From: Dokdonella sp.
GTDB taxonomy: Bacteria; Pseudomonadota; Gammaproteobacteria; Xanthomonadales; Rhodanobacteraceae
Direction of reading: 5' to 3'
DNA: 64,000 nt
NCBI GenBank assembly: GCA_016712865.1
Contig: JADJQH010000001.1
Coordinates: 124,001 to 188,000, forward strand
A program made the translations under genes and the position numbers. This document shows positions 1-64,000 of this stretch, piece after piece. Numbering within the stretch: position 1 is the first letter of the stretch; the number at the start of each line of letters is the position of its first letter. Below the pieces are notes generated by a model. It made no database searches, had not been told where the DNA came from, and saw nothing but the letters and a program-made list of their open reading frames with translations.

Positions 1-211
1 GCTCAAGCACCGCCTGGCGCTTGAACGGGGGGAATTCACGCATCGGCTCGCTTGCCGCAACCGCAGCGGCGATTCCCGCATCGATGGCCTTGGCGTCCGC
101 CAGCGCAACCCGCGTCGCCACCTTGCCGGTGAATTTGTCGGTGACTTCCAGGTCGGCATTGGCCTGGAATGCCTGGTTGGCGAGGAAGTAGGGATACTGG
201 TCCTTGAGCAT
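1..211 (-). CDS. Aldehyde dehydrogenase, N-terminal fragment (runs off the window)
   Basis: Seventy N-terminal residues are visible, beginning MLKDQYPYFLANQAF and continuing through a TDKFTGKVATRVALAD segment. This is the usual start of NAD(P)-dependent aldehyde dehydrogenases of the succinate-semialdehyde type; the cofactor and catalytic regions lie outside the window. It is downstream of, and on the same strand as, the acetolactate synthase gene, 62 bp away, so the two are probably cotranscribed. The ATG at 211 is preceded by a GGAGC ribosome site. The substrate cannot be assigned from this fragment. Confidence 0.8.
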   Translation of the reverse strand, partial: MLKDQYPYFLANQAFQANADLEVTDKFTGKVATRVALADAKAIDAGIAAAVAASEPMREFPPFKRQAVLE

Positions 212-273
212 GGAATCGCTCCCGTTGCTTGGTTTCGAAGGGCGGCCGGCCACAGGTGTTGCCTGCGGCGGTT

Positions 274-1914
274 CTACAACTCGGCGCTGAGCTCGCGGAT
301 CTCGCGGTTGAGGACGCGATCATTGTCGGAATAATCAACCGGCAGATCGATCAGGTGCACGCCCGGCGTGGCCAGGCATTTCGACAGCAGCGGACCGAAC
401 TCGGCGGCCGATGCGGGTCGATGTCCGTGGGCACCGTAGCTTTCGGCGTAGGCCACGAAATCCGGATTGCCCATGTCCATGCCGAAATTCGGAAAGTTCA
501 TGTTGGCCTGCTTCCACTTGATCATGCCGTAGGCGTTGTCGCGCAGCAGCAAGACGACGAGATCGAGTTTGAGGCGTACCGCGGTCTCGATTTCCTGGGA
601 GTTCATCATGAAACCGCCATCACCAGCGACCGCCACCACCTTGCGATCGGGGTAGACGATCTTGGCCGCGATTGCCGATGGCAGGCCCGCGCCCATGGTG
701 GCCAGGGCGTTGTCCAGCAGCAGGGTGTTGGGTTGGGTGCAGCGGTAATAGCGGGCAAACCAGAGTTTGTACATGCCGTTGTCGAGGCAGAGGATGCCGT
801 CATCCGGCATGGCCTTGCGCACGTCCGCCACCAGGCGCACCGGGTACACCGGAAAACGCGCATCGTCCGCGCCCTTGGCCAGGTGGGCATTGAGATGTTG
901 ACGCACGTTGTCGTCGTAGGAGAAATCCCAGTGCGCTTGTTTCTCCAGGCTCTGGTTGATGCGCCAGATGGTGTTGGCGATATCGCCGACGACTTCGATC
1001 TGGGGGAAGTACACCGTATCCACTTCGGCCGTCAGGTAGTTCACATGGATGACGGTACGCCTGCCGCGGCGCATGAAGAACGGCGGCTTCTCGATGACAT
1101 CGTGTCCGACATTGATGATGCAATCGGCGTGTTCGATGGCGCGATGCACGAAATCGCCATCCGACAGCGCGGCATTGCCCAGCCACAGCGGATGCGATTC
1201 ATCCAGCACGCCCTTGCCCATCTGGGTGGTGAAGAAGGGGATGCCGAAGCGCTCGACGAACTCGCGCAGCATCTTGCTGCTGGTCTTGCGATTGGCACCC
1301 GCACCCACCATGAGAATGGGTTGCCTGGATTCGCGAATTGCCTCCACCGCACGCTGGACGGCCTTGTCGTCGGCAATGGGGCGCCGGTGAAAACTGGCCT
1401 GCAACACGATGGCATCGGTCTGGTCGTGGGCGATGTCTTCCGGAAGTTCGAGGTGGGTGGCGCCGGGGCGTTCTTCCTCGGCGCGACGGAAGGATTCGCG
1501 AACGCGGGCGGGAATGTTGTCGGCCGAAACGATCTGTCGGGTGAACTTGGTCAGCGGCTTCATCATGTCGACGATATCGACGATCTGGAAATGCCCCTGT
1601 TTGGAAACCTTGACCGGCTTCTGCCCGGTGATCATCAACATCGGCATGCCGCCCAGCTGCGCGTACGCGGCTGAGGTGACGAAGTTGGTCGCGCCAGGGC
1701 CCAGCGTGGCCAGGCATACGCCGGCCTTTCCGGTCAGTCGTCCGTACGTTGCGGCCATGAATCCCGCGGCCTGCTCATGTCGGGTCAGGATCAACTTGAT
1801 GGAGGAGGTGCGCAGGGACTCCAGCAGGTCGAGGTTTTCCTCGCCCGGAATGCCAAAGACATACTCGACGCCTTCGCTTTCCAGTGCCTTGATGAACAGA
1901 TCCGAAGCCTTCAT
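274..1914 (-). CDS. Acetolactate synthase large subunit, catabolic-like (ThDP-dependent)
   Basis: A 546-residue thiamine-diphosphate enzyme that should condense two pyruvates to acetolactate. The N-terminal ThDP domain begins MKASDLFIKALESEGVEY and has the FGIPGEEN loop and the catalytic glutamate in LTRHEQAAGF (about residue 50). The C-terminal ThDP-binding site is seen as VAGDGGFMMN. No small regulatory subunit gene is adjacent, and the gene pairs with an aldehyde dehydrogenase, so a catabolic role is more likely than branched-chain amino-acid synthesis. The frame is open for another 99 codons upstream, but that part overlaps xseA. The ATG at 1914 has an AGGAG site at good spacing. Other ThDP carboligases cannot be excluded. 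Confidence 0.85.
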   Translation of the reverse strand: MKASDLFIKALESEGVEYVFGIPGEENLDLLESLRTSSIKLILTRHEQAAGFMAATYGRLTGKAGVCLATLGPGATNFVTSAAYAQLGGMPMLMITGQKPVKVSKQGHFQIVDIVDMMKPLTKFTRQIVSADNIPARVRESFRRAEEERPGATHLELPEDIAHDQTDAIVLQASFHRRPIADDKAVQRAVEAIRESRQPILMVGAGANRKTSSKMLREFVERFGIPFFTTQMGKGVLDESHPLWLGNAALSDGDFVHRAIEHADCIINVGHDVIEKPPFFMRRGRRTVIHVNYLTAEVDTVYFPQIEVVGDIANTIWRINQSLEKQAHWDFSYDDNVRQHLNAHLAKGADDARFPVYPVRLVADVRKAMPDDGILCLDNGMYKLWFARYYRCTQPNTLLLDNALATMGAGLPSAIAAKIVYPDRKVVAVAGDGGFMMNSQEIETAVRLKLDLVVLLLRDNAYGMIKWKQANMNFPNFGMDMGNPDFVAYAESYGAHGHRPASAAEFGPLLSKCLATPGVHLIDLPVDYSDNDRVLNREIRELSAEL

Positions 1915-2083
1915 GCGACTTGCTCCTGGTTCGGGTTGGTTTGCACAGGGCGCGCAACGCTGTTTGCCGCGCCGACGAAACCAACAGGTAGTGCAGGGTT
2001 GATCGTTTGGCCAGTGCCCGTCCTCGAATTCGACGCAGACACTTGTGGACCAGCCCGATTGTGTGCGCCTGCGTTGCCGGTGG

Positions 2084-3433
2084 TCAATCGCCGGTTTCGA
2101 CTCGCAGGCGCAGCCTGCCGTCGGCCAGCACCGCGCGCAGCTGCGTTCCTGCGGGCGCCTGCTGCACGCTACGCACCAAGGACTGCGAGTGCTCGTCGAG
2201 CAGGATGGCATAGCCGCGTGACAAGGTGGCCAGCGGGCTGAGCGCGTGCAGGCTCGCGCCCAAGGCCTGCATGCGGGCGCGGCGTCGTTCGATGCGCTGC
2301 CCTTGTGCGTTTTCCAGTCGCCTGTGGAATCCCCGCAGTGTGTCCCGGCGAAACGCCAGGCGCGTGCCGGGGTGCTGCGAATGCAGGCGCGTTTGCAAAT
2401 TCAGCAGGCGCGAGCGCCGCTCGGCAAACTCGTGCTGTGCCAGTCGCGCCATGCGGGCCTGGGCTTGGGCAAGGCGCTGGTGACCGCGATCCAGGCGCGT
2501 CTGCGGACGTTGTTGGGAAAGCCTTGCCAGCAGATGGTCGTTGCGCTGGCTTGCGGCCTGCAGCAGGCGCCGCATGCGCTGGTGCAAGCGGCCAAGATCG
2601 TGTTGCAGCCGCCGGTTGATCTCCCGGGCATCCGGAACCAGCAATTCGGCAGCTGCCGACGGGGTAGCCGCACGCAGATCGGCGACGAGGTCGGAGATGG
2701 AAAAATCCACCTCGTGGCCGATTGCCGACACCAGCGGTATGGGATTGCGTGCGATGGCGCGCGCGACGCCTTCGTCGTTGAAAGCCCAGAGGTCCTCCAA
2801 TGAACCGCCACCGCGGGTCAGCAGAAGAACGTCATGGCGCCTGGCCCTGGCGGTAGCGTCGAGCATGGCGATGATCGCGGGCGGGGCTTCCTTGCCCTGC
2901 ACCGGGGTTGGCAGCAGCTCGACTTCGATCAAGGGAAAGCGCCTGCCAAGCACATGCAGGACATCATGCAATGCAGCACCGGTGGCTGATGTGATGATGC
3001 CGATGCGCTGCGGCATGGCCGGGATAGGGCGCTTGTTCGACTCGGCGAACAGACCCTCGGCAGCGAGCCGCGTTTTGAGCTGCTCGAAGGCCAGGCGCAG
3101 GGCGCCTTCGCCGGATTGCTCCATGTGCTCGATGATGAGCTGGAACTCGCCACGGGCCTCATACAGGCTGACGCGGCCGCGAGCGAGCACCTTGAGGCCG
3201 TCAGCCGGCTTGAACGGCAACCAGGTGCTGCGCGGCTTGAACATGGCACATCGAACCTGGGCACCGGCATCCTTGAGGGTGAAATAAAGATGCCCGGACG
3301 CCGGCCGCGACACATTCGTCAACTCGCCCTCGATCCAGACATTGGCCAGGTTCGACTCCAGCACCTCGCGTGCCAGTCGGGTCAGCGCCGAAGGGGTCAG
3401 CAGTGGGGAGGTGGGAGCACGCTCATTCGTCAC
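2084..3433 (-). CDS. xseA: Exodeoxyribonuclease VII large subunit
   Basis: A 449-residue cytoplasmic nuclease subunit that degrades single-stranded DNA together with XseB. The N-terminal OB domain shows NVWIEGELTNVSRPASGHLYF. The catalytic core has IGIITSATGAALHDVL, LLTRGGGSLEDLWAFNDE and SAIGHEVDFSISDLVAD, all diagnostic for XseA, followed by a long basic coiled-coil region and a C-terminal LSRGYAIL segment. The GTG at 3433 is chosen because the protein then starts just before LTPSALTRLAREVLE and an AGGA lies upstream. The longer open frame has no homologous-looking residues. It is divergent from the signalling operon at 3655. Confidence 0.95.
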   Translation of the reverse strand: MTNERAPTSPLLTPSALTRLAREVLESNLANVWIEGELTNVSRPASGHLYFTLKDAGAQVRCAMFKPRSTWLPFKPADGLKVLARGRVSLYEARGEFQLIIEHMEQSGEGALRLAFEQLKTRLAAEGLFAESNKRPIPAMPQRIGIITSATGAALHDVLHVLGRRFPLIEVELLPTPVQGKEAPPAIIAMLDATARARRHDVLLLTRGGGSLEDLWAFNDEGVARAIARNPIPLVSAIGHEVDFSISDLVADLRAATPSAAAELLVPDAREINRRLQHDLGRLHQRMRRLLQAASQRNDHLLARLSQQRPQTRLDRGHQRLAQAQARMARLAQHEFAERRSRLLNLQTRLHSQHPGTRLAFRRDTLRGFHRRLENAQGQRIERRRARMQALGASLHALSPLATLSRGYAILLDEHSQSLVRSVQQAPAGTQLRAVLADGRLRLRVETGD

Positions 3434-3654
3434 GACAATGGATCCTGGACGGGGCCATGCAGGCCCGTTTTTCGCAGTGGCGGGATTGACAGTCTGCCTG
3501 CAAGCGCAGGCCTTGGCCAATCCGGTTCATGGCGCATGGCTGGCGGTGGCTGACTTTGGGCAGGAAACATCGGTAACATCCCTTGCGTGCAGGTGTTGAA
3601 GAATCCAATCACGCAGGATTTGTCCTGATGCAGGACCGCAGGGAGGGGATCCCG

Positions 3655-5814
3655 ATGAAGATCAGCGGTGCCAGTGCGCGCCCCCTGGAGATCCTTCTCG
3701 TCGAGGACAACCCGGGCGACGTTCGCCTGGTCACCGAAGCCTTGCGCCAAGGCAAACTGCTGCATCGCCTGTCGGTTGCCGAAAACGGAGCCAAGGCGCT
3801 GTCGATGTTGCGTCGCGAAGGCTTGCATGCGCACCAGCACATGCCCGACCTGATCCTGCTCGACCTCAACCTGCCTGGGCTTTCGGGGCATGAATTGCTC
3901 TCCGTGCTCAAGGCCGATCCGCGCATGATGCGCATACCGGTCGTGATCATGACCAGCTCGGGTGCGCATGAAGACGTGGTGCGCGCCTATGCCTCGCATG
4001 CCAATTGCTACATCCGCAAGCCGGTCGATATCGACAACCTGCTGTCGATCGTGCACAAGATCGGCCATTTCTGGCTGTCGGTGGTCAGCTTGCCCGAGCA
4101 TGGCGAAAAGGAGCGGCCAGACTCCTGGCGACTGCTGCTGGTGGAAGACAATCCGGGTGATGCCAGGCTCGTGCGCGAGATGCTGGCAGACACGGAAACC
4201 GAGATTGTCCACGTTGATCGGCTGTCCGAAGCACTGGTTGAACTGAAACGCTCGGCATTCACCGTTGCCCTGGTTGATCCCGGTTTGCCGGACAGCGCAG
4301 GTATCGACACTATCGCCACCATCCTGCGCGTGGCACCGCTCATGCCGCTGGTCGTGCTCAGTGGCCTGGATGATGAAGACCTGGCGCTGCAGGCCATCCA
4401 GTTGGGCGCGCAGGATTACGTGCTCAAGGGCAGTCCGGATGCCGAATCGCTGAACCGGGGCCTGCGCTATGCCGTCGAGCGCAAGCTTGTGCAGGAGCGC
4501 CTGGACTACCTGGCCACGCACGATGGCGTTACCGGACTGCCGAACCGGCAGACGTTCCAGGCACAACTTTCCGCCACGCTCGCACAGTGCCAGCGTCGTG
4601 GCGGCGATGCGGCGCTGATGATGGTGTCCCTCTCAGGGCTCGGCCGGATCAATCGCCTGCACGGCCATGATTTCGGCGACCTCGTGATCGAGGAAACGGT
4701 AAAGCGCATGCGCCGGCTCCTGCCGGAAGATGCAATGCTCGCCTGCACCGGCAGCGTGGAGTTTTCGATCATCCTGACCGACAGGCAGTCGATCATGGAT
4801 ACCCCGTTGCTGGCTGAACAATTGATCGACTCGGCGCGTTTGCCGGGAAGGATCGCAGAGCAGGAGTTCTACCTGTCGGCCAATGTCGGCCTCAGTCTCT
4901 TTTCGATTGATTCGGAAGATCCCAATGCCTTGCTCAAATGCGCGGAAACCGCGCTGTACCAGGCCAGGGGATTTGGCGAGAACTCCTTCCGCTTCTATTC
5001 CGCGCAGTTGAACGATGCGGCGCTGGAGCGCCTGGCCATCGAACACGATTTGCGCGGGGCGCTTGATCGCAAGGAATTCCAGCTGTTCTTCCAGCCGCTG
5101 TTTGCGGTTGGCAGTGGTGCAATCGTCGGGGCGGAAGCCTTGTTGCGTTGGCAACATCCCACGCGGGGCTTGCTGACGCCTGAGCAGTTCCTGGATGTGG
5201 CCGAGCAACGCGGCATGATGCACGGGATCGGCTTGTGGGTGGTTGCCGAGGCCTGCCGCGCAGCACGCGGATTCGCGGAAGCTGGCGGAAGGGAACTGCG
5301 CATGGCGGTCAACGTGTCGGCCCAGCAACTGGAAAACCCCGGCTTCGTGGACAGCGTCGGCGCCGCCCTGGCCGAGGCGGGCATCCGCCCACAGATGCTG
5401 GTGATCGAGCTCACCGAAAGCATGATGCAGGGCGAACAGGCGCGCGGGACCCTGGCGCGCTTGCGTGAAAATGGAATCCAGATTGCCATCGACGATTTCG
5501 GCACCGGCTATTCGTCACTGGCCTACCTGCGCAAACTGCCAGTGAACGTGCTGAAGGTGGATCGCACGTTCCTCAGCGGAATTCCCGATGATGAGCGGGA
5601 CATGGCGATCGTGCGCACCATTCTTGCCATGGCACGCAATCTCGGCCTGAGTGTCGTGGCCGAAGGCGTGGAGACGGCAGCGCAGCTTGAGTTCCTTCGC
5701 GAGTCGGGCTGTGAGGAAGTGCAGGGGTTCCTGCTCGCCAGGCCCGCATCCGCCGAGTCCCTCGTGGGGATGCTCAAGACCGGTCATGCCAATGAGCCGG
5801 TGATGAACCATTGA
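3655..5814 (+). CDS. Double-receiver response regulator with degenerate GGDEF and intact EAL domain
   Basis: 719 residues. Residues about 11-140 form an Rcp1-like receiver (LLVEDNPGDVRL, phosphoacceptor in LILLDLNLPGLSG, lysine in YIRKPVD). Residues about 155-275 form a second receiver (LLLVEDNPGDAR, LVDPGLPDSAGI, QDYVLKGS). The GGDEF domain starts at THDGVTGLPNRQ, but its signature is GSVEF, so cyclase activity is unlikely. The EAL domain has GAEALLRW, LTESMM, IDDFGTGYSSLAYLRKLP, LKVDRTFLSG and AEGVET, so cyclic-di-GMP phosphodiesterase activity is plausible. A strong GGAGGGG site precedes ATG 3655. Its stop overlaps the start of the histidine kinase, so the two proteins are probably partners. 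Confidence 0.9.
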   Translation: MKISGASARPLEILLVEDNPGDVRLVTEALRQGKLLHRLSVAENGAKALSMLRREGLHAHQHMPDLILLDLNLPGLSGHELLSVLKADPRMMRIPVVIMTSSGAHEDVVRAYASHANCYIRKPVDIDNLLSIVHKIGHFWLSVVSLPEHGEKERPDSWRLLLVEDNPGDARLVREMLADTETEIVHVDRLSEALVELKRSAFTVALVDPGLPDSAGIDTIATILRVAPLMPLVVLSGLDDEDLALQAIQLGAQDYVLKGSPDAESLNRGLRYAVERKLVQERLDYLATHDGVTGLPNRQTFQAQLSATLAQCQRRGGDAALMMVSLSGLGRINRLHGHDFGDLVIEETVKRMRRLLPEDAMLACTGSVEFSIILTDRQSIMDTPLLAEQLIDSARLPGRIAEQEFYLSANVGLSLFSIDSEDPNALLKCAETALYQARGFGENSFRFYSAQLNDAALERLAIEHDLRGALDRKEFQLFFQPLFAVGSGAIVGAEALLRWQHPTRGLLTPEQFLDVAEQRGMMHGIGLWVVAEACRAARGFAEAGGRELRMAVNVSAQQLENPGFVDSVGAALAEAGIRPQMLVIELTESMMQGEQARGTLARLRENGIQIAIDDFGTGYSSLAYLRKLPVNVLKVDRTFLSGIPDDERDMAIVRTILAMARNLGLSVVAEGVETAAQLEFLRESGCEEVQGFLLARPASAESLVGMLKTGHANEPVMNH

Positions 5815-8483
5815 GCGCTGCCAAGGGCCAGCGCGTCGGAGTCGTGTATCGGGCCTTGGCAACCTCGATTGCCCTTGTGGCGATGCTTGCCCTGGCGCTG
5901 CGTCCGTTCCGGCAGTTCGAATGGCTGGCCATCAGTCCACTGGCGTGCGTCCTGGCAATCCTGCTCTCGCTCGGCCTGCATGCGCGCGAGAGCACGCAAT
6001 GGCGACTGCTGGCGCTTGGCTGCGGATTGGGAATCTCCGTGGTCTGCGCGATCGAATTGTTGAGTTTCATCGCGCGTGGTTCAGCCGTGGATATCGCCAT
6101 CTTCGGGCGATTCCTCCACCGAAGTTTTGCGTCCGGGCTGTTCTGTCTTGGTGCGGCCCTGGTCATGGATGTCGTGTTGCCCGCGCGCTGGGGCAGGCAC
6201 CTGCTGTTCGGACTTCTCGGCGCCTTGGCTGCCCTGATCGGGGCGGCCGGCTTGCTGGCCCTGGTGATCGATGCGTCGCTGGCCTTCGATTCCATGCTGC
6301 TGGACGGAATACGGATTCCTGGATCGCTCATCCTCCTGCTTGGAGGCATCACCTTGTTGTGGGGGGCACGTTTGCGCGAGATCAAGTCAGGAAAGGATGC
6401 CGAGACCGATCTTGCCGAGCGCGACTTCATGGATCGTTCCGGCTTCGCCGTCGGGCTGGCCATGTTGCTCATCACGACGGGGGCAACCCTGGTGTTCTGG
6501 CGGCAGGTGCAGATCCAGAGCCAGGCTCAGTACGAGGCGCGGCTATCGGCTTCCCTGCAACAATTCACCGAAGGTGTTCGATCCAATGTTTCGAGCGCGT
6601 TGAATCTGCTGAACGGGGTGCGTGGCTTGTTTGCCGCTTCCGAGTTCGTGGATGCGAACGAGTGGTCCAGGTATTTCCAGCAGGTCCAAATCGTCTACAA
6701 GTACGATCCGGTCCTGATGGTGGGGTTTGCCGAGGAGCGGGCGGGGCCCGTGCCGGGTTCGGTTCCACAATTCGTGGTCACCTATGTTTCCCCCCAGACC
6801 GCAACCTCGCTTCCCGCCATAGGCATCCATGCCTCCGAAAACCCGGTCATTGCGAGCGCGATTGCCGATTCGGCGAATACCGGCCAGGCCGTATTGTCCG
6901 GTCCCGTTGATTTCTCGGTCTACGTTCCGGGCATCCGGAATCGTGGATTCATTGCCCTGATCATGGTGGAAACCGGGGGCGAGCGTAGTCCGGGCGGCAG
7001 CCAGACATTGGATCGACAGCATGGCGCGGTGTTCTTTGCGGTGGACGCGGCCCAGTTGGCCAGCCTCGCTGGAAGGGGCGGTGGGGAAGGATTGCTGGTT
7101 CGAATCAAGGACAACGAGCAGCCGGCGTCGCAGGCCGCGCTTTTCCAGTCGAAGGACTTTGACGCAAGCGCATCGTTCAATTCCGCAGCCCTGGTCGTGG
7201 GGGGGCGCAAGTGGACGATCTCGACCCAGTATCCGCCCGAAACGCTGGCCGCGATGCGATCACGGGTGCCAACCATGGTTCTTGCAAGTGGCCTGGTGGC
7301 TGCCCTCGTGCTGTTCGTCGTGACCTGGACGCTGACCGGCTTGCGTGCTCGGGCCCTGCATTTCGCACAGGGCGTGAACCGAAACCTGCGCAAGTCACAG
7401 CGCGAACAGCAGGCAGTCACCGATACCGCAACGGCAGGGATAGTCACCGCAAACCAGGCAGGAACCATTCTCTACATGAATCCCGCAGCCGCACGCTCAT
7501 TCGGGGTGGATGCGCCGGAAATGTATGGAAAATCCGTCGGGCTGCTGGTGCCTGAGCGGTTCAGGGAAGCCTTCATTGCCGGCCTGGGCCGAATCGCCAG
7601 TGGCGACGTTGTGCATCCACTGGATCATCCGCTGGAGCTGGTTGCCCGCCATTCGAACGGCACGGAATTCCCGGTCGAGATCCTGCGTTCGATGTGGTCC
7701 AGCGATGGCATGAATTATTTCACCGCCATCGTCACCGAGATCTCGCAGCGCCGGCAGGCGGAGAAGGAACTGGAAAAGCGTGCGCGGGAACTGGAGCGAT
7801 CCAATTCCGACCTTGAGCAGTTTGCCTACGTTGCCTCGCATGACCTTCAGGAACCCTTGCGCATGGTTGCCAGCTATGTGCAGTTGCTGGCGCGGCGCTA
7901 CAAGGGTCGCCTGGATGCGGACGCCGATGAGTTCATCGGCTTTGCTGTGGATGGCGCCCGCCGCATGCAGAACCTGATCGAGGATCTGCTTGCCTATTCC
8001 AGGGTCGGGCGTTCCGGTCGGGCGCCGGTCGCCACGGGCATTGCCGAGTGTGCGGAGCGCGCGATTGCGCAGCTGGCAGGGACAATTGCAGAATGCGGTG
8101 CCCGTATCCGCATCGATGCCCAGCACCGGGTGCTGGCAACACCGACCCAGCTGACCCAGGTACTGCAAAACCTGATGGGAAATGCGCTGAAGTTCCGCGG
8201 AGATCGCATTCCCGAAATTGTCGTCAGTTCACGGGATGATGGTGAATTTGTCGAAGTAGTCGTGACGGACAACGGAATCGGCATTGAGCCAAGACACTGG
8301 GACAGGATTTTCTCGATATTCCAGAGGCTGCATACGCGCAGCGAGTATTCGGGTACGGGAATCGGGTTGGCGATTTGCAGGAAGGTGATCGAGGGTTTTG
8401 GAGGCAGGATCTGGGTTCAGTCCACACCCGGGTCCGGCAGCGAGTTTCATTTCACGTTACCAGCAGGTGGGGAATCAGCATGA
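5811..8483 (+). CDS. Membrane histidine kinase with CHASE and PAS domains
   Basis: 890 residues. About six hydrophobic helices occupy residues 12-200. A periplasmic CHASE-type sensor follows, flanked by membrane helices near 215-230 and 485-505 ([20 protein letters not shown] is the CHASE core). Then come a PAS domain ([21 protein letters not shown]), a HisKA segment with the phosphorylatable histidine in [13 protein letters not shown], and a HATPase with [13 protein letters not shown] and [12 protein letters not shown]. The start is taken as the TTG at 5811, which overlaps the preceding stop codon and implies translational coupling; a GTG at 5844 is an alternative. The next gene, a receiver protein, overlaps its stop. 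The ligand sensed is not evident. Confidence 0.88.
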
Positions 8484-8935
8484 ACGCAACGGCAGCACCG
8501 TTCAGCCAGGTGGTGGAAATATTGCTGGTCGAGGACAACGAAGGTGACATCCGCCTGACCCGCGAAGCGCTCAAGGAAGGCCGTATTCGCAATCGCCTCA
8601 ACGTGGTTTCGGATGGCGAGCAGGCCCTTCGGTTTCTTCGCAGGGAGCAGGAATTCGCGGGCATGCCACGTCCTGACCTGGTCCTGCTTGACCTGAACCT
8701 GCCGCGGCTGGACGGTCGCGAAGTGCTGGCCGCGATCAAGAAGGACCCGGATCTCAAGCAGATTCCGGTTGTGGTATTGACCAGTTCCCGGGCGGACGAA
8801 GATCTGCTGAAGGCTTACGATTCACATGCCAATTGCTACATCTCCAAGCCGGTCGGTTTCGAGGATTTCATGCAGGTGATACGCAGCATCGAGAACTTCT
8901 GGCTGACGATCGTCGTCCTGCCACCGAAGGACTGA
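8480..8935 (+). CDS. Stand-alone receiver protein, Rcp1 type
   Basis: 151 residues comprising one receiver domain. Acidic residues sit in [12 protein letters not shown], the phosphoacceptor aspartate in [13 protein letters not shown], the switch threonine in VVVLTSS and the lysine in CYISKPVGF. There is no output domain. Its ATG overlaps the kinase stop codon (ATGA), so it belongs to the operon. It closely resembles the first receiver of the protein at 3655 (both have SHANCYI and ENFWLT/GHFWLS endings), so the two may compete for, or relay, the same phosphoryl group. Phytochrome-type kinases commonly pair with such regulators, though no phytochrome domain is present here. Confidence 0.9.
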
Positions 8936-9012
8936 AGTGCCGGCGAAGAAAGGCGCGATCCACTGCACACTGGGCGGCAGGTCTCAACCGGTGCCATTGC
9001 CGGGTTCGCGAT

Positions 9013-9489
9013 TCAACGAGCGTGAGACGAGTCGACGAACTGCCTGAGCGAGGATGCGGCAGCGGCCCGTATCTTGTTCCTGAGCAGCGGCGTCCAGCCA
9101 AGCAGCACCCCGGGCAGCCCCAGCGCCTGGCGCGACCAGCGCCAGAACGCGAACTGATCCGATTGCTCCAGAATCAGCCCCGATTGCATGCGAAACGTGG
9201 AGTGCACGATGTTGTGCACTGGACGTGACGTGGACGAGAAGATGTACCAGGCTTGCCAGGTGGCACTGCCGTGGTCGTCCCGGCACTGGATGTCTGAAGA
9301 CTCCACGCGCAGATCCCTGCCGCGCTTGCACAGCATTCGCCACATCGCGCCGACGTCGCTGCCACGAAGGGTGAACACCGGGTCAGTGAATTGCGCATCC
9401 GCGTGGTAACAAGCGGCCATGGTCTCGCCGTCGCGCGCGCTGAATGCCCGGAAAAACCGCTCCAGCGTCTCGCGGTTGCGCTCAGGCAC
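9013..9489 (-). CDS. SnoaL-like / NTF2-like protein
   Basis: A small protein of about 158 residues with the alpha+beta cone-fold pattern of the SnoaL/NTF2 superfamily: RETLERFFRAFSARDGETMAACYHADAQFTDPVF, then WQAWYIFSSTSRPVHNIVHS. These folds act as isomerases, hydrolases or binding modules, and the sequence does not show which. The start is uncertain: GTG at 9489 (GGGAT upstream) or TTG at 9507. It lies 42 bp after the decaheme-LVIVD gene on the same strand and may be the last gene of the redox cluster, or just a neighbour. No signal peptide is seen. Confidence 0.65.
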   Translation of the reverse strand: MPERNRETLERFFRAFSARDGETMAACYHADAQFTDPVFTLRGSDVGAMWRMLCKRGRDLRVESSDIQCRDDHGSATWQAWYIFSSTSRPVHNIVHSTFRMQSGLILEQSDQFAFWRWSRQALGLPGVLLGWTPLLRNKIRAAAASSLRQFVDSSHAR

Positions 9490-9531
9490 CGTTGCGTGAT
9501 CCCGCAATGCAGCGAATGATCATCGCAACGG

Positions 9532-12500
9532 TCAGGGCAGGGAGGCCGGGGGCGCCTTGCCGGCGCTGGCCTTCTTGCCCTTGGCATCCACCGAAGCGGA
9601 GACTCCGCTGGCCAGCCCGGTTGCGTTGTCGTCAACGCTGTTGCTGACGTACCAGGGCGTGCCGTCCTTCTTGAGGAACAGCCGGCGCATTTCTTCGAGG
9701 TTGAATGGGCGTGAACCGATTCGCCCAAACACCGCAATCTGGTGGCCGGTCTCATCGACCGCGCGATCACGCTCGAGGCCTCGCGACAAAGAGAGCGCCG
9801 GCTTGCGCGTTGGATACCATGCAATCAGCTGTGGCTTCGGGTCGGGGGTGAATCCGTAGAACTTCGGTTGCGACTCGGGCGACGTGAGTTGCAGAACCTT
9901 GAGTCCATTGGCACCGTCGGCAACATAGGCAAACAGGGACGCATTGGTGGTGCCGACGATGATGTCGCGCGCATCGGTGATCTTGCCGCCTGCATTGAAC
10001 ATCTGGTACAGGCTTGGCCGCTCCGGATTGGTCACGTCGACGATGGCAATGCCCTCTGCGCCATTTGCCACGTAGGCAAAGGTGCGGGCAATGTGCAGTT
10101 TTTGCGGGTCACCGAGCGCCAGGGTGGCGCCGGCAACCTCGCGCGCCTGTTCCGGATGCGTCACGTCCACGACGTGCAAGCCATCGGCGGCCGTCACGAA
10201 CAGGTAGCGGAACTGCACCTGGCTGGCTCGCGCATTGGCGATGGGAATCGTGGTCAGCAGACGGGGCTGCAACGGATCATCAAGATCGAGCACGACGATG
10301 CCGGCATCGGCGGCGATGTAGAACGTGGTGCCGGCAATGGCCAGATGCCGCGCACCATTGAGAACGCCGTTCTCGTTCCAGGTCATCGCCCGTTCAAGGA
10401 AATTGTTGCGCGGTTCGCGGTCGCCCAGCGTGGCGATATCCGTTGCGATCAGGCCTTCCTCGGCATCGGTGATGAATGCGTACTTGTAGACCGGATGCGT
10501 GGCCTGTTCACGATTCTTGTTGCGCATCAGCTCGCCTTCATTGCGCTCGGGTATCACGGGTTGCGTGGTTGCCAGCGCGATGCAGGTGGCATTGGCGGAG
10601 CGAATGGACGTGTCTTGGCCAAGCGGAGAGGCCGGAGCGGTGATGATCTTCTGCGAGATGCCCTTGTTGCCGATGCTGGCAACGTCGTAGATGTGGGCTC
10701 CACGTTCCCCTTCGGCGGCAAACAGGTATTCACCCCGCAGCTGGATGCAGCCGACGTTGCCTGCGGTATGGCGTTCCGCGTGCTTGAGCTTTTGATCGTT
10801 CTTTTCATGCTCTGCAAACCAGTCGGGATAGGCATAGCGTTGCAGGTAGCTGCCGATGACGGCTTGCGGCTCATCCCATTCGGTGACCTGGACGGCATTG
10901 ATCTCGCCGTCTCCGCCCACCCATGCATGCCAACCGACGAAATCGATGAACTTGGTGCCGAGCAACAACAACTGGGCCATGATCGCGTTGTTGTCGTTGT
11001 TCTTCGACAGATGGCAATCCTCGCAATCCTTGGTTTCGGTCTTGCGTTCGGTATGCGGGTAATGCGGTGCGAATGCCTGCGAGCTGTAGCCGGAAGCGGC
11101 AACGGGCGGCTGCTGGACGTAGATCTTCTCTCGATTGATGTTGGTCGACGACAGCACGAGCGCTGAGGAGGAGCGCACCGGGGCGATCTTGGAGCCCTTG
11201 ATGTCTCCGTGCTTGCCAAGGAAGAACATCTGGTCGCGGGCGACCTGTGGGTTGTAGGTTGCGAAGTTGCGGGTGGCGCCGCCTTCGTACTTGTGGCGCT
11301 CGGTCTTCCAGTTGGCCTGGATCGGCAGGTGGCAGCCACCGCAACTGGTGGTCCATGAGGTGTGGCAGGCGTAGCACAGCATCTTGTCTTCGCTGTGCGC
11401 GCGCTGGTCCATGGGCACATCGGCGCCCCAACGCAGCTGGTCAGTGTCCATCGACATGGTGTGTGCGCGGGTGGCCTTGGCGTTGTAGCTGCCGGAGACG
11501 GGATCCGCGGTGTCCTTGACCAGCGACATGGTCCATTCCAGGTCGGGTGTGACGGCCGAACGCTGGATCAGCTTGTTGCCGACCCATTCGAAACGCTTCT
11601 TGCCATCCGGGTTGCGGATAAGCAGGAGGTCGGTTCCGAACTTGGATGCGGCAGGGCCGGAAGTCTTGAGGGTGGGCAGCGCATCGGCGGTGCCGTGGCA
11701 ATCCTGGCACTGGATCTCGACCGCGCCCATCACCTCGGCCTTGAGATAGCCATTGCCGTGGTTGTCCTGCGCAAAATGGCAGTCAACGCATTGCATGCCG
11801 ACATCGACATGGATCGAGGACATGTGCACGCCCTTCTTCCACTTGTCCGGATCGTTGTCGGAAATCGAATGGCCATCCTTGTCCAGCAGGGTTCCCTTGC
11901 GGTCGCGCTTGTAGATGGCGCGGAAATTCCACCCATGGCCGTGATAGTCGGCAAACTGGGTGTCCTTCAACTGCGGGTTGAGCAGGGAAACATCCTTGGA
12001 GAACTCGGGATCCCCCCACTTGCCTCGGATCGCCGCCTCTTCCGGATTGCGGTCCAGGATCTTGCGCATCTTCTCGGCATCCGGATATTGCTGCTTTTCC
12101 GGCCACATGAAGGGTGCATCCGACTCGTAATCCCACATCGTGTAGCCGAGCATCGTGTTGATGAACATGTTCGGCTGATGCATGTGGCAGATCATGCATT
12201 GGCTGGTCGGGATGCGGCGCGTGAACTCGTGCTTGAGTGGATGACCGGGCTCGTCCTTGGGAATGGTCGGATCGACCTGCTGACTGAGGCCGGTGTTGCC
12301 GAATTTCGCGTAGATGGCTGAGTGGCGCGGGTCGCGATCATTGGCGTAGACAACGTGGCAGGCGCTGCAACCGGAAGAACGGAAGTCGCCGGGATTGTCG
12401 TTGGTGCCCAGCATCCAGATGAACGGGTCGTTGAGGCGCGTCTTGGTGATGTTGAGCACCGGGATGGATACCCGCAGCGCCGTACCGGGACCACGGAACG

Positions 12501-13338
12501 ACTGGCGGATATCGGGTCGGCCCGGTTCCTCCAGCTTCTGGATCTGGCCGAATTCGTTGGGCAGGCCGATTTCCGTAAACACGTTGTTCACGTTGCGACC
12601 GCCGCGCTCGAAGATGCGGAACACGTCACCTGGCGGAACCGTTTCCCACGCCGGCAGCGGATTGATCTTCGGCAATACGCCGTGCGCGTCCATGGTGGCG
12701 TCGTTGGGGATGCCATTGTCGGCCGTGGTGCCGACGCCATCACGGTTGTAGGTCTCGCCGAGAATGGAATGCTTGAAGGGCAGGATGCCGTTGTTGTACG
12801 CCGCTGCGCCCCAGAACATTGCGGCATTGGCCATCAGGCTCTTTTCATTGGCCTGGATCAGTGGCAGGTGGCAGGCGCCGCAGGCTTCACGAGCGATGCG
12901 CAGGTCGCCCGGATTGATGAAGCGGACGAACTCCGGCGACTCCTTGAGCAGCCAGGTATAGCTGCGCACCGGGTTTGCGCTGGATTCCCAGCGTGAGGGA
13001 TAGCTTGGCAGCACGTGTGCCTGATCGATGGCATTTCGATAGGCCAGCCCTTCGTGATCCCCGGCGGGAGCGGTGACGCTGGCGTTGCCGCCATGACAGT
13101 CGGTGCAGCCAAGGACCACGGCTGGACTTGCGTGCATGGTCTTGCGATCGCTGTCGGTGTGGCAGCTGATGCAGCCTTGCGACTTCTCGTCGGCCTGTGC
13201 CCAGGTCTGGAACGCCGGGGCATTCGGGGCGGTGACGTATTCGCGTTCGACACGCTCTTCCTTTCCGCCGGAAGCCTGTGCCATTCCCGACCAAAGCAGG
13301 AAGCTGGCGAATGCGATGGCAGCGATGGATCGCTTCAT
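9532..13338 (-). CDS. Secreted decaheme cytochrome c with C-terminal LVIVD-type beta-propeller
   Basis: 1268 residues. A Sec signal peptide (MKRSIAAIAFASFLLW, cleaved near AQA) directs export. Ten CXXCH heme motifs are present: CISCH (56), CTDCH (78), CGACH (153), then CSACH, CMICH, CVDCH, CQDCH, CYACH, CGGCH and CEDCH near residue 775. From about 845 to 1160 the protein has LVIVD-like repeats (AGIVVLDLDDPLQPRLL, DGLHVVDVTHPEQ, EGIAIVDVTNPERP, NGLKVLQLTSPES), expected to form a propeller. Such proteins carry electrons in the periplasm or at the cell surface. The gene starts 17 bp after the outer-membrane barrel gene and is surely cotranscribed with it. The electron acceptor is unknown. Confidence 0.88.
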   Translation of the reverse strand: MKRSIAAIAFASFLLWSGMAQASGGKEERVEREYVTAPNAPAFQTWAQADEKSQGCISCHTDSDRKTMHASPAVVLGCTDCHGGNASVTAPAGDHEGLAYRNAIDQAHVLPSYPSRWESSANPVRSYTWLLKESPEFVRFINPGDLRIAREACGACHLPLIQANEKSLMANAAMFWGAAAYNNGILPFKHSILGETYNRDGVGTTADNGIPNDATMDAHGVLPKINPLPAWETVPPGDVFRIFERGGRNVNNVFTEIGLPNEFGQIQKLEEPGRPDIRQSFRGPGTALRVSIPVLNITKTRLNDPFIWMLGTNDNPGDFRSSGCSACHVVYANDRDPRHSAIYAKFGNTGLSQQVDPTIPKDEPGHPLKHEFTRRIPTSQCMICHMHQPNMFINTMLGYTMWDYESDAPFMWPEKQQYPDAEKMRKILDRNPEEAAIRGKWGDPEFSKDVSLLNPQLKDTQFADYHGHGWNFRAIYKRDRKGTLLDKDGHSISDNDPDKWKKGVHMSSIHVDVGMQCVDCHFAQDNHGNGYLKAEVMGAVEIQCQDCHGTADALPTLKTSGPAASKFGTDLLLIRNPDGKKRFEWVGNKLIQRSAVTPDLEWTMSLVKDTADPVSGSYNAKATRAHTMSMDTDQLRWGADVPMDQRAHSEDKMLCYACHTSWTTSCGGCHLPIQANWKTERHKYEGGATRNFATYNPQVARDQMFFLGKHGDIKGSKIAPVRSSSALVLSSTNINREKIYVQQPPVAASGYSSQAFAPHYPHTERKTETKDCEDCHLSKNNDNNAIMAQLLLLGTKFIDFVGWHAWVGGDGEINAVQVTEWDEPQAVIGSYLQRYAYPDWFAEHEKNDQKLKHAERHTAGNVGCIQLRGEYLFAAEGERGAHIYDVASIGNKGISQKIITAPASPLGQDTSIRSANATCIALATTQPVIPERNEGELMRNKNREQATHPVYKYAFITDAEEGLIATDIATLGDREPRNNFLERAMTWNENGVLNGARHLAIAGTTFYIAADAGIVVLDLDDPLQPRLLTTIPIANARASQVQFRYLFVTAADGLHVVDVTHPEQAREVAGATLALGDPQKLHIARTFAYVANGAEGIAIVDVTNPERPSLYQMFNAGGKITDARDIIVGTTNASLFAYVADGANGLKVLQLTSPESQPKFYGFTPDPKPQLIAWYPTRKPALSLSRGLERDRAVDETGHQIAVFGRIGSRPFNLEEMRRLFLKKDGTPWYVSNSVDDNATGLASGVSASVDAKGKKASAGKAPPASLP

Positions 13339-13354
13339 GGTCCTGCGCGCCTCT

Positions 13355-15175
13355 TCAGTACGTGAGTATCAGATTGCCAAGCACCGAATAATATTTGGTG
13401 TCTTCGCCGAACAGATCCTTGAGTCCCTGGCCTGGCAGCAGGGTGGCCGCAGAGACGCGCAGGATCATGTTCTGGGTGTTGTATGGCCGCCAGATCCAGG
13501 CCACGGATACATCGGTACCGATATTGCGACCGACATCCGCAGTGGCACGCGCCGCCTTCAGGATTTCCGTATCGGAAAACCAGAGCTCGTTGATGTTGGT
13601 GGAGATTCGCGACTGCGGCGTCACATCGAAATCCGCGCCCACGCCGAGCAACTGGATGCCGGGATTGTCGAAATTGGATTGACCCTGTTCCTTGGATGAG
13701 CGCAGGTTGGCGAGCAGGCCGTTGCGGCTGGCCAGGGCCACGCCACCGCCGCCGATCAAGGGGACGTTCTGGCGAATCCAGTAACTGGTGTCTGCGCCAG
13801 CGAAGATCGGATTCTCGAAAATGGAATCAAATCCCGTGGAGCGGTCATCGTATGGATCCTCGTCACCACTGGCCCAGGCCAACGAACCGCGCCAACGGAT
13901 CCAGTCGAAATCCATGGAGGCTTCCGCAGCGAGGAATCCTGCCCGGATATCGGTGTCGGCCTGCACGAACACGCCCGGTTTCTGCTTGCCGAATGCGGCA
14001 TAGGCAGACAGCGTCAGGTTGAGTCGGCCGATGTGCCCGTCGCCGTTGTAGCCCAGATAGGCGACGTCATAGGTGCGTGGAAATTCGCGACCGATGGCCG
14101 CCGGACGCTGGATGAACCCGTTGGAGTCGTAGAAGCTGGAATCCTCGCGGTTGCGGTTGTAGGCAAATATCGCCTGCGAAACGAAACCGGTGTACGGAAA
14201 GTCCTGGCGATACAGGTTGGCGATGAAAACGTCGTCATCACGCAGGCCCTTGGTCACGTCGTTCAGGCCGGAGTTGATGTCCTTTTCCAGGCGACGGAAC
14301 AGGGCGAGGTTGTATTGCCAGTGGTTGTTGTCGCGATTGCCGAAAAAGCGCACGCCGAGCTGGTTGTCCTGGAACAGGAATCCGCGGAAGTCCGAGGAGA
14401 ACGGCTGGATGCCGACTCGAACCTCGTCGACGTCGTAACGGGCGGACGCCGTGCGGAGGTCCTTGGTGTAGAACAGCTCCTGCACGCCGATAAATCCATC
14501 GTCGCGCTCCGTTCCCAGGCGCGGGTCCAGATTCAGCGCGCGGACCTCTTCGGTTCTTACGCGGTTGTAGTTGATGGCCAGGGTGGCCTTGAACTCGTCA
14601 TCCGGTGGCTTGAATGCCGTATTGCCCTTGTACAAGAGGAACGAGGTGATGGCGGTCTGCGCAAAGATGATCTGGTCGGTCTGGCCGAGCACGTCGTTGG
14701 AGCCGGGCTGGTCTCCGGCCTGCGGACCCACCGGTGTTGGAATGCCGCGCGGTTCGAGCAGAGTGTCGGAGATTCCGGTCATCGAGAAGAACCATTCGTC
14801 TTCGTTGATCGGCTTGTCGCCCTTGAGCACGTTCTGGTTGTACGGGTCGTACCACGGTGTATTGACGCCGAGGGCTTCCATGATTCGCCAGCGATCAGGA
14901 ACGGGCACGAATTCACCCACCTGATCGACCGGGGCCGGATTCAAGCCATCGGGATTCTGCTCGACGAACATCGGCAGCGGTTCCGGCGGATGCCCAGGGC
15001 GGCGCCGGGGAATCTGCGACGCGTAGGGGTCATAGGTGGGCGCAGGGATGATTCCGATCATCTGCAGCCACGCCATCGGCACGCTGCTGGATTGTGCAGA
15101 TGCACCCGAGGCGGCAGAAGCGGCTGCCGCTGCCATGGCGAGGGTCAACAGACGGTGCTGGATGCCGATACGCAT
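13355..15175 (-). CDS. Predicted outer-membrane beta-barrel protein (porin-like)
   Basis: 606 residues. The signal peptide ends near ASGASAQ. The mature protein has a long proline-rich N-terminal segment, then alternating hydrophobic/polar strands rich in aromatics (ATLAINYNRVRTEE, LGVRFFGNRDNNHWQYNLAL, RGSLAWASGDEDPYD, RISTNINELWF) and a C-terminal strand ending ILTY, as in outer-membrane barrels. No heme motif is present. Lying between the lipoprotein gene (1 bp gap) and the decaheme gene (17 bp gap), it is a natural candidate for the sheath of a porin-cytochrome conduit. I infer this from context; I do not recognise a named porin family. Confidence 0.72.
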   Translation of the reverse strand: MRIGIQHRLLTLAMAAAAASAASGASAQSSSVPMAWLQMIGIIPAPTYDPYASQIPRRRPGHPPEPLPMFVEQNPDGLNPAPVDQVGEFVPVPDRWRIMEALGVNTPWYDPYNQNVLKGDKPINEDEWFFSMTGISDTLLEPRGIPTPVGPQAGDQPGSNDVLGQTDQIIFAQTAITSFLLYKGNTAFKPPDDEFKATLAINYNRVRTEEVRALNLDPRLGTERDDGFIGVQELFYTKDLRTASARYDVDEVRVGIQPFSSDFRGFLFQDNQLGVRFFGNRDNNHWQYNLALFRRLEKDINSGLNDVTKGLRDDDVFIANLYRQDFPYTGFVSQAIFAYNRNREDSSFYDSNGFIQRPAAIGREFPRTYDVAYLGYNGDGHIGRLNLTLSAYAAFGKQKPGVFVQADTDIRAGFLAAEASMDFDWIRWRGSLAWASGDEDPYDDRSTGFDSIFENPIFAGADTSYWIRQNVPLIGGGGVALASRNGLLANLRSSKEQGQSNFDNPGIQLLGVGADFDVTPQSRISTNINELWFSDTEILKAARATADVGRNIGTDVSVAWIWRPYNTQNMILRVSAATLLPGQGLKDLFGEDTKYYSVLGNLILTY

Positions 15176-15176
15176 G

Positions 15177-17198
15177 TCACTTGCCCTCGCACACGTATTG
15201 CTCGGTGGAATTCAGGAACGGCGCCTGTGGACACTGCACATAGAGCAGGCGGGCGCCTTGCGGCACGAGGGTGTCTGCGCGGATTCCCGTCGGCGCATTG
15301 CCGATGGCGCCGCCCAGGGTGATCCCTGCATTGTGCAAGCCGAGGAAGGCAACCATGTCGCTCTGGTCGGTGCCATCGCCGGATGCGCCGATGCCGCCGA
15401 CCAGTACGCCGTTTCGATAGATGGGCACGCTGCCACCAAACAGGGAAATGCCGTTGGCGATCCGGTTCACGCCTGTGCAACTGGTTGGCACGTCGGTGAA
15501 GGCGGGCAGGTCGGTCCCGTCCAGATTCACGGTCAAGCCGCTTTGCTGGAGATAGTAGATAAGGAACGCGACAGTCTGCTGATAAACGATATCGAGTTCC
15601 AGGCCCGTCTTGAACACGCTCCAGCTTTCAATGGACGGGCTCAAGGGGCCGGGCGGACGGCCTGGCACACCATCCGGATAGAACGGACGCGAGAGGTTGC
15701 CGATGGCCCGGTTCGAGTAGGCAATGGCGCCATCGGCGAGTGCGCTGGCCTGTGGCAGGAACGCCTGGAATGCGCCGACGTAATCGGCGGGATCGCTGGC
15801 TGCTCCGGACGTGAAGGAGATGCGGCCGTTGGCAACATCCAGCGAACCGGTCACGTAGTTGATGGGTGCGATCGAGCCGATATCCGCAGCCGCATAGTCG
15901 CCCGAGAAGAATGCCGCCGTGCGCGCCTTCTGCGTGGTCACGTCCACGGCATCAAGCAGGGAATCGCGCGAACGCACGATGCCCAGCACCGCGCCATTGG
16001 TATCGACCACGACGACGGTTTCGCCGGCCGGAGAACCGAAGGGGCGGCGCACCTGGGCGCGCGTGCGATTGGCAACGGCGAGCGACTCGCGCAGCAGGGT
16101 GAGGACTTCATTGGCCGTCAGTGCATTGGGACCGTCGGTGCCATCGCGTGGAGGAAAGCGGTTGGTGCCGGTTCCGTCATCGACGACGAATGCATCCAGG
16201 CCAGGGAAATTGACCGGGTCGGGACGGATTCCGGATTCGACCTGGCCAAAGGCCAGGCCACGCACGATGGTGCCGGTGAAAAACAGGGGGACGGGAATGA
16301 CGCCGCCGGTTTCCGGGCCGAGGCTCGCGAACGTGGGCGCAGCGGCCGGATCCAGAGTGAGTCCGGAAAAATCGACATCCGAATAGCGCAGGCTCAAACC
16401 GCCGGCAGTGATCTGGTTGGCGCGACGATCCGCAGGTGCGGCAAATCCGTAGCTTCCGGCAATCGCAATGAACTCATCGATGTTGCGGTCGATGTCGGCG
16501 GTGCTGGTGTCCACGCCATAGGTTTCATCGGCTGCGACACCGACCGCTCCAACCGGAACACCGGCCTTGTAAAGCGGCACGCCGCCCGGATCGGCAGCCA
16601 GGCCGATTCCCGAACGATGCGGCCCTGCGTCGGGCCCAATGCCATTGAATCGCCTGCTCAGATCCGAGCAGGGCAGCTGTGAAAATTGCACGCCAAACAA
16701 GGGGCCGGACGGTGCCGTGATGTCACCGGGGGCAAAGTGCTCCTGGGCGACTTGTCCCGCGGTTCTTGACGTGAAGGCATTGCCTTCGGATGAAAAGTAG
16801 TCGGCCGTCAGCGCCTTGGCGATCGCCGTGAGTTCACTGGGCAAGGGAATCCCCTCCAGCCCGCCGACTATGCCGCGGCCGGAATTGACCAGTTGGGTCG
16901 GGGGGGCGCCCGTCATGCGATAGGCTCCCAGGACATTTCCGACCCGATCCGTAACCACGATGGTCGCGGGCTTCGACAAGGCCCGCGCCTCGTTCACTGC
17001 CTGCGCAATGACCTTTTGAACATCGTCCACGGTGAGGAAGGAACTGGCGTTTGCGCAGGAGCCTGCGCAGCCTGAGTCGCCGTTTCCTGTTGGCGGTGGA
17101 TTGTTCGTGCCGACATCGCTGTCGGTGTTGCTGCCTCCGCCGCATGCAAACAGCATGCACAGTGACGTGAGCAGTGCGCCCAACCTGATGATCCGCAT
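15177..17198 (-). CDS. Lipoprotein with two GlcG/HbpS-type (DUF336) domains
   Basis: 673 residues. The start MRIIRLGALLTSLCMLFACGGG gives a classic lipobox, and a GGGAGGGAGG site lies directly before ATG 17198; the longer open frame upstream is not homologous. Domain one starts FLTVDDVQKVIAQAVNEARAL and continues TIVVTDRVGNVLGAYRM. Domain two starts near LTANEVLTLLRESLAVANRTRAQV with VVVVDTNGAVLGIVRS. Each ends with a GxPlYkxGvxVGaxGxsG segment (GVPLYKAGVPVGAVGVA; GSVPIYRNGVLVGGIGASG). Family members such as HbpS bind heme or redox cofactors extracellularly, but this copy has no CXXCH. It is cotranscribed with the barrel gene, and its role in electron transfer is inference. Confidence 0.78.
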   Translation of the reverse strand: MRIIRLGALLTSLCMLFACGGGSNTDSDVGTNNPPPTGNGDSGCAGSCANASSFLTVDDVQKVIAQAVNEARALSKPATIVVTDRVGNVLGAYRMTGAPPTQLVNSGRGIVGGLEGIPLPSELTAIAKALTADYFSSEGNAFTSRTAGQVAQEHFAPGDITAPSGPLFGVQFSQLPCSDLSRRFNGIGPDAGPHRSGIGLAADPGGVPLYKAGVPVGAVGVAADETYGVDTSTADIDRNIDEFIAIAGSYGFAAPADRRANQITAGGLSLRYSDVDFSGLTLDPAAAPTFASLGPETGGVIPVPLFFTGTIVRGLAFGQVESGIRPDPVNFPGLDAFVVDDGTGTNRFPPRDGTDGPNALTANEVLTLLRESLAVANRTRAQVRRPFGSPAGETVVVVDTNGAVLGIVRSRDSLLDAVDVTTQKARTAAFFSGDYAAADIGSIAPINYVTGSLDVANGRISFTSGAASDPADYVGAFQAFLPQASALADGAIAYSNRAIGNLSRPFYPDGVPGRPPGPLSPSIESWSVFKTGLELDIVYQQTVAFLIYYLQQSGLTVNLDGTDLPAFTDVPTSCTGVNRIANGISLFGGSVPIYRNGVLVGGIGASGDGTDQSDMVAFLGLHNAGITLGGAIGNAPTGIRADTLVPQGARLLYVQCPQAPFLNSTEQYVCEGK

Positions 17199-17344
17199 CC
17201 TCCCTCCCGTTGTCAGAGCTGTGCCTGCCTTCGGAACCCGTCGTGGATCATAGCTCAGAGAACCGAAGTCGCCTATTCCCTGTTGCAATTCTCGCTGGCA
17301 CAGCAGGCGATGCAGCCAGACATCGGGACTGTCCAGTGCGCGAC

Positions 17345-19027
17345 TCAGTTGGCACCGGGCTTGTCGAGTGTCAGGGTCTTCGACTGGTGATAGGCGTGGC
17401 AAGCGATACAGGTGCTGGCGACCTTGTCGCTGGCGTGTGCACCCGCATGGCATTGACGGCAGTTGTCGATACCCGGGATGAGCAGGTCATTCGATGCCTG
17501 TGAACGCTCGGCGCCAGCATGGCAGTCGGCGCACTTCATGGTTTCGTGGCGGGCATGGCTGAAGCGCGCATCGGCGTACCAGATTCCGGAAACCCGGACC
17601 GGCGCCACGTTCCAGTCGGATTCCCCGGATGGTGGGGAAATCGAGTGGCAGGTGACGCATGCCTTGCCGGTAAAGAGCGTACGGGCTGCTTCGCGGGCGC
17701 GATCGCGTGCCCAGGACAATGCCTCCACCTGTTCCTGGCGTGACATCGGTGGCGAACCCGGACGGCGTCGCTCCTGCACGATGGTGGGCGCGCGCGCATC
17801 GGCATAGCCACCTTCGAGTCCGCGCCGGGCGTAGAACTCGTCGAGCGTATAGGTGACGGCGGCAACATCGGCGTGCGGAACCTCCCGCCCAGGGGCAAGC
17901 GTGTCGAAACCCAACTGGTGACATTCGTGGCACATGCTCTCGAAGGCGATCGGTTGCATGGCGGCTCCCGCAGCATCGGGCAGATGGCAGTTGGCGCAGG
18001 TCAGGGTCTTGCGGCCATTGGGGGTGTTGAGGCCGTCTGCCTTCAGGTGTTTCTCGTGGTTGAACTTGAGGCCCGAGTTTTCCTTGAGGCTGGCGGTCCA
18101 GGTCATCGACTTGGGCATGAATTCGCCATTCGCCGCCCAGCCGGGCAGGTTGATGTGGAACTCGGGATGCGCCTTGCCGAAATCCGAAATATCCGCGATC
18201 TGGCTGGCACCGGCCGTGCGCGACTTGAGGTCTGAATGGCAATCCGAGCACAGCGACTGCTTGCGGCTGACCATGCCACGCTCGCCATTGTGATCCTGGT
18301 GGCAGGTTCCGCAACGTGCGTCGCCAAGCTCGGGAATGTTGAACCGGGCCGGGTCCGCATGGGCCTTGGTTTTCACGTGACACGAGGTACAGGCGTTGTC
18401 ACGCACCATGAGGAAGGCGTGCTGATGGCATCGCTTGCAGTCGGTGGCGAAGAACCGATGTGCGGCATCGACTTCTCCGGGATTCCAGAACGAGGTGCTG
18501 GGTAGCGGCGAATAGCGCAATACGGTGTTGAAGCCGGGTATGACGTGGGTCGATGCCGGCAGGATCAGGCCCAATGCCAGGACCAGGATGAAACCGGTCC
18601 AGGATGGCCAGCGCTTGGCAATCCAGGTCTGGTCCAGGCTGGTTGGCTTGCTGCGACTGGAGCGGATGGCGGCCTGTTCACTCTTGTCGATTGTGGAAAC
18701 TTCAACGGCGGCATCGAACTCGCCGCGCGCATCAAGCAGGGTCAGGCGCGTGGAGCCCAGCTCGATGACTGCGCCCGTGCCCACGGCCTTTGTGTAGGTG
18801 AGTTCGCCATTGACGCGAATGCCGGCGACGATGAGCGACTCGACGCGATACTGGCCATTGCCCAGGGCCGTGACGCTGGCATGGTTGAGCGCGGCGCGAA
18901 GGTCGGGCAGGAAGATGGCCTGGTCCGCCGCACGTCCAATGGTGAGGATTTCGCCGAAGTGGATATCGTCCTCGTAGGAAATCGAACCCTTGCCCTTTTT
19001 CAGGACGCGACGAATCAGCCAGCGCAT
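17345..19027 (-). CDS. FHA-like domain joined through one membrane helix to a decaheme cytochrome c
   Basis: 560 residues. Residues 1-105 resemble an FHA domain (ILTIGRAADQAIFLPD, LNHASV, then IRVNGELTYTKAVGTGAVIELG). A single transmembrane helix spans about 143-158, so the FHA part should be cytoplasmic. The periplasmic part has ten CXXCH motifs: CKRCH (197), CTSCH, CGTCH, CSDCH, CANCH, CHECH, CVTCH, CADCH, CRQCH and CIACH. FHA domains bind phosphothreonine, so this protein could link a phosphorylation signal to periplasmic electron flow. AGGAGG sits 8 nt before ATG 19027. A 110-bp palindromic repeat begins 16 nt upstream of the start codon, between this gene and the membrane-protein gene. 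Confidence 0.88.
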   Translation of the reverse strand: MRWLIRRVLKKGKGSISYEDDIHFGEILTIGRAADQAIFLPDLRAALNHASVTALGNGQYRVESLIVAGIRVNGELTYTKAVGTGAVIELGSTRLTLLDARGEFDAAVEVSTIDKSEQAAIRSSRSKPTSLDQTWIAKRWPSWTGFILVLALGLILPASTHVIPGFNTVLRYSPLPSTSFWNPGEVDAAHRFFATDCKRCHQHAFLMVRDNACTSCHVKTKAHADPARFNIPELGDARCGTCHQDHNGERGMVSRKQSLCSDCHSDLKSRTAGASQIADISDFGKAHPEFHINLPGWAANGEFMPKSMTWTASLKENSGLKFNHEKHLKADGLNTPNGRKTLTCANCHLPDAAGAAMQPIAFESMCHECHQLGFDTLAPGREVPHADVAAVTYTLDEFYARRGLEGGYADARAPTIVQERRRPGSPPMSRQEQVEALSWARDRAREAARTLFTGKACVTCHSISPPSGESDWNVAPVRVSGIWYADARFSHARHETMKCADCHAGAERSQASNDLLIPGIDNCRQCHAGAHASDKVASTCIACHAYHQSKTLTLDKPGAN

Positions 19028-19043
19028 GGGCCTGGCCTCCTAA

Positions 19044-19153
19044 GGAAGGTCTGAACAAGTAATGTCGCGAGCAAGCTCGCTCCCACCATTGCATGATTTT
19101 GTGGGAGCGAGCTTGCTCGCGACGAATGAGTTCCGTACTTGTTCAGAGCTTCC
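19044..19153. repeat. 110-bp palindromic MITE/REP-like element, copy 1
   Basis: The outer 18-bp inverted repeats read GGAAGGTCTGAACAAGTA and the complement of GGAAGCTCTGAACAAGTA. Inside them a near-perfect palindrome (GCGAGCAAGCTCGCTCCCAC and its complement) flanks a short AT-rich loop. A second 110-bp copy lies at 42390-42499 with about four differences. The core resembles REP sequences of pseudomonads. No transposase is encoded, so this is a non-autonomous element. It lies in the leader of the FHA-cytochrome gene. Confidence 0.85.
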
Positions 19154-19198
19154 CTGACGCGTGAACATGATTGCCGGGTGCGGGTCATGGCTTGCGGG

Positions 19199-20104
19199 TC
19201 ACCAGTAGAAGAACACGGACACGATGTGGCCAATGAGGGCCGCGAGCAGGGTGACCGACAATGGAACGTGGATGTACAGCCAGATTTCCATGATTGCCTG
19301 GTACTGGATGTCGCGGGCAACGCGGGTCGCCAGCGACCGCTTGCGCGAGAGCATGTCGATGAGTTTGCGCAGGGCCTCGGCTTGCTTGTCATCGGCACGG
19401 CCGGCAAGGAAATCGACCATCAGGAGCATGGTCTGGCCGGCCTGCATGGGGGCAGGCGCCGCACCGAGCTGCGTTTCGCGTTGTTCCATGGCACTGCGGA
19501 TCTTGGCGATGGCGATGTCCGAGCCATCGCGTGCGCGCAACTGGGTCATCACGCCGCCGCCGAGTTTGGTGTTTTCGATCGAACGCAGCACCACGGCATG
19601 GATTTCCGGTGCGATGCCGTCCGCCAGGTTCAAGGCGTTCTGGTCAATCTCGCCGATCTCCTCGAGCATCGCATCGCGGGTGGCGCTTTCGCGGTTGCGC
19701 GTCATCAGGGTCGGATAGCGAAGGTAGGCATACACGCCGAAGAAGCCGCTGAAAATCACGATCAGCATGAGCACGAGGGCAAAGGTGTGCAGGTTCCAGC
19801 CAAACTGGAAGCCGCAATGCAGCAGGGTGATGAGGATCAGGCTGGTGCCAAGGTAGATGTGCGCGGACAGCCAACCGCGCGTGGTGCCCATGTTGGTGGC
19901 GTAGCTGCGCTTGCGGATGCCGAACAGCATCAGCCAGACGATCAGCAAAGCGGCAATGGTGCCGAGGGTGTAGCCAAGCCAGGTGCCGCCATTGGGGGCA
20001 ACGGCGGGATCGTGCCAGACATACAAGGCAATCGAGACGACGCAAAGCACGATCGATATCCACAGATAGCGTGACTTTGCGTAAGTGAGGATGGAATCGT
20101 GCAC
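19199..20104 (-). CDS. Integral membrane protein, probable b-type cytochrome
   Basis: 301 residues with five hydrophobic helices: about 13-29, 42-63, 80-100, 106-128 and 274-301. Histidines within or at the ends of helices (H82, H96, H106, H279, H293) are spaced as in di-heme b cytochromes, but I do not recognise a named family. A soluble stretch of about 140 residues lies between helices 4 and 5. In context (flavoprotein with Fe-S motifs upstream, membrane-anchored cytochrome downstream) it is the natural quinone- or heme-bearing link across the inner membrane. The start is ATG 20104. Confidence 0.65.
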   Translation of the reverse strand: MHDSILTYAKSRYLWISIVLCVVSIALYVWHDPAVAPNGGTWLGYTLGTIAALLIVWLMLFGIRKRSYATNMGTTRGWLSAHIYLGTSLILITLLHCGFQFGWNLHTFALVLMLIVIFSGFFGVYAYLRYPTLMTRNRESATRDAMLEEIGEIDQNALNLADGIAPEIHAVVLRSIENTKLGGGVMTQLRARDGSDIAIAKIRSAMEQRETQLGAAPAPMQAGQTMLLMVDFLAGRADDKQAEALRKLIDMLSRKRSLATRVARDIQYQAIMEIWLYIHVPLSVTLLAALIGHIVSVFFYW

Positions 20105-20195
20105 GGACTACTCCCGCACTGCCGGGTGAGGGAATCGGACCGGTTTCGATCCGCTGCGGTTTTCCGTGCGGGTCTGGTGCACAGTCATAGGTGGA

Positions 20196-22604
20196 TCAAC
20201 GCCGCGACTGGGCATAGGCGGGGAATTCCTCGGGGCTGATGCGGATGGCAGCGCCGGTCGGGCACGCGCGCACGCATGCGGCGCCACCGGCCTGGTCCTT
20301 GCACATGTCGCATTTGACGGCCTTCTTCAACTTGGGGTCGTGTTCCGCGTCCGGATCGTAGGGCGCTTCACCGGGGCCTGGGCCGCGCCCGAACAGCAAC
20401 CACTGGATCAATCCGGGCTTCTTGGGCGGCTTGCTCGCCATGTGGATCACGCCATACGGACAGTTGCGCACGCAGTTGCCGCAGCCGATGCAGTTGTCGG
20501 CGATGAACACCTCGCCATTGGGTGCCCTGCGGATTGCATCGGGTGGACAGTCCTTCATGCAATGGGGGTGTTCGCAATGGCGGCAGGAGGTGGGTACATG
20601 CACGTTGGCGAACGTCGGGCCCGCTTCGCGATCCAGTCGCGAGGTGCCGCCGTGGGTTTCCGCACAGGCTTTTTCGCAGTTGTCGCAGCGAACGCAGAGC
20701 GATTCGTCGATCAGCAGGATGTCGGTTGCTTCTCCGGCGCCCTGCGCCATGAGGAAGGAGATGATGTCTCCGCCGCCGGGCATGGCCTGCATGGACAGGT
20801 TGGCTGCGGTGCGATCCTTGAATTCCTTCTGCAGGCGCAGGCGCAGGGCAGGGATGCGGTTGAGCAGCTTCTTGAAGGCCGCGCCGTCGAGCTGGATGGT
20901 CTCCGTGGCGATGGCAGCGCGCGCTGTCGCTGATCGTTTGGCTTCACCCATCAGGGCCATTTCACCAACGTAATTGCCTGCCGCGACATAGGTCAGCACG
21001 ATGTCCTTGCCGCCGATGTTCCGCGAGATGGTCAGCGAGCCAAGGCGGACCAAGTGCAGGCAATCGCCCTCATCGCCTTCCTGGAATACCAGCTCTCCTG
21101 CCTTGTATCGCTTGAGGCTTGCGCCGCTGGCCAGGTCCTGCAACTGCTCGGGACTTGCCTCGGCCGCGAATCGCGAACGGATGGCGCGGATGATGAAGGC
21201 GCGATCGATTTCCGCTTTGACGGCTTCAACCGAGCTGATGAGCCGGTTCATTGACCTGCGTGGTGTTTCCACCAGGATGCAGTTGGGTCCGGCCTTGACG
21301 GTGGCGGTGCGGCGACGACCGGAGATCAGGCTCATTTCACCGAAGAACTCGCCACGCCTGAGGATCACCGGGGCCGGCTTGTCCTCGACCACGATGTGCA
21401 CTTCGCCTTCCACGATCGAGTAGAAGCTGTTGGTGTAGTCGTTGCGCTCGAAGATGATCTCGCCTTGCGCCGGGGTGCGGATGTCGGAATCGAGCATGAA
21501 TTCGCGCATCTGCAGCGGTGTGATGTGCGAGAGCAGGGGAACGTTGCGCTGGATCTGTGCAAGGGTCTGTTCGACCGTGCCGATGCCCTTGAGGTTGTTG
21601 AACTTGGCCTTGAGCAGGGGAGCATCGGCGGGCTCCACCGGATTGCCGGTGATGTACTCGACGACTTCATAGCCCTGGTTCATGGCCTGCTTGATGAGCG
21701 GGTAGCCACCCAGGGCACCCACGATATACAGGCCCTTCACGTTGGACTCGTATTGGGCGCTGATTGCGGGAACGGATGCCGGATCCTTGCTCGGGAACAC
21801 CACGCCGCAGCCTTCGACGAAACCGCGCGGGGCAGTGGCCCCGAGTCGCGCGATGACGCGATCAAGCAGGATCTGCGCTCGCCCGTTGGAGGTGTTCAGG
21901 ATCATGCGGCCGGGCTTGCGGCCCGCGCTCAGGGCCTCGACCTTTTCCGGGGCGGAGTTGTAGTAGCACTCGATGACACCGTCGTCGATGGCCTTGAGGA
22001 TGGCCAGCTCGTTGCCTTTCTTGGCGCGGGCAAATTCGTCTTTGCGATTGATGATGATGACGTTGTTTTGCCTGGCCAGGGCCACGGCGTTTTCAATTGC
22101 GGCATCGCCGGCACCCACGACGACAATGGTTTCGCCCTCGTAGGCCTCGGGGTCGTCGAGTTGGTACTGCACGAAAGGGAGGTCTTCCCCGGGCACCCCC
22201 AGCTTGCGCAGGTTTCCTTGCAGGCCGATGCCCAGCACGACCGCTTCGGCCTCCACGGTTTTTCCGTTCTGGCATTTCAACTCGAAAATGCCATCGGCAC
22301 GCCGCTGGATTGCCGAGACTTCATGCTGGTGGCGCACATTCACCTTCAGGCGTGCGGTTGACTCGTCCCACTTGCCGAGAATCGTCTCGCGCAGACCCGC
22401 TTCGAATGGAATGGGAGAGCGCAGAGGCAGGATCCCCGGCTCATCCATCACGTACTTGCCCTTCTGGTACAGGAAAATCGTGTTGGACAAATGCGATTCC
22501 GCTTCCAGCAGGACATGGGAAATGCTGCGCTCGGCCGCACGCGCGGCAGCGGACAGGCCTCCGGGTCCGGAGCCGACGATGGCGATCTTGAAACGCTCAG
22601 CCAT
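20196..22604 (-). CDS. FAD/NAD(P) oxidoreductase fused to two cNMP-binding domains and four 4Fe-4S motifs
   Basis: 802 residues. Residues 1-320 form a thioredoxin-reductase-like flavoprotein (IVGSGPGGLSAAARAAE at the FAD site, VVVGAGDAAIENAVAL at the NAD(P) site). There is no obvious CXXC redox pair, so it resembles YpdA/TrxB-like reductases. Two cyclic-nucleotide-binding domains follow, with cassettes GEMSLISGRRRTATV and GEMALMGEAKRSATA. The C-terminal 160 residues have four clusters of ferredoxin cysteines (CVRCDNCEKAC, CRHCEHPHCMKDCP, CIGCGNCVRNCP, CDMCKDQAGGAACVRACP). The start ATG 22604 has GGGAGG upstream. It is probably the cytoplasmic electron entry point of the cluster, possibly gated by a cyclic nucleotide. 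Whether the domains still bind cNMP cannot be told here. Confidence 0.88.
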   Translation of the reverse strand: MAERFKIAIVGSGPGGLSAAARAAERSISHVLLEAESHLSNTIFLYQKGKYVMDEPGILPLRSPIPFEAGLRETILGKWDESTARLKVNVRHQHEVSAIQRRADGIFELKCQNGKTVEAEAVVLGIGLQGNLRKLGVPGEDLPFVQYQLDDPEAYEGETIVVVGAGDAAIENAVALARQNNVIIINRKDEFARAKKGNELAILKAIDDGVIECYYNSAPEKVEALSAGRKPGRMILNTSNGRAQILLDRVIARLGATAPRGFVEGCGVVFPSKDPASVPAISAQYESNVKGLYIVGALGGYPLIKQAMNQGYEVVEYITGNPVEPADAPLLKAKFNNLKGIGTVEQTLAQIQRNVPLLSHITPLQMREFMLDSDIRTPAQGEIIFERNDYTNSFYSIVEGEVHIVVEDKPAPVILRRGEFFGEMSLISGRRRTATVKAGPNCILVETPRRSMNRLISSVEAVKAEIDRAFIIRAIRSRFAAEASPEQLQDLASGASLKRYKAGELVFQEGDEGDCLHLVRLGSLTISRNIGGKDIVLTYVAAGNYVGEMALMGEAKRSATARAAIATETIQLDGAAFKKLLNRIPALRLRLQKEFKDRTAANLSMQAMPGGGDIISFLMAQGAGEATDILLIDESLCVRCDNCEKACAETHGGTSRLDREAGPTFANVHVPTSCRHCEHPHCMKDCPPDAIRRAPNGEVFIADNCIGCGNCVRNCPYGVIHMASKPPKKPGLIQWLLFGRGPGPGEAPYDPDAEHDPKLKKAVKCDMCKDQAGGAACVRACPTGAAIRISPEEFPAYAQSRR

Positions 22605-22648
22605 GAAAATCCTCCCCTGCCTGCCGATCATACCGAAGCGCATGCATG

Positions 22649-22670
22649 AGGTGAACGTGAAATCTCACCT
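22649..22670. promoter_or_regulatory. Inverted repeat in the divergent flavoprotein / hydrolase promoter region
   Basis: AGGTGA and TCACCT form exact 6-bp arms separated by 10 bp, with a third GTGA inside. The spacing does not fit a standard CRP/FNR site (GTGA-N6-TCAC). It lies 45 bp upstream of the flavoprotein start and 50 bp upstream of the gene at 22720. It could be an operator for the redox cluster, but this is weak evidence. Confidence 0.3.
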
Positions 22671-22719
22671 GTGCAAGAAGGCGCAGTAGGATGGCGCTTG
22701 TATCCCGGAGACCGCGAGC

Positions 22720-24879
22720 ATGCCGCAACCGCAAGCCATTGCATCGATCGATGCCTGTGTCGAGCGCATTGTCGAAGCCTGCGGTGAACACATCGTGCTG
22801 GCCACGCCGCTTGGATTGGGCAAGCCGAATCGGCTGATCAATGCGTTGTATCGACGCATCGCCAGGGATCCGGCGCGCAGGTTGACCATCCACACCGCGC
22901 TTTCGCTGGATCCGCCTTCACCTTCCGATGACATCGAACGTCGCTTTGCCCAACCTTTCCTTGAGCGACAGTTTGGCCTCGACTACCCACGACTCGAATA
23001 CGTGGCCGCCATGCAGGCAGACAGTTTGCCGGCGAATGTGCACGTGCACGAGTTCTACTTCCAGTCGGGCTCCATGTTGCAGTCGGCCACTGCGCAGCGC
23101 GACTACGTCAGCCTGAACTACACGCAGGTTGCACGTGATGTTGCCGATTCCGGGGTCAATGTGGTGGTGCAGGCGGTGGCACGGCGCGTGCGCGATGGAT
23201 CCGCCAGTTACAGTCTTTCCTGCAACCCGGATGTCACCCTTGATTTGCTCGACTGCATGGCGAGGGCCGGCATGCCCAAGCCGCTGGTCATCGGCGTCGT
23301 GCATGCGGAACTACCTTTCCTTGCTGGCGACGCGGACATCTCGGACGGGTGCGGGGTGCTGGATTTCGTGCTTGAGGATGCAAGCTGTTCGCATCGCTTG
23401 TTCGCGCTGCCGCGCGAGGATGTCGATGACGTCGAATATGCGATCGGCTTGCATGCAAGCACCCTGGTTGCCGATGGTGGCACCCTGCAGATTGGAATCG
23501 GAGCGCTTTCCGATGCCCTGGTACAGGCCTTGATCCTGAGGCATCAGCGCAACGCGGACTATGGGGAGATCCTGGATCGTCTGGAAGGAAGCAACCAGAG
23601 AACGCCGCTGGCGCAGCGCATTGGGGGTGACGCGGCGTTCCAGCGCGGCCTGTACGGATCCAGCGAGATGGTCATGGATGGATTCATGCATCTGCGAAAG
23701 GCCGGCATCCTGAGTCGCCTGGTGTTTGACGATGAACCGTTGCAACGCCTGCTTGATGACGAACGGATTGGTTTGACGCTGCGTGAAGGCGATGCGGCGA
23801 CCTTGCGTCACGCAGGGTACTTGCCAAGAGTCCTCGACCAAACGGGCCTCGATCGCATGCGTCGGTTTGGAATCTTGCCCGAGGGGAGTCGATTGCGAGG
23901 TGAGCACATTCATGTCGGCATGGATGTCACGCTGCGCAATGATTTCGATGATCCGCAATCCCTGAAGACGCTCGGCGAGGCGATCAACGGCAGGACGCTG
24001 TGCGGTGGGCGCTATCTGCAGGGCGGGTTTTGCCTGGGTTCCTCGCTGCTGTACGAATGGCTGCGCAACCTCGATGGCAACGACTACGACGGCCTGTCGA
24101 TGAACCGCATCTCCGAGGTCAACCGCTTGCAACGGGGGTACGAGGCGCTGGCGGCGCGCCAGCGCAGGAAGGCGCGCTTTTTCAATACCTGCATGATGGC
24201 CACGCCGTTGGGTGCGGCCGTTTCCGATGCGCTCGAGGATGGCCGCGTGGTCAGTGGCGTCGGTGGGCAGTATGACTTTGTCAGTCTGGCCGGCCAGCTC
24301 GATGATGCCCGCTCGATCCTGATGCTGCGTGCCACACGTATTGTCAAGGGTCGACTGGAATCCAACATCCGCTGGAACTATGGCCATGCAACGATTCCAC
24401 GCCACATGCGTGACATCTTCGTCAGCGAATACGGGATTGCCGACCTGCGCGGAAAGTCCGACCAGGAATGCGTTGTGGCGATGCTTGCCATCTGCGATGC
24501 GAAGTTCCAGGAGCAACTGGTCCAGCAAGCGGTCCGAGCCCGCAAGCTGCCGCCTGGTTTCCGGATTCCGCAAGCATGGAAACGAAATACGCGTGAAGAC
24601 CTTGCTGCACGCCTGGCTCTGTTTCGCGAGCGCGGCCTGTTGCCTGCCTATCCCTTCGGGAGTGATTTCAGTGCGCTGGAGTTGCGCTTGTTGCGGGTGC
24701 TCGGAACCCTCAAGCGTTCCATTGCAAGTCCCCGGCGCTGGCCTGGAGTCGTGGCAGCGCTGCTGGGCCCTGGGGCTCGCGATGCCGAGGCGCTTGCGCG
24801 CATGGGACTTTCGCGGCCACGTGGATGGCGGCAGCGCATCCTGGCCCGACTCCTCGGCGGTATGTTGAGGCAGCAGTGA
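22720..24879 (+). CDS. Acetyl-CoA hydrolase/transferase family protein
   Basis: 719 residues, longer than typical family members (about 500-630). N-terminal half: LATPLGLGKPNRLINALYRR, then GGTLQIGIGALSDALVQAL, a family hallmark. C-terminal half: LYGSSEMVMDGFMHL, NTCMMATPLGAAVSDALEDGRVVSGVGGQYDFV and EYGIADLRGKSDQE, which match CoA-transferase family I signatures. The enzyme probably moves CoA between short acids or hydrolyses acetyl-CoA. The exact reaction is not fixed, and an insertion of about 150 residues lies between the two halves. It is divergent from the redox cluster; a functional link is not evident. Confidence 0.82.
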   Translation: MPQPQAIASIDACVERIVEACGEHIVLATPLGLGKPNRLINALYRRIARDPARRLTIHTALSLDPPSPSDDIERRFAQPFLERQFGLDYPRLEYVAAMQADSLPANVHVHEFYFQSGSMLQSATAQRDYVSLNYTQVARDVADSGVNVVVQAVARRVRDGSASYSLSCNPDVTLDLLDCMARAGMPKPLVIGVVHAELPFLAGDADISDGCGVLDFVLEDASCSHRLFALPREDVDDVEYAIGLHASTLVADGGTLQIGIGALSDALVQALILRHQRNADYGEILDRLEGSNQRTPLAQRIGGDAAFQRGLYGSSEMVMDGFMHLRKAGILSRLVFDDEPLQRLLDDERIGLTLREGDAATLRHAGYLPRVLDQTGLDRMRRFGILPEGSRLRGEHIHVGMDVTLRNDFDDPQSLKTLGEAINGRTLCGGRYLQGGFCLGSSLLYEWLRNLDGNDYDGLSMNRISEVNRLQRGYEALAARQRRKARFFNTCMMATPLGAAVSDALEDGRVVSGVGGQYDFVSLAGQLDDARSILMLRATRIVKGRLESNIRWNYGHATIPRHMRDIFVSEYGIADLRGKSDQECVVAMLAICDAKFQEQLVQQAVRARKLPPGFRIPQAWKRNTREDLAARLALFRERGLLPAYPFGSDFSALELRLLRVLGTLKRSIASPRRWPGVVAALLGPGARDAEALARMGLSRPRGWRQRILARLLGGMLRQQ

Positions 24880-24993
24880 GGCAAACGGATCGAGTTTCAG
24901 GGGCAGCAGGGGCGCAGGCACGTCGTCCGTCGGCGTTCATTGGTATATTTGCAGCGGATCGCATGACCCATAGAGCATGCAGGGCTTTGCAAG

Positions 24994-26739
24994 ATGACTG
25001 ACAGCCTTCGGCGCCTGTTGCGTGATGTCGCGGAGCGGCGCGTTCCGAAACCGGGCGATTTCAATACCGACCCACGCGCCGTCCGCACCTGGGTCGCGGC
25101 CCTGCCGTTGGCCAATTTCTCGGCAACCGCACGCATGCTGGTCGATGCGTTGCGCACGCTGAATGGCCTGCGCATCGCCCCGGCGGAACGATTCGAGGTT
25201 CTGGAAATCCTGCGTGGCCCGGTCGTGCAATTGGCCGCCCTCGTCGACAAGCAGATACTCGGCGCCAGCTTTCCGTTGCCTCCGCAGCGCGCAGAACTCG
25301 GCGTCGTTTCCCAGGAGTTCCAGAACCAGCTGGCACTTGGATACCGCATGGTGCTGCACGATTTCTGTGCACCTGCCGGCCATGTGCCCATGTTGCGTGG
25401 CAAGCAGGTCGCAGCGGCCGCGACTCGTGCCCTGGTGCATGCCGGCGCGCGCCTGCACAAGGCCTATTTGCTGTATCGCACGCCCTCGACAGGGGCGTGG
25501 CAGCAATTGCATGACACCTATCGATTCATTGCATCGGTAAATCTCGAAACGCGCATGGTGGATGATGCCGTGGCCGGGGCGGCAACCTGTGCGCGCACTG
25601 CCTACGTCCACGCCTTGCTGCTTGCATTGGCCAATCCCTACCGCCACAGCCAGCGTGAATTGATGGATGCCATTGCGTTGACCGGGATTTTCGCTGGCCA
25701 ATGCGAGTTGGAAACCGCACCGGTCCAAGGCCGGCTGTCGCACGTGGTCGATACGAATTCCGATCATGGCCCCGGCTATCTGCCGGAGGAACGCAACGAA
25801 GCAACGGCTGGCGTTCTCTACCTCGACATTTCAGCGCTCCTGAACCACATCGAGGGGCAGGTTTCGCGCTTGCCGCCCGGCATCCGTCTGGTGAGTTTCA
25901 GGTTGCGGGGCGGAAGCCCGGTCCAGGTGGACATCGATCTGGCCCAGCGCCTGGTCGATGGCTGGACTTCCGACGGGACGCGCAGCGATGCACGATTGAC
26001 GGGCGGATACTCATTGTCCAGTGTGATTGGCCTGCATGACCTCCACTATGTTTTGGCGGGCAATGAAGACTTTGAATCGTTCCTGCGGCGCATTCGCGGC
26101 GCGATGATCCAGCTCTCCGATCAGGATTCAAATGCCAGTTGGGGCCGCAACGCGGCGGATCCGATGCGCACCCAGCCAATTCGCATGACCGTCGTCGACC
26201 AGAGCTTTGGCGGATATCGCGTGTTCTGGGATCGGGGCAATCCGGGTGAGACGGTACGGGTCAAGGTTGGCGAACTGGTTGGCATGGCAATGTCGGACGC
26301 CGACGGACAGGCCAACGACTGGATGGTCGGGGTCATCCGCTGGATGCGCATCGATGATGACGGCCGGGTCCATGCGGGCATCAACCTGATGGCGCGCCGC
26401 TCCATGGCCATCGGCGTCAACGCGGTCAGCGCCGACGGCATGTCCCAGCGCGATCATCGAGGAATCCTGCTTTCTCCCATGCGTTCCGAGGAAGCTGCCA
26501 TCTACAGCTCCATGTTGACTCCGGGCCTGTTTGAGCGGGATGCGCACGCGCTGCGCCTGACCCTGCCAGCCGATGCCCATCGCTGGCCATCGAGTGCCTG
26601 TTCGCTGTCGGTTGCAGGAGCGGGTTTGATGGAGTCGGCCGGTGCCTACCTGCGGTTTGCATTGCCTCCGTTGGAGCTTCCCGAGGAGTTGCCCTTGTCG
26701 GAATCAGGCGTCGAACCGGATCCGATGGAGCAGGTCTGA
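24994..26739 (+). CDS. Conserved protein with C-terminal PilZ-like domain
   Basis: 581 residues with no signal peptide or membrane helix. The first 370 residues are mostly alpha-helical by composition and not recognised. Residues about 400-480 ([43 protein letters not shown]) have the beta-barrel pattern of PilZ-type domains, but the usual RxxxR...D/NxSxxG cyclic-di-GMP motif is not clear. The gene lies 59 bp upstream of ispG on the same strand. I cannot assign a function; cyclic-di-GMP binding is only a possibility. Confidence 0.6.
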
Positions 26740-26798
26740 GTGGCTTATCCGGCATACTAGTCTTCTTCGGCGCAGCCTTGCCGTCCGCACAGCGTGAA

Positions 26799-28043
26799 AT
26801 GAATTTCCCAATCCCAGACGAACGCAAACGTCGCCCGAGTACAGGCGTCGCCGTCGGCTCCGTGATGATCGGCAGTTCACGGCCGGTCGTCGTGCAGTCA
26901 ATGACCAATACCGATACTGCCGATGTGGTCGGCTCGGCGAAGCAGGTTGCAGAGCTGGCCCGGGCCGGTTCGGAACTGGTGCGCCTGACGGTGAACAATG
27001 CTGCGGCGGCTGCGGCAATTCCCCGTATCCGCGACCGCCTGGACATGATGGGCGTGCAGGTGCCGCTGATCGGCGATTTCCACTACAACGGCCATCAACT
27101 GCTGGCGGACGAGCCCGCTGCGGCGGAAGCCCTGGCCAAGTACCGGATCAATCCGGGCAACGTCGGGTTCGGGCACAAGAAGGACAGTCAGTTCAGTTCC
27201 ATCATCGAGACTGCACTGCGATATGGAAAACCCGTTCGCATCGGTGCCAACTGGGGATCCTTGGACCAGCAGATGGTGGCCAGCCTGATGGATGAGAACC
27301 GCACGCGCGTCGAACCCTGGGATGCGGCGCGAGTGGGTCGCGAAGCGCTGATCCGCTCGGCGCTCGATTCGGCGCGCAGGGCGCAAGACCTGGGAATGGG
27401 AAGCGAGCGCATCGTGATTTCCTGCAAAGTGTCTGGCGTGCAGGAATTGATTGCGGTGTATCGGGACCTGGCCGCGCGTTGCAGCTACGCCTTGCACCTG
27501 GGGCTCACCGAAGCGGGCATGGGATCCAAGGGAATCGTTGCCTCCACCGCAGCGCTGGCCGTGCTGCTGCAGGAAGGCATAGGCGACACGATCCGGATCT
27601 CGTTGACTCCGGAGCCCGACGAATCGCGCACGCGGGAAGTCATCGTTGCCCAGGAATTGCTGCAAACCATGGGCCTGCGTGCGTTCACGCCGATGGTGAC
27701 GGCTTGCCCGGGATGCGGGCGTACCACCAGTTCACTGTTCCAGGAGCTGGCCAAATCGGTGCAGGAGCATGTGCGCGCGAAGATGCCGGAGTGGCGCCTG
27801 AAATTCGATGGCGTCGAGAACATGACCTTGGCCGTGATGGGTTGCGTGGTCAATGGACCAGGCGAGTCCAAGCACGCAAACATCGGTATTTCCCTGCCGG
27901 GGACAGGTGAAGCGCCGGCCGCGCCCGTCTTCATCGATGGCAAGAAGGCGATGACCTTGCGTGGCGAGAACATCGCCGGCGAATTCATCGGCGTGGTGGA
28001 AGAGTATGTGGAACGCAGCTATCGCAGCCGGGGTTCGCAGTAG
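26799..28043 (+). CDS. ispG: 4-hydroxy-3-methylbut-2-enyl diphosphate synthase
   Basis: 414 residues. It catalyses the penultimate step of the MEP isoprenoid pathway. It begins [32 protein letters not shown], followed by [17 protein letters not shown] and [10 protein letters not shown] of the TIM barrel. The C-terminal Fe-S domain has TACPGCGRT and GCVVNGPGE, whose cysteines bind the 4Fe-4S cluster. The insert typical of plant and chlamydial forms is absent. ATG 26799 is preferred over the TTG at 26778. Its 3' end overlaps the convergent imuA gene by 25 bp. Confidence 0.97.
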
Positions 28044-28684
28044 GCCGGCATGCCGCGCGGAGCAAAGGCGCCCAGAATGGGCGTGGCACGGACCAGACCT
28101 GGCGGGGCACAGGTGGGGTGGGATCGCTCCGGCATGAGATTGCACTTCAACAATTCCACGCAAGAACCTGTTTTAAAAGGAAATATATCTATCCGAACCG
28201 CTGCAGGGCTGGGCTCGTCGCGAGCCTCGCGCCCACGTATAGCGAAACACAGCGCATGGGTGCCGCGTGCGGCCTCCTGCACGCTGCGCAACTGGCGATA
28301 GTCCGCCTGCGGCAGCCAGGCCAGCACCGCATCGCAGGCACCGGCCTGCAGGCACTGCTCGACACCCCAATGCGACGGCGCGGACTGCGGATGCATGCGC
28401 ACCACGCTTCCAGGTCGAGGCGGGCAGTCATTCAGCGGCAACAGCGCGGCGTCGGTCGGCGGATTGACCAGCGCAATGCGCCGTCCGCGCTGAAGCAGCG
28501 TGTTCAGCGCGGGTGTCACCAGATCAAGCGCAGCCGTCTCATTGCCAGCGCAAAGGATTTCCACAAGCTGACCGGGCGGCCACCCGCGCCCGGGAAGGCA
28601 AGCGTCCAGCCCGGGCAGTCCGGTGGACAGGGCTGCGGGAGTGCCTCCGGCGATGGGCAGTACGCTGCGGGTGCGGGCGAACAT
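28019..28684 (-). CDS. imuA: Translesion synthesis accessory protein ImuA (RecA/SulA-like)
   Basis: 221 residues with the ImuA pattern: [25 protein letters not shown], then [10 protein letters not shown] and [18 protein letters not shown]. It is related to RecA/SulA folds but lacks a Walker A motif. It starts 1 bp after the lexA stop codon, so it is cotranscribed and under LexA control. In the usual cassette imuB and dnaE2 follow; here the next gene is ispG, convergent and overlapping by 25 bp. An AT-rich patch near 28170-28195 is unlike the surrounding DNA. It could act alone, or with imuB/dnaE2 elsewhere. Confidence 0.75.
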
Positions 28685-28685
28685 T

Positions 28686-29300
28686 TCAGGTTCTCCGGAT
28701 CATGCCGACGTAGATGCCTTCGATTGCGAAGTGTGTTGTCGTCGGATCCACATCAATGGGCTGGAATTCGGGATTGCTCGGCAGCAGACGCACCTTGCCG
28801 TTCTTCAGTTCCAGGGTTTTGAGAGTGACTTCATCGTCGATGCGCGCTACCACGATGCGGCCGTTGTCGGCGTGGTCGGTACGCCGGATGGCTGCCAGGT
28901 CGCCATCAAGGATGCCGGCGTCGCGCATGCTCGATCCGATCACGCGCAGGAAGTAGTCGGGTCGCGGGCGGAACAGGGCCGCATCGATTCCGAATTCGCC
29001 TTCGATGTTCTCGGTTGCCAGGATGGGACTGCCGGCGGCAACGCGACCGACGAGGGGAAGCAGCATCGTCGCCGCCGGCGTCCGTGAGGTTTGGACCAGA
29101 CGCAGGCCGCGATGCTGGCTGCGCTCGAGCACGCCCTTGCGCACCAGGGCGTCCACATAGTCCTGCGCGGAGCTGTGTCGGGCAAAGCCCAGGGCCTCGG
29201 CCATTTCGCGCAGGGTGGGAGCGCGGCCATGCTCGCGCATGCAATCGCGAATGTGATCGAACACGCGACGTTGGTTACGGGTCAGGCCTTGCTCGTCCAT
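28686..29300 (-). CDS. lexA: SOS repressor LexA
   Basis: 204 residues. The N-terminal winged helix shows LTRNQRRVFDHIRDCM, PTLREMAEALGF and SSAQDYVDALVRKG. The self-cleavage site is the Ala-Gly in GRVAAGSP; the catalytic serine is in VIGSSMRDAGILDGD and the lysine in VTLKTLEL. ATG 29300 fits the family N-terminus. No ribosome binding site precedes it; instead a palindrome abuts the start codon. The gene is followed by imuA one base later. It is a transcription repressor of DNA-damage genes that should regulate its own operon. Confidence 0.96.
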   Translation of the reverse strand: MDEQGLTRNQRRVFDHIRDCMREHGRAPTLREMAEALGFARHSSAQDYVDALVRKGVLERSQHRGLRLVQTSRTPAATMLLPLVGRVAAGSPILATENIEGEFGIDAALFRPRPDYFLRVIGSSMRDAGILDGDLAAIRRTDHADNGRIVVARIDDEVTLKTLELKNGKVRLLPSNPEFQPIDVDPTTTHFAIEGIYVGMIRRT

Positions 29301-29316
29301 ACGTACTAATGTACGT
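29301..29316. promoter_or_regulatory. Probable LexA operator abutting lexA
   Basis: ACGTAC-TAAT-GTACGT is a perfect palindromic pair of 6-bp arms with a 4-bp spacer, immediately 5' of the lexA ATG. It overlaps the predicted -10 element. Position and symmetry fit autorepression. The sequence is related to, but not identical with, AT-rich xanthomonad LexA boxes (TTAGN6TACTA). Confidence 0.6.
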
Positions 29317-29335
29317 ATATTCGATTGGCTGTCAA
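29308..29335 (-). promoter_or_regulatory. Predicted sigma-70 promoter of lexA-imuA
   Basis: On the minus strand, TTGACA (29335-29330) is followed after 16 bp by TACATT (29313-29308). The expected transcription start falls at or next to the lexA start codon, which would make the message leaderless. The operator palindrome covers the -10 element. Confidence 0.5.
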
Positions 29336-29355
29336 TAGCCCCCAAGGGGCGGGTT

Positions 29356-31728
29356 TCAACCCGCCTTCTTGCGCGCCAGCTTGAGCCAGGTGTCGACCAC
29401 GGTGTCCGGATTGAGCGATACCGATTCGATGCCCTCGTCCATCAGCCATTCGGCCAAATCGGGGTGATCGCTGGGACCCTGGCCGCAGATGCCGACGTAC
29501 TTGCCCTTGCGTCGGGCGGCCTTGATGGCCATCGAAAGCAGCTTCTTCACTGCCGGGTCGCGCTCGTCAAACAGTTTGGCGACGATGCTCGAGTCGCGAT
29601 CAAGGCCAAGCGTCAATTGGGTGAGGTCGTTGGAACCAATCGAGAAACCGTCAAAGATGTCGAGGAATTCGTCGGCCAGCAGTGCATTGGAGGGCACTTC
29701 GCACATCATGATGATCTTGAGGCCGTTTTCGCCTTGCTTGAGGCCATTTTCGGCCAGCACTTCGACGACCCGGCGGCCTTCGTCGAGGGTTCGTACGAAC
29801 GGAATCATCACCCAGGCATTGTCCAGGCCCATCTGCTCGCGGACCTTTTTCATGGCCCGGCATTCCAGTGCAAACGCATCGGTGAACGTCGGATCGACAT
29901 AGCGGCTGGCGCCACGGAAACCGATCATCGGATTCTCTTCGTGCGGTTCGTAGTTCGATCCACCGATCAGGTTGGCGTATTCGTTGGACTTGAAATCCGA
30001 CAGGCGCACGATGACCGGCTGCGGGGCGAAAGCGGCGGTGATCGTGGCAATACCCTCGGCAAGGCGGTCGACATAGAAGTCCACCGGGCTGGCATAACCG
30101 GCGATGCGCTCGTCGATCTTGCGTCGGGTCTCGGCATCCTGCTTGTCATAGTTGAGCAGCGCCTTAGGATGCACGCCGATGTGGCTGGCAATGATCATCT
30201 CCAGACGCGCCAGGCCAACACCGGCATTCGGCAGCATGGCGAAGTCAAACGCGCGTTCCGGATTGGCCACGTTCATCATGATCTTGAGCGGGGCTTTCGG
30301 CATCTGTCCGAGATCTGCAGTGACCCGCTCGAACGGCAGCTTGCCGGCGTAGATGAAGCCGGTATCACCCTCGGCGCAGGACACGGTCACCTCGCTGCCG
30401 TCATCAATGCAATCGAGTGCATTGCCGGTACCGACGATGGCGGGAACGCCAAGCTCGCGCGCAATGATGGCGGCATGGCAGGTGCGTCCGCCGCGGTTGG
30501 TGACAATGGCGGCGGCGCGCTTCATCACCGGTTCCCAATCCGGGTCGGTCATGTCGGCGACCAGCACGTCACCGGGCTGCACGCGCTCCATGTCCCTGAT
30601 CGAACGCACCACGCGCGCGATGCCGCTGCCGATCTTCTGTCCGACCGAGCGGCCTTCCGCCAGCACCGTGCCGCGTTGTTTCAGCTGGAAGCGTTCAATC
30701 TGCGTGGCACGCGCGCGCGACTTCACGGTTTCCGGGCGCGCCTGCACGATGTAGAGCTTGTCGGTGCCACCATCCAGCGCCCACTCGATGTCCATCGGGC
30801 GGCCATAGTGCTGCTCGATGGTCAGGGCCTGGCGCGAGAGCTCATGCACTTGCTCGTCACTGAGGCAGAAGCGGTTGCGATCCGCGGCCGGAGTTTCCTC
30901 GATGCGCACCCGTTCGCCGGGCTTGTCCGAGTACACCATGCGCTGCTGCTTTGAACCGAGCTGACGGCGCAGGATGGCAGGCTTGCCGGCCTTGAGGGTC
31001 GGCTTGTAGACGTAAAACTCGTCGGGATTGACCGCACCCTGCACAACCATCTCGCCGAGGCCATAGCTGCCGGTGACAAACACGGCATCGCGGAAACCCG
31101 ATTCGGTATCCAGGGTGAACAGCACGCCGGATGCGCCGATGTCCGAGCGCACCATCAGCTGCACGCCGGCCGATAGGAAAACGTCCTCGTGCTTGAAGCC
31201 GTGGTGGACCCGGTAGGCAATGGCGCGGTCGTTGTAGAGGGAGGCAAAGACTTCCTTGACCTTGTGGATCACGTCGTCCGCGCCACACACGTTGAGGAAG
31301 GTTTCCTGCTGACCGGCGAACGAGGCATCGGGCAAGTCTTCGGCCGTGGCGGAGGAGCGCACGGCCACGGCGATGTCGGCTGCGCCCGCCCGTTCGCATA
31401 GTCGTGCATAGGCTTCGCGCACTGCCTTGTCGAAGTCGGGGATCAATGGCGTTTCGATGACCCAGCGCCGGATCTCGCCGCCCGCAGCGGTGAGGGCGGA
31501 AACATCTTCGACGTCCAGACTGGCCAGGCGATCCTGGATCCTCTGCGCAAGTCCGCTCTGGGCGATGAACTGCTTGAAGGCATCCGCGGTGGTGGCAAAT
31601 CCACCCGGCACCGAAACCCCGAGTTTGGACAGATGGCCAATCATCTCGCCGAGCGAGGAGTTCTTGCCGCCGACCTTGCCAAGATCGGACAGGCGCAGTG
31701 CATCGAGCCAAAGAACCAGGTCGCTCAA
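29356..31728 (-). CDS. ppsA: Phosphoenolpyruvate synthase
   Basis: 790 residues. It converts pyruvate and ATP to PEP, AMP and phosphate for gluconeogenesis. The N-terminal ATP-binding domain has [14 protein letters not shown] and [26 protein letters not shown]. The mobile domain has the catalytic histidine in [24 protein letters not shown]. The C-terminal PEP/pyruvate barrel has [46 protein letters not shown] and [11 protein letters not shown]. It is divergent from ppsR, the regulator that phosphorylates and dephosphorylates it, across about 150 bp. Confidence 0.97.
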
Positions 31729-31880
31729 GGTGACATCTCCGGGGATTTTTCGCAGCGCACCATTCTACCGGCTATGCCGCTTGGGCGACATATTCGCGGG
31801 TATGAAATGTGGGGTCGGCGCCGGCTTGCGCTGCACCTGCCGATCGGGATTGCATAGACTGCACAACCCCGCAACAGGAC

Positions 31881-32702
31881 ATGCCGATGCGCCGCACGGT
31901 CTTTTACATCTCGGACGGAACCGGAATCACCGCTGAAACCATCGGCCACAGTGTTCTCACCCAGTTCGAAGGCATTGATTTCGAAACCTTTCGCCTGCCG
32001 TTCGTCGATTCCGAGGAAAAGGCGGCAGGCGCGGCGCAGCGCATCAGGACCCGCTATGCGGAGAGCGGCATCCGTCCCATCGTGGTCAACACCATCATGG
32101 ACCAGCGCCTGAGCGACATCGTGGCGGATGGCGGAGGACTGATGCTGGACGTGTTTGCCCCGTTCATTGCTCCGCTGGAGACGGAACTCGGCACGACACG
32201 TTCGCCGCGCGTGGGCAAGGCGCATGGCTTGACCAACTTCGACGAATACGAGGCGCGCATCAACGCCACCAACTACGCGCTCTCGCACGATGACGGCATT
32301 GATGTGCGCTACGACGATGCCGAAGTGATCCTGGTGGGTGTCTCGCGCGTGGGCAAGACGCCGACCTGCCTGTACATGGCGCTTCACTACGGAGTGAAAG
32401 CCGCCAACTATCCCTTGACCGAAGAGGATCTGGAAAAGCTCGAATTGCCGATCCGGTTGCGTCCGTTCAAATCCAAGCTGTATGCCTTGAGCATCGACGC
32501 ACAACGCCTGGCCCAGGTGCGCGAAGCCAGGCGTCCGGGCAGTCGCTACGCGCAGCTTGCCCAATGCAGGCGCGAACTGGATCAAGCGGAGAAGCTCTTT
32601 CGCCGGGAGGGCATTCCCATGCAAAGCACGACGCACACGTCCATCGAGGAAATCGCGAGCAAGATCCTGTCGCAACTCGGCATCGAGAAACACATGTTCT
32701 AG
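31881..32702 (+). CDS. ppsR: PEP synthase regulatory protein (kinase/pyrophosphorylase)
   Basis: 273 residues, DUF299 family. It begins [23 protein letters not shown] and has the P-loop [15 protein letters not shown], with [12 protein letters not shown] after it. Family members use ADP to phosphorylate, and phosphate to dephosphorylate, the PpsA regulatory threonine next to the catalytic histidine (RTCHA in the adjacent ppsA). ATG 31881 with AGGA upstream is chosen; a second ATG lies two codons later. It is divergent from ppsA, the expected substrate gene. Confidence 0.96.
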
Positions 32703-32831
32703 GAAGTGCGGTCGCGGACGGGAAGGTGCGGGGCCGGATCGCGCGGCGTGCAGATCGGACCGCCATGGTAGCGCGGCGGCCGGTACCTGCAACAGTCTGG
32801 CGGGCCAATGGGCCGATGCTATGATCGATCC

Positions 32832-33326
32832 ATGTTGTTGCAGACCGCCACGCGCACGGAAACCCCGCCCAGCCGGTTCGCCTGGTTGATGGGGATGCAT
32901 GCGGAAAACCATCACCGTCTGGATCGCATGTTTGCCCCGCAGCGGCTGGTGCCGGGCGTCTATGTTTCGTCGGTGGGTGATCGCCTCGATCTGGTTCTGC
33001 AGGTGTTGGAACATCATCCCTATACGGTTGACCTGAGCCTGTCGTACCTGATGACGGATGAACAGACCGGCTTGCGTCAACCGGGGGCGCGCATTCGCAT
33101 GTATCGCGATGCACGAATGGCCGAAGTGCTTTCGCATTGCGAAGACGCCCCATTGCAGGACCTGGTGAGCCGTCTGCTGCCGCCACGCACGGTTTTCGAC
33201 AAGCGCTTGCGCAGCAGCTCATTCCTCAACCGCTGGCTTGAATACCTGGCCGAGCAGGGGCATTCCATCGGAACCCTGCAAAGGCTGCCGCATGTGCCAA
33301 GTCCTGCTGCGCCTGCGCTTGCTTGA
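32832..33326 (+). CDS. DUF1249 / YqiB-family protein
   Basis: 164 residues of unknown function, conserved in gammaproteobacteria. The central pattern is MGMHAENHHRLDRMF, then HHPYTVDLSLSYL, GARIRMYRDARMAEVLSHCED and KRLRSSSFLNRWLEYLAEQGHS, all typical of YqiB proteins. No signal or membrane segment is seen. ATG 32832 fits the family start. In enteric bacteria the gene neighbours nudF and cpdA; here it stands between ppsR and a secreted protein gene. Confidence 0.85.
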   Translation: MLLQTATRTETPPSRFAWLMGMHAENHHRLDRMFAPQRLVPGVYVSSVGDRLDLVLQVLEHHPYTVDLSLSYLMTDEQTGLRQPGARIRMYRDARMAEVLSHCEDAPLQDLVSRLLPPRTVFDKRLRSSSFLNRWLEYLAEQGHSIGTLQRLPHVPSPAAPALA

Positions 33327-33425
33327 ATCGGGCCGACACTCCGCGGTTTCGGACAAGCACATCACGGTTGAGCCACGCTCACGGTGCTCAAATGCTCCGG
33401 TTCTCGCGTATTGAGGATCGATCCG

Positions 33426-34823
33426 ATGCGATGCGCCCTCCTGAGCTTGCTGCTCATTGGTTCGCCGTCCTTGGCGACCACGTTTCATATCGACCCCGTC
33501 AACGGCAGCGCTGCCGGCGATGGCAGCGCAACGCAACCGTGGGCGTCCCTGCAGCAGGTTCTCGACGCGGGCCTGGTGCAGACCCGCGACTGGCCAGAGT
33601 ATCCCTATGAGGAGGGAATGACCCTGGTGACCGTGAACGCGGGAGCTCCCGTGCATGCGGGCGATACCCTGTTGCTGCACACGGGTTACTACGGCGACGT
33701 GGCGATCGAACATGCCTACAACGCCTCGCCGATCATCATTGCGGCCGCTGCCGGTGCACAACCGCGACTGCGCAGTCTGTTGATCCGCTCCGCGCAGAAC
33801 TGGATTGTGCAGGGGCTGGATGTCAGCCCTTCGTTTTCAGCACCCAACGAGCAGATCACCATGGTAGAAGTCACTGATCACGACTGGTTCGGCCCCGCCT
33901 GGGACATCGAGCTGGCCGATCTTGATGTCTTCTCGATTGCCGATGCGTCCGCCTGGGGGCCGGCCGAATGGGTCGATCTCGCCTCCAGTGGCGTGGACAT
34001 TGATGCTGCGCGCGTGACCTTGCGTGACAGCCGCATCCGCAATGTGCGTTTCGGCATCGCCCTCTCCGGTGATGATGGTCGCATCCAGCGCAATCTCATC
34101 GACGGCTTTTCCGCGGATGGCATCCGCGGACTCGGCAATCGCGGCCTGTTCGAGTACAACCGCGTGCAGAACAACCTGATTGGCGATGATTTTGACGAGA
34201 ACCACGACGACGGCTTCCAGAGCTGGACGGTGGGTGCCGGCGGGGTCGGCACAGGCGAAGTCAGTGGCGTCGTGTTGCGTGGCAACGTGTTCATCAATGC
34301 AACCGACCCGTCCAATCCGCTGCGCAGTTCAATGCAGGGAATCGGCTGCTTTGACGGATTCTTCGTGGACTGGACGGTCGAGAACAATGTCGTGGTCACC
34401 GATCATTGGCACGGCATGAGTTTCTACGGCATGCGCAATTCGCGCATCGTCAACAATTCGGTGATCGACCTGGACAACACTTCGCCCGGTCCGCCGTGGA
34501 TCATGGTGCACGATCACAAGAACGGTACGTCCAGCCAGAACGTGCTCGTGCGCAACAACCTGGCGACCGATTTCTCGCTCGACGGAATCGCCATCACGGC
34601 CGACCACAACATCGAGTTCTCCAATGCATCGGCCTTGTTCGTGGCGCCGCCGTTTGACCTGCACCTGCGCGCAGGCTCGGCCGCGATTGACTCGGCAAGC
34701 GCAAGCGGAGCACCGCCGCTGGACGCCGATCAGGTGCCACGGCCACAAGGCGCGGGCTTTGACATGGGCGCCTACGAGCTTCGTGGCGACGGCATCTTTG
34801 CCCATGGGTTCGAATCCAACTGA
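33426..34823 (+). CDS. Secreted right-handed beta-helix protein
   Basis: 465 residues. The signal peptide MRCALLSLLLIGSPSLA is followed by TTFHIDPVNGSAAGDGSATQPWASLQQ, a common start of parallel beta-helix (pectate-lyase-like) proteins. Repeated short strands with Asn ladders follow (RNVRFGIALSG, YNRVQNNLIGDDFDENHDDGFQSW, NSRIVNNSVIDLDN). The DxxHDDGFQ segment resembles calcium-binding polysaccharide lyases, but no catalytic set is certain. The protein ends GDGIFAHGFESN, a tail shared in form with the protein at 51740. Export is clear and the substrate is unknown. Confidence 0.75.
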   Translation: MRCALLSLLLIGSPSLATTFHIDPVNGSAAGDGSATQPWASLQQVLDAGLVQTRDWPEYPYEEGMTLVTVNAGAPVHAGDTLLLHTGYYGDVAIEHAYNASPIIIAAAAGAQPRLRSLLIRSAQNWIVQGLDVSPSFSAPNEQITMVEVTDHDWFGPAWDIELADLDVFSIADASAWGPAEWVDLASSGVDIDAARVTLRDSRIRNVRFGIALSGDDGRIQRNLIDGFSADGIRGLGNRGLFEYNRVQNNLIGDDFDENHDDGFQSWTVGAGGVGTGEVSGVVLRGNVFINATDPSNPLRSSMQGIGCFDGFFVDWTVENNVVVTDHWHGMSFYGMRNSRIVNNSVIDLDNTSPGPPWIMVHDHKNGTSSQNVLVRNNLATDFSLDGIAITADHNIEFSNASALFVAPPFDLHLRAGSAAIDSASASGAPPLDADQVPRPQGAGFDMGAYELRGDGIFAHGFESN

Positions 34824-34923
34824 GCCGCAGCCCGATGACCCAGCAGGGGATTCGTCGGGCAGGGGACCGGATCGCATCTGCGCAAACAAAAAAACCCGCC
34901 AAGGCGGGTTTCGTTGTGAAAGA
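34823..34923. other. Gap between the beta-helix gene and the tRNA operon
   Basis: Only the intrinsic terminator at 34888-34914 is recognisable here. The larger 34824-35456 gap is otherwise filled by three tRNA genes and their promoter. Confidence 0.6.
34888..34914 (-). terminator. Intrinsic terminator of the tRNA operon
   Basis: On the minus strand AACCCGCC-TT-GGCGGGTT is followed by a run of T residues. It lies just after tRNA-Asp. It may also work for the plus-strand beta-helix gene, although the T tract there is interrupted. Confidence 0.8.
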
Positions 34924-35000
34924 TGGCGGAGCGGACGGGACTCGAACCCGCGACCTCCGGCGTGACAGGCCAGCATTCTAACCAGCTGAACTACCGCTCC
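34924..35000 (-). tRNA. tRNA-Asp(GTC)
   Basis: Seventy-seven bases with an encoded CCA end. The acceptor is GGAGCGG pairing with CCGCTCC, the anticodon loop is CTGTCAC (anticodon GTC), and the T loop is GGTTCGAGTCC. It is the third gene of an Ala-Glu-Asp operon. Confidence 0.95.
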
Positions 35001-35077
35001 ACACTTGTCAATCCGCGCATCCTGCGCAAACCGCTATTCTCACCGATCCCACCCGAATTCGCGAGCTGGATCGTCAC

Positions 35078-35153
35078 TGGCGTCCCCAAGGGGATTCGAA
35101 CCCCTGTTACTGCCGTGAAAGGGCGGTGTCCTGGGCCTCTAGACGATGGGGAC
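35078..35153 (-). tRNA. tRNA-Glu(TTC)
   Basis: Seventy-six bases including CCA. It begins GTCCCCATCGTCTAGAGG, the anticodon loop is CTTTCAC (anticodon TTC), and the T arm is AGGGGTTCGAATCCCCT. It is nearly identical in form to enterobacterial tRNA-Glu. Confidence 0.95.
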
Positions 35154-35176
35154 GCTTAGAGAAACCGGAAGAACCC

Positions 35177-35252
<76 letters not shown>

Positions 35253-35264
35253 GGGAGGCGCGGG

Positions 35265-35293
35265 AGAATAAAGAGTGTCGGGCATATCGTCAA
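35265..35293 (-). promoter_or_regulatory. Promoter of the tRNA Ala-Glu-Asp operon
   Basis: On the minus strand TTGACG, a 17-bp spacer and TATTCT are followed by a GC-rich discriminator (CCCGCGCC) before the tRNA-Ala 5' end. That layout is typical of stable-RNA promoters under stringent control. Confidence 0.7.
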
Positions 35294-35456
35294 CACTTAT
35301 CCTAAGATTTGCCGCAAAAATCGATGCGGAATCCGTCCTTGCCGATCGAATTGTTCGAACACCGCAGATGTTCAGGGCATCTCCGGGGCCTTGTGCAAAC
35401 AGGCAATGCGATGGCATGGAGTTATCATCACGTCTGATTCGAATCCGGAGCATGCC

Positions 35457-35915
35457 ATGAACACGAGTAACCCGAAGCTCGCCATCGCATTGGTCGCGAT
35501 GCTTGCGCTGGCGCCCCTGACAACCCGTGCAGATACGCCTCAAGCTGCGGCCTTGCCGCGGACCGCTGCACCCGCAGGCGTCGAGCTCTATTTCATTTCC
35601 CCCGAGGACGGCGCCACCGTCGGCCAGGAATTCGTGGTTCGTTTCGGCTTGCGCGGAATGGGCGTTGCCCCGGCAGGCTCGGCCATCGCAAAGACCGGGC
35701 ATCATCATCTGCTCATCGATGTTGCGCAGATGCCGGCGCTGAACCTTCCCATCCCGGCGGATGCAAACCACGTGCATTTCGGCGGGGGACAGACCGAAAC
35801 CACGGTGAAGCTCAGCCCAGGCAAGCACACCTTGCAATTGAATCTGGCCGACGCCTTGCACATGCAGTTTGATCCGCCCGTGCTTTCACCGAAGATCACC
35901 ATCACGGTGAAGTAA
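35457..35915 (+). CDS. DUF4399 periplasmic protein
   Basis: 152 residues. The signal peptide [21 protein letters not shown] is cleaved near TRA. The mature part matches DUF4399: VELYFISPEDGATVGQEFVVRFGLRGMGVAPAG, the histidine cluster KTGHHHLLID, then HVHFGGGQTETTVKLSPGKHTLQL. It is a single immunoglobulin-like domain of unknown function; the histidines could bind metal. It converges on the next gene with 5 bp between stops. Confidence 0.82.
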   Translation: MNTSNPKLAIALVAMLALAPLTTRADTPQAAALPRTAAPAGVELYFISPEDGATVGQEFVVRFGLRGMGVAPAGSAIAKTGHHHLLIDVAQMPALNLPIPADANHVHFGGGQTETTVKLSPGKHTLQLNLADALHMQFDPPVLSPKITITVK

Positions 35916-35920
35916 CGGAT

Positions 35921-37561
35921 TCAGGAGCCCTTGGCGCGTGATCGGTCGATTTGTCGGCGCACGCGATGAACGCCCAACAGGGCCAGGATGGCGGCAAGTG
36001 CCAGTGCGCCCCAGCTCCTGAGGCCGGGAAGCGCAACGGGCTCAGTCCCTTGGCCCTGGGCTTCATAGGCACCGATGTCGGTGCCCGGCCCTGCATCACG
36101 CACATAGCCTACGCCGCGCTGGTCTGTCGCCAGGGCATTCGGGTTGCTGCCACGTTCAAGCGCTGGGCTGGCGGGCGAAAGGGCATGCGTGCGGGTTGCG
36201 CCGCCATTGGCTGCCAGCGGCAGCAGCAACGGATCGTCATGAAGCGTATCTGCCGGCAATTGCAGGTTCTTTCCGCTTTGCACTACCAGATTGTTTGAAC
36301 CAAACATCGAAAGCGGCAGGGCGCTGTCGAGATCGGCATTGCCGAACCCGGCGCTGTTGCCTGCCACGATGCTGCTGATGAGCGTGGATGGACGCGCATT
36401 GGCCACGAACGAGATGCCGCCACCCACACTGCCCGCCTGATTGTTGGCGATGGTGCAATTCTCGATGCGCAGCGCAGTGTCCTGACGCACGCGTATGCCG
36501 CCGCCATCATCGGTCTGCGCGGTATTGCCGGAGATCGTGGAGTTGCGCAGGGTCAAGTCGCCTTCCTGGGCCAGGCCACCGGCAAAGCGGATCGCGAAGT
36601 TGTCGCTGATCGTGGAGCGTTCAATCAAGCCGCCGTTGCGGGCAACAAACAATCCTCCGGCAATTTCCCAGTGGGTCAGCGGGGCATTGTCGGTACCGAT
36701 TGCACTGTTGCCGGAAATAGTGCTGTTGAGGATGTTGACGCCATAGGCAAACGCACCGCCGCCGTAGGCAGCGGTGCCGTTTTGCGGGTGATCTCCAAAT
36801 GCGGTACTGCCGGAAATGGTGCTGTCGACCATGGTCAGGAAGCCGGACAGCACGCCTCCGCCGTAGGCGCCAACACCTACCGCAAGGCAATCGCGAACCA
36901 CGGCACGGCGCAACACCAGCGATGCACCGGTTGCGATGCAGCCACCGAAGCCGATGTCGTTGTCGACGGCGTGGGACTCGCCGTTGGCCAGGGTCAGGTC
37001 CTCGATGGTGAGGGTGCCTGAACCCGGATGCAGGATGACGCGGTCGCCGCGCTGTGCGTCCAGGGTCAGATGACTCGCACCGGGTCCACGCAGGGTGAGG
37101 TCGGAAAGCTCCAGTTTGAGAGCGCCCTGGCTGAGGCTGATCTGGCTGCATGTCAGTTGGCTGAGATCAATCACGTCGCCGCTTTCGGCCTGGTCGATCA
37201 CGCTGCGCAGACTGCCCGCCGAGTCGTCGTCCGCGCAGTTCTCGACCAGCCATTGGCGAGGCGCGCGATCCGGCTGCGGCGTCGGCGACAGGCGCATCGC
37301 CTCAAGTCGGGCGCGCAGCGGTGGCGTTGACTGATCACGCGCATACGGCAGCGGCCATTGCAAGGGAATGTCGGGCGGCAGCCCATCGGCAAGACCAACG
37401 CTTGCGGAACTGCCCAGGGCAAGCGACAGGCAAATACACAACACGCGTCGCTGCAGGCCGTGGCCGGATCCGGTTGTCGAATGGATTGACGGGGCAACTG
37501 GCGATCCTGGATTCCGGCGATCCAGAACATCCGCAACGGACTTGGAAACGCGCATGGTCAT
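35921..37561 (-). CDS. Secreted beta-helix repeat protein with IPTL-CTERM-like anchor
   Basis: 546 residues. A long N-region (about 40 residues) precedes the hydrophobic signal segment CICLSLALGSSASVGLA. The body has beta-helix repeats with the recurring phrase STISGN/STISDN (VDSTISGSTA, LNSTISGNSA, ERSTISDNFA, RNSTISGNTA), as in polymorphic outer-membrane or CSLREA-type proteins. The C-terminus has LPGLRSWGALALAAILALLGVHRVRR, a Pro-Leu-xx-Trp-Gly motif, hydrophobic helix and basic tail, as in IPTL-CTERM sorting signals. Its ATG overlaps the cpdB stop (ATGA), so the two are translated together. Confidence 0.78.
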   Translation of the reverse strand: MTMRVSKSVADVLDRRNPGSPVAPSIHSTTGSGHGLQRRVLCICLSLALGSSASVGLADGLPPDIPLQWPLPYARDQSTPPLRARLEAMRLSPTPQPDRAPRQWLVENCADDDSAGSLRSVIDQAESGDVIDLSQLTCSQISLSQGALKLELSDLTLRGPGASHLTLDAQRGDRVILHPGSGTLTIEDLTLANGESHAVDNDIGFGGCIATGASLVLRRAVVRDCLAVGVGAYGGGVLSGFLTMVDSTISGSTAFGDHPQNGTAAYGGGAFAYGVNILNSTISGNSAIGTDNAPLTHWEIAGGLFVARNGGLIERSTISDNFAIRFAGGLAQEGDLTLRNSTISGNTAQTDDGGGIRVRQDTALRIENCTIANNQAGSVGGGISFVANARPSTLISSIVAGNSAGFGNADLDSALPLSMFGSNNLVVQSGKNLQLPADTLHDDPLLLPLAANGGATRTHALSPASPALERGSNPNALATDQRGVGYVRDAGPGTDIGAYEAQGQGTEPVALPGLRSWGALALAAILALLGVHRVRRQIDRSRAKGS

Positions 37562-39579
37562 GGCTGCGAGGAAAGCTCGATGGCGTAGGTGCTCATGCCG
37601 CTTTCATCCGTGGAAATCCGGCTGATGCCATGCAAACCGATGCTCCTGGCCAGGTCGAACGTGTCCTTGCTGGCGCGGAAGATGACGGGGCCGGATGTTT
37701 TCATGGGTACGAAATGCCAAGGGCGATCCGAGCCATGATCCTGCAAGTGAAGATGCTTTTCCTGCCTGATCCAGTTGATCAACACGTCACGATTCATATC
37801 CGGTGAATGAAACAGTACCCGGCTTGATTCGGCGGCGAGGAAATTGCCGCCGCCACTTGCGCGATAGTTGTTGGTCGCCAGTATGAATTCCTGATCCGGG
37901 GTGACCGGTTTTCCGGCAAAGCGCAGGTCGACGACCCGGTTTCCAACCGCCTTGGAGATGTCGATTCCGTAGCGTATTCCGCCCTGAATCACATCAAAGT
38001 TGTAGCTTGGGGTCTTGCGGTTGACCAACTCCTGCGCAGTGGCCAGTGCAGGATCAATGCGATTGAAAAAGCGCGCGGATCTCTCAAGCCACGCCTTCAG
38101 CTCGCTGCCATTGATGCGCACGGCCGACAGGGTGTTGGGATACAGATAGAGATCGGCAGCATTGCGGATCGCAAGGGTGCCGGCAGCGACATCGGTGAAA
38201 TCGGTGGCGCCGCCAAATCCGGCTTTGAAAGGCGCTGCCGCAGACAGCACGGGAACTTCGCTGAGCTGCGGAAAGTTGCTGTCCACATAGGCTTCGACAT
38301 AGGCGCGCTGCGCCATGTTGATGGGTTGTATAGCGCTGACATCACCAACAGCGGTGAAATACGTGGTCATCGCAAAATCGCTGTCGCCGATGGGGGTGCC
38401 GACGTAATCGATCGTGGCCTGGTGGACGTCTTCGACCAGGCGCGCGACCTCCGCATCGGGTTCCACGAACGATCCATCGGCATTGCGAATCATGCGCACT
38501 TCCGAGTGGGTGGCGTCGGCATCGATCTGCCAGTGACCTGCGCGAAACACGAGTCCCAATTCGATCAGCCCGAGGCCCTTGCCCCAGAAGCTGCCCATCA
38601 CGGCGGGCTTGCCGTTGACGAAACCGCGCTGGTTATCGACCCGCGGCATGTCGGCAAAGCGGGATTTCGGATTGTCCGGATCAGGGAACACGGCGTGCGA
38701 ATGACCCAGCATGAGTGCATCGATGCCCGGTTCCTGCGACAGATACCAGTTCGCATTTTCCATGGTGTCGGAGTAGGGCGATGCGTCGAGGCCACCATGC
38801 GACAGTGCGACCACCAGATCGACATCCTGCGAACGCAGCGCAGGCAGGAACTGGCGCGCGGATTCGACCACGCCACGAGTCAGTACCTTGCCTTCGAGAT
38901 TGCGTCGATCCCACAGGGTGATGGGTGGCGGTGCGAATCCGATCAGTCCGATGCGGATCCGGGTCATGCCGGCCTTGCCGTCCGCATCGACAAATTCCAG
39001 ATCGCGATCGATCCAGCCGGTGGGTGCATACAGGGGATTGCCGTCGCGCGCGCTGAACACATTGGCCAGCACCAGTGGGAAGTCCGGTCCCTTGCAGGGT
39101 TGCGCAGACACACCTTCGACATTCATGTTCTGGCCGGTGACCTGGGCGAGGAACGGCAAGCCGTAGTTGAATTCATGGTTGCCGATGGTGCCGCCGTCAT
39201 AGCCGAGCGCATCCATGACCGTGTAGATCGCCAGCTTGTGCTTGCAATCCGGTGGATTCACCAGCGCCTGGTAGTCGGCAAGAGCGGTGCCCTGGATGGT
39301 GTCGCCCGCATCGAACAGCAGGGTGTTGGGAAATTCCGCGCGCGCCTGCCGGATCAGCGTGGTCGTTCGTTCCAGGCCCAGCGATGGGTCGGCAGCGAGT
39401 TTGTAATAGTCGTAGCTGCGTATGTTCGAATGCAGGTCCGTGGTTTCCATCAGCACCAGACGGGCGCGACTGCCTTCGGCGACGATGCGTGAATCCGGTT
39501 TGCCAGGATTCGCCGCGCATGCCGCAATCATCGCCAGCAGGGCAGCAAGCAGGGAGGCCCGGCAGAGTCGTTTCGTCAC
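37558..39579 (-). CDS. cpdB: 2',3'-cyclic-nucleotide 2'-phosphodiesterase / 3'-nucleotidase, lipoprotein form
   Basis: 673 residues. The signal MTKRLCRASLLAALLAMIAACA carries a lipobox, unlike soluble periplasmic CpdB. The metallophosphatase domain shows ETTDLHSNI, DAGDTIQG, IGNHEFNYG, ALSHGG and LGHSHAVF, which bind the two metals. The C-terminal nucleotidase domain has the substrate loops NLSA/YLYPNTLSAVRINGSELKAWLE and TNNYRASGGGNF. It probably releases nucleosides from cyclic nucleotides and 3'-nucleotides in the periplasm. It is translationally coupled to the beta-helix gene and divergent from gltX. Confidence 0.93.
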   Translation of the reverse strand: MTKRLCRASLLAALLAMIAACAANPGKPDSRIVAEGSRARLVLMETTDLHSNIRSYDYYKLAADPSLGLERTTTLIRQARAEFPNTLLFDAGDTIQGTALADYQALVNPPDCKHKLAIYTVMDALGYDGGTIGNHEFNYGLPFLAQVTGQNMNVEGVSAQPCKGPDFPLVLANVFSARDGNPLYAPTGWIDRDLEFVDADGKAGMTRIRIGLIGFAPPPITLWDRRNLEGKVLTRGVVESARQFLPALRSQDVDLVVALSHGGLDASPYSDTMENANWYLSQEPGIDALMLGHSHAVFPDPDNPKSRFADMPRVDNQRGFVNGKPAVMGSFWGKGLGLIELGLVFRAGHWQIDADATHSEVRMIRNADGSFVEPDAEVARLVEDVHQATIDYVGTPIGDSDFAMTTYFTAVGDVSAIQPINMAQRAYVEAYVDSNFPQLSEVPVLSAAAPFKAGFGGATDFTDVAAGTLAIRNAADLYLYPNTLSAVRINGSELKAWLERSARFFNRIDPALATAQELVNRKTPSYNFDVIQGGIRYGIDISKAVGNRVVDLRFAGKPVTPDQEFILATNNYRASGGGNFLAAESSRVLFHSPDMNRDVLINWIRQEKHLHLQDHGSDRPWHFVPMKTSGPVIFRASKDTFDLARSIGLHGISRISTDESGMSTYAIELSSQP

Positions 39580-39736
39580 GCGGCAGTTCCTTTCATCAGC
39601 CTTTCAATCGACGCAGGATAGCAATCAATTGAGACAACGCCGCAGGGCCAGGCATTGCAGACTCATCGCCATGCGACTGTCTGAAGCGGGTAGGGTCCGG
39701 TAAACTTGCCGGTTCGCTCCCCTTGCTGCCTGCGCC

Positions 39737-41140
39737 ATGACCGTACGCACCCGCTTTGCCCCCAGCCCGACCGGATTCCTGCACATTGGTGGTGCGCGCA
39801 CCGCATTGTTTTGCTGGCTTGAGGCGCGCCAGCGCGGTGGCGAATTCATCCTGCGCATCGAAGATACCGACCGCGAGCGTTCAACCCGGGAGGCGGTACA
39901 GGCCATTCTCGATGGCATGAGCTGGCTGGGCCTGGAGCACGATGAAGGTCCGTTCTATCAAACCCTGCGCCTGGATCGCTACCGGCAGGTGGCCGAGGAC
40001 CTGCTCAAGGCCGGCAAAGCCTACTACGCCTATGAAACCAAGGACGAGATCGAGGCGATGCGTGCCGAGGCCTTGGCCAACAAGCAGAAGCCCCGCTACA
40101 ACGGCTATTACCGGGATCGCAACGAGCCGTTTCGCGACGATCCGAATCGGGTGATCCGATTCCGAAACCCCGAATCCGGCACCGTGGTGTTTGACGACAA
40201 GGTCAAGGGTCGCATCGAGTGGAGCAACCAGGAGTTGGATGACCTGGTCATTTTCCGTTCCGACGGCTTTCCCACCTACAACTTTGCGGTGGTGGTGGAC
40301 GACATCGACATGCGCATCACCGATGTGGTGCGCGGCGACGACCATGTCAACAACACGCCGCGCCAGATCAACATCTATCACGCGTTGGGTGCACAGGTTC
40401 CCACCTTCGCGCACTTGCCCATGATCCTCGGCGCCGACGGACAGAAACTGAGCAAACGCCACGGCGCGGTCAGCGTCATGCAGTATCGGGATGATGGCTT
40501 CCTGCCCCACGCGGTGCTGAATTATCTGGTGCGGCTGGGCTGGTCGCACGGCGACCAGGAGATCTTTTCGCGGGCGCAGATGGTCGAGCTGTTCGACGTG
40601 GGCCATGTGAATCGCGCTGCGGCGCGCTTCGATACCGAAAAACTGACCTGGCTCAACCAGCAGTACCTCAAGAACGACGAACCGCAGGACATCCTGCCGC
40701 ATCTTCTTTGGCACCTGCGCGCTGCGGGCCTGGATCCTGCGCATGGGCCGGATCCCGTGGATGTGATCGTTGCCTTGCGCGAGCGCGCAACCACGCTCAA
40801 GGACATGGCCGAAAAGGCGCGCACCTGGTACGAGCCCTTGCAGGCATACGATGAAGCGGCCGTTGCCAAGCACCTGAAGACGCCGACTGCGATCCCGGCT
40901 TTGCAGGCGGTACATGCGAAGCTCGCCGACCTTCGCGAGTGGACGCCAGCGAACGTGCATCAGGCCATCGCGGCGGCAGCTGAAGCCATCGGCGAAGGCA
41001 TGGGCAAGGTGGCGCAACCCTTGCGCGTGGCAATTACCGGCACCCAGGTGTCACCGTCCATCGATCACACCGTGTACCTGGCCGGGCGCGAACAGGCTCT
41101 GGGTCGAATCGATGCGGCCATCGGCAAGGCCGGAGGCTGA
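39737..41140 (+). CDS. gltX: Glutamyl-tRNA synthetase
   Basis: 467 residues, class I. The HIGH-type motif is in [20 protein letters not shown] and the KMSKS-type motif is [18 protein letters not shown] and [16 protein letters not shown] are typical of bacterial GluRS. The C-terminal anticodon domain is complete. The length matches the family. A short membrane zinc-ribbon gene follows 4 bp after the stop codon. Confidence 0.98.
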
Positions 41141-41144
41141 GGTC

Positions 41145-41546
41145 ATGCAAGCCAATGCCTGCACCCTGGCGGGATTTGCTGCGCTGGACAGCTCGGATAT
41201 CGAAGCCATCATGCGCATGAACGAGGATTGCCTTGCGCGTCTGCTCGATCCGGTGCTGTGGGCGTGGGTGCTGGGCATCACCCTGGTTTGCCTGCTCGGT
41301 GGCGCGCTGATTGGCTGGATCAAGGGTCGCGTCGTGGCTGGCATCGTCTGGGCCGCGCTGTTGGGGCCGATAGGCTGGCTGGTCGTGGCGCTATCGAAAT
41401 CCGCGCAGGTCGAATGCCCGAAGTGCCGTCGCGGCAACCCGGCTGATGCCAAAAGCTGCCGTCACTGCGGAATCAATCTGAAACTCGCCGCGGAGCGCTC
41501 GCCGCGATCCGAATTGAAACAGGTCGATCGCAACAGCGGTTGGTAA
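41145..41546 (+). CDS. Membrane protein with C-terminal zinc ribbon
   Basis: 133 residues. Two hydrophobic segments (PVLWAWVLGITLVCLLGGALIGW and VVAGIVWAALLGPIGWLVVAL) are followed by a double zinc-knuckle CPKCRRGNPADAKSCRHCG. The glycine-rich middle resembles small membrane proteins of unknown function. It lies 4 bp after gltX and may be cotranscribed. I do not recognise a named family. A GAGGT lies 5 bp before ATG 41145. Confidence 0.7.
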   Translation: MQANACTLAGFAALDSSDIEAIMRMNEDCLARLLDPVLWAWVLGITLVCLLGGALIGWIKGRVVAGIVWAALLGPIGWLVVALSKSAQVECPKCRRGNPADAKSCRHCGINLKLAAERSPRSELKQVDRNSGW

Positions 41547-41743
41547 CACGTTTCTTTCAGTGTTTACGGACTTGTGATTCTGACTGCCATCCCGAAATGT
41601 GCGATGGTGGCGGAGGGTTTCCGATATTTTCCGAGTATCCAGGTCAAGCGGCGAGCGCCAATCAGGTTGGCACAGCGGTAAGGAATGGCGGGAACTTGGT
41701 TTGCAACAACAAGGATTGACACAGCGTCAACTGCAAGCAGCTT

Positions 41744-41826
41744 GTCGTCCCCGCGAAGGCGGGGACCCAGCGACTTTTGGCCGGGTCGGCCAAGACACTG
41801 GATTCCTGCTTGCGCAGGAATGACGG
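41744..41826. repeat. REP/BIME-like intergenic palindromic repeat
   Basis: The segment has two hairpins, CCCCGC-gaag-GCGGGG and TTCCTGC-ttgc-GCAGGAA. Between them lies TTGGCC-gggtc-GGCCAA. It matches the common 'cccgcgaaggcggg...ggattcctgc' type of intergenic repeat of proteobacteria. The rest of the 320-bp gap before zur shows no gene. Confidence 0.7.
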
Positions 41827-41868
41827 CGTGTGGTTGTCGCCCATATTTCTGACTTCTGAGGAAGTGCA

Positions 41869-42351
41869 ATGGCGCAACCCAGTCAACATCACGAACACGC
41901 ACATGATGCCGATGCTTTCGTCGCGGCGGTCGCCAGTGCCTGTGAGCTGCGTGGTTTGCGCCTGACGCCCCTGCGCCTGCGCGTGCTGGAATTGATAGCG
42001 GCGGAGGCAAAGCCGGTCAAGGCCTACGATCTGCTGGATCGCCTCAAGGGTGAGCATGGTAGCGCCGCACCGCCCACGGTTTATCGAGCGCTGGATTTCC
42101 TGCTGGAAAACCGCTTCATCCACAAGCTCGAATCAATCAATGCCTTTGTCGGCTGCCATCATCCGAACGAAGCACATCAGGTGCCATTTCTGATTTGTGA
42201 CGTGTGCGCCAGCGCCTTCGAGCTGTGCGATGAACGCGTGTCGCGCCTGCTGGGGGAGCAGGCGCGTGAGCGTGGCTTCAGGCCGCGCGTACAGACCCTG
42301 GAGGTCCATGGAGTCTGCGTCGCTTGCCGGGATGTCACCAAATCCGACTGA
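41869..42351 (+). CDS. zur: Fur-family zinc repressor (Zur)
   Basis: 160 residues. The N-terminus is His-rich (HHEHAHDAD). The winged helix shows LTPLRLRVLELI, KAYDLLDRLK and PPTVYRALDFLLENRFIHKLES. The C-terminal domain has CHHPNEAHQVPFLICDVCASAFEL and a final CVAC, giving the two cysteine pairs of the structural zinc site. The assignment as Zur rather than Fur rests on the HHPNE and CxxC pattern and on the neighbouring ZnuD-like receptor, MerC and CDF genes. It probably binds the palindrome at 44553. Confidence 0.9.
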   Translation: MAQPSQHHEHAHDADAFVAAVASACELRGLRLTPLRLRVLELIAAEAKPVKAYDLLDRLKGEHGSAAPPTVYRALDFLLENRFIHKLESINAFVGCHHPNEAHQVPFLICDVCASAFELCDERVSRLLGEQARERGFRPRVQTLEVHGVCVACRDVTKSD

Positions 42352-42389
42352 TTGTCCATCCAGGGCAACGCCGGTCAGCGTTGACCCAA

Positions 42390-42499
42390 GGAAAGTCTGA
42401 ACAAGTATTGTCGCGAGCAAGCTCGCTCCCACCATTGCTTGATTTTGTGGGAGCGAGCTTGCTCGCGACGAATGAGTTCCGTACTTGTTCAGAGTTTCC
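42390..42499. repeat. 110-bp palindromic MITE/REP-like element, copy 2
   Basis: The same length and structure as 19044-19153. The outer arms read GGAAAGTCTGAACAAGTA and the complement of GGAAACTCTGAACAAGTA. The base that differs from copy 1 in the left arm (A for G) is matched by a compensating change in the right arm. The element ends 1 bp from the stop codon of the TonB-dependent receptor and may act as its 3' hairpin. Confidence 0.85.
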
Positions 42500-44527
42500 C
42501 TAAAACATGCTGCGGATTCCGACGCTGAAATTGCGGCCAGGCAGTGGCGCAAGATCCTTGATCAGTGAAGTCGAAAGCCGGGCTGTTTGATTGCCCAGGT
42601 TGTCGGCGTCGAGAAATGCTTCCCAGTCGGAGCGGTCATTGTTGAAGAAATTCCATGCCAGATGCGCGTTGAGCAGGGTGAAACCGCTGGTGGTCGATTC
42701 CAGGGGGGCGTTGCGGTTCTGCCTGAAGTAGTGCACGGCGCCAAGGCTTGCGCGCCAGAATTCATTTTTCCAGCTCAAGGTGCTGCCAAACCGTGCGGCC
42801 GGTATGCGCGGCAGGTTGCTGCCGTCCTGCAACCTGGCATGCACGGCATCGCCCCAGAATCGCAGATCGTAGTGACCGCCGGGATTGTTGCTCAAATGCA
42901 GGGTGACTTCTGCTTCACCACCCCTGAACTTCGCGTCTGCCTGTGACCACAGGCGAACCGGCAGGTCAGCTTCGACTTCCCCGGTATCGGCCAGGTAGAT
43001 GAAATCGGAATATCGGTTGACGAACGCGGCCACTTTGGCGTCCACCCAGTCGCCATGGAAATGCAATCCCGCCTCCATCTGGTTCGCAGTTTCCTTGGCC
43101 AGCGCCGGATCGCCTATCTCGAAGGTCGCCGAAGCAAGGTGCGGTCCATTGGCAAACAGCTCCTCCTCGGCTGGAGCGCGCTGGGCTCGGTCAAGGTTGA
43201 AGGTCAGGTGCCAAACATCATCGATGCGCCACGACAGCCCGGCCGACAGGCTCAAGGGGCGGAAATCACGCCGCGCGCCGGCTTGCGGAGCGCTGCTCTG
43301 GCGGTCGGCACGCGCACCCAGTTCGACCTTGAATTTGCCGAACTCGCGTTGTTCGGTGAGGAACAACCCCATTCCCTCGCTGGCCGTCGGCGGCACAAAC
43401 GATTCATCGCCAACAGCCTTGAACGCGCGATCAAATCCCTGCAATCCAAATGCGCCTTGCCAGCCCGCCAGTGGCTCATGGTTGAGCAGCAGGCGAGCCT
43501 CGTTGGCGTGGTTGACAAACCTCGTGCCGACTTCGTCGCCTTCAAGCTCGACATGCTGGTAACTGGTATGGCCGAAACTCAACTCGGCCCGCTCCAATCC
43601 CGCAAACGGAGAACGCAGTACGCCCTTGAGCTCCTCGCGGGTTTGCTCCATTTGCACGCGAACGGCAGGTTCGCCTTCGGCAGGATCACCGGGTTCGGCA
43701 GGATTGCCGTAAGCATCGAGAAAGCGTGAAACCGATACGCCGAGAAAGCTGCGTTCACCGAGCCAGGATGCGCCCAGGGCGCCTGCCTTGGTGCGCACGA
43801 AACTGTTGGCCAATGTGCCTCCTGGAACCGAATAGTTGCCGTTGTCGCGATCGAGGCCATCGGCGTGCAGCACGAAGCCCTGGTTGCCCGTGTCGACGCG
43901 GAACATTTGTACGTTGCCATCGGAAGCGGTGTCGTGGCCAAGTTGCAATCGTCCTTGCAGGCCATTCTCGGGGGCGCGTTCCGGGATGCGTCCATCAACG
44001 ACGTTGATCACGCCGCCAATGGCACCCGAGCCGAACAGCAAGGTGGAAGGCCCTTTGAGGATCTCTATCTGGTCGGCGAGAAAGGGCTCAAGGGAAACGG
44101 CATGGTCCTGGCTGACGCTGGAAACATCCTGCGTACCCAAGCCGTTGCTGAGAACCGAAACGCGGGCGCCATCGGCGCCACGGATGACGGGACGTCCGGC
44201 GCCTGCGCCAAATGCGCTGGTCTGCACCCCGGGTACGCTGGAGACCGTCTGGCCCAGGGTCGTTGCGCGTGCGGCATCCAGTTCCGCACCTGCCAGCACG
44301 CTCACCGGGCTGATGGTCTTGTTGGCATCCTGCTGGCCGGGAATGGCCGAGACAATCACCGTTCCCAATTCTTCCGCTGAATTGTCGCTTCGCGGGTGGG
44401 CTCCACTGCGTTCGGCCTGCTCCGTTTGTGGTGGCGCGGTGTCTGCGGGATTCGAGGCTGCCTGGGCAGGCAAGCCGAGGCTGGTGAACATGGCGAGGGT
44501 GGCAAGGGCAGGGCGTAGATGAGGCAC
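42500..44527 (-). CDS. TonB-dependent zinc receptor, ZnuD-like
   Basis: 675 residues. The signal peptide ends near AQAASN. The TonB box region is ELGTVIVSA, and the plug shows LGQTVSSVPGVQTSAFGAGAGRPVIRGADGARVSVLSNGLGTQDVSSVSQDHAVSLEP and IEILKGPSTLLFGSGAIGGVINVVD, very like ZnuD proteins. The 22-strand barrel ends in ...FSVGIRSMF. It should import zinc (or zinc-heme complexes) across the outer membrane. A Zur-like palindrome lies 26 bp upstream of ATG 44527, and zur is 148 bp downstream. Confidence 0.88.
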   Translation of the reverse strand: MPHLRPALATLAMFTSLGLPAQAASNPADTAPPQTEQAERSGAHPRSDNSAEELGTVIVSAIPGQQDANKTISPVSVLAGAELDAARATTLGQTVSSVPGVQTSAFGAGAGRPVIRGADGARVSVLSNGLGTQDVSSVSQDHAVSLEPFLADQIEILKGPSTLLFGSGAIGGVINVVDGRIPERAPENGLQGRLQLGHDTASDGNVQMFRVDTGNQGFVLHADGLDRDNGNYSVPGGTLANSFVRTKAGALGASWLGERSFLGVSVSRFLDAYGNPAEPGDPAEGEPAVRVQMEQTREELKGVLRSPFAGLERAELSFGHTSYQHVELEGDEVGTRFVNHANEARLLLNHEPLAGWQGAFGLQGFDRAFKAVGDESFVPPTASEGMGLFLTEQREFGKFKVELGARADRQSSAPQAGARRDFRPLSLSAGLSWRIDDVWHLTFNLDRAQRAPAEEELFANGPHLASATFEIGDPALAKETANQMEAGLHFHGDWVDAKVAAFVNRYSDFIYLADTGEVEADLPVRLWSQADAKFRGGEAEVTLHLSNNPGGHYDLRFWGDAVHARLQDGSNLPRIPAARFGSTLSWKNEFWRASLGAVHYFRQNRNAPLESTTSGFTLLNAHLAWNFFNNDRSDWEAFLDADNLGNQTARLSTSLIKDLAPLPGRNFSVGIRSMF

Positions 44528-44552
44528 GGATTTTCCAGGGCTGGCTTGGATG

Positions 44553-44573
44553 GAATGTTATAGTGTATCATTC
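44553..44573. promoter_or_regulatory. Probable Zur box between znuD-like gene and merC
   Basis: GAATGTTATA-G-TGTATCATTC is a 21-bp imperfect palindrome close to the gammaproteobacterial Zur consensus GTTATAnTATAAC. It sits in the divergent promoter region and could repress both the receptor and the merC side. Confidence 0.75.
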
Positions 44574-44674
44574 ATTCCCGCGAAGCCACCCACGCATTTC
44601 GCACCAAAGCTGGCTGGGGAAACGCCCAGCAAAGCGACTGAACAAGCAAGTCAACCTGTTACATACTATCGATC

Positions 44675-45118
44675 ATGCACAGCAGTACCGACTCCCCCGT
44701 GTCCGCCGGCAACGAAAGGATGGCGCAATTCACCGACCGAATTGGTGCGACGGCATCATTCGTTTGTGCGTTGCACTGTGCGGCGCTGCCCCTGGTCGTT
44801 GCATTGCTGCCGGCGCTGGGGCTGGGCTTCCTGGCCAGCCACTTGTTTGAGCGGGTGTTCGTTGTCTGCGCAATCCTGTTCGCGACAGCCTCACTCACCT
44901 TCGGATTTCGCAAGCACCAGGGCAAGGCGGCATTTGCGTTGTTGCTGCCGGGCGTGGTCTTGCTGGTGATGGGCATCATCATCAACTTGCACAACTCTCC
45001 ACTGCTGCACGCCGTATTGGTCAGTTGCGGCGGCAGCCTGGTCGCGTTGGCCCACCTGACCAACCTGCGCCTGGGCTCGGCGCATGTGCACGACGAGAAC
45101 TGCCGGCATCCGGCGTGA
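44675..45118 (+). CDS. MerC-domain membrane protein
   Basis: 147 residues with four hydrophobic helices and the MerC start (DRIGATASFVCALHCAALPLVVALLP, with the metal-binding Cys in CALHC). The C-terminus ends HVHDENCRH. MerC proteins were named for mercury uptake, but chromosomal copies beside Zur boxes are thought to handle zinc. The start may be ATG 44675 or the later ATG at 44720. The next gene is a cation-efflux transporter on the same strand, 37 bp away. Confidence 0.85.
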   Translation: MHSSTDSPVSAGNERMAQFTDRIGATASFVCALHCAALPLVVALLPALGLGFLASHLFERVFVVCAILFATASLTFGFRKHQGKAAFALLLPGVVLLVMGIIINLHNSPLLHAVLVSCGGSLVALAHLTNLRLGSAHVHDENCRHPA

Positions 45119-45155
45119 TTGTGTAACCGCCGGCAGGCTGACTAGCATTTGCGCC

Positions 45156-46109
45156 ATGTCGCACGATCACGCGCCCCACGCGCATCACCACCACTCACCA
45201 GAGCACGAGCACGCGCACGATCCTGATCATGATCACGGCGCGTCATCAAGCAATCCGCGCAAGCTGCTGTTGGCCTTTGCGCTGACCTCGATCACCATGC
45301 TCGTGGAAGCGGCGGGTGGATGGATCTCCGGTTCACTCGCGTTGCTGGCCGATGCCGGACACATGCTGGTCGACGCGACAGCATTGCTGTTCGCTTGGTT
45401 GGGTGCATGGTTCGCACGCAAACCCGCCGATGCCTTGCGCAGCTTTGGCTACGCGCGCCTGGAAGTGCTGGTGGGTTACACCAATGCCTTGACCCAGATC
45501 CTGCTGGTTGCCTGGATTGCATACGAGGCCGTCAGTCGCCTGTTCGAGCCGGCACCCATCCTGTCCGGCACCATGTTGCTGGTGGCCTGCATCGGTTTGC
45601 TGGTCAACCTCGTCGTGCTTCGGGTTCTTGGTGGGCATGAGCATGACGATCTCAACACGGCCGCCGCCCGCCTGCATGTGATCGGTGATCTGTTGGGTTC
45701 GCTGGGTGCCGTGATTGCCGCGCTGGTGGTGCGCTATCTGGATTGGCTTTGGGCCGATCCGGCGATTTCCCTGCTGGTTTCGGCGCTGATCCTGCGCAGT
45801 GCCTGGCACCTGCTCAGGCGCAGCGCGCACATCCTGCTCGAAGGCGTGCCCGAGGGCGTTGATGTCGATGCGCTCACGCGGCGCCTTGAGGCCGGTGTTG
45901 ACGGTATCTGCGGAGTTCACCACCTGCATGTATGGCAACTGGCGGGTGGTCGGCGCATGGCGACACTGCACGCACAGCTTGTTGAAGGCAGCAATACGGA
46001 TGCTGTCCTGTCCCGCTTGCAGTCCTTGTTGCGCCACGAATTCGGCATCTCCCACGCCACCATCCAGGTTGAGTCGGCTGCCTGCCCACAGGCGCATTGT
46101 TGCGACTGA
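45156..46109 (+). CDS. Cation diffusion facilitator, zinc exporter (ZitB/CzcD type)
   Basis: 317 residues. The His/Asp-rich N-terminus (HAHHHHSPEHEHAHDPDHDHG) is followed by six transmembrane helices. The zinc-site residues are in LLADAGHMLVDATAL (helix 2) and in HVIGDLLGSLGAVIAAL (helix 5), the HxxxD pairs typical of zinc CDFs. The cytoplasmic C-terminal domain has HHLHVWQLAGG. It expels zinc (and perhaps cadmium or cobalt). It is likely in one operon with merC. ATG 45156 is chosen. Confidence 0.92.
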   Translation: MSHDHAPHAHHHHSPEHEHAHDPDHDHGASSSNPRKLLLAFALTSITMLVEAAGGWISGSLALLADAGHMLVDATALLFAWLGAWFARKPADALRSFGYARLEVLVGYTNALTQILLVAWIAYEAVSRLFEPAPILSGTMLLVACIGLLVNLVVLRVLGGHEHDDLNTAAARLHVIGDLLGSLGAVIAALVVRYLDWLWADPAISLLVSALILRSAWHLLRRSAHILLEGVPEGVDVDALTRRLEAGVDGICGVHHLHVWQLAGGRRMATLHAQLVEGSNTDAVLSRLQSLLRHEFGISHATIQVESAACPQAHCCD

Positions 46110-46202
46110 GCGTGGGATCTGGGCGCTTTCGACTTGCGATTTGCGCCCGCGCTGCTATTCTTTGCGCCCTTTTGCTTGGCCAAATCTTCTAGAGGAACTC
46201 CG

Positions 46203-46409
46203 ATGGGCCGTGGTGACCGCAAGACCCGCAAGGGCAAAATCGCTATCCGCAGTTACGGCAACGTACGCCCGCACGCAGGCGGCAGCACGGCAGCTGCAAA
46301 GTCCGGGACTTCCGCTCCCGCCAAGTCGGCTGCCAAGCCGGCGGCCAAGCCCGCCGCCAAGAAGGCGACCGTGGCCAAGAAGGCAGCGGCGAAGAAGCCG
46401 GCCGCCTGA
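46203..46409 (+). CDS. Small ribosomal protein bTHX with Ala/Lys-rich tail
   Basis: 68 residues. The first 25, MGRGDRKTRKGKIAIRSYGN plus VRP, match bTHX, a short basic peptide at the head of the 30S subunit. The remainder is a low-complexity tail of Ala, Lys and Pro (repeats of KPAAK/KKA) like histone H1 or AlgR3-type tails. AGAGGA lies 6 nt before the ATG. It ends shortly before a strong terminator. Confidence 0.92.
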   Translation: MGRGDRKTRKGKIAIRSYGNVRPHAGGSTAAAKSGTSAPAKSAAKPAAKPAAKKATVAKKAAAKKPAA

Positions 46410-46432
46410 AGCGAAGCAATTTTCGTCTTCGA

Positions 46433-46463
46433 GGAAACCCCCGCCCAGGCGGGGGTTTTTCGT
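46433..46463 (+). terminator. Intrinsic terminator after the bTHX gene
   Basis: AACCCCCGCC-ca-GGCGGGGGTT is followed by TTTCGTTTC. It lies 24 bp after the stop codon. On the opposite strand it may also stop transcription from the patatin gene. Confidence 0.85.
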
Positions 46464-46476
46464 TTCGATGAATCGC

Positions 46477-47475
46477 CTAGCTCCCCGGAGCAACATGGTC
46501 CGTGGAGGCTGCGTGGGATTCCGGATCGAGCAGCCAGCGCTCCGCGCGTTCCCTGCCGTGGTCGCGCAATGCCTGGAGAAATGCCATGGGCGTGGCCAAG
46601 GCTGTCATCGCGCGATACGAATCCAGGGTGGAGTCGGGGGCCAGCAACTGGATGGAGAGATTGCGGATGCGCTGTCCCTGCGGCGTCAGCGTTTGAGCTC
46701 GTCCGAGCGATTTCCCGATCAGAAGCAGTGATCGCAATTCACGCTGGAAGGCGGCACTGAAACCCAGTTCGGCCATGCGCGTGGCGATCTTTTCCGGGGT
46801 GCGCGGAATGTCTCCGTGATCCAGCGGTCGAACCAGCACGGCCAGGATGGTTCCTGCGTCACCCTGCAGCAGCGGTTCCAGCGCGGGATTGCCCGCCCAG
46901 CCGCCATCCCAATAGACCTCACCGTCCACGGTAACCGGCGCGAATATCTGCGGCAGGCAGGTTGAAGCGAGCAGGGCATCGACGCTCAATTGCCTGGGAC
47001 CAAACATCACCAGCGCCCCGTCACGTACCCGGGTTGCCGCCATGTGCATGGGGAATGGCGATTGCACGCGCAAACGCTCGAAATCGAACATGGTCTCGGC
47101 AATCTGCCGAACCGGATTGAAATTGAGCGGATTGATCTGGCGAGGCGTGAAATAGCGATGCAGATTCCTGGCATCGGCCTGCTTGGCCAGCATGCGTGAG
47201 CCGAAAATCCAGGCCGCGGCATGGGTGTGTGACGCGATGCGCTGCCAGAGGTCGGCGAGGCAACGGCGGGCACCCTCGCGACCTGAGTCCATCCAGCCCT
47301 GGGCGAGAGCCAAGCCGTTCAATGCGCCGCTGCTGGTTCCACTGATTGCCTCGATGCTGAGCGATTCCTCCTCCAGCAATCGATCCAGCACACCCCAGGT
47401 GAAGGCACCGTGTGCGCCGCCGCCCTGCAGGGCAAGCCCGATCAGGTTGGGCAGGGGTGCAGTGCGGCTCGGCAT
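46477..47475 (-). CDS. Patatin-like phospholipase
   Basis: 332 residues. The oxyanion loop is in [17 protein letters not shown], the nucleophilic serine in [14 protein letters not shown] (GxSxG), and the second catalytic residue in [10 protein letters not shown] (DGG). These are the hallmarks of the bacterial patatin/RssA family, which acts on phospholipids. ATG 47475 overlaps the intended stop of hutI (TGATG), so the genes are translationally coupled. The frame continues upstream into hutI only because of an apparent one-base frameshift in that gene, so I treat the long fusion as spurious. Confidence 0.85.
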
Positions 47476-48726
47476 CAGCTTGGCCATCTGCGCAGCGGCT
47501 TGCCGCGTGCGAACACGTTCTCGGCCAGTGATCCACCGATCCAGTAGCAGAGGTCCGCGGGCTTTCCCGGCATTCCAGATCACGAAATCAGCGCGCATGC
47601 CCGGGGCAAGCCGGCCGCGGTCGGCAAGGCCCAGGGCTTTTGCCGCGTTGACGGTTGTTCCGCGCAGGGCTTCTTCCGGAGTCAGGCGGAACAAGGTGCA
47701 GGCCATGTTCATGGCCAGGCGCAGCGACAGCAGGGGAGAGGTTCCCGGGTTGAGATCGGTGGCCACCGCCATCGGCACGCCGTGTTCGCGCAACTCGGCA
47801 ATCGGCGGCAGTTGGGTGTCGCGCAGGGCGTAAAACGCACCCGGCAGCAGCACGGCGACAGTGCCCGCGGCAGCCATGGCGCGCACGCCTTCGGGATTGG
47901 TGTGCTCGATGTGGTCGGCCGAGAGCCCTCCAAATTCGGCACTCAAGGCACCGCCGCCAAGATCGGACAACTGGTCCGCATGCAGCTTGACCGGCAGGCC
48001 CAGCGCACGCGCAGCTTCGAAAACGCGACGGGTCTGCGCAGGCGTGAATCCGATCGATTCGCAGAAGGCATCGACGGCATCGGCAAGGCCGCTCTTGGCC
48101 ACCGCAGGCAGCATTTCCGTGCAGACCAGGTCGATGTAGGCATCCTGGCGGCCGGAAAATTCGGCCGGAACCGCATGCGCGCCGAGGAAGGTGGTGCGCA
48201 CGTCGATCCCCGATTCCTCGCCAACTCGACGTGCCACCCGCAGCATCTTGAGTTCGTTTTCCAGATCCAGTCCATACCCGGACTTGATTTCCAGGGTGGT
48301 TACGCCATCGGCGATCAGCGCGCGTGCGCGCGGCATGGATGCAGCCAACAGCGCATCGTCATCCAGGGTGCGGGTCTGGCTTACCGTCGATGCAATGCCT
48401 CCGCCTGCGCGGGCGATGGCTTCATAACTTGCCCCTTGCAGGCGCAGATCGAATTCGTGCGCGCGGTCTCCGCCAAACACCAAATGGGTGTGGCAGTCGA
48501 TCAATCCCGGTGTGAGCAGTCTCCCCCGCGCGGATTCGACCCGCGCAGACAAGGCTTGTGGCGCGTCGGGCAGGGCGGACATCGCATCAGCAAATACGAT
48601 GAGGCCGTCCTTCCAGCCAATGGCTGCGTGTTCGACCAGGCCCAAACCCTGTTCGCCGGCAAGGGTGGCCAGTTGGCAATCGACGAAAAGGCCGTCCCAA
48701 AGTCCGCTCGTTGCTTGCTTGCTCAT
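47475..48726 (-). pseudogene. hutI: Imidazolonepropionase, C-terminal frameshift (mutation or sequencing error)
   Basis: The enzyme opens imidazolone propionate to formiminoglutamate in histidine degradation. From MSKQATSG (48726) the frame gives [55 protein letters not shown] and [10 protein letters not shown], all normal. After [12 protein letters not shown] (about 47565) the HutI-like sequence jumps to another frame: [20 protein letters not shown], ending at the TGA at 47477-47475. The span is 1252 nt, one more than a multiple of three, so a single extra base near 47555-47575 explains it. Repaired length would be 416 residues. As it stands, translation would read into the patatin gene. Confidence 0.85.
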
Positions 48727-48998
48727 GGGCCGATTATTGCAGACCTGTCCCGACCTGCATCGGCAAATACGTGCCAGGAGCCTGCGCGGCAGAAGCCATC
48801 CGGCTGCAACGCCGCTGTCATCGATTGATCGAATCACTCGTCAGGCTTGCATAGAGCCCGCTATGCGCACCTTCCGATTGATCCGCTGAATCGCGCCAGC
48901 GCCGTATCGCTTCGAATTCATTCTGCCGCGCAGGCTCCCGGCTTCCCGCGCCTGGCGATGCCCGGGATAATGCCTCGTCAATTTCGGGAGACGGATGC
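48727..48998. other. Divergent hutI / hutF intergenic region
   Basis: 272 bp with no gene. It must hold both promoters. I see no clear HutC-type operator (a palindrome of the form TGTATATACA). A GC-rich imperfect hairpin lies near 48930-48965 (CCGCGCAGGC...GCGCCTGGCG). Confidence 0.4.
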
Positions 48999-50411
48999 AT
49001 GGCCAGTCGCACCTTTCACGCGGGCAATGCCTGGTTCGCAAGTGGTTGGCAGAAGAACGCGTACTTCGAGGTGGATGCAGGGCAATTCCTGGGGCGCGCG
49101 GCAACCAGCACGCAGACTGCGCACGGTCTCGGTCGCTGGGTTGTTCCCGGCATGCCCAACCTCCACTCCCATGCATTCCAGCGTGCCATGGCGGGCCTTG
49201 CCGAGCGCCGCGGCAATCCCGCCGACAGTTTCTGGACCTGGCGCGAAGTCATGTACGCGTTTGCCGGCAAGGTTGGGCCGGACGACTTGTTCGCCATCGC
49301 AAGCCAGTTGTACGTGGAGATGTTGAAGGCTGGCTACACCCAGGTTTGTGAATTCCACTATCTGCATCACCAACCCGACGGCAAACCCTATGCGGATGCT
49401 GCGGCGATGTCGCTGGCTCTGATCGAAGCGGCCAAGGCCGCGGGCATCGGCCTTACCCTTTTGCCCACCCTGTACATGAGCGGGGGATTCGATGGTCGTG
49501 CCTTGGGCGAACGCCAACGTCGCTTTGCGCATGACGTGGATGGTTTCCTGGGATTGGTCGAACGCCTGCGTTCCCTTGAGAACGCCCAGTTGCGCATTGG
49601 TGTCGCCCTGCATTCCCTGCGTGCCGTTCCCGAAGATGCCATGCGCGCCGTGCTGGAAGGCCTCGATGCGATGGCGGCTTCCGCGCATGGGCCCGCCGAT
49701 GGCATGCCCATCCATATCCACGTCGCCGAGCAGATTGGCGAAGTGCAGGATTGCCTGGCCGTGCGCAATGCCCGCCCGGTCGAGTGGTTGCTTGACCATG
49801 CCCCGGTGAATTCGCGCTGGGTCCTCATCCATGCCACGCACATGGAAGACGCGGAAATGCGCAAGTTGGCCGACACCGGTGCGGTCGTCGGGTTGTGTCC
49901 GACCACCGAGGCCAACCTGGGTGACGGGATCTTTCCATTGCAACGCTGGTTGGAGCTGGGTGGAAACTTCGGCATCGGCTCCGACAGCCACATCTCGATC
50001 TCGCCGGTCGAAGAACTGCGCTGGCTGGAATACGCACAACGCTTGATTGCGCGGCGGCGGAACATCAGCGCGAATGAGCAACAACCAAGCACCGGTGAAG
50101 TGCTGTTTGCCAATGCCTTGCGCGGAGGAACGCTTGCCTCAGGCCTGCCTTTGGGATGCCTGGGCGAGCCGGACTCTGCCGCAGCCGGCCAGCGGCATCG
50201 GGCGGACTTGCTGGTACTGGACGATTCCTCGCCGCTGCTCGCCGGGCGTGAGGCCGACAATCTGCTCGATACCTGGTTGTTTGCCGGCAATGCGAACCTG
50301 ATCCGCGACGTGATGGTGAACGGCCAATGGTGCGTGCAGGAATTCCGTCACCGCAACGAAGAGCGGGTGGCCAATGATTACCGCGCGGCGATCACGCGCC
50401 TCACCGTTTGA
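48999..50411 (+). CDS. hutF: Formimidoylglutamate deiminase
   Basis: 470 residues, amidohydrolase fold. It deaminates N-formimidoyl-glutamate to N-formyl-glutamate in the five-step histidine pathway. Metal ligands are visible in PNLHSHAFQRAMAGL (HxH), IHIHVAEQ, LIHATHM and IGSDSHISISP. DSFWTWREVMYAF and EFHYLHHQPDG are hallmark segments. It is divergent from hutI across about 270 bp, with hutU on the same strand 2.5 kb downstream. It implies that hutG and hutH lie elsewhere. Confidence 0.95.
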   Translation: MASRTFHAGNAWFASGWQKNAYFEVDAGQFLGRAATSTQTAHGLGRWVVPGMPNLHSHAFQRAMAGLAERRGNPADSFWTWREVMYAFAGKVGPDDLFAIASQLYVEMLKAGYTQVCEFHYLHHQPDGKPYADAAAMSLALIEAAKAAGIGLTLLPTLYMSGGFDGRALGERQRRFAHDVDGFLGLVERLRSLENAQLRIGVALHSLRAVPEDAMRAVLEGLDAMAASAHGPADGMPIHIHVAEQIGEVQDCLAVRNARPVEWLLDHAPVNSRWVLIHATHMEDAEMRKLADTGAVVGLCPTTEANLGDGIFPLQRWLELGGNFGIGSDSHISISPVEELRWLEYAQRLIARRRNISANEQQPSTGEVLFANALRGGTLASGLPLGCLGEPDSAAAGQRHRADLLVLDDSSPLLAGREADNLLDTWLFAGNANLIRDVMVNGQWCVQEFRHRNEERVANDYRAAITRLTV

Positions 50412-50416
50412 CCCAG

Positions 50417-51661
50417 TCAACGTGTGGCGAGGGTATCGCGCACCTTCGAGAAGTCGCCATCGTTTGGCTCAGGCTTGATGCCGAGCAGGTGGGCCAGCAG
50501 TGGATAGACATCCACGTTGTCAAAGGGTGGCACGACGGAATGCCTGCGGAATGCCGGGCCGCTGGCAATGAAGATGGCACGCATTTCCGGGAAATCATTG
50601 TCGTAGCCATGCTGACCCAGGGAGAAGGCTTTTTTCGCCTGGATTGCGTCATGGCTGGAAATGGTCCAGCCACGGTTTGCCAGGCACAGCAATGGCGGAA
50701 TGCGCCGGTTGCTTCCGTAATGAAAACGGACAGGCAACTCGCGCTTTCGCCAACAGCGCATATGCGGGTGTTTGGCCAGCAGGATGGCTTCGGTGTCGCG
50801 GCCATGGCCGCGCAGGGGCTCGATTCCGGTCAACACGCCGTAGCTGATGACGCGTGCATGGGTCTCGGGCAGCAGTTCGTCCAGATAGATCACACGATCC
50901 GGCGACGTAGCCATCATGCCGTGATCGGATACCACGACGATGTTGATGGTCTCATGCAATCCACGCGCCCGCAGTCCATCCAGCAATCGGCGCAGGATGC
51001 CATCGACTTCATCCAGTTCGTGGTTGAGCTCGGGCGAATCCGGGCCGAAGCGGTGGCCGATGACATCGACCGTATCCAGATACAGGGTAATCAGGCTGGG
51101 CCGGGTCGCATCCGGAAGGTCGAGCCAGCCAAGCACTCGGTCAACCCGTGAGTTTCCGCTGAACTGCTTGTCGTAGGTCGACCAGAATTCGGCATGCTTT
51201 CCGTCCACCGGCGCTTCAGATCCCGGCCAGAACATGATTCCCGAGTTCAATCCCTGGCGTTGCGCAGTGGTCCACAACGGAGTCGCGGCATTCCACCAGC
51301 GCGGATCCTGCACCGCTTCCCGATTCCACAGGGCGAACTTCTGGTCGGGAATCCGCGGGTCTTCCATCGTGTTGGCGACAATGCCGCTGTGATCGGGTCG
51401 CATTCCGGTGATCAGCGCGTAGTGATTCGGAAAGGTCAGCGAGGGAAACGAAGGGCGCATGTATTCGGCGCGCACGCCACCTTCGGCCAGCGCGCTCAGA
51501 GTGGGCGTCAAGCCGCGATCCAGATAGTCGGCGCGGAATCCGTCGATGGAAACCAGCAGCAGTGGCGCCGGACGCGATTCGGTTAGCTGCCGTTCCGGAA
51601 TCCGGCCGCAGGCGGCAAGCAGCATGCAGCCGATCAGGACAAACGATTTCCATGCCGCCAT
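50417..51661 (-). CDS. Ectonucleotide pyrophosphatase/phosphodiesterase family lipoprotein
   Basis: 414 residues. The lipoprotein signal is MAAWKSFVLIGCMLLAACG. The alkaline-phosphatase-superfamily core has VSIDGFRADYLDRGLTP (metal Asp), the nucleophilic threonine in FPSLTFPNHYALITGM, DTVDVIGHRFGPDS, VVSDHGM and GQHGYDND. This is the NPP pattern, acting on phosphodiester or pyrophosphate bonds in nucleotides or lipids. An upstream TTG (51703) could extend the frame, but ATG 51661 places the lipobox properly. It converges on hutF with 5 bp between them. The natural substrate is unknown. Confidence 0.88.
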   Translation of the reverse strand: MAAWKSFVLIGCMLLAACGRIPERQLTESRPAPLLLVSIDGFRADYLDRGLTPTLSALAEGGVRAEYMRPSFPSLTFPNHYALITGMRPDHSGIVANTMEDPRIPDQKFALWNREAVQDPRWWNAATPLWTTAQRQGLNSGIMFWPGSEAPVDGKHAEFWSTYDKQFSGNSRVDRVLGWLDLPDATRPSLITLYLDTVDVIGHRFGPDSPELNHELDEVDGILRRLLDGLRARGLHETINIVVVSDHGMMATSPDRVIYLDELLPETHARVISYGVLTGIEPLRGHGRDTEAILLAKHPHMRCWRKRELPVRFHYGSNRRIPPLLCLANRGWTISSHDAIQAKKAFSLGQHGYDNDFPEMRAIFIASGPAFRRHSVVPPFDNVDVYPLLAHLLGIKPEPNDGDFSKVRDTLATR

Positions 51662-51739
51662 GCGCGGGCAATCCGGGAACGAAAGCCGGTGATTTTCGCG
51701 CAAACCGGCGGTGCTTGCCCATACCGGCCCGTTACACGA

Positions 51740-52789
51740 TCAATCGAAGCCGTCGGCGAACAGTTTGTCGTTCGGAACCGCGAACGGAGCGCCGAGGTAG
51801 CCCGGGCTCAACGTGCTGCCCTGCAGAACCTGGATCGGCGTCGCATTGCCGGTGGCTGCCAAGTCAAACACGATGGCACGATTGTCGGCCGCGCTTCCGT
51901 TGCCGGACACGCCGACCATCAGGCGATTCAAGTCCGCGTCGATGGCAATGCCGCTCTGGTAAGAGCTTGCGTTGAAGCCGAGCTGGGTGGCCGTGCCTTC
52001 AATCGTGTACAGCGGCGCGTCCTGTCCGGATGCCGTCTCGGAAAACACGCGGATCTGTCCTTCGTGGCTGCCGTCGCCATTGGTGGTGAAAGTCAGCAGG
52101 TAGATGCGCTGCTGGGCTTGGCTGTAGGCGAAACCCGCCGCGTTTTCCGTGTGCACGCTCTTGAGCACCCGGGTCGGGGTGACCTGGCCATTGCCTGGAC
52201 GTGCATGGAAGACCAGCTTGGTGGCGAAGTTGCCGAAGTCGTAATCCATCACGGCAACTTCGTCGGTGGTCGGGAACCAGGCCAGCGAGGAAGGGTTGTT
52301 GAGTTCGGTGATGCCGCCATTGCCGCCCCAGCCGATCATGCGCGAAGGCGGGACATTGCTGCCGCTGCCATGCAGGGGCAGGGTGAGGATGCAGCAGTTG
52401 CCGGCGATGACGATCAGTTCATCGAGGGCAGGGATGGGCACGTTGGCGCGCGGCTGGCCAAGCAAGGGTGTCTGCATGATGCGCACAGGCGCCACATCAC
52501 CCTCGGCAAATGCGGAAAACACGCGAATGGTCTGTCCGTAGAAATCGGAAACATAGAGCAGGCCTTCGCCGGCCTCGTAACTGGCGTTGGCGGGTGATTC
52601 GAGCGCGCTGGCCGGGCCTCCAAGGATGCGCACTGGGGCATCGCTGCCCTGGGCATTGGCCGAGAACTGACGCAGTGGATGGCTGTTCGAACCGATTTCA
52701 GGATAGCCGCCGATCATCAGCTCCGCATTGGCCATGCCCGCAGACAGGAGCAACGGCAGGCACAGGATTCGACACGATCGCAGGTTCAC
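51740..52789 (-). CDS. Secreted beta-propeller-like protein with FADGFD tail
   Basis: 349 residues from GTG 52789 (GGAG 8-9 nt upstream). The signal peptide CRILCLPLLLSAGMANA is cleaved before ELMIGG. The body has repeated blades with VRIL/VRIM and IRVFS phrases (SDFYGQTIRVFSAFAEGDVAPVRIM, EGQIRVFSETASGQDAPLYTIEG), as in six-bladed or YVTN-type propellers. It ends with PNDKLFADGFD, a tail of the same form as that of the protein at 33426. The open frame extends 199 codons upstream across hutU, but that part is only the antisense of hutU. It is divergent from hutU. Function unknown. Confidence 0.72.
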   Translation of the reverse strand: MNLRSCRILCLPLLLSAGMANAELMIGGYPEIGSNSHPLRQFSANAQGSDAPVRILGGPASALESPANASYEAGEGLLYVSDFYGQTIRVFSAFAEGDVAPVRIMQTPLLGQPRANVPIPALDELIVIAGNCCILTLPLHGSGSNVPPSRMIGWGGNGGITELNNPSSLAWFPTTDEVAVMDYDFGNFATKLVFHARPGNGQVTPTRVLKSVHTENAAGFAYSQAQQRIYLLTFTTNGDGSHEGQIRVFSETASGQDAPLYTIEGTATQLGFNASSYQSGIAIDADLNRLMVGVSGNGSAADNRAIVFDLAATGNATPIQVLQGSTLSPGYLGAPFAVPNDKLFADGFD

Positions 52790-52903
52790 CGGGGATCTCC
52801 GGAAGTGGGGTTGCCCCACCAATACGCAAAACGACGGCAAAACCCCCAACGCCACAATCGGCCCCTGCCATAATGTCGGTCTGAAACCCGGAAAAAGACT
52901 GCC

Positions 52904-54574
52904 ATGACCACGTTTTCCCGCATCGACTCCCAGCGAACCATCCGCGCGCCGCGAGGCACCCAACTCAATTGCAAGAGCTGGCTCAGCGAGGCGCCGTATC
53001 GCATGTTGCAGAACAACCTGGACCCGGAAGTGGCCGAAAACCCGGCCGAACTGGTGGTTTACGGTGGCATTGGCCGCGCCGCGCGCAATTGGGAATGCTA
53101 TGACGCGATCCTGAAAGCCCTGCGTGAGCTCGGTGATGACGAAACCCTGCTGATCCAGTCGGGCAAGCCGGTCGGCGTGTTTCCGACCCACGTTGATGCA
53201 CCACGCGTGTTGATTGCCAATTCCAACCTGGTACCGCACTGGGCCACCTGGGAGCACTTCAACGAACTCGACCGCAAGGGCCTGATGATGTACGGCCAGA
53301 TGACGGCCGGTTCGTGGATCTACATCGGCTCGCAGGGCATCGTCCAGGGCACCTACGAAACCTTCGTCGAGATGGGACGGCAGCACTACGGCGGTTCACT
53401 GAAAGGGAAATGGATACTCACTGCAGGCCTGGGCGGCATGGGCGGCGCACAGCCTTTGGCGGCGAGTCTCGCCGGTGCCAGTTCGCTCAATATCGAATGC
53501 CAGCAGCGCTGCATCGATTTCCGCCTGCGCACGCGCTATGTCGATGAGCAGGCCAATGATCTGGATGATGCCTTGGCGCGCATCGCCAGATACACGGCAG
53601 CCGGTGAAGCCAAGTCGATTGCCTTGCTCGGCAACGCGGCGGAAATCCTGCCCGAGCTGGTCAAGCGCGGGGTCAAGCCCGATGCGGTCACCGACCAGAC
53701 GTCCGCACACGACCCGGTGCACGGCTATCTGCCGATGGGCTGGAGCGTTCCGCAGTGGCTGGCGGAACAGAAGGCCAATCCCGATGCGGTACGCGATGCC
53801 GCGAAGAAGTCCATGCGCGTGCATGTCGAGGCCATGTTGGCTTTCCAGAAGCAGGGCATCCCCACCTTCGACTACGGCAACAATATCCGCCAGATGGCCA
53901 AGGACGAAGGCTGCACCAATGCCTTCGACTTCCCAGGCTTCGTGCCGGCCTATGTGCGCCCGCTGTTCTGCCGAGGCGTGGGTCCGTTCCGCTGGGCTGC
54001 CTTGAGCGGCGACCCGGAAGACATCTACAAGACCGATGCCAAGGTGAAGGAATTGATTCCCGACGATGCCCACCTGCACAACTGGCTGGACATGGCGCGC
54101 GAGCGCATCAGCTTCCAAGGCTTGCCGGCGCGCATCTGCTGGGTGGGGCTCGGACTGCGCCACAAGCTCGGGCTCGCCTTCAACGAAATGGTGCGCAAGG
54201 GCGAACTCTCTGCACCGGTGGTGATTGGTCGCGATCACCTCGATTCCGGCAGCGTGGCTTCGCCCAATCGTGAAACCGAATCCATGAAGGATGGTTCCGA
54301 TGCGGTCAGCGACTGGCCGCTGCTCAATGCCATGCTCAATGTCGCCGGCGGTGCAACCTGGGTTTCGCTGCATCATGGGGGAGGCGTCGGCATGGGCTTC
54401 TCCCAGCACTCCGGCGTGGTCATCGTCTGCGATGGTTCCGAAGCCGCCGACAAACGCATTGCCCGCGTGCTGTGGAACGACCCCGGCACCGGCGTCATGC
54501 GCCATGCCGATGCGGGCTATGACATCGCCAAGGTTTGCGCGAAAGAGCAGGGCTTGAAGCTGCCGATGGCCTGA
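52904..54574 (+). CDS. hutU: Urocanate hydratase
   Basis: 556 residues. It converts urocanate to imidazolone propionate using tightly bound [80 protein letters not shown] and [14 protein letters not shown] are diagnostic. The active-site cysteine lies in [13 protein letters not shown]. The last 67 bp of coding sequence (54504-54570) are repeated at 57962-58028, so this 3' end appears to be an insertion site. Confidence 0.97.
54504..54570 (+). repeat. 67-bp direct repeat, left copy (3' end of hutU)
   Basis: The end of hutU, encoding [20 protein letters not shown]. It matches 57962-58028 at 66 of 67 positions (C at 54526, T at 57984). The two copies are 3458 bp apart and bracket the vapBC-like pair and the restriction-methyltransferase gene. 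Confidence 0.9.
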
Positions 54575-54683
54575 CGCAGCCGTGCAGTGAAACCAACTGG
54601 CATGGCGACGATGCGCCATGCCGCCTTGAGGATGCAGGTAGGGCCGCGCTAGACTTGGTCCAGTTGACTTGGTTTACTGAATC

Positions 54684-54917
54684 ATGAGCGCCATCAATAT
54701 CCACGAAGCCAAAACCCAACTCTCCAAGCTGGTCGATCAGGCAGCCAAGGGCAAGCCGTTCGTGATTGCCAAGGCCGGCAAGCCTCTGGTGAAGGTGACG
54801 GCACTCGATGCGCCTGCCACGCCGAAGCGCTTGGGCTTTCTCGCTGGGGAAATCGAAGTGCCGGACGATTTCGACAGCATGGGCACCGAAGCCATTGCCA
54901 AGCTTTTCGGTGCTTGA
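54684..54917 (+). CDS. Type II antitoxin, Phd/YefM-like (partner of PIN toxin)
   Basis: 77 residues: MSAINIHEAKTQLSKLVDQ, then GKPFVIAKAGKPLVKVTAL, the standard Phd/YefM DNA-binding fold, with a C-terminal acidic tail that usually wraps the toxin. It neutralises the PIN-domain protein encoded 2 bp downstream and should autorepress the pair. It lies inside the block flanked by hutU-tail repeats. Confidence 0.9.
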   Translation: MSAINIHEAKTQLSKLVDQAAKGKPFVIAKAGKPLVKVTALDAPATPKRLGFLAGEIEVPDDFDSMGTEAIAKLFGA

Positions 54918-54919
54918 GC

Positions 54920-55306
54920 GTGAAGCTGCTGTTGGATACCCATTTGCTGCTCTGGGCCGCCGGCGAGCCGAAGAAGTTGTCTCCTGCCGCGCGAAGGATG
55001 ATTGGCGACAAACGCCACACGCTCTGTTTCAGCGCGGCAAGTCTGTGGGAGATCGCCATCAAGCGCACGCTCGGTCGCGATGATTTTCGTGTGGATCCCG
55101 GTGTGTTGCGGCGCGGCTTGCTTGAAAACGGTTATGCCGAAGTGTCGATCGATGGCGAGCACGCCGTGGCCGTGACGGTGCTACCGCTGCTGCACAAGGA
55201 TCCATTTGATCGGATCCTGTTGGCCCAAGCCGTGGTCGGCGGCATGTTGCTGCTCACCGTAGATGAGCAGCTTGCCCAGTATCCGGGCCCTGTGCGCAAA
55301 GTCTGA
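54920..55306 (+). CDS. PIN-domain toxin (VapC-like)
   Basis: About 128 residues. KLLLDTHLLLWAAGEP carries the first catalytic aspartate, FSAASLWEIAIKRTLG the glutamate, and HKDPFDRILLAQA the second aspartate; together they form a magnesium-dependent RNase site. GTG 54920 or TTG 54914 may serve as start. It is coupled to the Phd-like antitoxin gene. It is predicted to cleave tRNA or rRNA when released from the antitoxin. Confidence 0.9.
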   Translation: MKLLLDTHLLLWAAGEPKKLSPAARRMIGDKRHTLCFSAASLWEIAIKRTLGRDDFRVDPGVLRRGLLENGYAEVSIDGEHAVAVTVLPLLHKDPFDRILLAQAVVGGMLLLTVDEQLAQYPGPVRKV

Positions 55307-55416
55307 AGTGCCGTTGCGGTTGTCTCAAGCAAGGCTGTGCGGCTGAAACCGCATCGCAGGGGCGTGCGCGCAGAAGCCAAAGAAAATCCTTTCGAATACT
55401 GTAAGGTGCCGTAGGA

Positions 55417-58032
55417 ATGGCGACGGGGAAGATCGTGAAGGACAAGCGCCTGCAGAAATTGCTTGAGCGGCTCGACAAGGCCAGGACCGAGGAAGACGTC
55501 AAGGCAGCGTGGGCACGCCATCTCAAGCTTGACTACGACACCTCGGACGATCATGACCTGTATTCACCGCAGGTGCTGTTTGAATTCAAGTACGACAAGA
55601 AGCTGTCCAATGCTTCGCAGTTCGCGCCCGTACTTGCGCAGTTGCTGTACTACCTGCATCGGTTGAAGTATCACCAGTCGACCAAACCCATTCCCATGGA
55701 GTGGTGCGCTGCCGACAAGAACGAGATGGTGTTTGGCAATGTGCCCGATTGGAGCGAGTTGTACAGCGACAATGGAGCGCTCTTTGACTGGTCGTTGCCG
55801 CCATCCAATCCGGATCCCCGGCTGGTTGCTGCCGTGCGCTCACATCCGGCCTTCCGCAAAGTCGTTGCGCGCGACATGAGCATCCCCGCCGAAGCGGCTG
55901 CGCTGATGGCAGAACTGGATCAACGTTTTTCGCCCCAGCAAGGATTTCGTTTCGGCGACAAGAAGCTGATCACCGAAGACAACTTCGAAGACGTGTATGC
56001 CTACTGGGCGGAAATCTTCGAGGAGTCGGTGCGCAACGGGTTCAAACCGTCGCGCTATTTCGTCAACGACATCCAGCAAGGTCGCACCCAGGTCATCGCT
56101 GACGAAGGCAAGGTCCATTTCCAGGTCGGGCCGGACGAAGTGCGGATCAAGAAGATCCTGGCCGACGACTACCTGCGCTTCTGGTCGCTGTACGAGAAGG
56201 TGCGCGATCCGGATGTGGTGCGTGGCATCCTGGCCAAGGTGGACCGTCTCACCGATGATTCCGCGCGTCGTCGCGAGGGAGAGTTCTTCACTCCCTTGCC
56301 GTTCGCAGCCAAGGCACTGGAGGGTCTCGAACGAACTCTCGGCGCGCACTGGTGGCGCGGCGGCGAATACCGTTTGTGGGACATGGCTGCGGGTACCGGC
56401 AACTTGGAATACCACTTGCCGGCGGAAGCGTGGCCTTACCTGTATCTGTCCACCCTGCATCCGCAGGACGTGACCCATTTGGAACGAGTCTTTCCCGGCG
56501 TGGACGTATTCCAGTACGACTATCTCAACGATGACGTGGGCAACCTGTTTGCTGTTTCCGACGACATGGCTACCAGCCACGGTTTCGCCGCGCAAGGTGG
56601 TTTGGATCTCGCGCGCACGGCGACCTGGAAGATGCCCGAACGCTTGCGCCGCGACCTCGACGACAAGAACCTCAAGTGGATCGTGCTGATCAATCCGCCG
56701 TTCGCCACTGCGCAGAAAGGCGGGGCCAAGGGCGCGAACAAGGCCGATGTGTCGAAAACATTGGTACGCGAACGCATGCACCAGGACGATCTGGGCGAAG
56801 TCAGTCGCGAGCTGTTCGCGCAGTTCCTGTATCGCATCCGACGCGAGTTTCGCGGCAAGGCTGCATGGCTGGGACTGTTCTCGACACTCAAGTACATCAA
56901 CGCCACCAATGACCAGAAATTTCGCGACCGCGTGTTCCGCTTCGGTTTCGAGCGTGGGTTCATGTTCTCTTCGGTCAATTTCGCTGGCACTTCGGCGGCA
57001 AGCCAGTTTCCGGTCGGTCATTTGCTCTGGAGCCTGGCCGAAGACCGCGCGCTGGAAGGGCAGGACATCGTGCTCGATGTGTACAACACGCAGGTACAGA
57101 AAATCGGGCGCAAGCGTTTGCGCAGCGAACACCGTGACCGCTTCCTGTCGAAATGGATCGATAGACCTGATGGCATCGCCGTTTTTCCGCCGTTTTCCTC
57201 GGCCATTACGGTCAAGACCCAAGGGCCGGATATACGTGACCGCATCAGTGCCGACTTCATTGGATCCTTGCTGTGTGCCGGCAATGATATTCAGCACCAG
57301 AACATGACCGCCTTGTATTCCGGGCCCTACGCCAGCGCCGGCGGCCTGAGCATCACGCCTGCCAACTTCGAACAGGCAATGGTGGTGCACGCGGTCCGGC
57401 GCCTGCCCAAGGCCGAATGGCACAACGATCGTGACCAGTTCATGCAGCCATCCGCGGCGTTGAGTGCTGAATTCATCACCGATTGCACCGTCTGGAACCT
57501 GTTCCACAACAGCAACCATACCGTTGCCATGCGCGATGTGGACTACGAGGGTCAGCGTTACCAGATTCCCAATCACTTCTTGCCGTGGCTCGTTGCGGAA
57601 TTGCGCAGGTGGCAGATTGGCGACGGCGACATCGCCATGCAGTTGCCAACGGCATCGGATCGTTTCGTAGCCGTATGGCTGCAGGGGCGCGAGCTATCGC
57701 CGGAAGCCCTCGCCTTGCTCGATGCTGGGCAGGCGGTATGGCGCGCGTACTTTGCAGGGTTAGGCCAACTGCGTACTGACAAGTTCAGGGTCGACACCTG
57801 GGACGCCGGTTGGTGGCAGGTGCGCAACGCGCTGAAAGATCGCCAATTGGCCAATGACGAGATGGAGGCCACGAAGTCGACGCACGATGCGTTGCGTGAC
57901 AAGTTGCGGCCTCAACTGGCCGAGTTCGGCTTCCTTGATGCGGGATTGGAGAGTGCGATCAATGCCGATGCGGGCTATGACATTGCCAAGGTTTGCGCGA
58001 AAGAGCAGGGCTTGAAGCTGCCGATGGCGTAG
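55417..58032 (+). CDS. Type IIG-like restriction-modification protein ending in a copied hutU tail
   Basis: 871 residues. The N-terminal region has DDHDLYSPQVLFEFKYDKK, which fits a PD-(D/E)XK nuclease (D...ExK). The central adenine methyltransferase domain has motif I DMAAGTGNLEYHLP and motif IV LINPPFAT (NPPF). A long C-terminal target-recognition-like part follows. The layout suggests a single-chain restriction and modification enzyme; no separate specificity or nuclease gene is adjacent. The last 23 residues ([21 protein letters not shown] and flanks) and stop come from a duplicate of the hutU 3' end, so the original C-terminus was probably replaced. TAGGA precedes the ATG. Confidence 0.8.
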   Translation: MATGKIVKDKRLQKLLERLDKARTEEDVKAAWARHLKLDYDTSDDHDLYSPQVLFEFKYDKKLSNASQFAPVLAQLLYYLHRLKYHQSTKPIPMEWCAADKNEMVFGNVPDWSELYSDNGALFDWSLPPSNPDPRLVAAVRSHPAFRKVVARDMSIPAEAAALMAELDQRFSPQQGFRFGDKKLITEDNFEDVYAYWAEIFEESVRNGFKPSRYFVNDIQQGRTQVIADEGKVHFQVGPDEVRIKKILADDYLRFWSLYEKVRDPDVVRGILAKVDRLTDDSARRREGEFFTPLPFAAKALEGLERTLGAHWWRGGEYRLWDMAAGTGNLEYHLPAEAWPYLYLSTLHPQDVTHLERVFPGVDVFQYDYLNDDVGNLFAVSDDMATSHGFAAQGGLDLARTATWKMPERLRRDLDDKNLKWIVLINPPFATAQKGGAKGANKADVSKTLVRERMHQDDLGEVSRELFAQFLYRIRREFRGKAAWLGLFSTLKYINATNDQKFRDRVFRFGFERGFMFSSVNFAGTSAASQFPVGHLLWSLAEDRALEGQDIVLDVYNTQVQKIGRKRLRSEHRDRFLSKWIDRPDGIAVFPPFSSAITVKTQGPDIRDRISADFIGSLLCAGNDIQHQNMTALYSGPYASAGGLSITPANFEQAMVVHAVRRLPKAEWHNDRDQFMQPSAALSAEFITDCTVWNLFHNSNHTVAMRDVDYEGQRYQIPNHFLPWLVAELRRWQIGDGDIAMQLPTASDRFVAVWLQGRELSPEALALLDAGQAVWRAYFAGLGQLRTDKFRVDTWDAGWWQVRNALKDRQLANDEMEATKSTHDALRDKLRPQLAEFGFLDAGLESAINADAGYDIAKVCAKEQGLKLPMA
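57962..58028 (+). repeat. 67-bp direct repeat, right copy (duplicate of hutU 3' end)
   Basis: Identical to 54504-54570 apart from one base. It is in the same reading frame as in hutU and supplies the last codons of the methyltransferase gene. It is consistent with an attachment-site duplication made on insertion into the end of hutU. Confidence 0.9.
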
Positions 58033-58105
58033 CCCAAACGCGGGCTGGCGGGTTGCGAGGCGTTTCCAATGGTGCGATATTTGGCTCCGAATCTGGAGCC
58101 AGAAT

Positions 58106-58351
58106 ATGGAAACCATACTTGCCGACTCAAGCGTCAGCGTCACTGAGCTCAAACGCAACCCCAGTGCGGTGATCGAAGCTGCCGACGGTGAAGCAGTGGC
58201 CGTGCTCGTCCACAACAAGCCCAGTGCTTACCTGGTTCCCGCCTCAGCTTACAAGCGCCTGCTCGACCGTCTGGAAGATCTTGAATTGGCCGAGCTGGTG
58301 CGCGGCAGGGCGAAGGAGCGTCGCTTGAAGGTCAAGCTTGATGACCTATGA
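58106..58351 (+). CDS. Type II antitoxin, Phd/YefM family
   Basis: 81 residues: SVSVTELKRNPSAVIEAADGEAVAVLVHNKPSAYLVPASAYKRLLDRLED, typical of Phd/YefM, with a basic C-terminus. It overlaps the RelE-like toxin gene by 11 bp. It is probably autoregulated; short AT-rich sequence with TCTGGAGCCAGA-like symmetry lies just upstream (near 58091). Confidence 0.9.
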   Translation: METILADSSVSVTELKRNPSAVIEAADGEAVAVLVHNKPSAYLVPASAYKRLLDRLEDLELAELVRGRAKERRLKVKLDDL

Positions 58352-58628
58352 GCTTGCATTTGTTGCGTCGGCATTGAAGGAATGGCGCAAGCTCGCCACA
58401 CCCATACGCGAACAGTTCAAGAACAAGCTGGGCGAGCGTCTAAGAAGCCCGAAAGTCCCATCGGCGCGCCTCCATGGCATGCCGGATTGCTACAAGATCA
58501 AACTGCGTGCAACGGGCTACCGGCTCGTTTATCAGGTCGATGATGGGGTTCTGCTCGTTACCGTCGTTGCCGTGGGAAAGCGCGAGAAGGGAGTCGTTTA
58601 TTCCATTGCTGGAAAGCGGCTGAAATGA
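58341..58628 (+). CDS. RelE/ParE-type mRNA interferase toxin
   Basis: 95 residues: MTYELAFVASALKEWRKL, LHGMPDCYKIKLRATGYRLVYQV and VAVGKREKGVVYSIA, the RelE core with the basic residues used for mRNA cleavage on the ribosome. ATG 58341 lies inside the antitoxin 3' end. Its stop overlaps the start of the acetyltransferase gene (ATGA), so three genes are coupled. Confidence 0.92.
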   Translation: MTYELAFVASALKEWRKLATPIREQFKNKLGERLRSPKVPSARLHGMPDCYKIKLRATGYRLVYQVDDGVLLVTVVAVGKREKGVVYSIAGKRLK

Positions 58629-59314
58629 ATGCGCACCTTGGCGTACCTCTGGACAACCCCGTCTGGCATTCGCTGACCAGCCGCCATGCGGAACTGGGGC
58701 GGCGCCTGGGCGACGTGGCACGTTATCGTGCCGAGGTGGCTCCATTCATCGGCGTGCGCTCGATGGATGCCGCACGCGCCGATGATCTGAATGCCTTGGT
58801 GCAAGCGGGCGAGTCGGTCTTGTTTGTCGGTCCCATGCCCGTGCTACCGCAGTCATGGCAGGTTCGGACCTTTGCGCCGATTGCGCAGATGACCTGCACG
58901 CGTCGCCTCGAAATTGGCCCGGGGCCGCAGTGGGTGGAACTTGATCAGGCGCACCGTCCCGACGTGCTCGCCCTGACGGCATTGGTCTATCCGCACTACT
59001 TCCGCCCGCAAACCCCGGACCTGGGGCGCTACATCGGCATCTACGAGGGTTCGCAGCTGGTGGCCATGGCGGGGGAGCGCATGTCGCTTCCTGGTCATCA
59101 GGAAATCAGCGCGATCTGCACCCATCCCGATCATCTCGGCCGCGGTCACGCGCGTCGCCTGATGTCCGTGCTCAACAACGCCATCCTGGATCGTGGCGAA
59201 CTGCCATTCCTGCACGTCAGCCACGAGAACCCGCGCGCAATGCAGCTCTACAAACACGTGGGTTATGTTGTGCGAAGCGATGTCGGCTTGGCCGAGGCCA
59301 AGCGCATCGCTTGA
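58625..59314 (+). CDS. GNAT-family N-acetyltransferase
   Basis: 229 residues. The C-terminal FR47-like GNAT domain shows LVAMAGERM, EISAICTHPDHLGRGHARRLMSVL (acetyl-CoA loop) and LHVSHENPRAMQLYKHVGYVV. The N-terminal 90 residues are a variable substrate domain. The gene overlaps the relE-like toxin stop, which is unusual: GNAT enzymes can be toxins, but this one lacks a small antitoxin of its own and is larger than the TacT class. Substrate unknown. Confidence 0.88.
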   Translation: MNAHLGVPLDNPVWHSLTSRHAELGRRLGDVARYRAEVAPFIGVRSMDAARADDLNALVQAGESVLFVGPMPVLPQSWQVRTFAPIAQMTCTRRLEIGPGPQWVELDQAHRPDVLALTALVYPHYFRPQTPDLGRYIGIYEGSQLVAMAGERMSLPGHQEISAICTHPDHLGRGHARRLMSVLNNAILDRGELPFLHVSHENPRAMQLYKHVGYVVRSDVGLAEAKRIA

Positions 59315-59362
59315 ATCACTCGGTACACACCTGGCTGAACCCATTCATTCCCCGGACTCGAA

Positions 59363-60064
59363 ATGTCATCCAAACCGCTCTCCGATTTTCCCATCACCCA
59401 GCGCTGGCCCGCGCAGCATCCCGAGCGCATCCAGCTCTACTCGCTGGCCACTCCCAACGGAGTGAAGGTGTCCATCATGCTGGAGGAATGTGCGCTGACG
59501 TACGAAGTTCATCGCATCGACATCACGCAGAACGAAACCTTCACTCCCGAGTTCCTCTCACTCAATCCGAACGGCAAGATTCCGGCCATCATCGATCCGG
59601 ACGGCCCTGGTGGTGAGCCGCTGGCGTTGTTCGAATCCGGTGCGATCCTGCTCTACCTGGCCGACAAGACCGGCAAGTTCATTTCCACCGATCCGGCCCA
59701 GCGTTGGCACACCATCCAGTGGGTGTTCTTCCAGATGGCCGCCATCGGTCCGATGTTCGGCCAGGTCGGTTTCTTCCACAAGTTCGCCGGACGCGAGTAC
59801 GAGGACAAGCGACCGCTGCAACGCTATGTCAACGAATCGCGCCGCCTGCTTGGCGTGCTCGATGCGCGACTGAATGGGCGCGAATGGATCATGGGCGAGG
59901 AATACACCATTGCCGACATCACCACCCTGGGCTGGGTCCACAACCTGATCACCTTCTACGAAGCGCGCGAGCTGGTCGGTTTCGATGCGTTTGCGAATGT
60001 CGCCGCGTGGCTGGAGCGCGGGCTGCAACGACCTGCGGTGAAGCGCGGGCTGGCGATTCCGTGA
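59363..60064 (+). CDS. Glutathione S-transferase-like protein (YfcG/YghU class)
   Basis: 233 residues. The N-terminal thioredoxin fold has IQLYSLATPNGVKVSIMLEE with the NG/TPNG motif in place of a catalytic Tyr or Cys, and LNPNGKIPAIID plus ALFESGAILLYLADKTG (glutathione-binding ES). The C-terminal helical domain has WIMGEEYTIADITTLGWV. This pattern fits the Nu class, which shows disulfide reductase activity with glutathione. It is a monocistronic gene as far as seen. Confidence 0.92.
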   Translation: MSSKPLSDFPITQRWPAQHPERIQLYSLATPNGVKVSIMLEECALTYEVHRIDITQNETFTPEFLSLNPNGKIPAIIDPDGPGGEPLALFESGAILLYLADKTGKFISTDPAQRWHTIQWVFFQMAAIGPMFGQVGFFHKFAGREYEDKRPLQRYVNESRRLLGVLDARLNGREWIMGEEYTIADITTLGWVHNLITFYEARELVGFDAFANVAAWLERGLQRPAVKRGLAIP

Positions 60065-60150
60065 CCATTGTCGACAAACCAACCCGCAATTCCTTCGCCG
60101 ACTGATGGTTTCGGCAGTACACTCGATCGCGGGAGATGTGGGGGAACGTC

Positions 60151-60627
60151 ATGGCCAATGCACGCAGCCGCTACGAGGCGCTGGCGGCATTCCTGCAGCA
60201 GTACAAGGGTGCGCAAATCGGGCGTCTGTACGGCATGCCCTGCCTGTTGTTCGATGGCGAGCCGTTCATGATGCTGCATCGTGAGAGCGTGGCATTCCGG
60301 TTGAATGGTCGCGCGCTGACGAATGCCCTGGGATTGTCAGGTTCCACCGGATTCGATCCCCTCCACCCCGACCAGCCACCACCCGGTAGACCCGGCTGGG
60401 TATTGGTAGCCACCGCGCATTTCCTTTCCTGGGATCGACTGGCCGTGGATGCCATGCGCTGCGCAAGCCTGGCCAAGCAACAGCCGGTGTCGTGGAAACC
60501 GCCGCCAGAGCCGCCCCCGCCGCCACCGATGCCCCCGCGGTCCACCCCCAAATCCCTGGCTGAGCGCGTCGCGGCCGTCATGAAATCCGGATTCGGATTC
60601 GGCTTGTTTGATCGGGATGGAAAGTAG
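60151..60627 (+). CDS. TfoX N-terminal-like small protein with proline-rich linker
   Basis: 158 residues. The first 110 residues (YKGAQIGRLYGMPCLLFDGEPFMMLHRESVAFRLNGRAL, then PGRPGWVLVATAHFLSWDRLAVDAM) resemble the TfoX-N/MmcQ fold. A PPPEPPPPPPMPPR stretch links to a short basic tail. GGGGG precedes ATG 60151. Function is unknown; TfoX itself regulates competence, but this resemblance is weak. Confidence 0.6.
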   Translation: MANARSRYEALAAFLQQYKGAQIGRLYGMPCLLFDGEPFMMLHRESVAFRLNGRALTNALGLSGSTGFDPLHPDQPPPGRPGWVLVATAHFLSWDRLAVDAMRCASLAKQQPVSWKPPPEPPPPPPMPPRSTPKSLAERVAAVMKSGFGFGLFDRDGK

Positions 60628-60663
60628 AAGCTCGAAAGCCTTGCGCATGTCTGCATCATTTTT

Positions 60664-60904
60664 GCCTTCGACCGAGATACCTCGGTGGAAAGTTCGCGTA
60701 GGTTGGTTCAAGCGGCGCAGCCGCGGAACCAACGCGAGTGGGCACCACGCGACGGCCGGTACCATGCACCCTGTTCGTCTCGGCTTGCGCCTTCGACCGA
60801 GATACCTCGGTGGAAAGTTCGCGTAGGTTGGTTCAAGCGGCGCAGCCGCGGAACCAACGCGAGCGGGCACCACGCGACGGCCGGTACCTTGCACCCTGTT
60901 CGTC
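60664..60904. repeat. Two tandem copies of a 116-bp repeat (period 125 bp)
   Basis: Copies at 60664-60779 and 60789-60904 differ at about two positions. Each contains a small hairpin (CCGAGATACCTCGG) and a larger one in which GTTGGTTC pairs with GAACCAAC around a GC-rich loop. No frame in them looks like a protein. This is an intergenic repeat family of unknown origin. Confidence 0.8.
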
Positions 60905-60948
60905 GGCTCCGACCCTGCGGGCCTTGAGCCGACCTACTCGGCTTGCAT

Positions 60949-61011
60949 GCTCGGGGTCAAGTCTTGTATCGCGTGCTCGGGGTCACGCGTGCTCGGGGTC
61001 AAGTCTTGTAT
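60949..61011. repeat. Short repeats of GCTCGGGGTCAAGTCTTGTAT
   Basis: The 21-bp unit (GCTCGGGGTCAAGTCTTGTA plus T) occurs at 60949-60969 and 60991-61011, with a truncated copy (GCTCGGGGTCA) at 60975-60985. From 61012 to 61223 the sequence is lower in GC, and I see no gene in it. Confidence 0.65.
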
Positions 61012-61223
61012 TGCCACATGCGACATCGCTGTCCGTTCCATTCGATCACGGCTGACGTCATGTTGAAGCACTGCATCTGCGAGAAAGTCTTGCCAGTGGT
61101 GAACGCTTGCGGAGGGCTCGATGCAGCTGTATATCTGGCTGCCATGTTCGATCCATTCCCATGGATTTCTGCTGATGAATTTTCTGGTTCATCTTGCATG
61201 ATTCGAATCGAGACCGGGTGCCC

Positions 61224-61508
61224 ATGGCTTTCAACATTCGCCAAATCTTCACTGCGCTGAACGAAGTCGGCGTTGACTATGTGGGGAATCCGGTTCGTTC
61301 GCTGGATATTTTCGTGAAGGAGCCGCTGCCATTTGATGCGTTGACGAATGCGTCCGTGGCAATGGACATCGACGGCACAATCGTTCGGGTGGCCAGCATC
61401 GGGCATCTGATCCTGATGAAACAAGCCGCCGGACGAGCCCGTGACCTCGACGATATTGCCAAACTGAAGCAGATCGAGATTGAGAGACGAGCCAATGACG
61501 ACGCTTGA
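61224..61508 (+). pseudogene. Internally deleted MNT-type nucleotidyltransferase
   Basis: 94 residues remain. FNIRQIFTALNEVGVDYV matches the start of minimal nucleotidyltransferase-like (DUF6036-type) proteins, and the tail DGTIVRVASIGHLILMKQAAGRARDLDDIAKLKQI matches their end. The catalytic GG...DxD middle (about 80 residues) is absent: YV runs directly into GNPVRSLDIF. The product should be inactive. It overlaps the small gene at 61495 in the manner of toxin-antitoxin partners. Confidence 0.65.
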
Positions 61509-61692
61509 CCCAGGTGCGTCAGGTCACCAGGTTTTGAGTGACGCGGAGATCGCCAGCCTGCGCGGATGGATGAGGCTCAAGCCCGGGCAAAAGGTCGACT
61601 TCTTCGAGGAGATGGTCGAGCTGGCGCATCGGAGCGGTGCCTTGTCCGCCGAGCGACTGGCGCTGCGGGATGCCGATCCCGATACCGCTTGA
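61495..61692 (+). CDS. Small antitoxin-like protein of the nucleotidyltransferase pair
   Basis: 65 residues. RGWMRLKPGQKVDFFEEMVELAHRSGAL resembles the short helical partners (RLrWLEEaxELAxxSGA) that accompany MNT-like proteins. It overlaps the truncated partner gene by 14 bp. A decayed duplicate follows directly. Its role, if any, is unknown. Confidence 0.5.
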   Translation: MTTLDPGASGHQVLSDAEIASLRGWMRLKPGQKVDFFEEMVELAHRSGALSAERLALRDADPDTA

Positions 61693-61693
61693 A

Positions 61694-61831
61694 TCTTGAG
61701 GCAGAGTTGGACAAGCGACCTGGGCAGAAGGTTGAATTCTTCAAGGAAATGATCGGTCCCGAGTGTCACAGCGGGTCTTGTCGACCGAGCGGCTGGCCCT
61801 GAGGATGCCGATTCTGGAAACGGGGCTTCAG
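61694..61831 (+). pseudogene. Decayed duplicate of the preceding small gene
   Basis: The translation LDKRPGQKVEFFKEMIG parallels LKPGQKVDFFEEMVE of the gene before, and after a frameshift RLALRMPI parallels RLALRDAD. There is no start codon in frame. It runs to the end of hipA. Confidence 0.6.
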
Positions 61832-63138
61832 CCGTGAAGCAAGGCGACACGCTGCGCCTTGGCGATTACCTCACGCCACTGCGGCAGCACCTTCGCCTGC
61901 TCGGCGAATTCCGGCCAGCGTTTCACGGCTGCGATGACGTCATCGAGGATGGCTTCGGCGCGGCCGCGTTTCATCGAGGCGAATTTCGCGCAGGTGCGGA
62001 AATCCTCCAGCGTGAAATCGTCACGCTTGCCGTTCATGGACATCTGGTGGGTTGCAGTCCACAGGCCATCGGGGTTGTAGCTGTAGGTGACATCGAAGGC
62101 CGGTGACAAGGACCAGCGTCCCTGCTTGTCCATCAGGAAGGCGATGTTCTTGACGTGGTCGTCCTGGTTGCGCGCAACGATGTTGAAGGCCATGCGGCGG
62201 AACTGCTGTTCGATGCTGGCCATGGGCAGGTCCAACGTGCGCATGACCTGCAGGGCTTGTTCATAGCTGTAGGCACCGGCCAGGTTGAAATCGAAGTGGG
62301 CCAGGGCGCCAAGGGATTGCATGTGCAATTTTTCGCCACCGGACAGCCGGTCAAAGCGGCGACTCATGAAGTGGCGTCGTCCGTTTTCCTCAAGCAAGCG
62401 GCATTCGCTGATGTCGATGCCCGCAGCCCTGGCCATCAATGCGTAGGCGTATTCGATGGAGCCGTAGCCGGTGGGGTCTTCCAGCTCCTTGTCACGATTG
62501 CCGCTGACGCCATCGAACTTGAGGATCCAGTAATCAAAGCCATCACCGGCGGCTACCTGGCCCGAACGCACTTCATTGGTTTGCCGATTCCAGGCAATCA
62601 CCGCCTTGGCGCGTGCGCCTCCGGCGGAAGTACCGACACGCAGAATGTCGCGCAAGGTTTCGGCGGTGTCTGCGGAAGCCATCGAATGGCGCAGTCCGCT
62701 GCGCTGGCTGAGAACATCGGAAGCCAGCTGCACGAGTGCGGCGATATCCAGCGGTTCGCTGGTTCGCGATTTCGGTCCTTGCGCCGGGGCAAACTCCAGT
62801 GCGCCCATGCCACGCGATCCGATGTAGCACAAGCGTTCAACGGCATTGAAACTCTCGGCACTGCGTCCCTGGCTGGCCAGCCACGTGTCGATCAGGGCAT
62901 TGCCGAAGCGGTCGGGCAGGGAGTCGGCCAGCAATCCGGGCAGCCCATGGAAGGTTTCACGGGCGAGGCCTGGGAAGGAATACACCCGATCGGACAGCGG
63001 CATCCGAAGCGGTGATACCTGGATCCCGCTGCGCGTGAATTCATCGGTGAACTGGAAGGCCGCAGCGGATCGGGCGTCTTCGACGGAAACTGCACCGATG
63101 GATCGGCCCCACAGCCGCACCTCGGCCACGGTGGTCAT
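61828..63138 (-). CDS. hipA: HipA-type serine/threonine kinase toxin
   Basis: 436 residues. The N-terminal subdomain has GLPGLLADSLPDRFGNALIDTWL. The kinase part has the glycine loop DILRVGTSAGGARAKAVIAW, LKFDG, and the catalytic NIVARNQDDHVKNIAFL followed by LSPAFDVTYS (NxxDH and metal DxT). HipA proteins phosphorylate glutamyl-tRNA synthetase to induce dormancy. The start overlaps the hipB-like stop by 4 bp. Interestingly, gltX is in the same window, 21 kb away. Confidence 0.93.
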   Translation of the reverse strand: MTTVAEVRLWGRSIGAVSVEDARSAAAFQFTDEFTRSGIQVSPLRMPLSDRVYSFPGLARETFHGLPGLLADSLPDRFGNALIDTWLASQGRSAESFNAVERLCYIGSRGMGALEFAPAQGPKSRTSEPLDIAALVQLASDVLSQRSGLRHSMASADTAETLRDILRVGTSAGGARAKAVIAWNRQTNEVRSGQVAAGDGFDYWILKFDGVSGNRDKELEDPTGYGSIEYAYALMARAAGIDISECRLLEENGRRHFMSRRFDRLSGGEKLHMQSLGALAHFDFNLAGAYSYEQALQVMRTLDLPMASIEQQFRRMAFNIVARNQDDHVKNIAFLMDKQGRWSLSPAFDVTYSYNPDGLWTATHQMSMNGKRDDFTLEDFRTCAKFASMKRGRAEAILDDVIAAVKRWPEFAEQAKVLPQWREVIAKAQRVALLHG

Positions 63139-63485
63139 TTGGAGTCGTTCCAGGCCCAGGGTTGGGTCGGGGTCTTGGGTTCGCGAACCGAGGAGGCGCG
63201 CTTGCGTTGCTTGCCCTGGAACTTGAGCAGTTCGATGGGACTGGGTGTGGGCGCCGGGATCAGTGCGTTCAGGCCGCTGCCCAGGTCCAGTGCGCGCACG
63301 ACCCGGATGAAATTGGTGAGTTGGGTGGATTCGCCGGCTTCGAGGCGTTCCAGCGTGCGTTTGGAAATGCCGGCCGCGCGGGAAAGCTCAGCCTGGCTCT
63401 GGTTGTGCGCAAGCCGATGCTGACTGATGCGGCTGCCCAGCTCGATCAGTACCGCTCGATCCGATGACGAAGGCTCGATGATCAT
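63135..63485 (-). CDS. HipB-like XRE-family antitoxin
   Basis: 116 residues. The helix-turn-helix runs LGSRISQHRLAHNQSQAELSRAAGISKRTLERLEAGESTQLTNFIRVVRALDL. The basic, proline-rich C-terminal extension ends WAWNDSK. It should bind HipA and repress the operon. An AT-rich stretch with no gene (63486-63678) separates it from the yaiI-like gene; it probably contains the hipBA promoter. Confidence 0.9.
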   Translation of the reverse strand: MIIEPSSSDRAVLIELGSRISQHRLAHNQSQAELSRAAGISKRTLERLEAGESTQLTNFIRVVRALDLGSGLNALIPAPTPSPIELLKFQGKQRKRASSVREPKTPTQPWAWNDSK

Positions 63486-63678
63486 GATGCGTCTCCGATG
63501 ACGAGTTCAGGCGGATAATCTCGGTTATGCGCAAGACATGACGAATTATGCAACGCGATATTCCTGTATGCAATTCGGCAAAACAGGCAATAAAACGTCA
63601 ATTGGAACAACTAATCGTCATTAATGGCGCGTAAAGCCATGGTCCGGAAATCTTGTGGCTTTTCCACGCGTGGACTCG

Positions 63679-64000
63679 TCAGGAGTTGCCTCGGGCCAGC
63701 CATCGATCCAGCTGGTTGGCAAAGGCCTGACGGTCGCGTGGGTGAAGGCTGGGCGGGCCGCCGGTGTTGACTCCCGCGCCGCGCAGTTCGTCCATGAAGT
63801 TGCGCATCGAAAGGCGCTGGGCAATGGTGTCGGCGGTGTACATCTCGCCACGCGGATTGAGGGCCAGCGCGCCTTTCCCGATCACCAGCGCGGCCAGGGG
63901 AATGTCCGCGGTGACCACGAGGTCGCCTGCGCAAACGCGCCGCACGATCTCGCTGTCTGCAACATCCAGGCCCCCGCTGACCTGGATGGAGTGGATGAAA
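63679..64000 (-). CDS. YaiI/YqxD (UPF0178) family protein, 5' end beyond window
   Basis: About 107 C-terminal residues are visible. [47 protein letters not shown], then [36 protein letters not shown], are diagnostic of the YaiI/UPF0178 family, which has a NYN/PIN-like fold. The conserved DxxxAD and TADIPLA aspartates are present. Function is unknown, perhaps RNA metabolism. Confidence 0.92.

Follow-up and report, generated by a model that had tools for sequence, protein, structure and literature searches.

Seven consecutive genes on the minus strand of a Dokdonella sp. contig encode a flavoprotein, two decaheme cytochromes and a predicted outer-membrane barrel, and they raise the question of whether electrons could leave the cytosol through their products and reach the outer envelope. 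The window, that is, the whole stretch of DNA analysed, comprises 64,000 nt (assembly GCA_016712865.1, contig JADJQH010000001.1, positions 124,001 to 188,000 of the forward strand), and all positions given here are in window numbering. The seven ORFs lie at the positions and on the strand reported in an earlier sequence-only reading of this DNA. The features are as follows.

g1, 20196..22604, minus strand: flavoprotein of 802 aa with a predicted FAD/NAD(P)-binding domain, two cNMP-binding domains and a ferredoxin-type region for four [4Fe-4S] clusters (Pfam, conserved residues, g1-g2 fusions)
g1, two cNMP-binding domains, approximately 20805..21512, minus strand (PF00027, E 1.7e-35, two stretches; phosphate-cassette residues)
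g1, ferredoxin-type region with 16 putative cluster cysteines, 20262..20696, minus strand (Fer4 families; conservation)
g2, 19199..20104, minus strand: membrane protein read as a diheme b-type cytochrome (invariant His; PF01292 in homologues)
g3, 17345..19027, minus strand: FHA-fold domain, one TM-like segment and a decaheme c7-type domain (CXXCH and His conservation; Pfam)
g3, FHA-fold domain, 18725..18958, minus strand: without conserved phosphothreonine-contact residues (Pfam, alignment, PDB sequence relatives)
g4, 15177..17198, minus strand: HbpS/GlcG-like putative lipoprotein of 673 aa (PF03928 HbpS-like in Pfam, E 4e-21; lipobox-like motif in homologues)
g5, 13355..15175, minus strand: predicted outer-membrane beta-barrel, 18 strands, AlgE-like (structure model, Foldseek)
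g6, 9532..13338, minus strand: putative exported decaheme cytochrome with a C-terminal LVIVD beta-propeller (Pfam, CXXCH counts, model)
g6, beta-propeller region, approximately 9775..10929, minus strand (model; LVIVD PF08309)
g7, 9013..9507, minus strand: SnoaL-like, SnoaL_2 in Pfam; a neighbour in close relatives only and probably outside the system

With the adopted starts, the intergenic gaps from g1 to g7 are 91, 171, 146, 1, 16 and 24 bp. The start of g1 at 22604 was best by orthologue comparison, with an alternative ATG at 22643, and g4 starts at 17198. The 20 CXXCH motifs counted previously are all present, ten in g3, ten in g6 and none in the other five genes. A scan for promoters and terminators gave no signals above those of shuffled sequences, and a PHROGs search returned only one propeller match, of unknown function.

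Two modules and their distribution

The named loci are the best 80 of 179 relatives of g6. All six genes g1-g6 are present in 53 of the 57 of these best 80 that have enough flank. Taken singly, g5 was found in 72/72 of those with more than 1 kb upstream of g6, g4 in 61/61, g3 and g2 in 55/59, and g1 in 53/57; the four that lack g1-g3 nearby carry g3 elsewhere in the genome. The same set of loci does not bear out g7 as a component, as had been claimed: it occurs in 7/80, and in the window's family in 7/18 loci, all seven of them same-genus, so it was rejected as a part of the system.

The set is found again in numerous alpha-, beta- and gamma-proteobacteria, named Sphingobium and Pseudoteredinibacter strains among them, and in most cases its members are retained or lost jointly. 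Because the sampled genomes are related, the counts are not independent events: in a phylum sample of 398 genomes g5 occurs in 12, and g2 scores above 310 bits in exactly the same 12; in one family of 119 genomes (that of G497) g5 occurs in 42, and g2 reaches at least 298 bits in 41 of these and in none of the 77 others. In 22 of these 41 genomes g2 and the barrel gene are more than 15 kb apart (13) or on separate contigs (9). The window's family adds a further gene, for a pentaheme C554-like cytochrome, which is present in 20 of 147 genomes, exactly those that have the barrel, and in 0 of the 127 others; the barrel count was used here instead of that of g6 (29/147), which is inflated by LVIVD-only matches. 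In the window's own genome this gene lies on another contig, unlinked to g1-g6; it is a predicted member of the set that the sequence-only reading overlooked. The co-occurrence of homologues on which that reading depended is found both where the genes are linked and where they are not.

Two modules emerge from these data, A (g1-g2-g3) and B (g4-g5-g6 and the pentaheme C554-like gene). Pairwise distances among g1, g2 and g3 give Spearman coefficients of 0.815-0.836 (49 sequences); g6 distances correlate with those of module A at only 0.35-0.45, yet above all 200 permutations. Module A occurs without a g5 match in 3/398 genomes (G147, G180 and G299, the last 76% complete), and therefore does not need module B. 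Both results would suit a pair of operons that are passed on jointly but work independently: an NAD(P)H:cytochrome module of the inner membrane and, unrelated to it, a transport cluster of the outer membrane. We consider this very improbable, given that unlinked modules still co-occur (41/42 against 0/77), as do the unlinked C554-like gene and the barrel (20/20 against 0/127). Two loci of the family are without module A, and G014 is without g6 because its contig ends after g5.

We favour, at a probability of roughly 0.55, the reading that g1-g6 and the unlinked pentaheme cytochrome constitute a single system for electron transfer through the cell envelope, whose acceptor would lie at the outer membrane or outside it. 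What is observed is the gene content, the conserved ligand residues, the co-occurrence and a natural fusion of g1 and g2; the cofactors, the topology, the order and direction of transfer, the gating and the outer-membrane crossing are deduced from these.

From NAD(P)H to the periplasm

In Pfam, g1 matches Pyr_redox, Fer4 and, in two stretches, cNMP_binding, and its ferredoxin part is matched by FDH-beta and DmsB-type models. The four Fe-S cysteine sets noted previously are borne out by the alignment, in which all 16 Cys are kept in 54/54 sequences. A disulfide reductase of the thioredoxin-reductase/YpdA type was considered and rejected: the first C..C motif of g1 is at residue 637 (residue 650 of the longer frame), none lies in the pyridine-nucleotide domain, and the YpdA model scores 106.5 bits against a cut-off of 339.9. 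In the favoured reading the FAD domain of g1 would oxidise NAD(P)H in the cytosol, and the four [4Fe-4S] clusters of g1 would relay the electrons to a pair of b hemes in the membrane protein g2. The two proteins probably touch directly, because in two distant genomes they are naturally fused into a single protein of 1,123 aa (L194) or 1,118 aa (L195).

Five histidines of g2 (H82, H96, H106, H279 and H293) are invariant in 56/56 sequences. We read H82/H96 and H279/H293, each pair with a spacing of 14, as two heme pairs, which would make g2 a diheme b-type cytochrome. The window protein matches PF01292 (cytochrome b561) at E 0.0024 with 18.1 bits, below the cut-off of 30.1, and 27/32 homologues match at E<=0.1, the best at 1.8e-9; on these profile matches and the two invariant His pairs, g2 belongs to the PF01292 cytochrome b561/FdnI superfamily. 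Members of the b561/FdnI type exchange electrons with quinone. This, and the general reversibility of multiheme chains, would accommodate an inward flow, in which module B oxidises an extracellular or periplasmic donor and module A uses what it gains to reduce NAD(P)+ or the quinone pool. Such a direction is improbable in our view: reduction of NAD(P)+ needs a donor of very low potential, and the named holders include organisms usually called heterotrophs.

From g2 the outward path would continue to ten bis-His c hemes of g3, a protein that a single helix presumably fixes to the inner membrane, with its FHA-fold domain in the cytosol. The window protein matches Cytochrome_C7 and, just below the cut-off, FHA; among homologues Cytochrome_C7 matches 32/32, FHA 18/32 and a YscD-type FHA model 24/32. 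Ten CXXCH motifs are present in 53/53 full-length sequences from the named loci (best 80 of 179 relatives of g6; 5 of 58 rows left out for length, stops or contig ends), and exactly ten further His are conserved at 100% (54/54). The best solved sequence relatives of the two halves include the multi-c7 cytochrome 3ov0, a Geobacter dodecaheme, and the FHA protein GarA (6i2q); none of the 41 PDB chains listed as g3 matches spans both halves in its best stretch. An electron path from NAD(P)H through Fe-S clusters and heme b to heme c is plausible, and there is good support for this half of the route, as far as the periplasm.

Two signalling inputs had also been suggested, cyclic nucleotides and phosphothreonine, and only the former finds support. 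The phosphate-cassette Arg is kept in 54/54 aligned sequences in both cNMP domains of g1, and the cassette Glu in 52/54 and 47/54; g1 therefore has the two cassettes with Glu and Arg by which a CRP-type cyclic-nucleotide-binding domain is recognised, while a stricter cassette motif is missing from both domains in 17/53. A gene for a CpdA/SpdA-like phosphodiesterase adjoins g3 in alphaproteobacterial loci; among the 20 loci examined in one family (f45) it lies between g6 and g3 in all eight that hold both modules, and overall it is present in only 9/20 f45 loci and 2/80 named loci (best 80 of 179). Gating of the electron flow by cyclic nucleotides on g1 is probable. Canonical FHA domains contact phosphothreonine through a conserved Arg, Ser and Asn. 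At these positions in g3 the Arg is found in 43/54 sequences, the Ser in 3/54 and the Asn in 5/54, so phosphothreonine sensing by g3 was rejected although the fold is present. Some of the named loci (best 80 of 179) carry a PP2C phosphatase gene (10/80) or a double-FHA gene (9/80); phospho-signalling nearby is therefore possible.

Reaching the outer membrane

In the last step g6, the C554-like pentaheme, the g4 lipoprotein and the g5 barrel would pass the electrons on to the acceptor, at the outer membrane or outside it. The proposed crossing of this membrane is the weakest step of the path. A lipobox-like motif is present in 40/62 full-length homologues of g4. The g5 protein has no Pfam or NCBIfam match at E<=0.1; its structure model (pLDDT 73, pTM 0.70) has 18 strands of at least 9 residues, and the best Foldseek match is AlgE (E 2.9e-17, TM 0.45/0.60, 10-13% identity in the AlgE rows). 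The 50 structural matches listed of 893 comprise AlgE, Occ/OprD, chitoporins, MOMP, general porins and one artificial protein, with MtrB absent among them. MtrB has 26 strands and encloses MtrA; the g5 barrel, AlgE-like with 18, probably does not have the width to enclose a decaheme domain in that way.

Pfam finds LVIVD and Cytochrome_C7 in g6, and ten CXXCH motifs are present in 73/75 full-length sequences from the named loci (best 80 of 179; 5/80 rows left out for length, stops or contig ends). The propeller is well predicted and the heme half poorly (mean pLDDT 62), and the structural matches listed for this model are propellers only; arguments from the structure of the heme half were dropped. 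Sequence searches of the PDB with the g5 profile (E<=1) and the g6 profile (E<=0.01) gave no match. A surface location of g6 would be hypothetical, as a lipobox-like motif is found in 0/75 full-length sequences and the heme-region model is poor.

Some of these observations would fit a periplasmic reductase with a porin of its own, where g6 and the C554-like cytochrome receive electrons from module A and reduce a soluble substrate that enters or leaves through g5, g4 binds the substrate or heme, and the outer membrane is never crossed by electrons. The AlgE-like fold of g5 and the missing lipobox of g6 agree with it, as does the best named match of g6, ExtM (E 5.9e-20, 71.1 bits), from a Geobacter selenite/tellurite cluster which, in the part of the account consulted (PMC5877670), also has the porin-like ExtI. 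The ExtM match is weak, however, at 71 of 800 cut-off bits with a best stretch of 52 residues, and ExtM has 12 hemes; neither g6 nor the C554-like protein matches an enzyme family in Pfam, and propellers are the only structures among the listed g6 matches, from a partly poor model. We regard this reductase as less likely than the trans-envelope system, though a serious competitor of it. As an ExtM equivalog g6 was rejected on its score, the Sphingobium orthologue reaching 64 bits.

If the trans-envelope reading is correct, many proteobacteria carry a regulated outlet through which NAD(P)H of the cytosol is connected with the outer envelope, a conduit by-passing the quinone pool, and electron transfer to the outer envelope or beyond reaches far past metal-respiring bacteria. 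Many of these proteobacteria have been studied as aerobic pollutant degraders. Against the reading stands that many holders are probably aerobes, in which respiration of metals would be surprising. The reading would also account for a cytochrome family now annotated as hypothetical or generic multiheme, and the named Sphingobium and Pseudoteredinibacter strains make it testable.

Comparison with known systems

The system resembles Mtr, Mto and Pio (MtrCAB, MtoAB, PioAB) in its adjacent barrel and decaheme genes and in a proposed multiheme path across the envelope. That none of its parts is MtrA/B/C-like, as the sequence-only reading held, is true of the window proteins, which fall below every MtrA, MtrB and MtrC-type cut-off, but less so of some g3 homologues. 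Heme segments show a weak likeness to the MtrC/MtrF domain II/IV model PF22113, which gives 17.7 bits for g6 against a cut-off of 30 and no match for the window g3, and which matches 4/32 g3 homologues (best E 9.8e-12). Membership of DmsE/MtrA was rejected (TIGR03508, 21.1 bits for g3 and 14.2 for g6 against 192.2). Pfam holds an MtrB_PioB model; g5 was rejected from this family on the Pfam, NCBIfam and structural searches described above. The Mtr input is quinol delivered via CymA, whereas here it would be NAD(P)H, and g5 differs in being AlgE-like with 18 strands.

FdnH-FdnI, the four-cluster ferredoxin subunit and b561 cytochrome of formate dehydrogenase-N, has a parallel in the four-cluster part of g1 beside the putative diheme b protein g2. 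In contrast to that pair, g1 adds flavin and cNMP domains, the cluster is without a molybdenum subunit, and the decaheme g3 follows g2. With the AlgE alginate exporter g5 shares a fold at the low identity given above, and nothing in the six genes is alginate-related. The Geobacter extHIJKLMNOPQS cluster likewise combines a porin-like protein, several multiheme cytochromes and a b-type cytochrome; it differs, as far as the consulted part of its description goes, in the 12 hemes of ExtM, a Rieske protein, a rhodanese and a proposed selenoprotein (PMC5877670), and g5 has no NCBIfam match at E<=0.1. The clusters in PMC5877670, PMC13322032 and PMC10734462, in the parts consulted, are other than this one, and titles and abstract openings of the literature searched gave no description of it. 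With somewhat less than even confidence, we suggest that it may represent a separate class of trans-envelope conduit in proteobacteria, aerobic sphingomonads included, fed by NAD(P)H and not quinol, running from an FHA-tethered decaheme cytochrome to a decaheme-propeller protein and an AlgE-like barrel, gated by cyclic nucleotides, and unrelated in barrel and architecture to Mtr, Omb/Ext and Cyc2.

Gene layout and recurrence of the set

The genes g1 to g7 are found on contig C1 of a 3.75-Mb genome (G000), and a pentaheme gene of the same genome lies outside the window:

22604-20196, minus: g1, NAD(P)H flavoprotein with two cNMP domains and a ferredoxin part
20104-19199, minus: g2, b-type membrane protein
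19027-17345, minus: g3, FHA-linked decaheme cytochrome
17198-15177, minus: g4, HbpS-like lipoprotein
15175-13355, minus: g5, likely outer-membrane barrel
13338-9532, minus: g6, decaheme-LVIVD propeller cytochrome
9507-9013, minus: g7, SnoaL-like gene, next after g6
G000:C2:321919-323238 (L223:8920-10239), minus: pentaheme C554-like gene, not in the window

Pfam and NCBIfam bear out the domain assignments of the sequence-only reading, with two refinements: g2 gives a weak match to PF01292 (cytochrome b561), and the best named NCBIfam match of g6 is ExtM, a cytochrome of a Geobacter selenite/tellurite cluster (71 bits against an 800-bit cut-off). A divergent gene with an acetyl-CoA hydrolase/transferase C-terminal domain (22720-24879, plus strand) adjoins g1.

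Among 18 loci of the window's family, 12 possess the complete six-gene set in order; in two of these the stretch ends within g1, and some carry insertions separating g3 from g4. Of the other six, L047 and L048 contain g4-g6 with g1-g3 absent from the stretch, and four are truncated where the contig or the stretch stops. The SnoaL-like g7 had been counted as a member, which we now discount: it is found in only seven of the 18, the same-genus loci with long matches. One same-family genome carries g4 duplicated in tandem (L042:4889-9094).

A g6 alignment, used to scan the genome_contigs collection, found 179 relatives. We term the best 80 of these (59-97% identity) the named loci; their record titles give alpha-, beta- and gamma-proteobacteria, except for one that reads Acidobacteria. 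Allowing for contig ends, g6 is accompanied by g5 in 72/72, g4 in 61/61, g3 and g2 in 55/59 and g1 in 53/57 of them. The predicted co-occurrence of homologues is thus confirmed, all six being present in 53/57. Gene order and strand are those of the window in 44 of the 53; g1 is downstream of g6 in seven, and g1-g2-g3 are oriented oppositely in two (L119, L126). In L058, L066, L067 and L112 g1-g3 are not nearby, g3 being located elsewhere in each genome. Two genomes of the window's genus (G004, G086) lack both the barrel and g3. A small protein of the 149-aa type is kept between g3 and g4 in five loci (L070-L072, L079, L099); the L071 copy has no Pfam match. The cluster also occurs in MAGs (L090, L108, L111, L114, L115) whose record titles give Bordetella parapertussis or Klebsiella pneumoniae; these look like mislabelled environmental bins.

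Pairing of the two modules

We distinguish module A (g1-g2-g3) from module B (g4-g5-g6 and the pentaheme cytochrome). In a phylum sample of 398 genomes the barrel is present in 12. A g2 profile (E<=0.001), run on a sample that agrees with this one in size and handles, matched 39 genomes, exceeding 310 bits in exactly those 12; three others scored 219-237 bits and 24 less than 50. The three (G147, G180, G299; loci L193, L194, L195) have g1-g2-g3 together without g4-g6 in the stretch, two with g1 and g2 fused into one protein; in the two with the fusion, g3 has 9 CXXCH motifs. A more distant set (L196:2794-8498) comprises a 4-heme cytochrome, a relative of the cNMP/Fe-S part of g1, a g2-like protein and a 10-CXXCH protein.

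The family of genome G497 is probably Sphingomonadaceae, since named records of Sphingobium and Sphingopyxis show similar gene sets. Here the barrel is found in 42/119 genomes, spread over 35 of 96 genera, and g2 reaches at least 298 bits in 41 of the 42 and in none of the 77 others, two of which have g2 matches of at most 33 bits; these genomes are related, and the 41 pairings are not 41 independent events. The sole exception, G564, is 67% complete. Barrel and g2 are separated in 22 of the 41 (nine on different contigs, 13 more than 15 kb apart, eight of these by more than 0.4 Mb), and linkage alone therefore does not explain the pairing.

The pentaheme protein (PF13435; four CXXCH and one CX4CH) is encoded within the stretch in 43 of the 80 named loci (best 80 of 179), mostly directly after g6, and its gene adjoins g4 in all 20 loci fetched from the 42 barrel genomes. 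In a 147-genome sample of the window's family it occurs in exactly the 20 barrel genomes (three genera) and 0/127 others; where the two genes share a contig, at least about 60 kb separates them. In G000 a PP2C-type phosphatase gene adjoins it, with ccmF about 5 kb away. Of 12 loci examined, eight have such a PP2C gene next to the pentaheme gene (truncated in one by the end of the locus), a ninth has just the edge of one, and three have none within 1.5 kb.

Predicted electron path and regulation

Full-length homologues were aligned after excluding sequences that contained stops, ran into contig ends or had an atypical length. In g1, 16 Cys and the phosphate-cassette Arg of each cNMP domain are kept in 54/54; in g2, H82, H96, H106, H279 and H293 in 56/56. 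The His pairs of g2 are spaced by 14, which fits two stacked b hemes. Outside its ten CXXCH motifs g3 keeps ten His (54/54), one extra for each heme, which fits bis-His, purely electron-transferring hemes. Thirteen such His occur in g6, each in at least 99% of 76 sequences. The flavin half of g1 has no CXXC, arguing against a thiol reductase, and the existence of natural g1-g2 fusion proteins speaks for direct electron passage between the two. From these ligands, the missing CXXC and the fusion we infer that module A would form a chain from cytosol to periplasm, in which electrons would pass from NAD(P)H to the FAD of g1, on to four [4Fe-4S] clusters, then to the two b hemes of g2 and the ten c hemes of g3.

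The g5 model (pLDDT 73, pTM 0.70) has 18 strands of at least 9 residues, with AlgE as best structural match. That of g6 reveals the propeller with a poor heme half, and the structural matches listed are propellers. A lipobox-like motif is found in 0/75 full-length g6 homologues and, by a simple pattern, in 40/62 of g4. Likely, g5 is an outer-membrane barrel and g6 an exported decaheme protein. That g5 is instead a porin serving a periplasmic reductase is a real rival, and on these models electron passage through or past the barrel is a candidate step only.

A CpdA/SpdA-like metallophosphoesterase, so labelled for likeness and not substrate as all matches fall below NCBIfam cut-offs, is encoded between g6 and g3 in all eight of the 20 loci from the family of G497 that contain both modules, and is present also in one locus there without module A, in five of another set of 13 loci, and in 2 of the 80 named loci (best 80 of 179). 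Of the cyclic-nucleotide input proposed earlier, binding by g1 is plausible from the cassette residues and this neighbour. The proposed phosphothreonine input through the g3 FHA domain is abandoned, the conserved phosphothreonine contacts being absent from the alignment. Among the named loci (best 80 of 179) 10/80 carry a PP2C gene and 9/80 a downstream double-FHA gene, so that phospho-signalling may reach the system along a different path.

Comparison with known systems

The sequence comparison covered MtrA, MtrB, MtrC/MtrF and ExtM. The view that no part looks like MtrA/B/C holds, by the sequence tests, for MtrA and MtrB, and needs qualifying for MtrC: the MtrC/MtrF domain II/IV model gives g6 of the window 17.7 bits against a 30-bit cut-off and matches 4 of 32 homologues of g3 (E 9.8e-12 at best), which may reflect likeness of heme segments. 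A literature search of titles and abstract openings, with few subscription journals covered, found no description of this cluster, and a Sphingobium copy bears generic annotation only. The set would work like an electron conduit, yet g1-g6 match MtrA, MtrB and ExtM in none of the three sequence membership tests.
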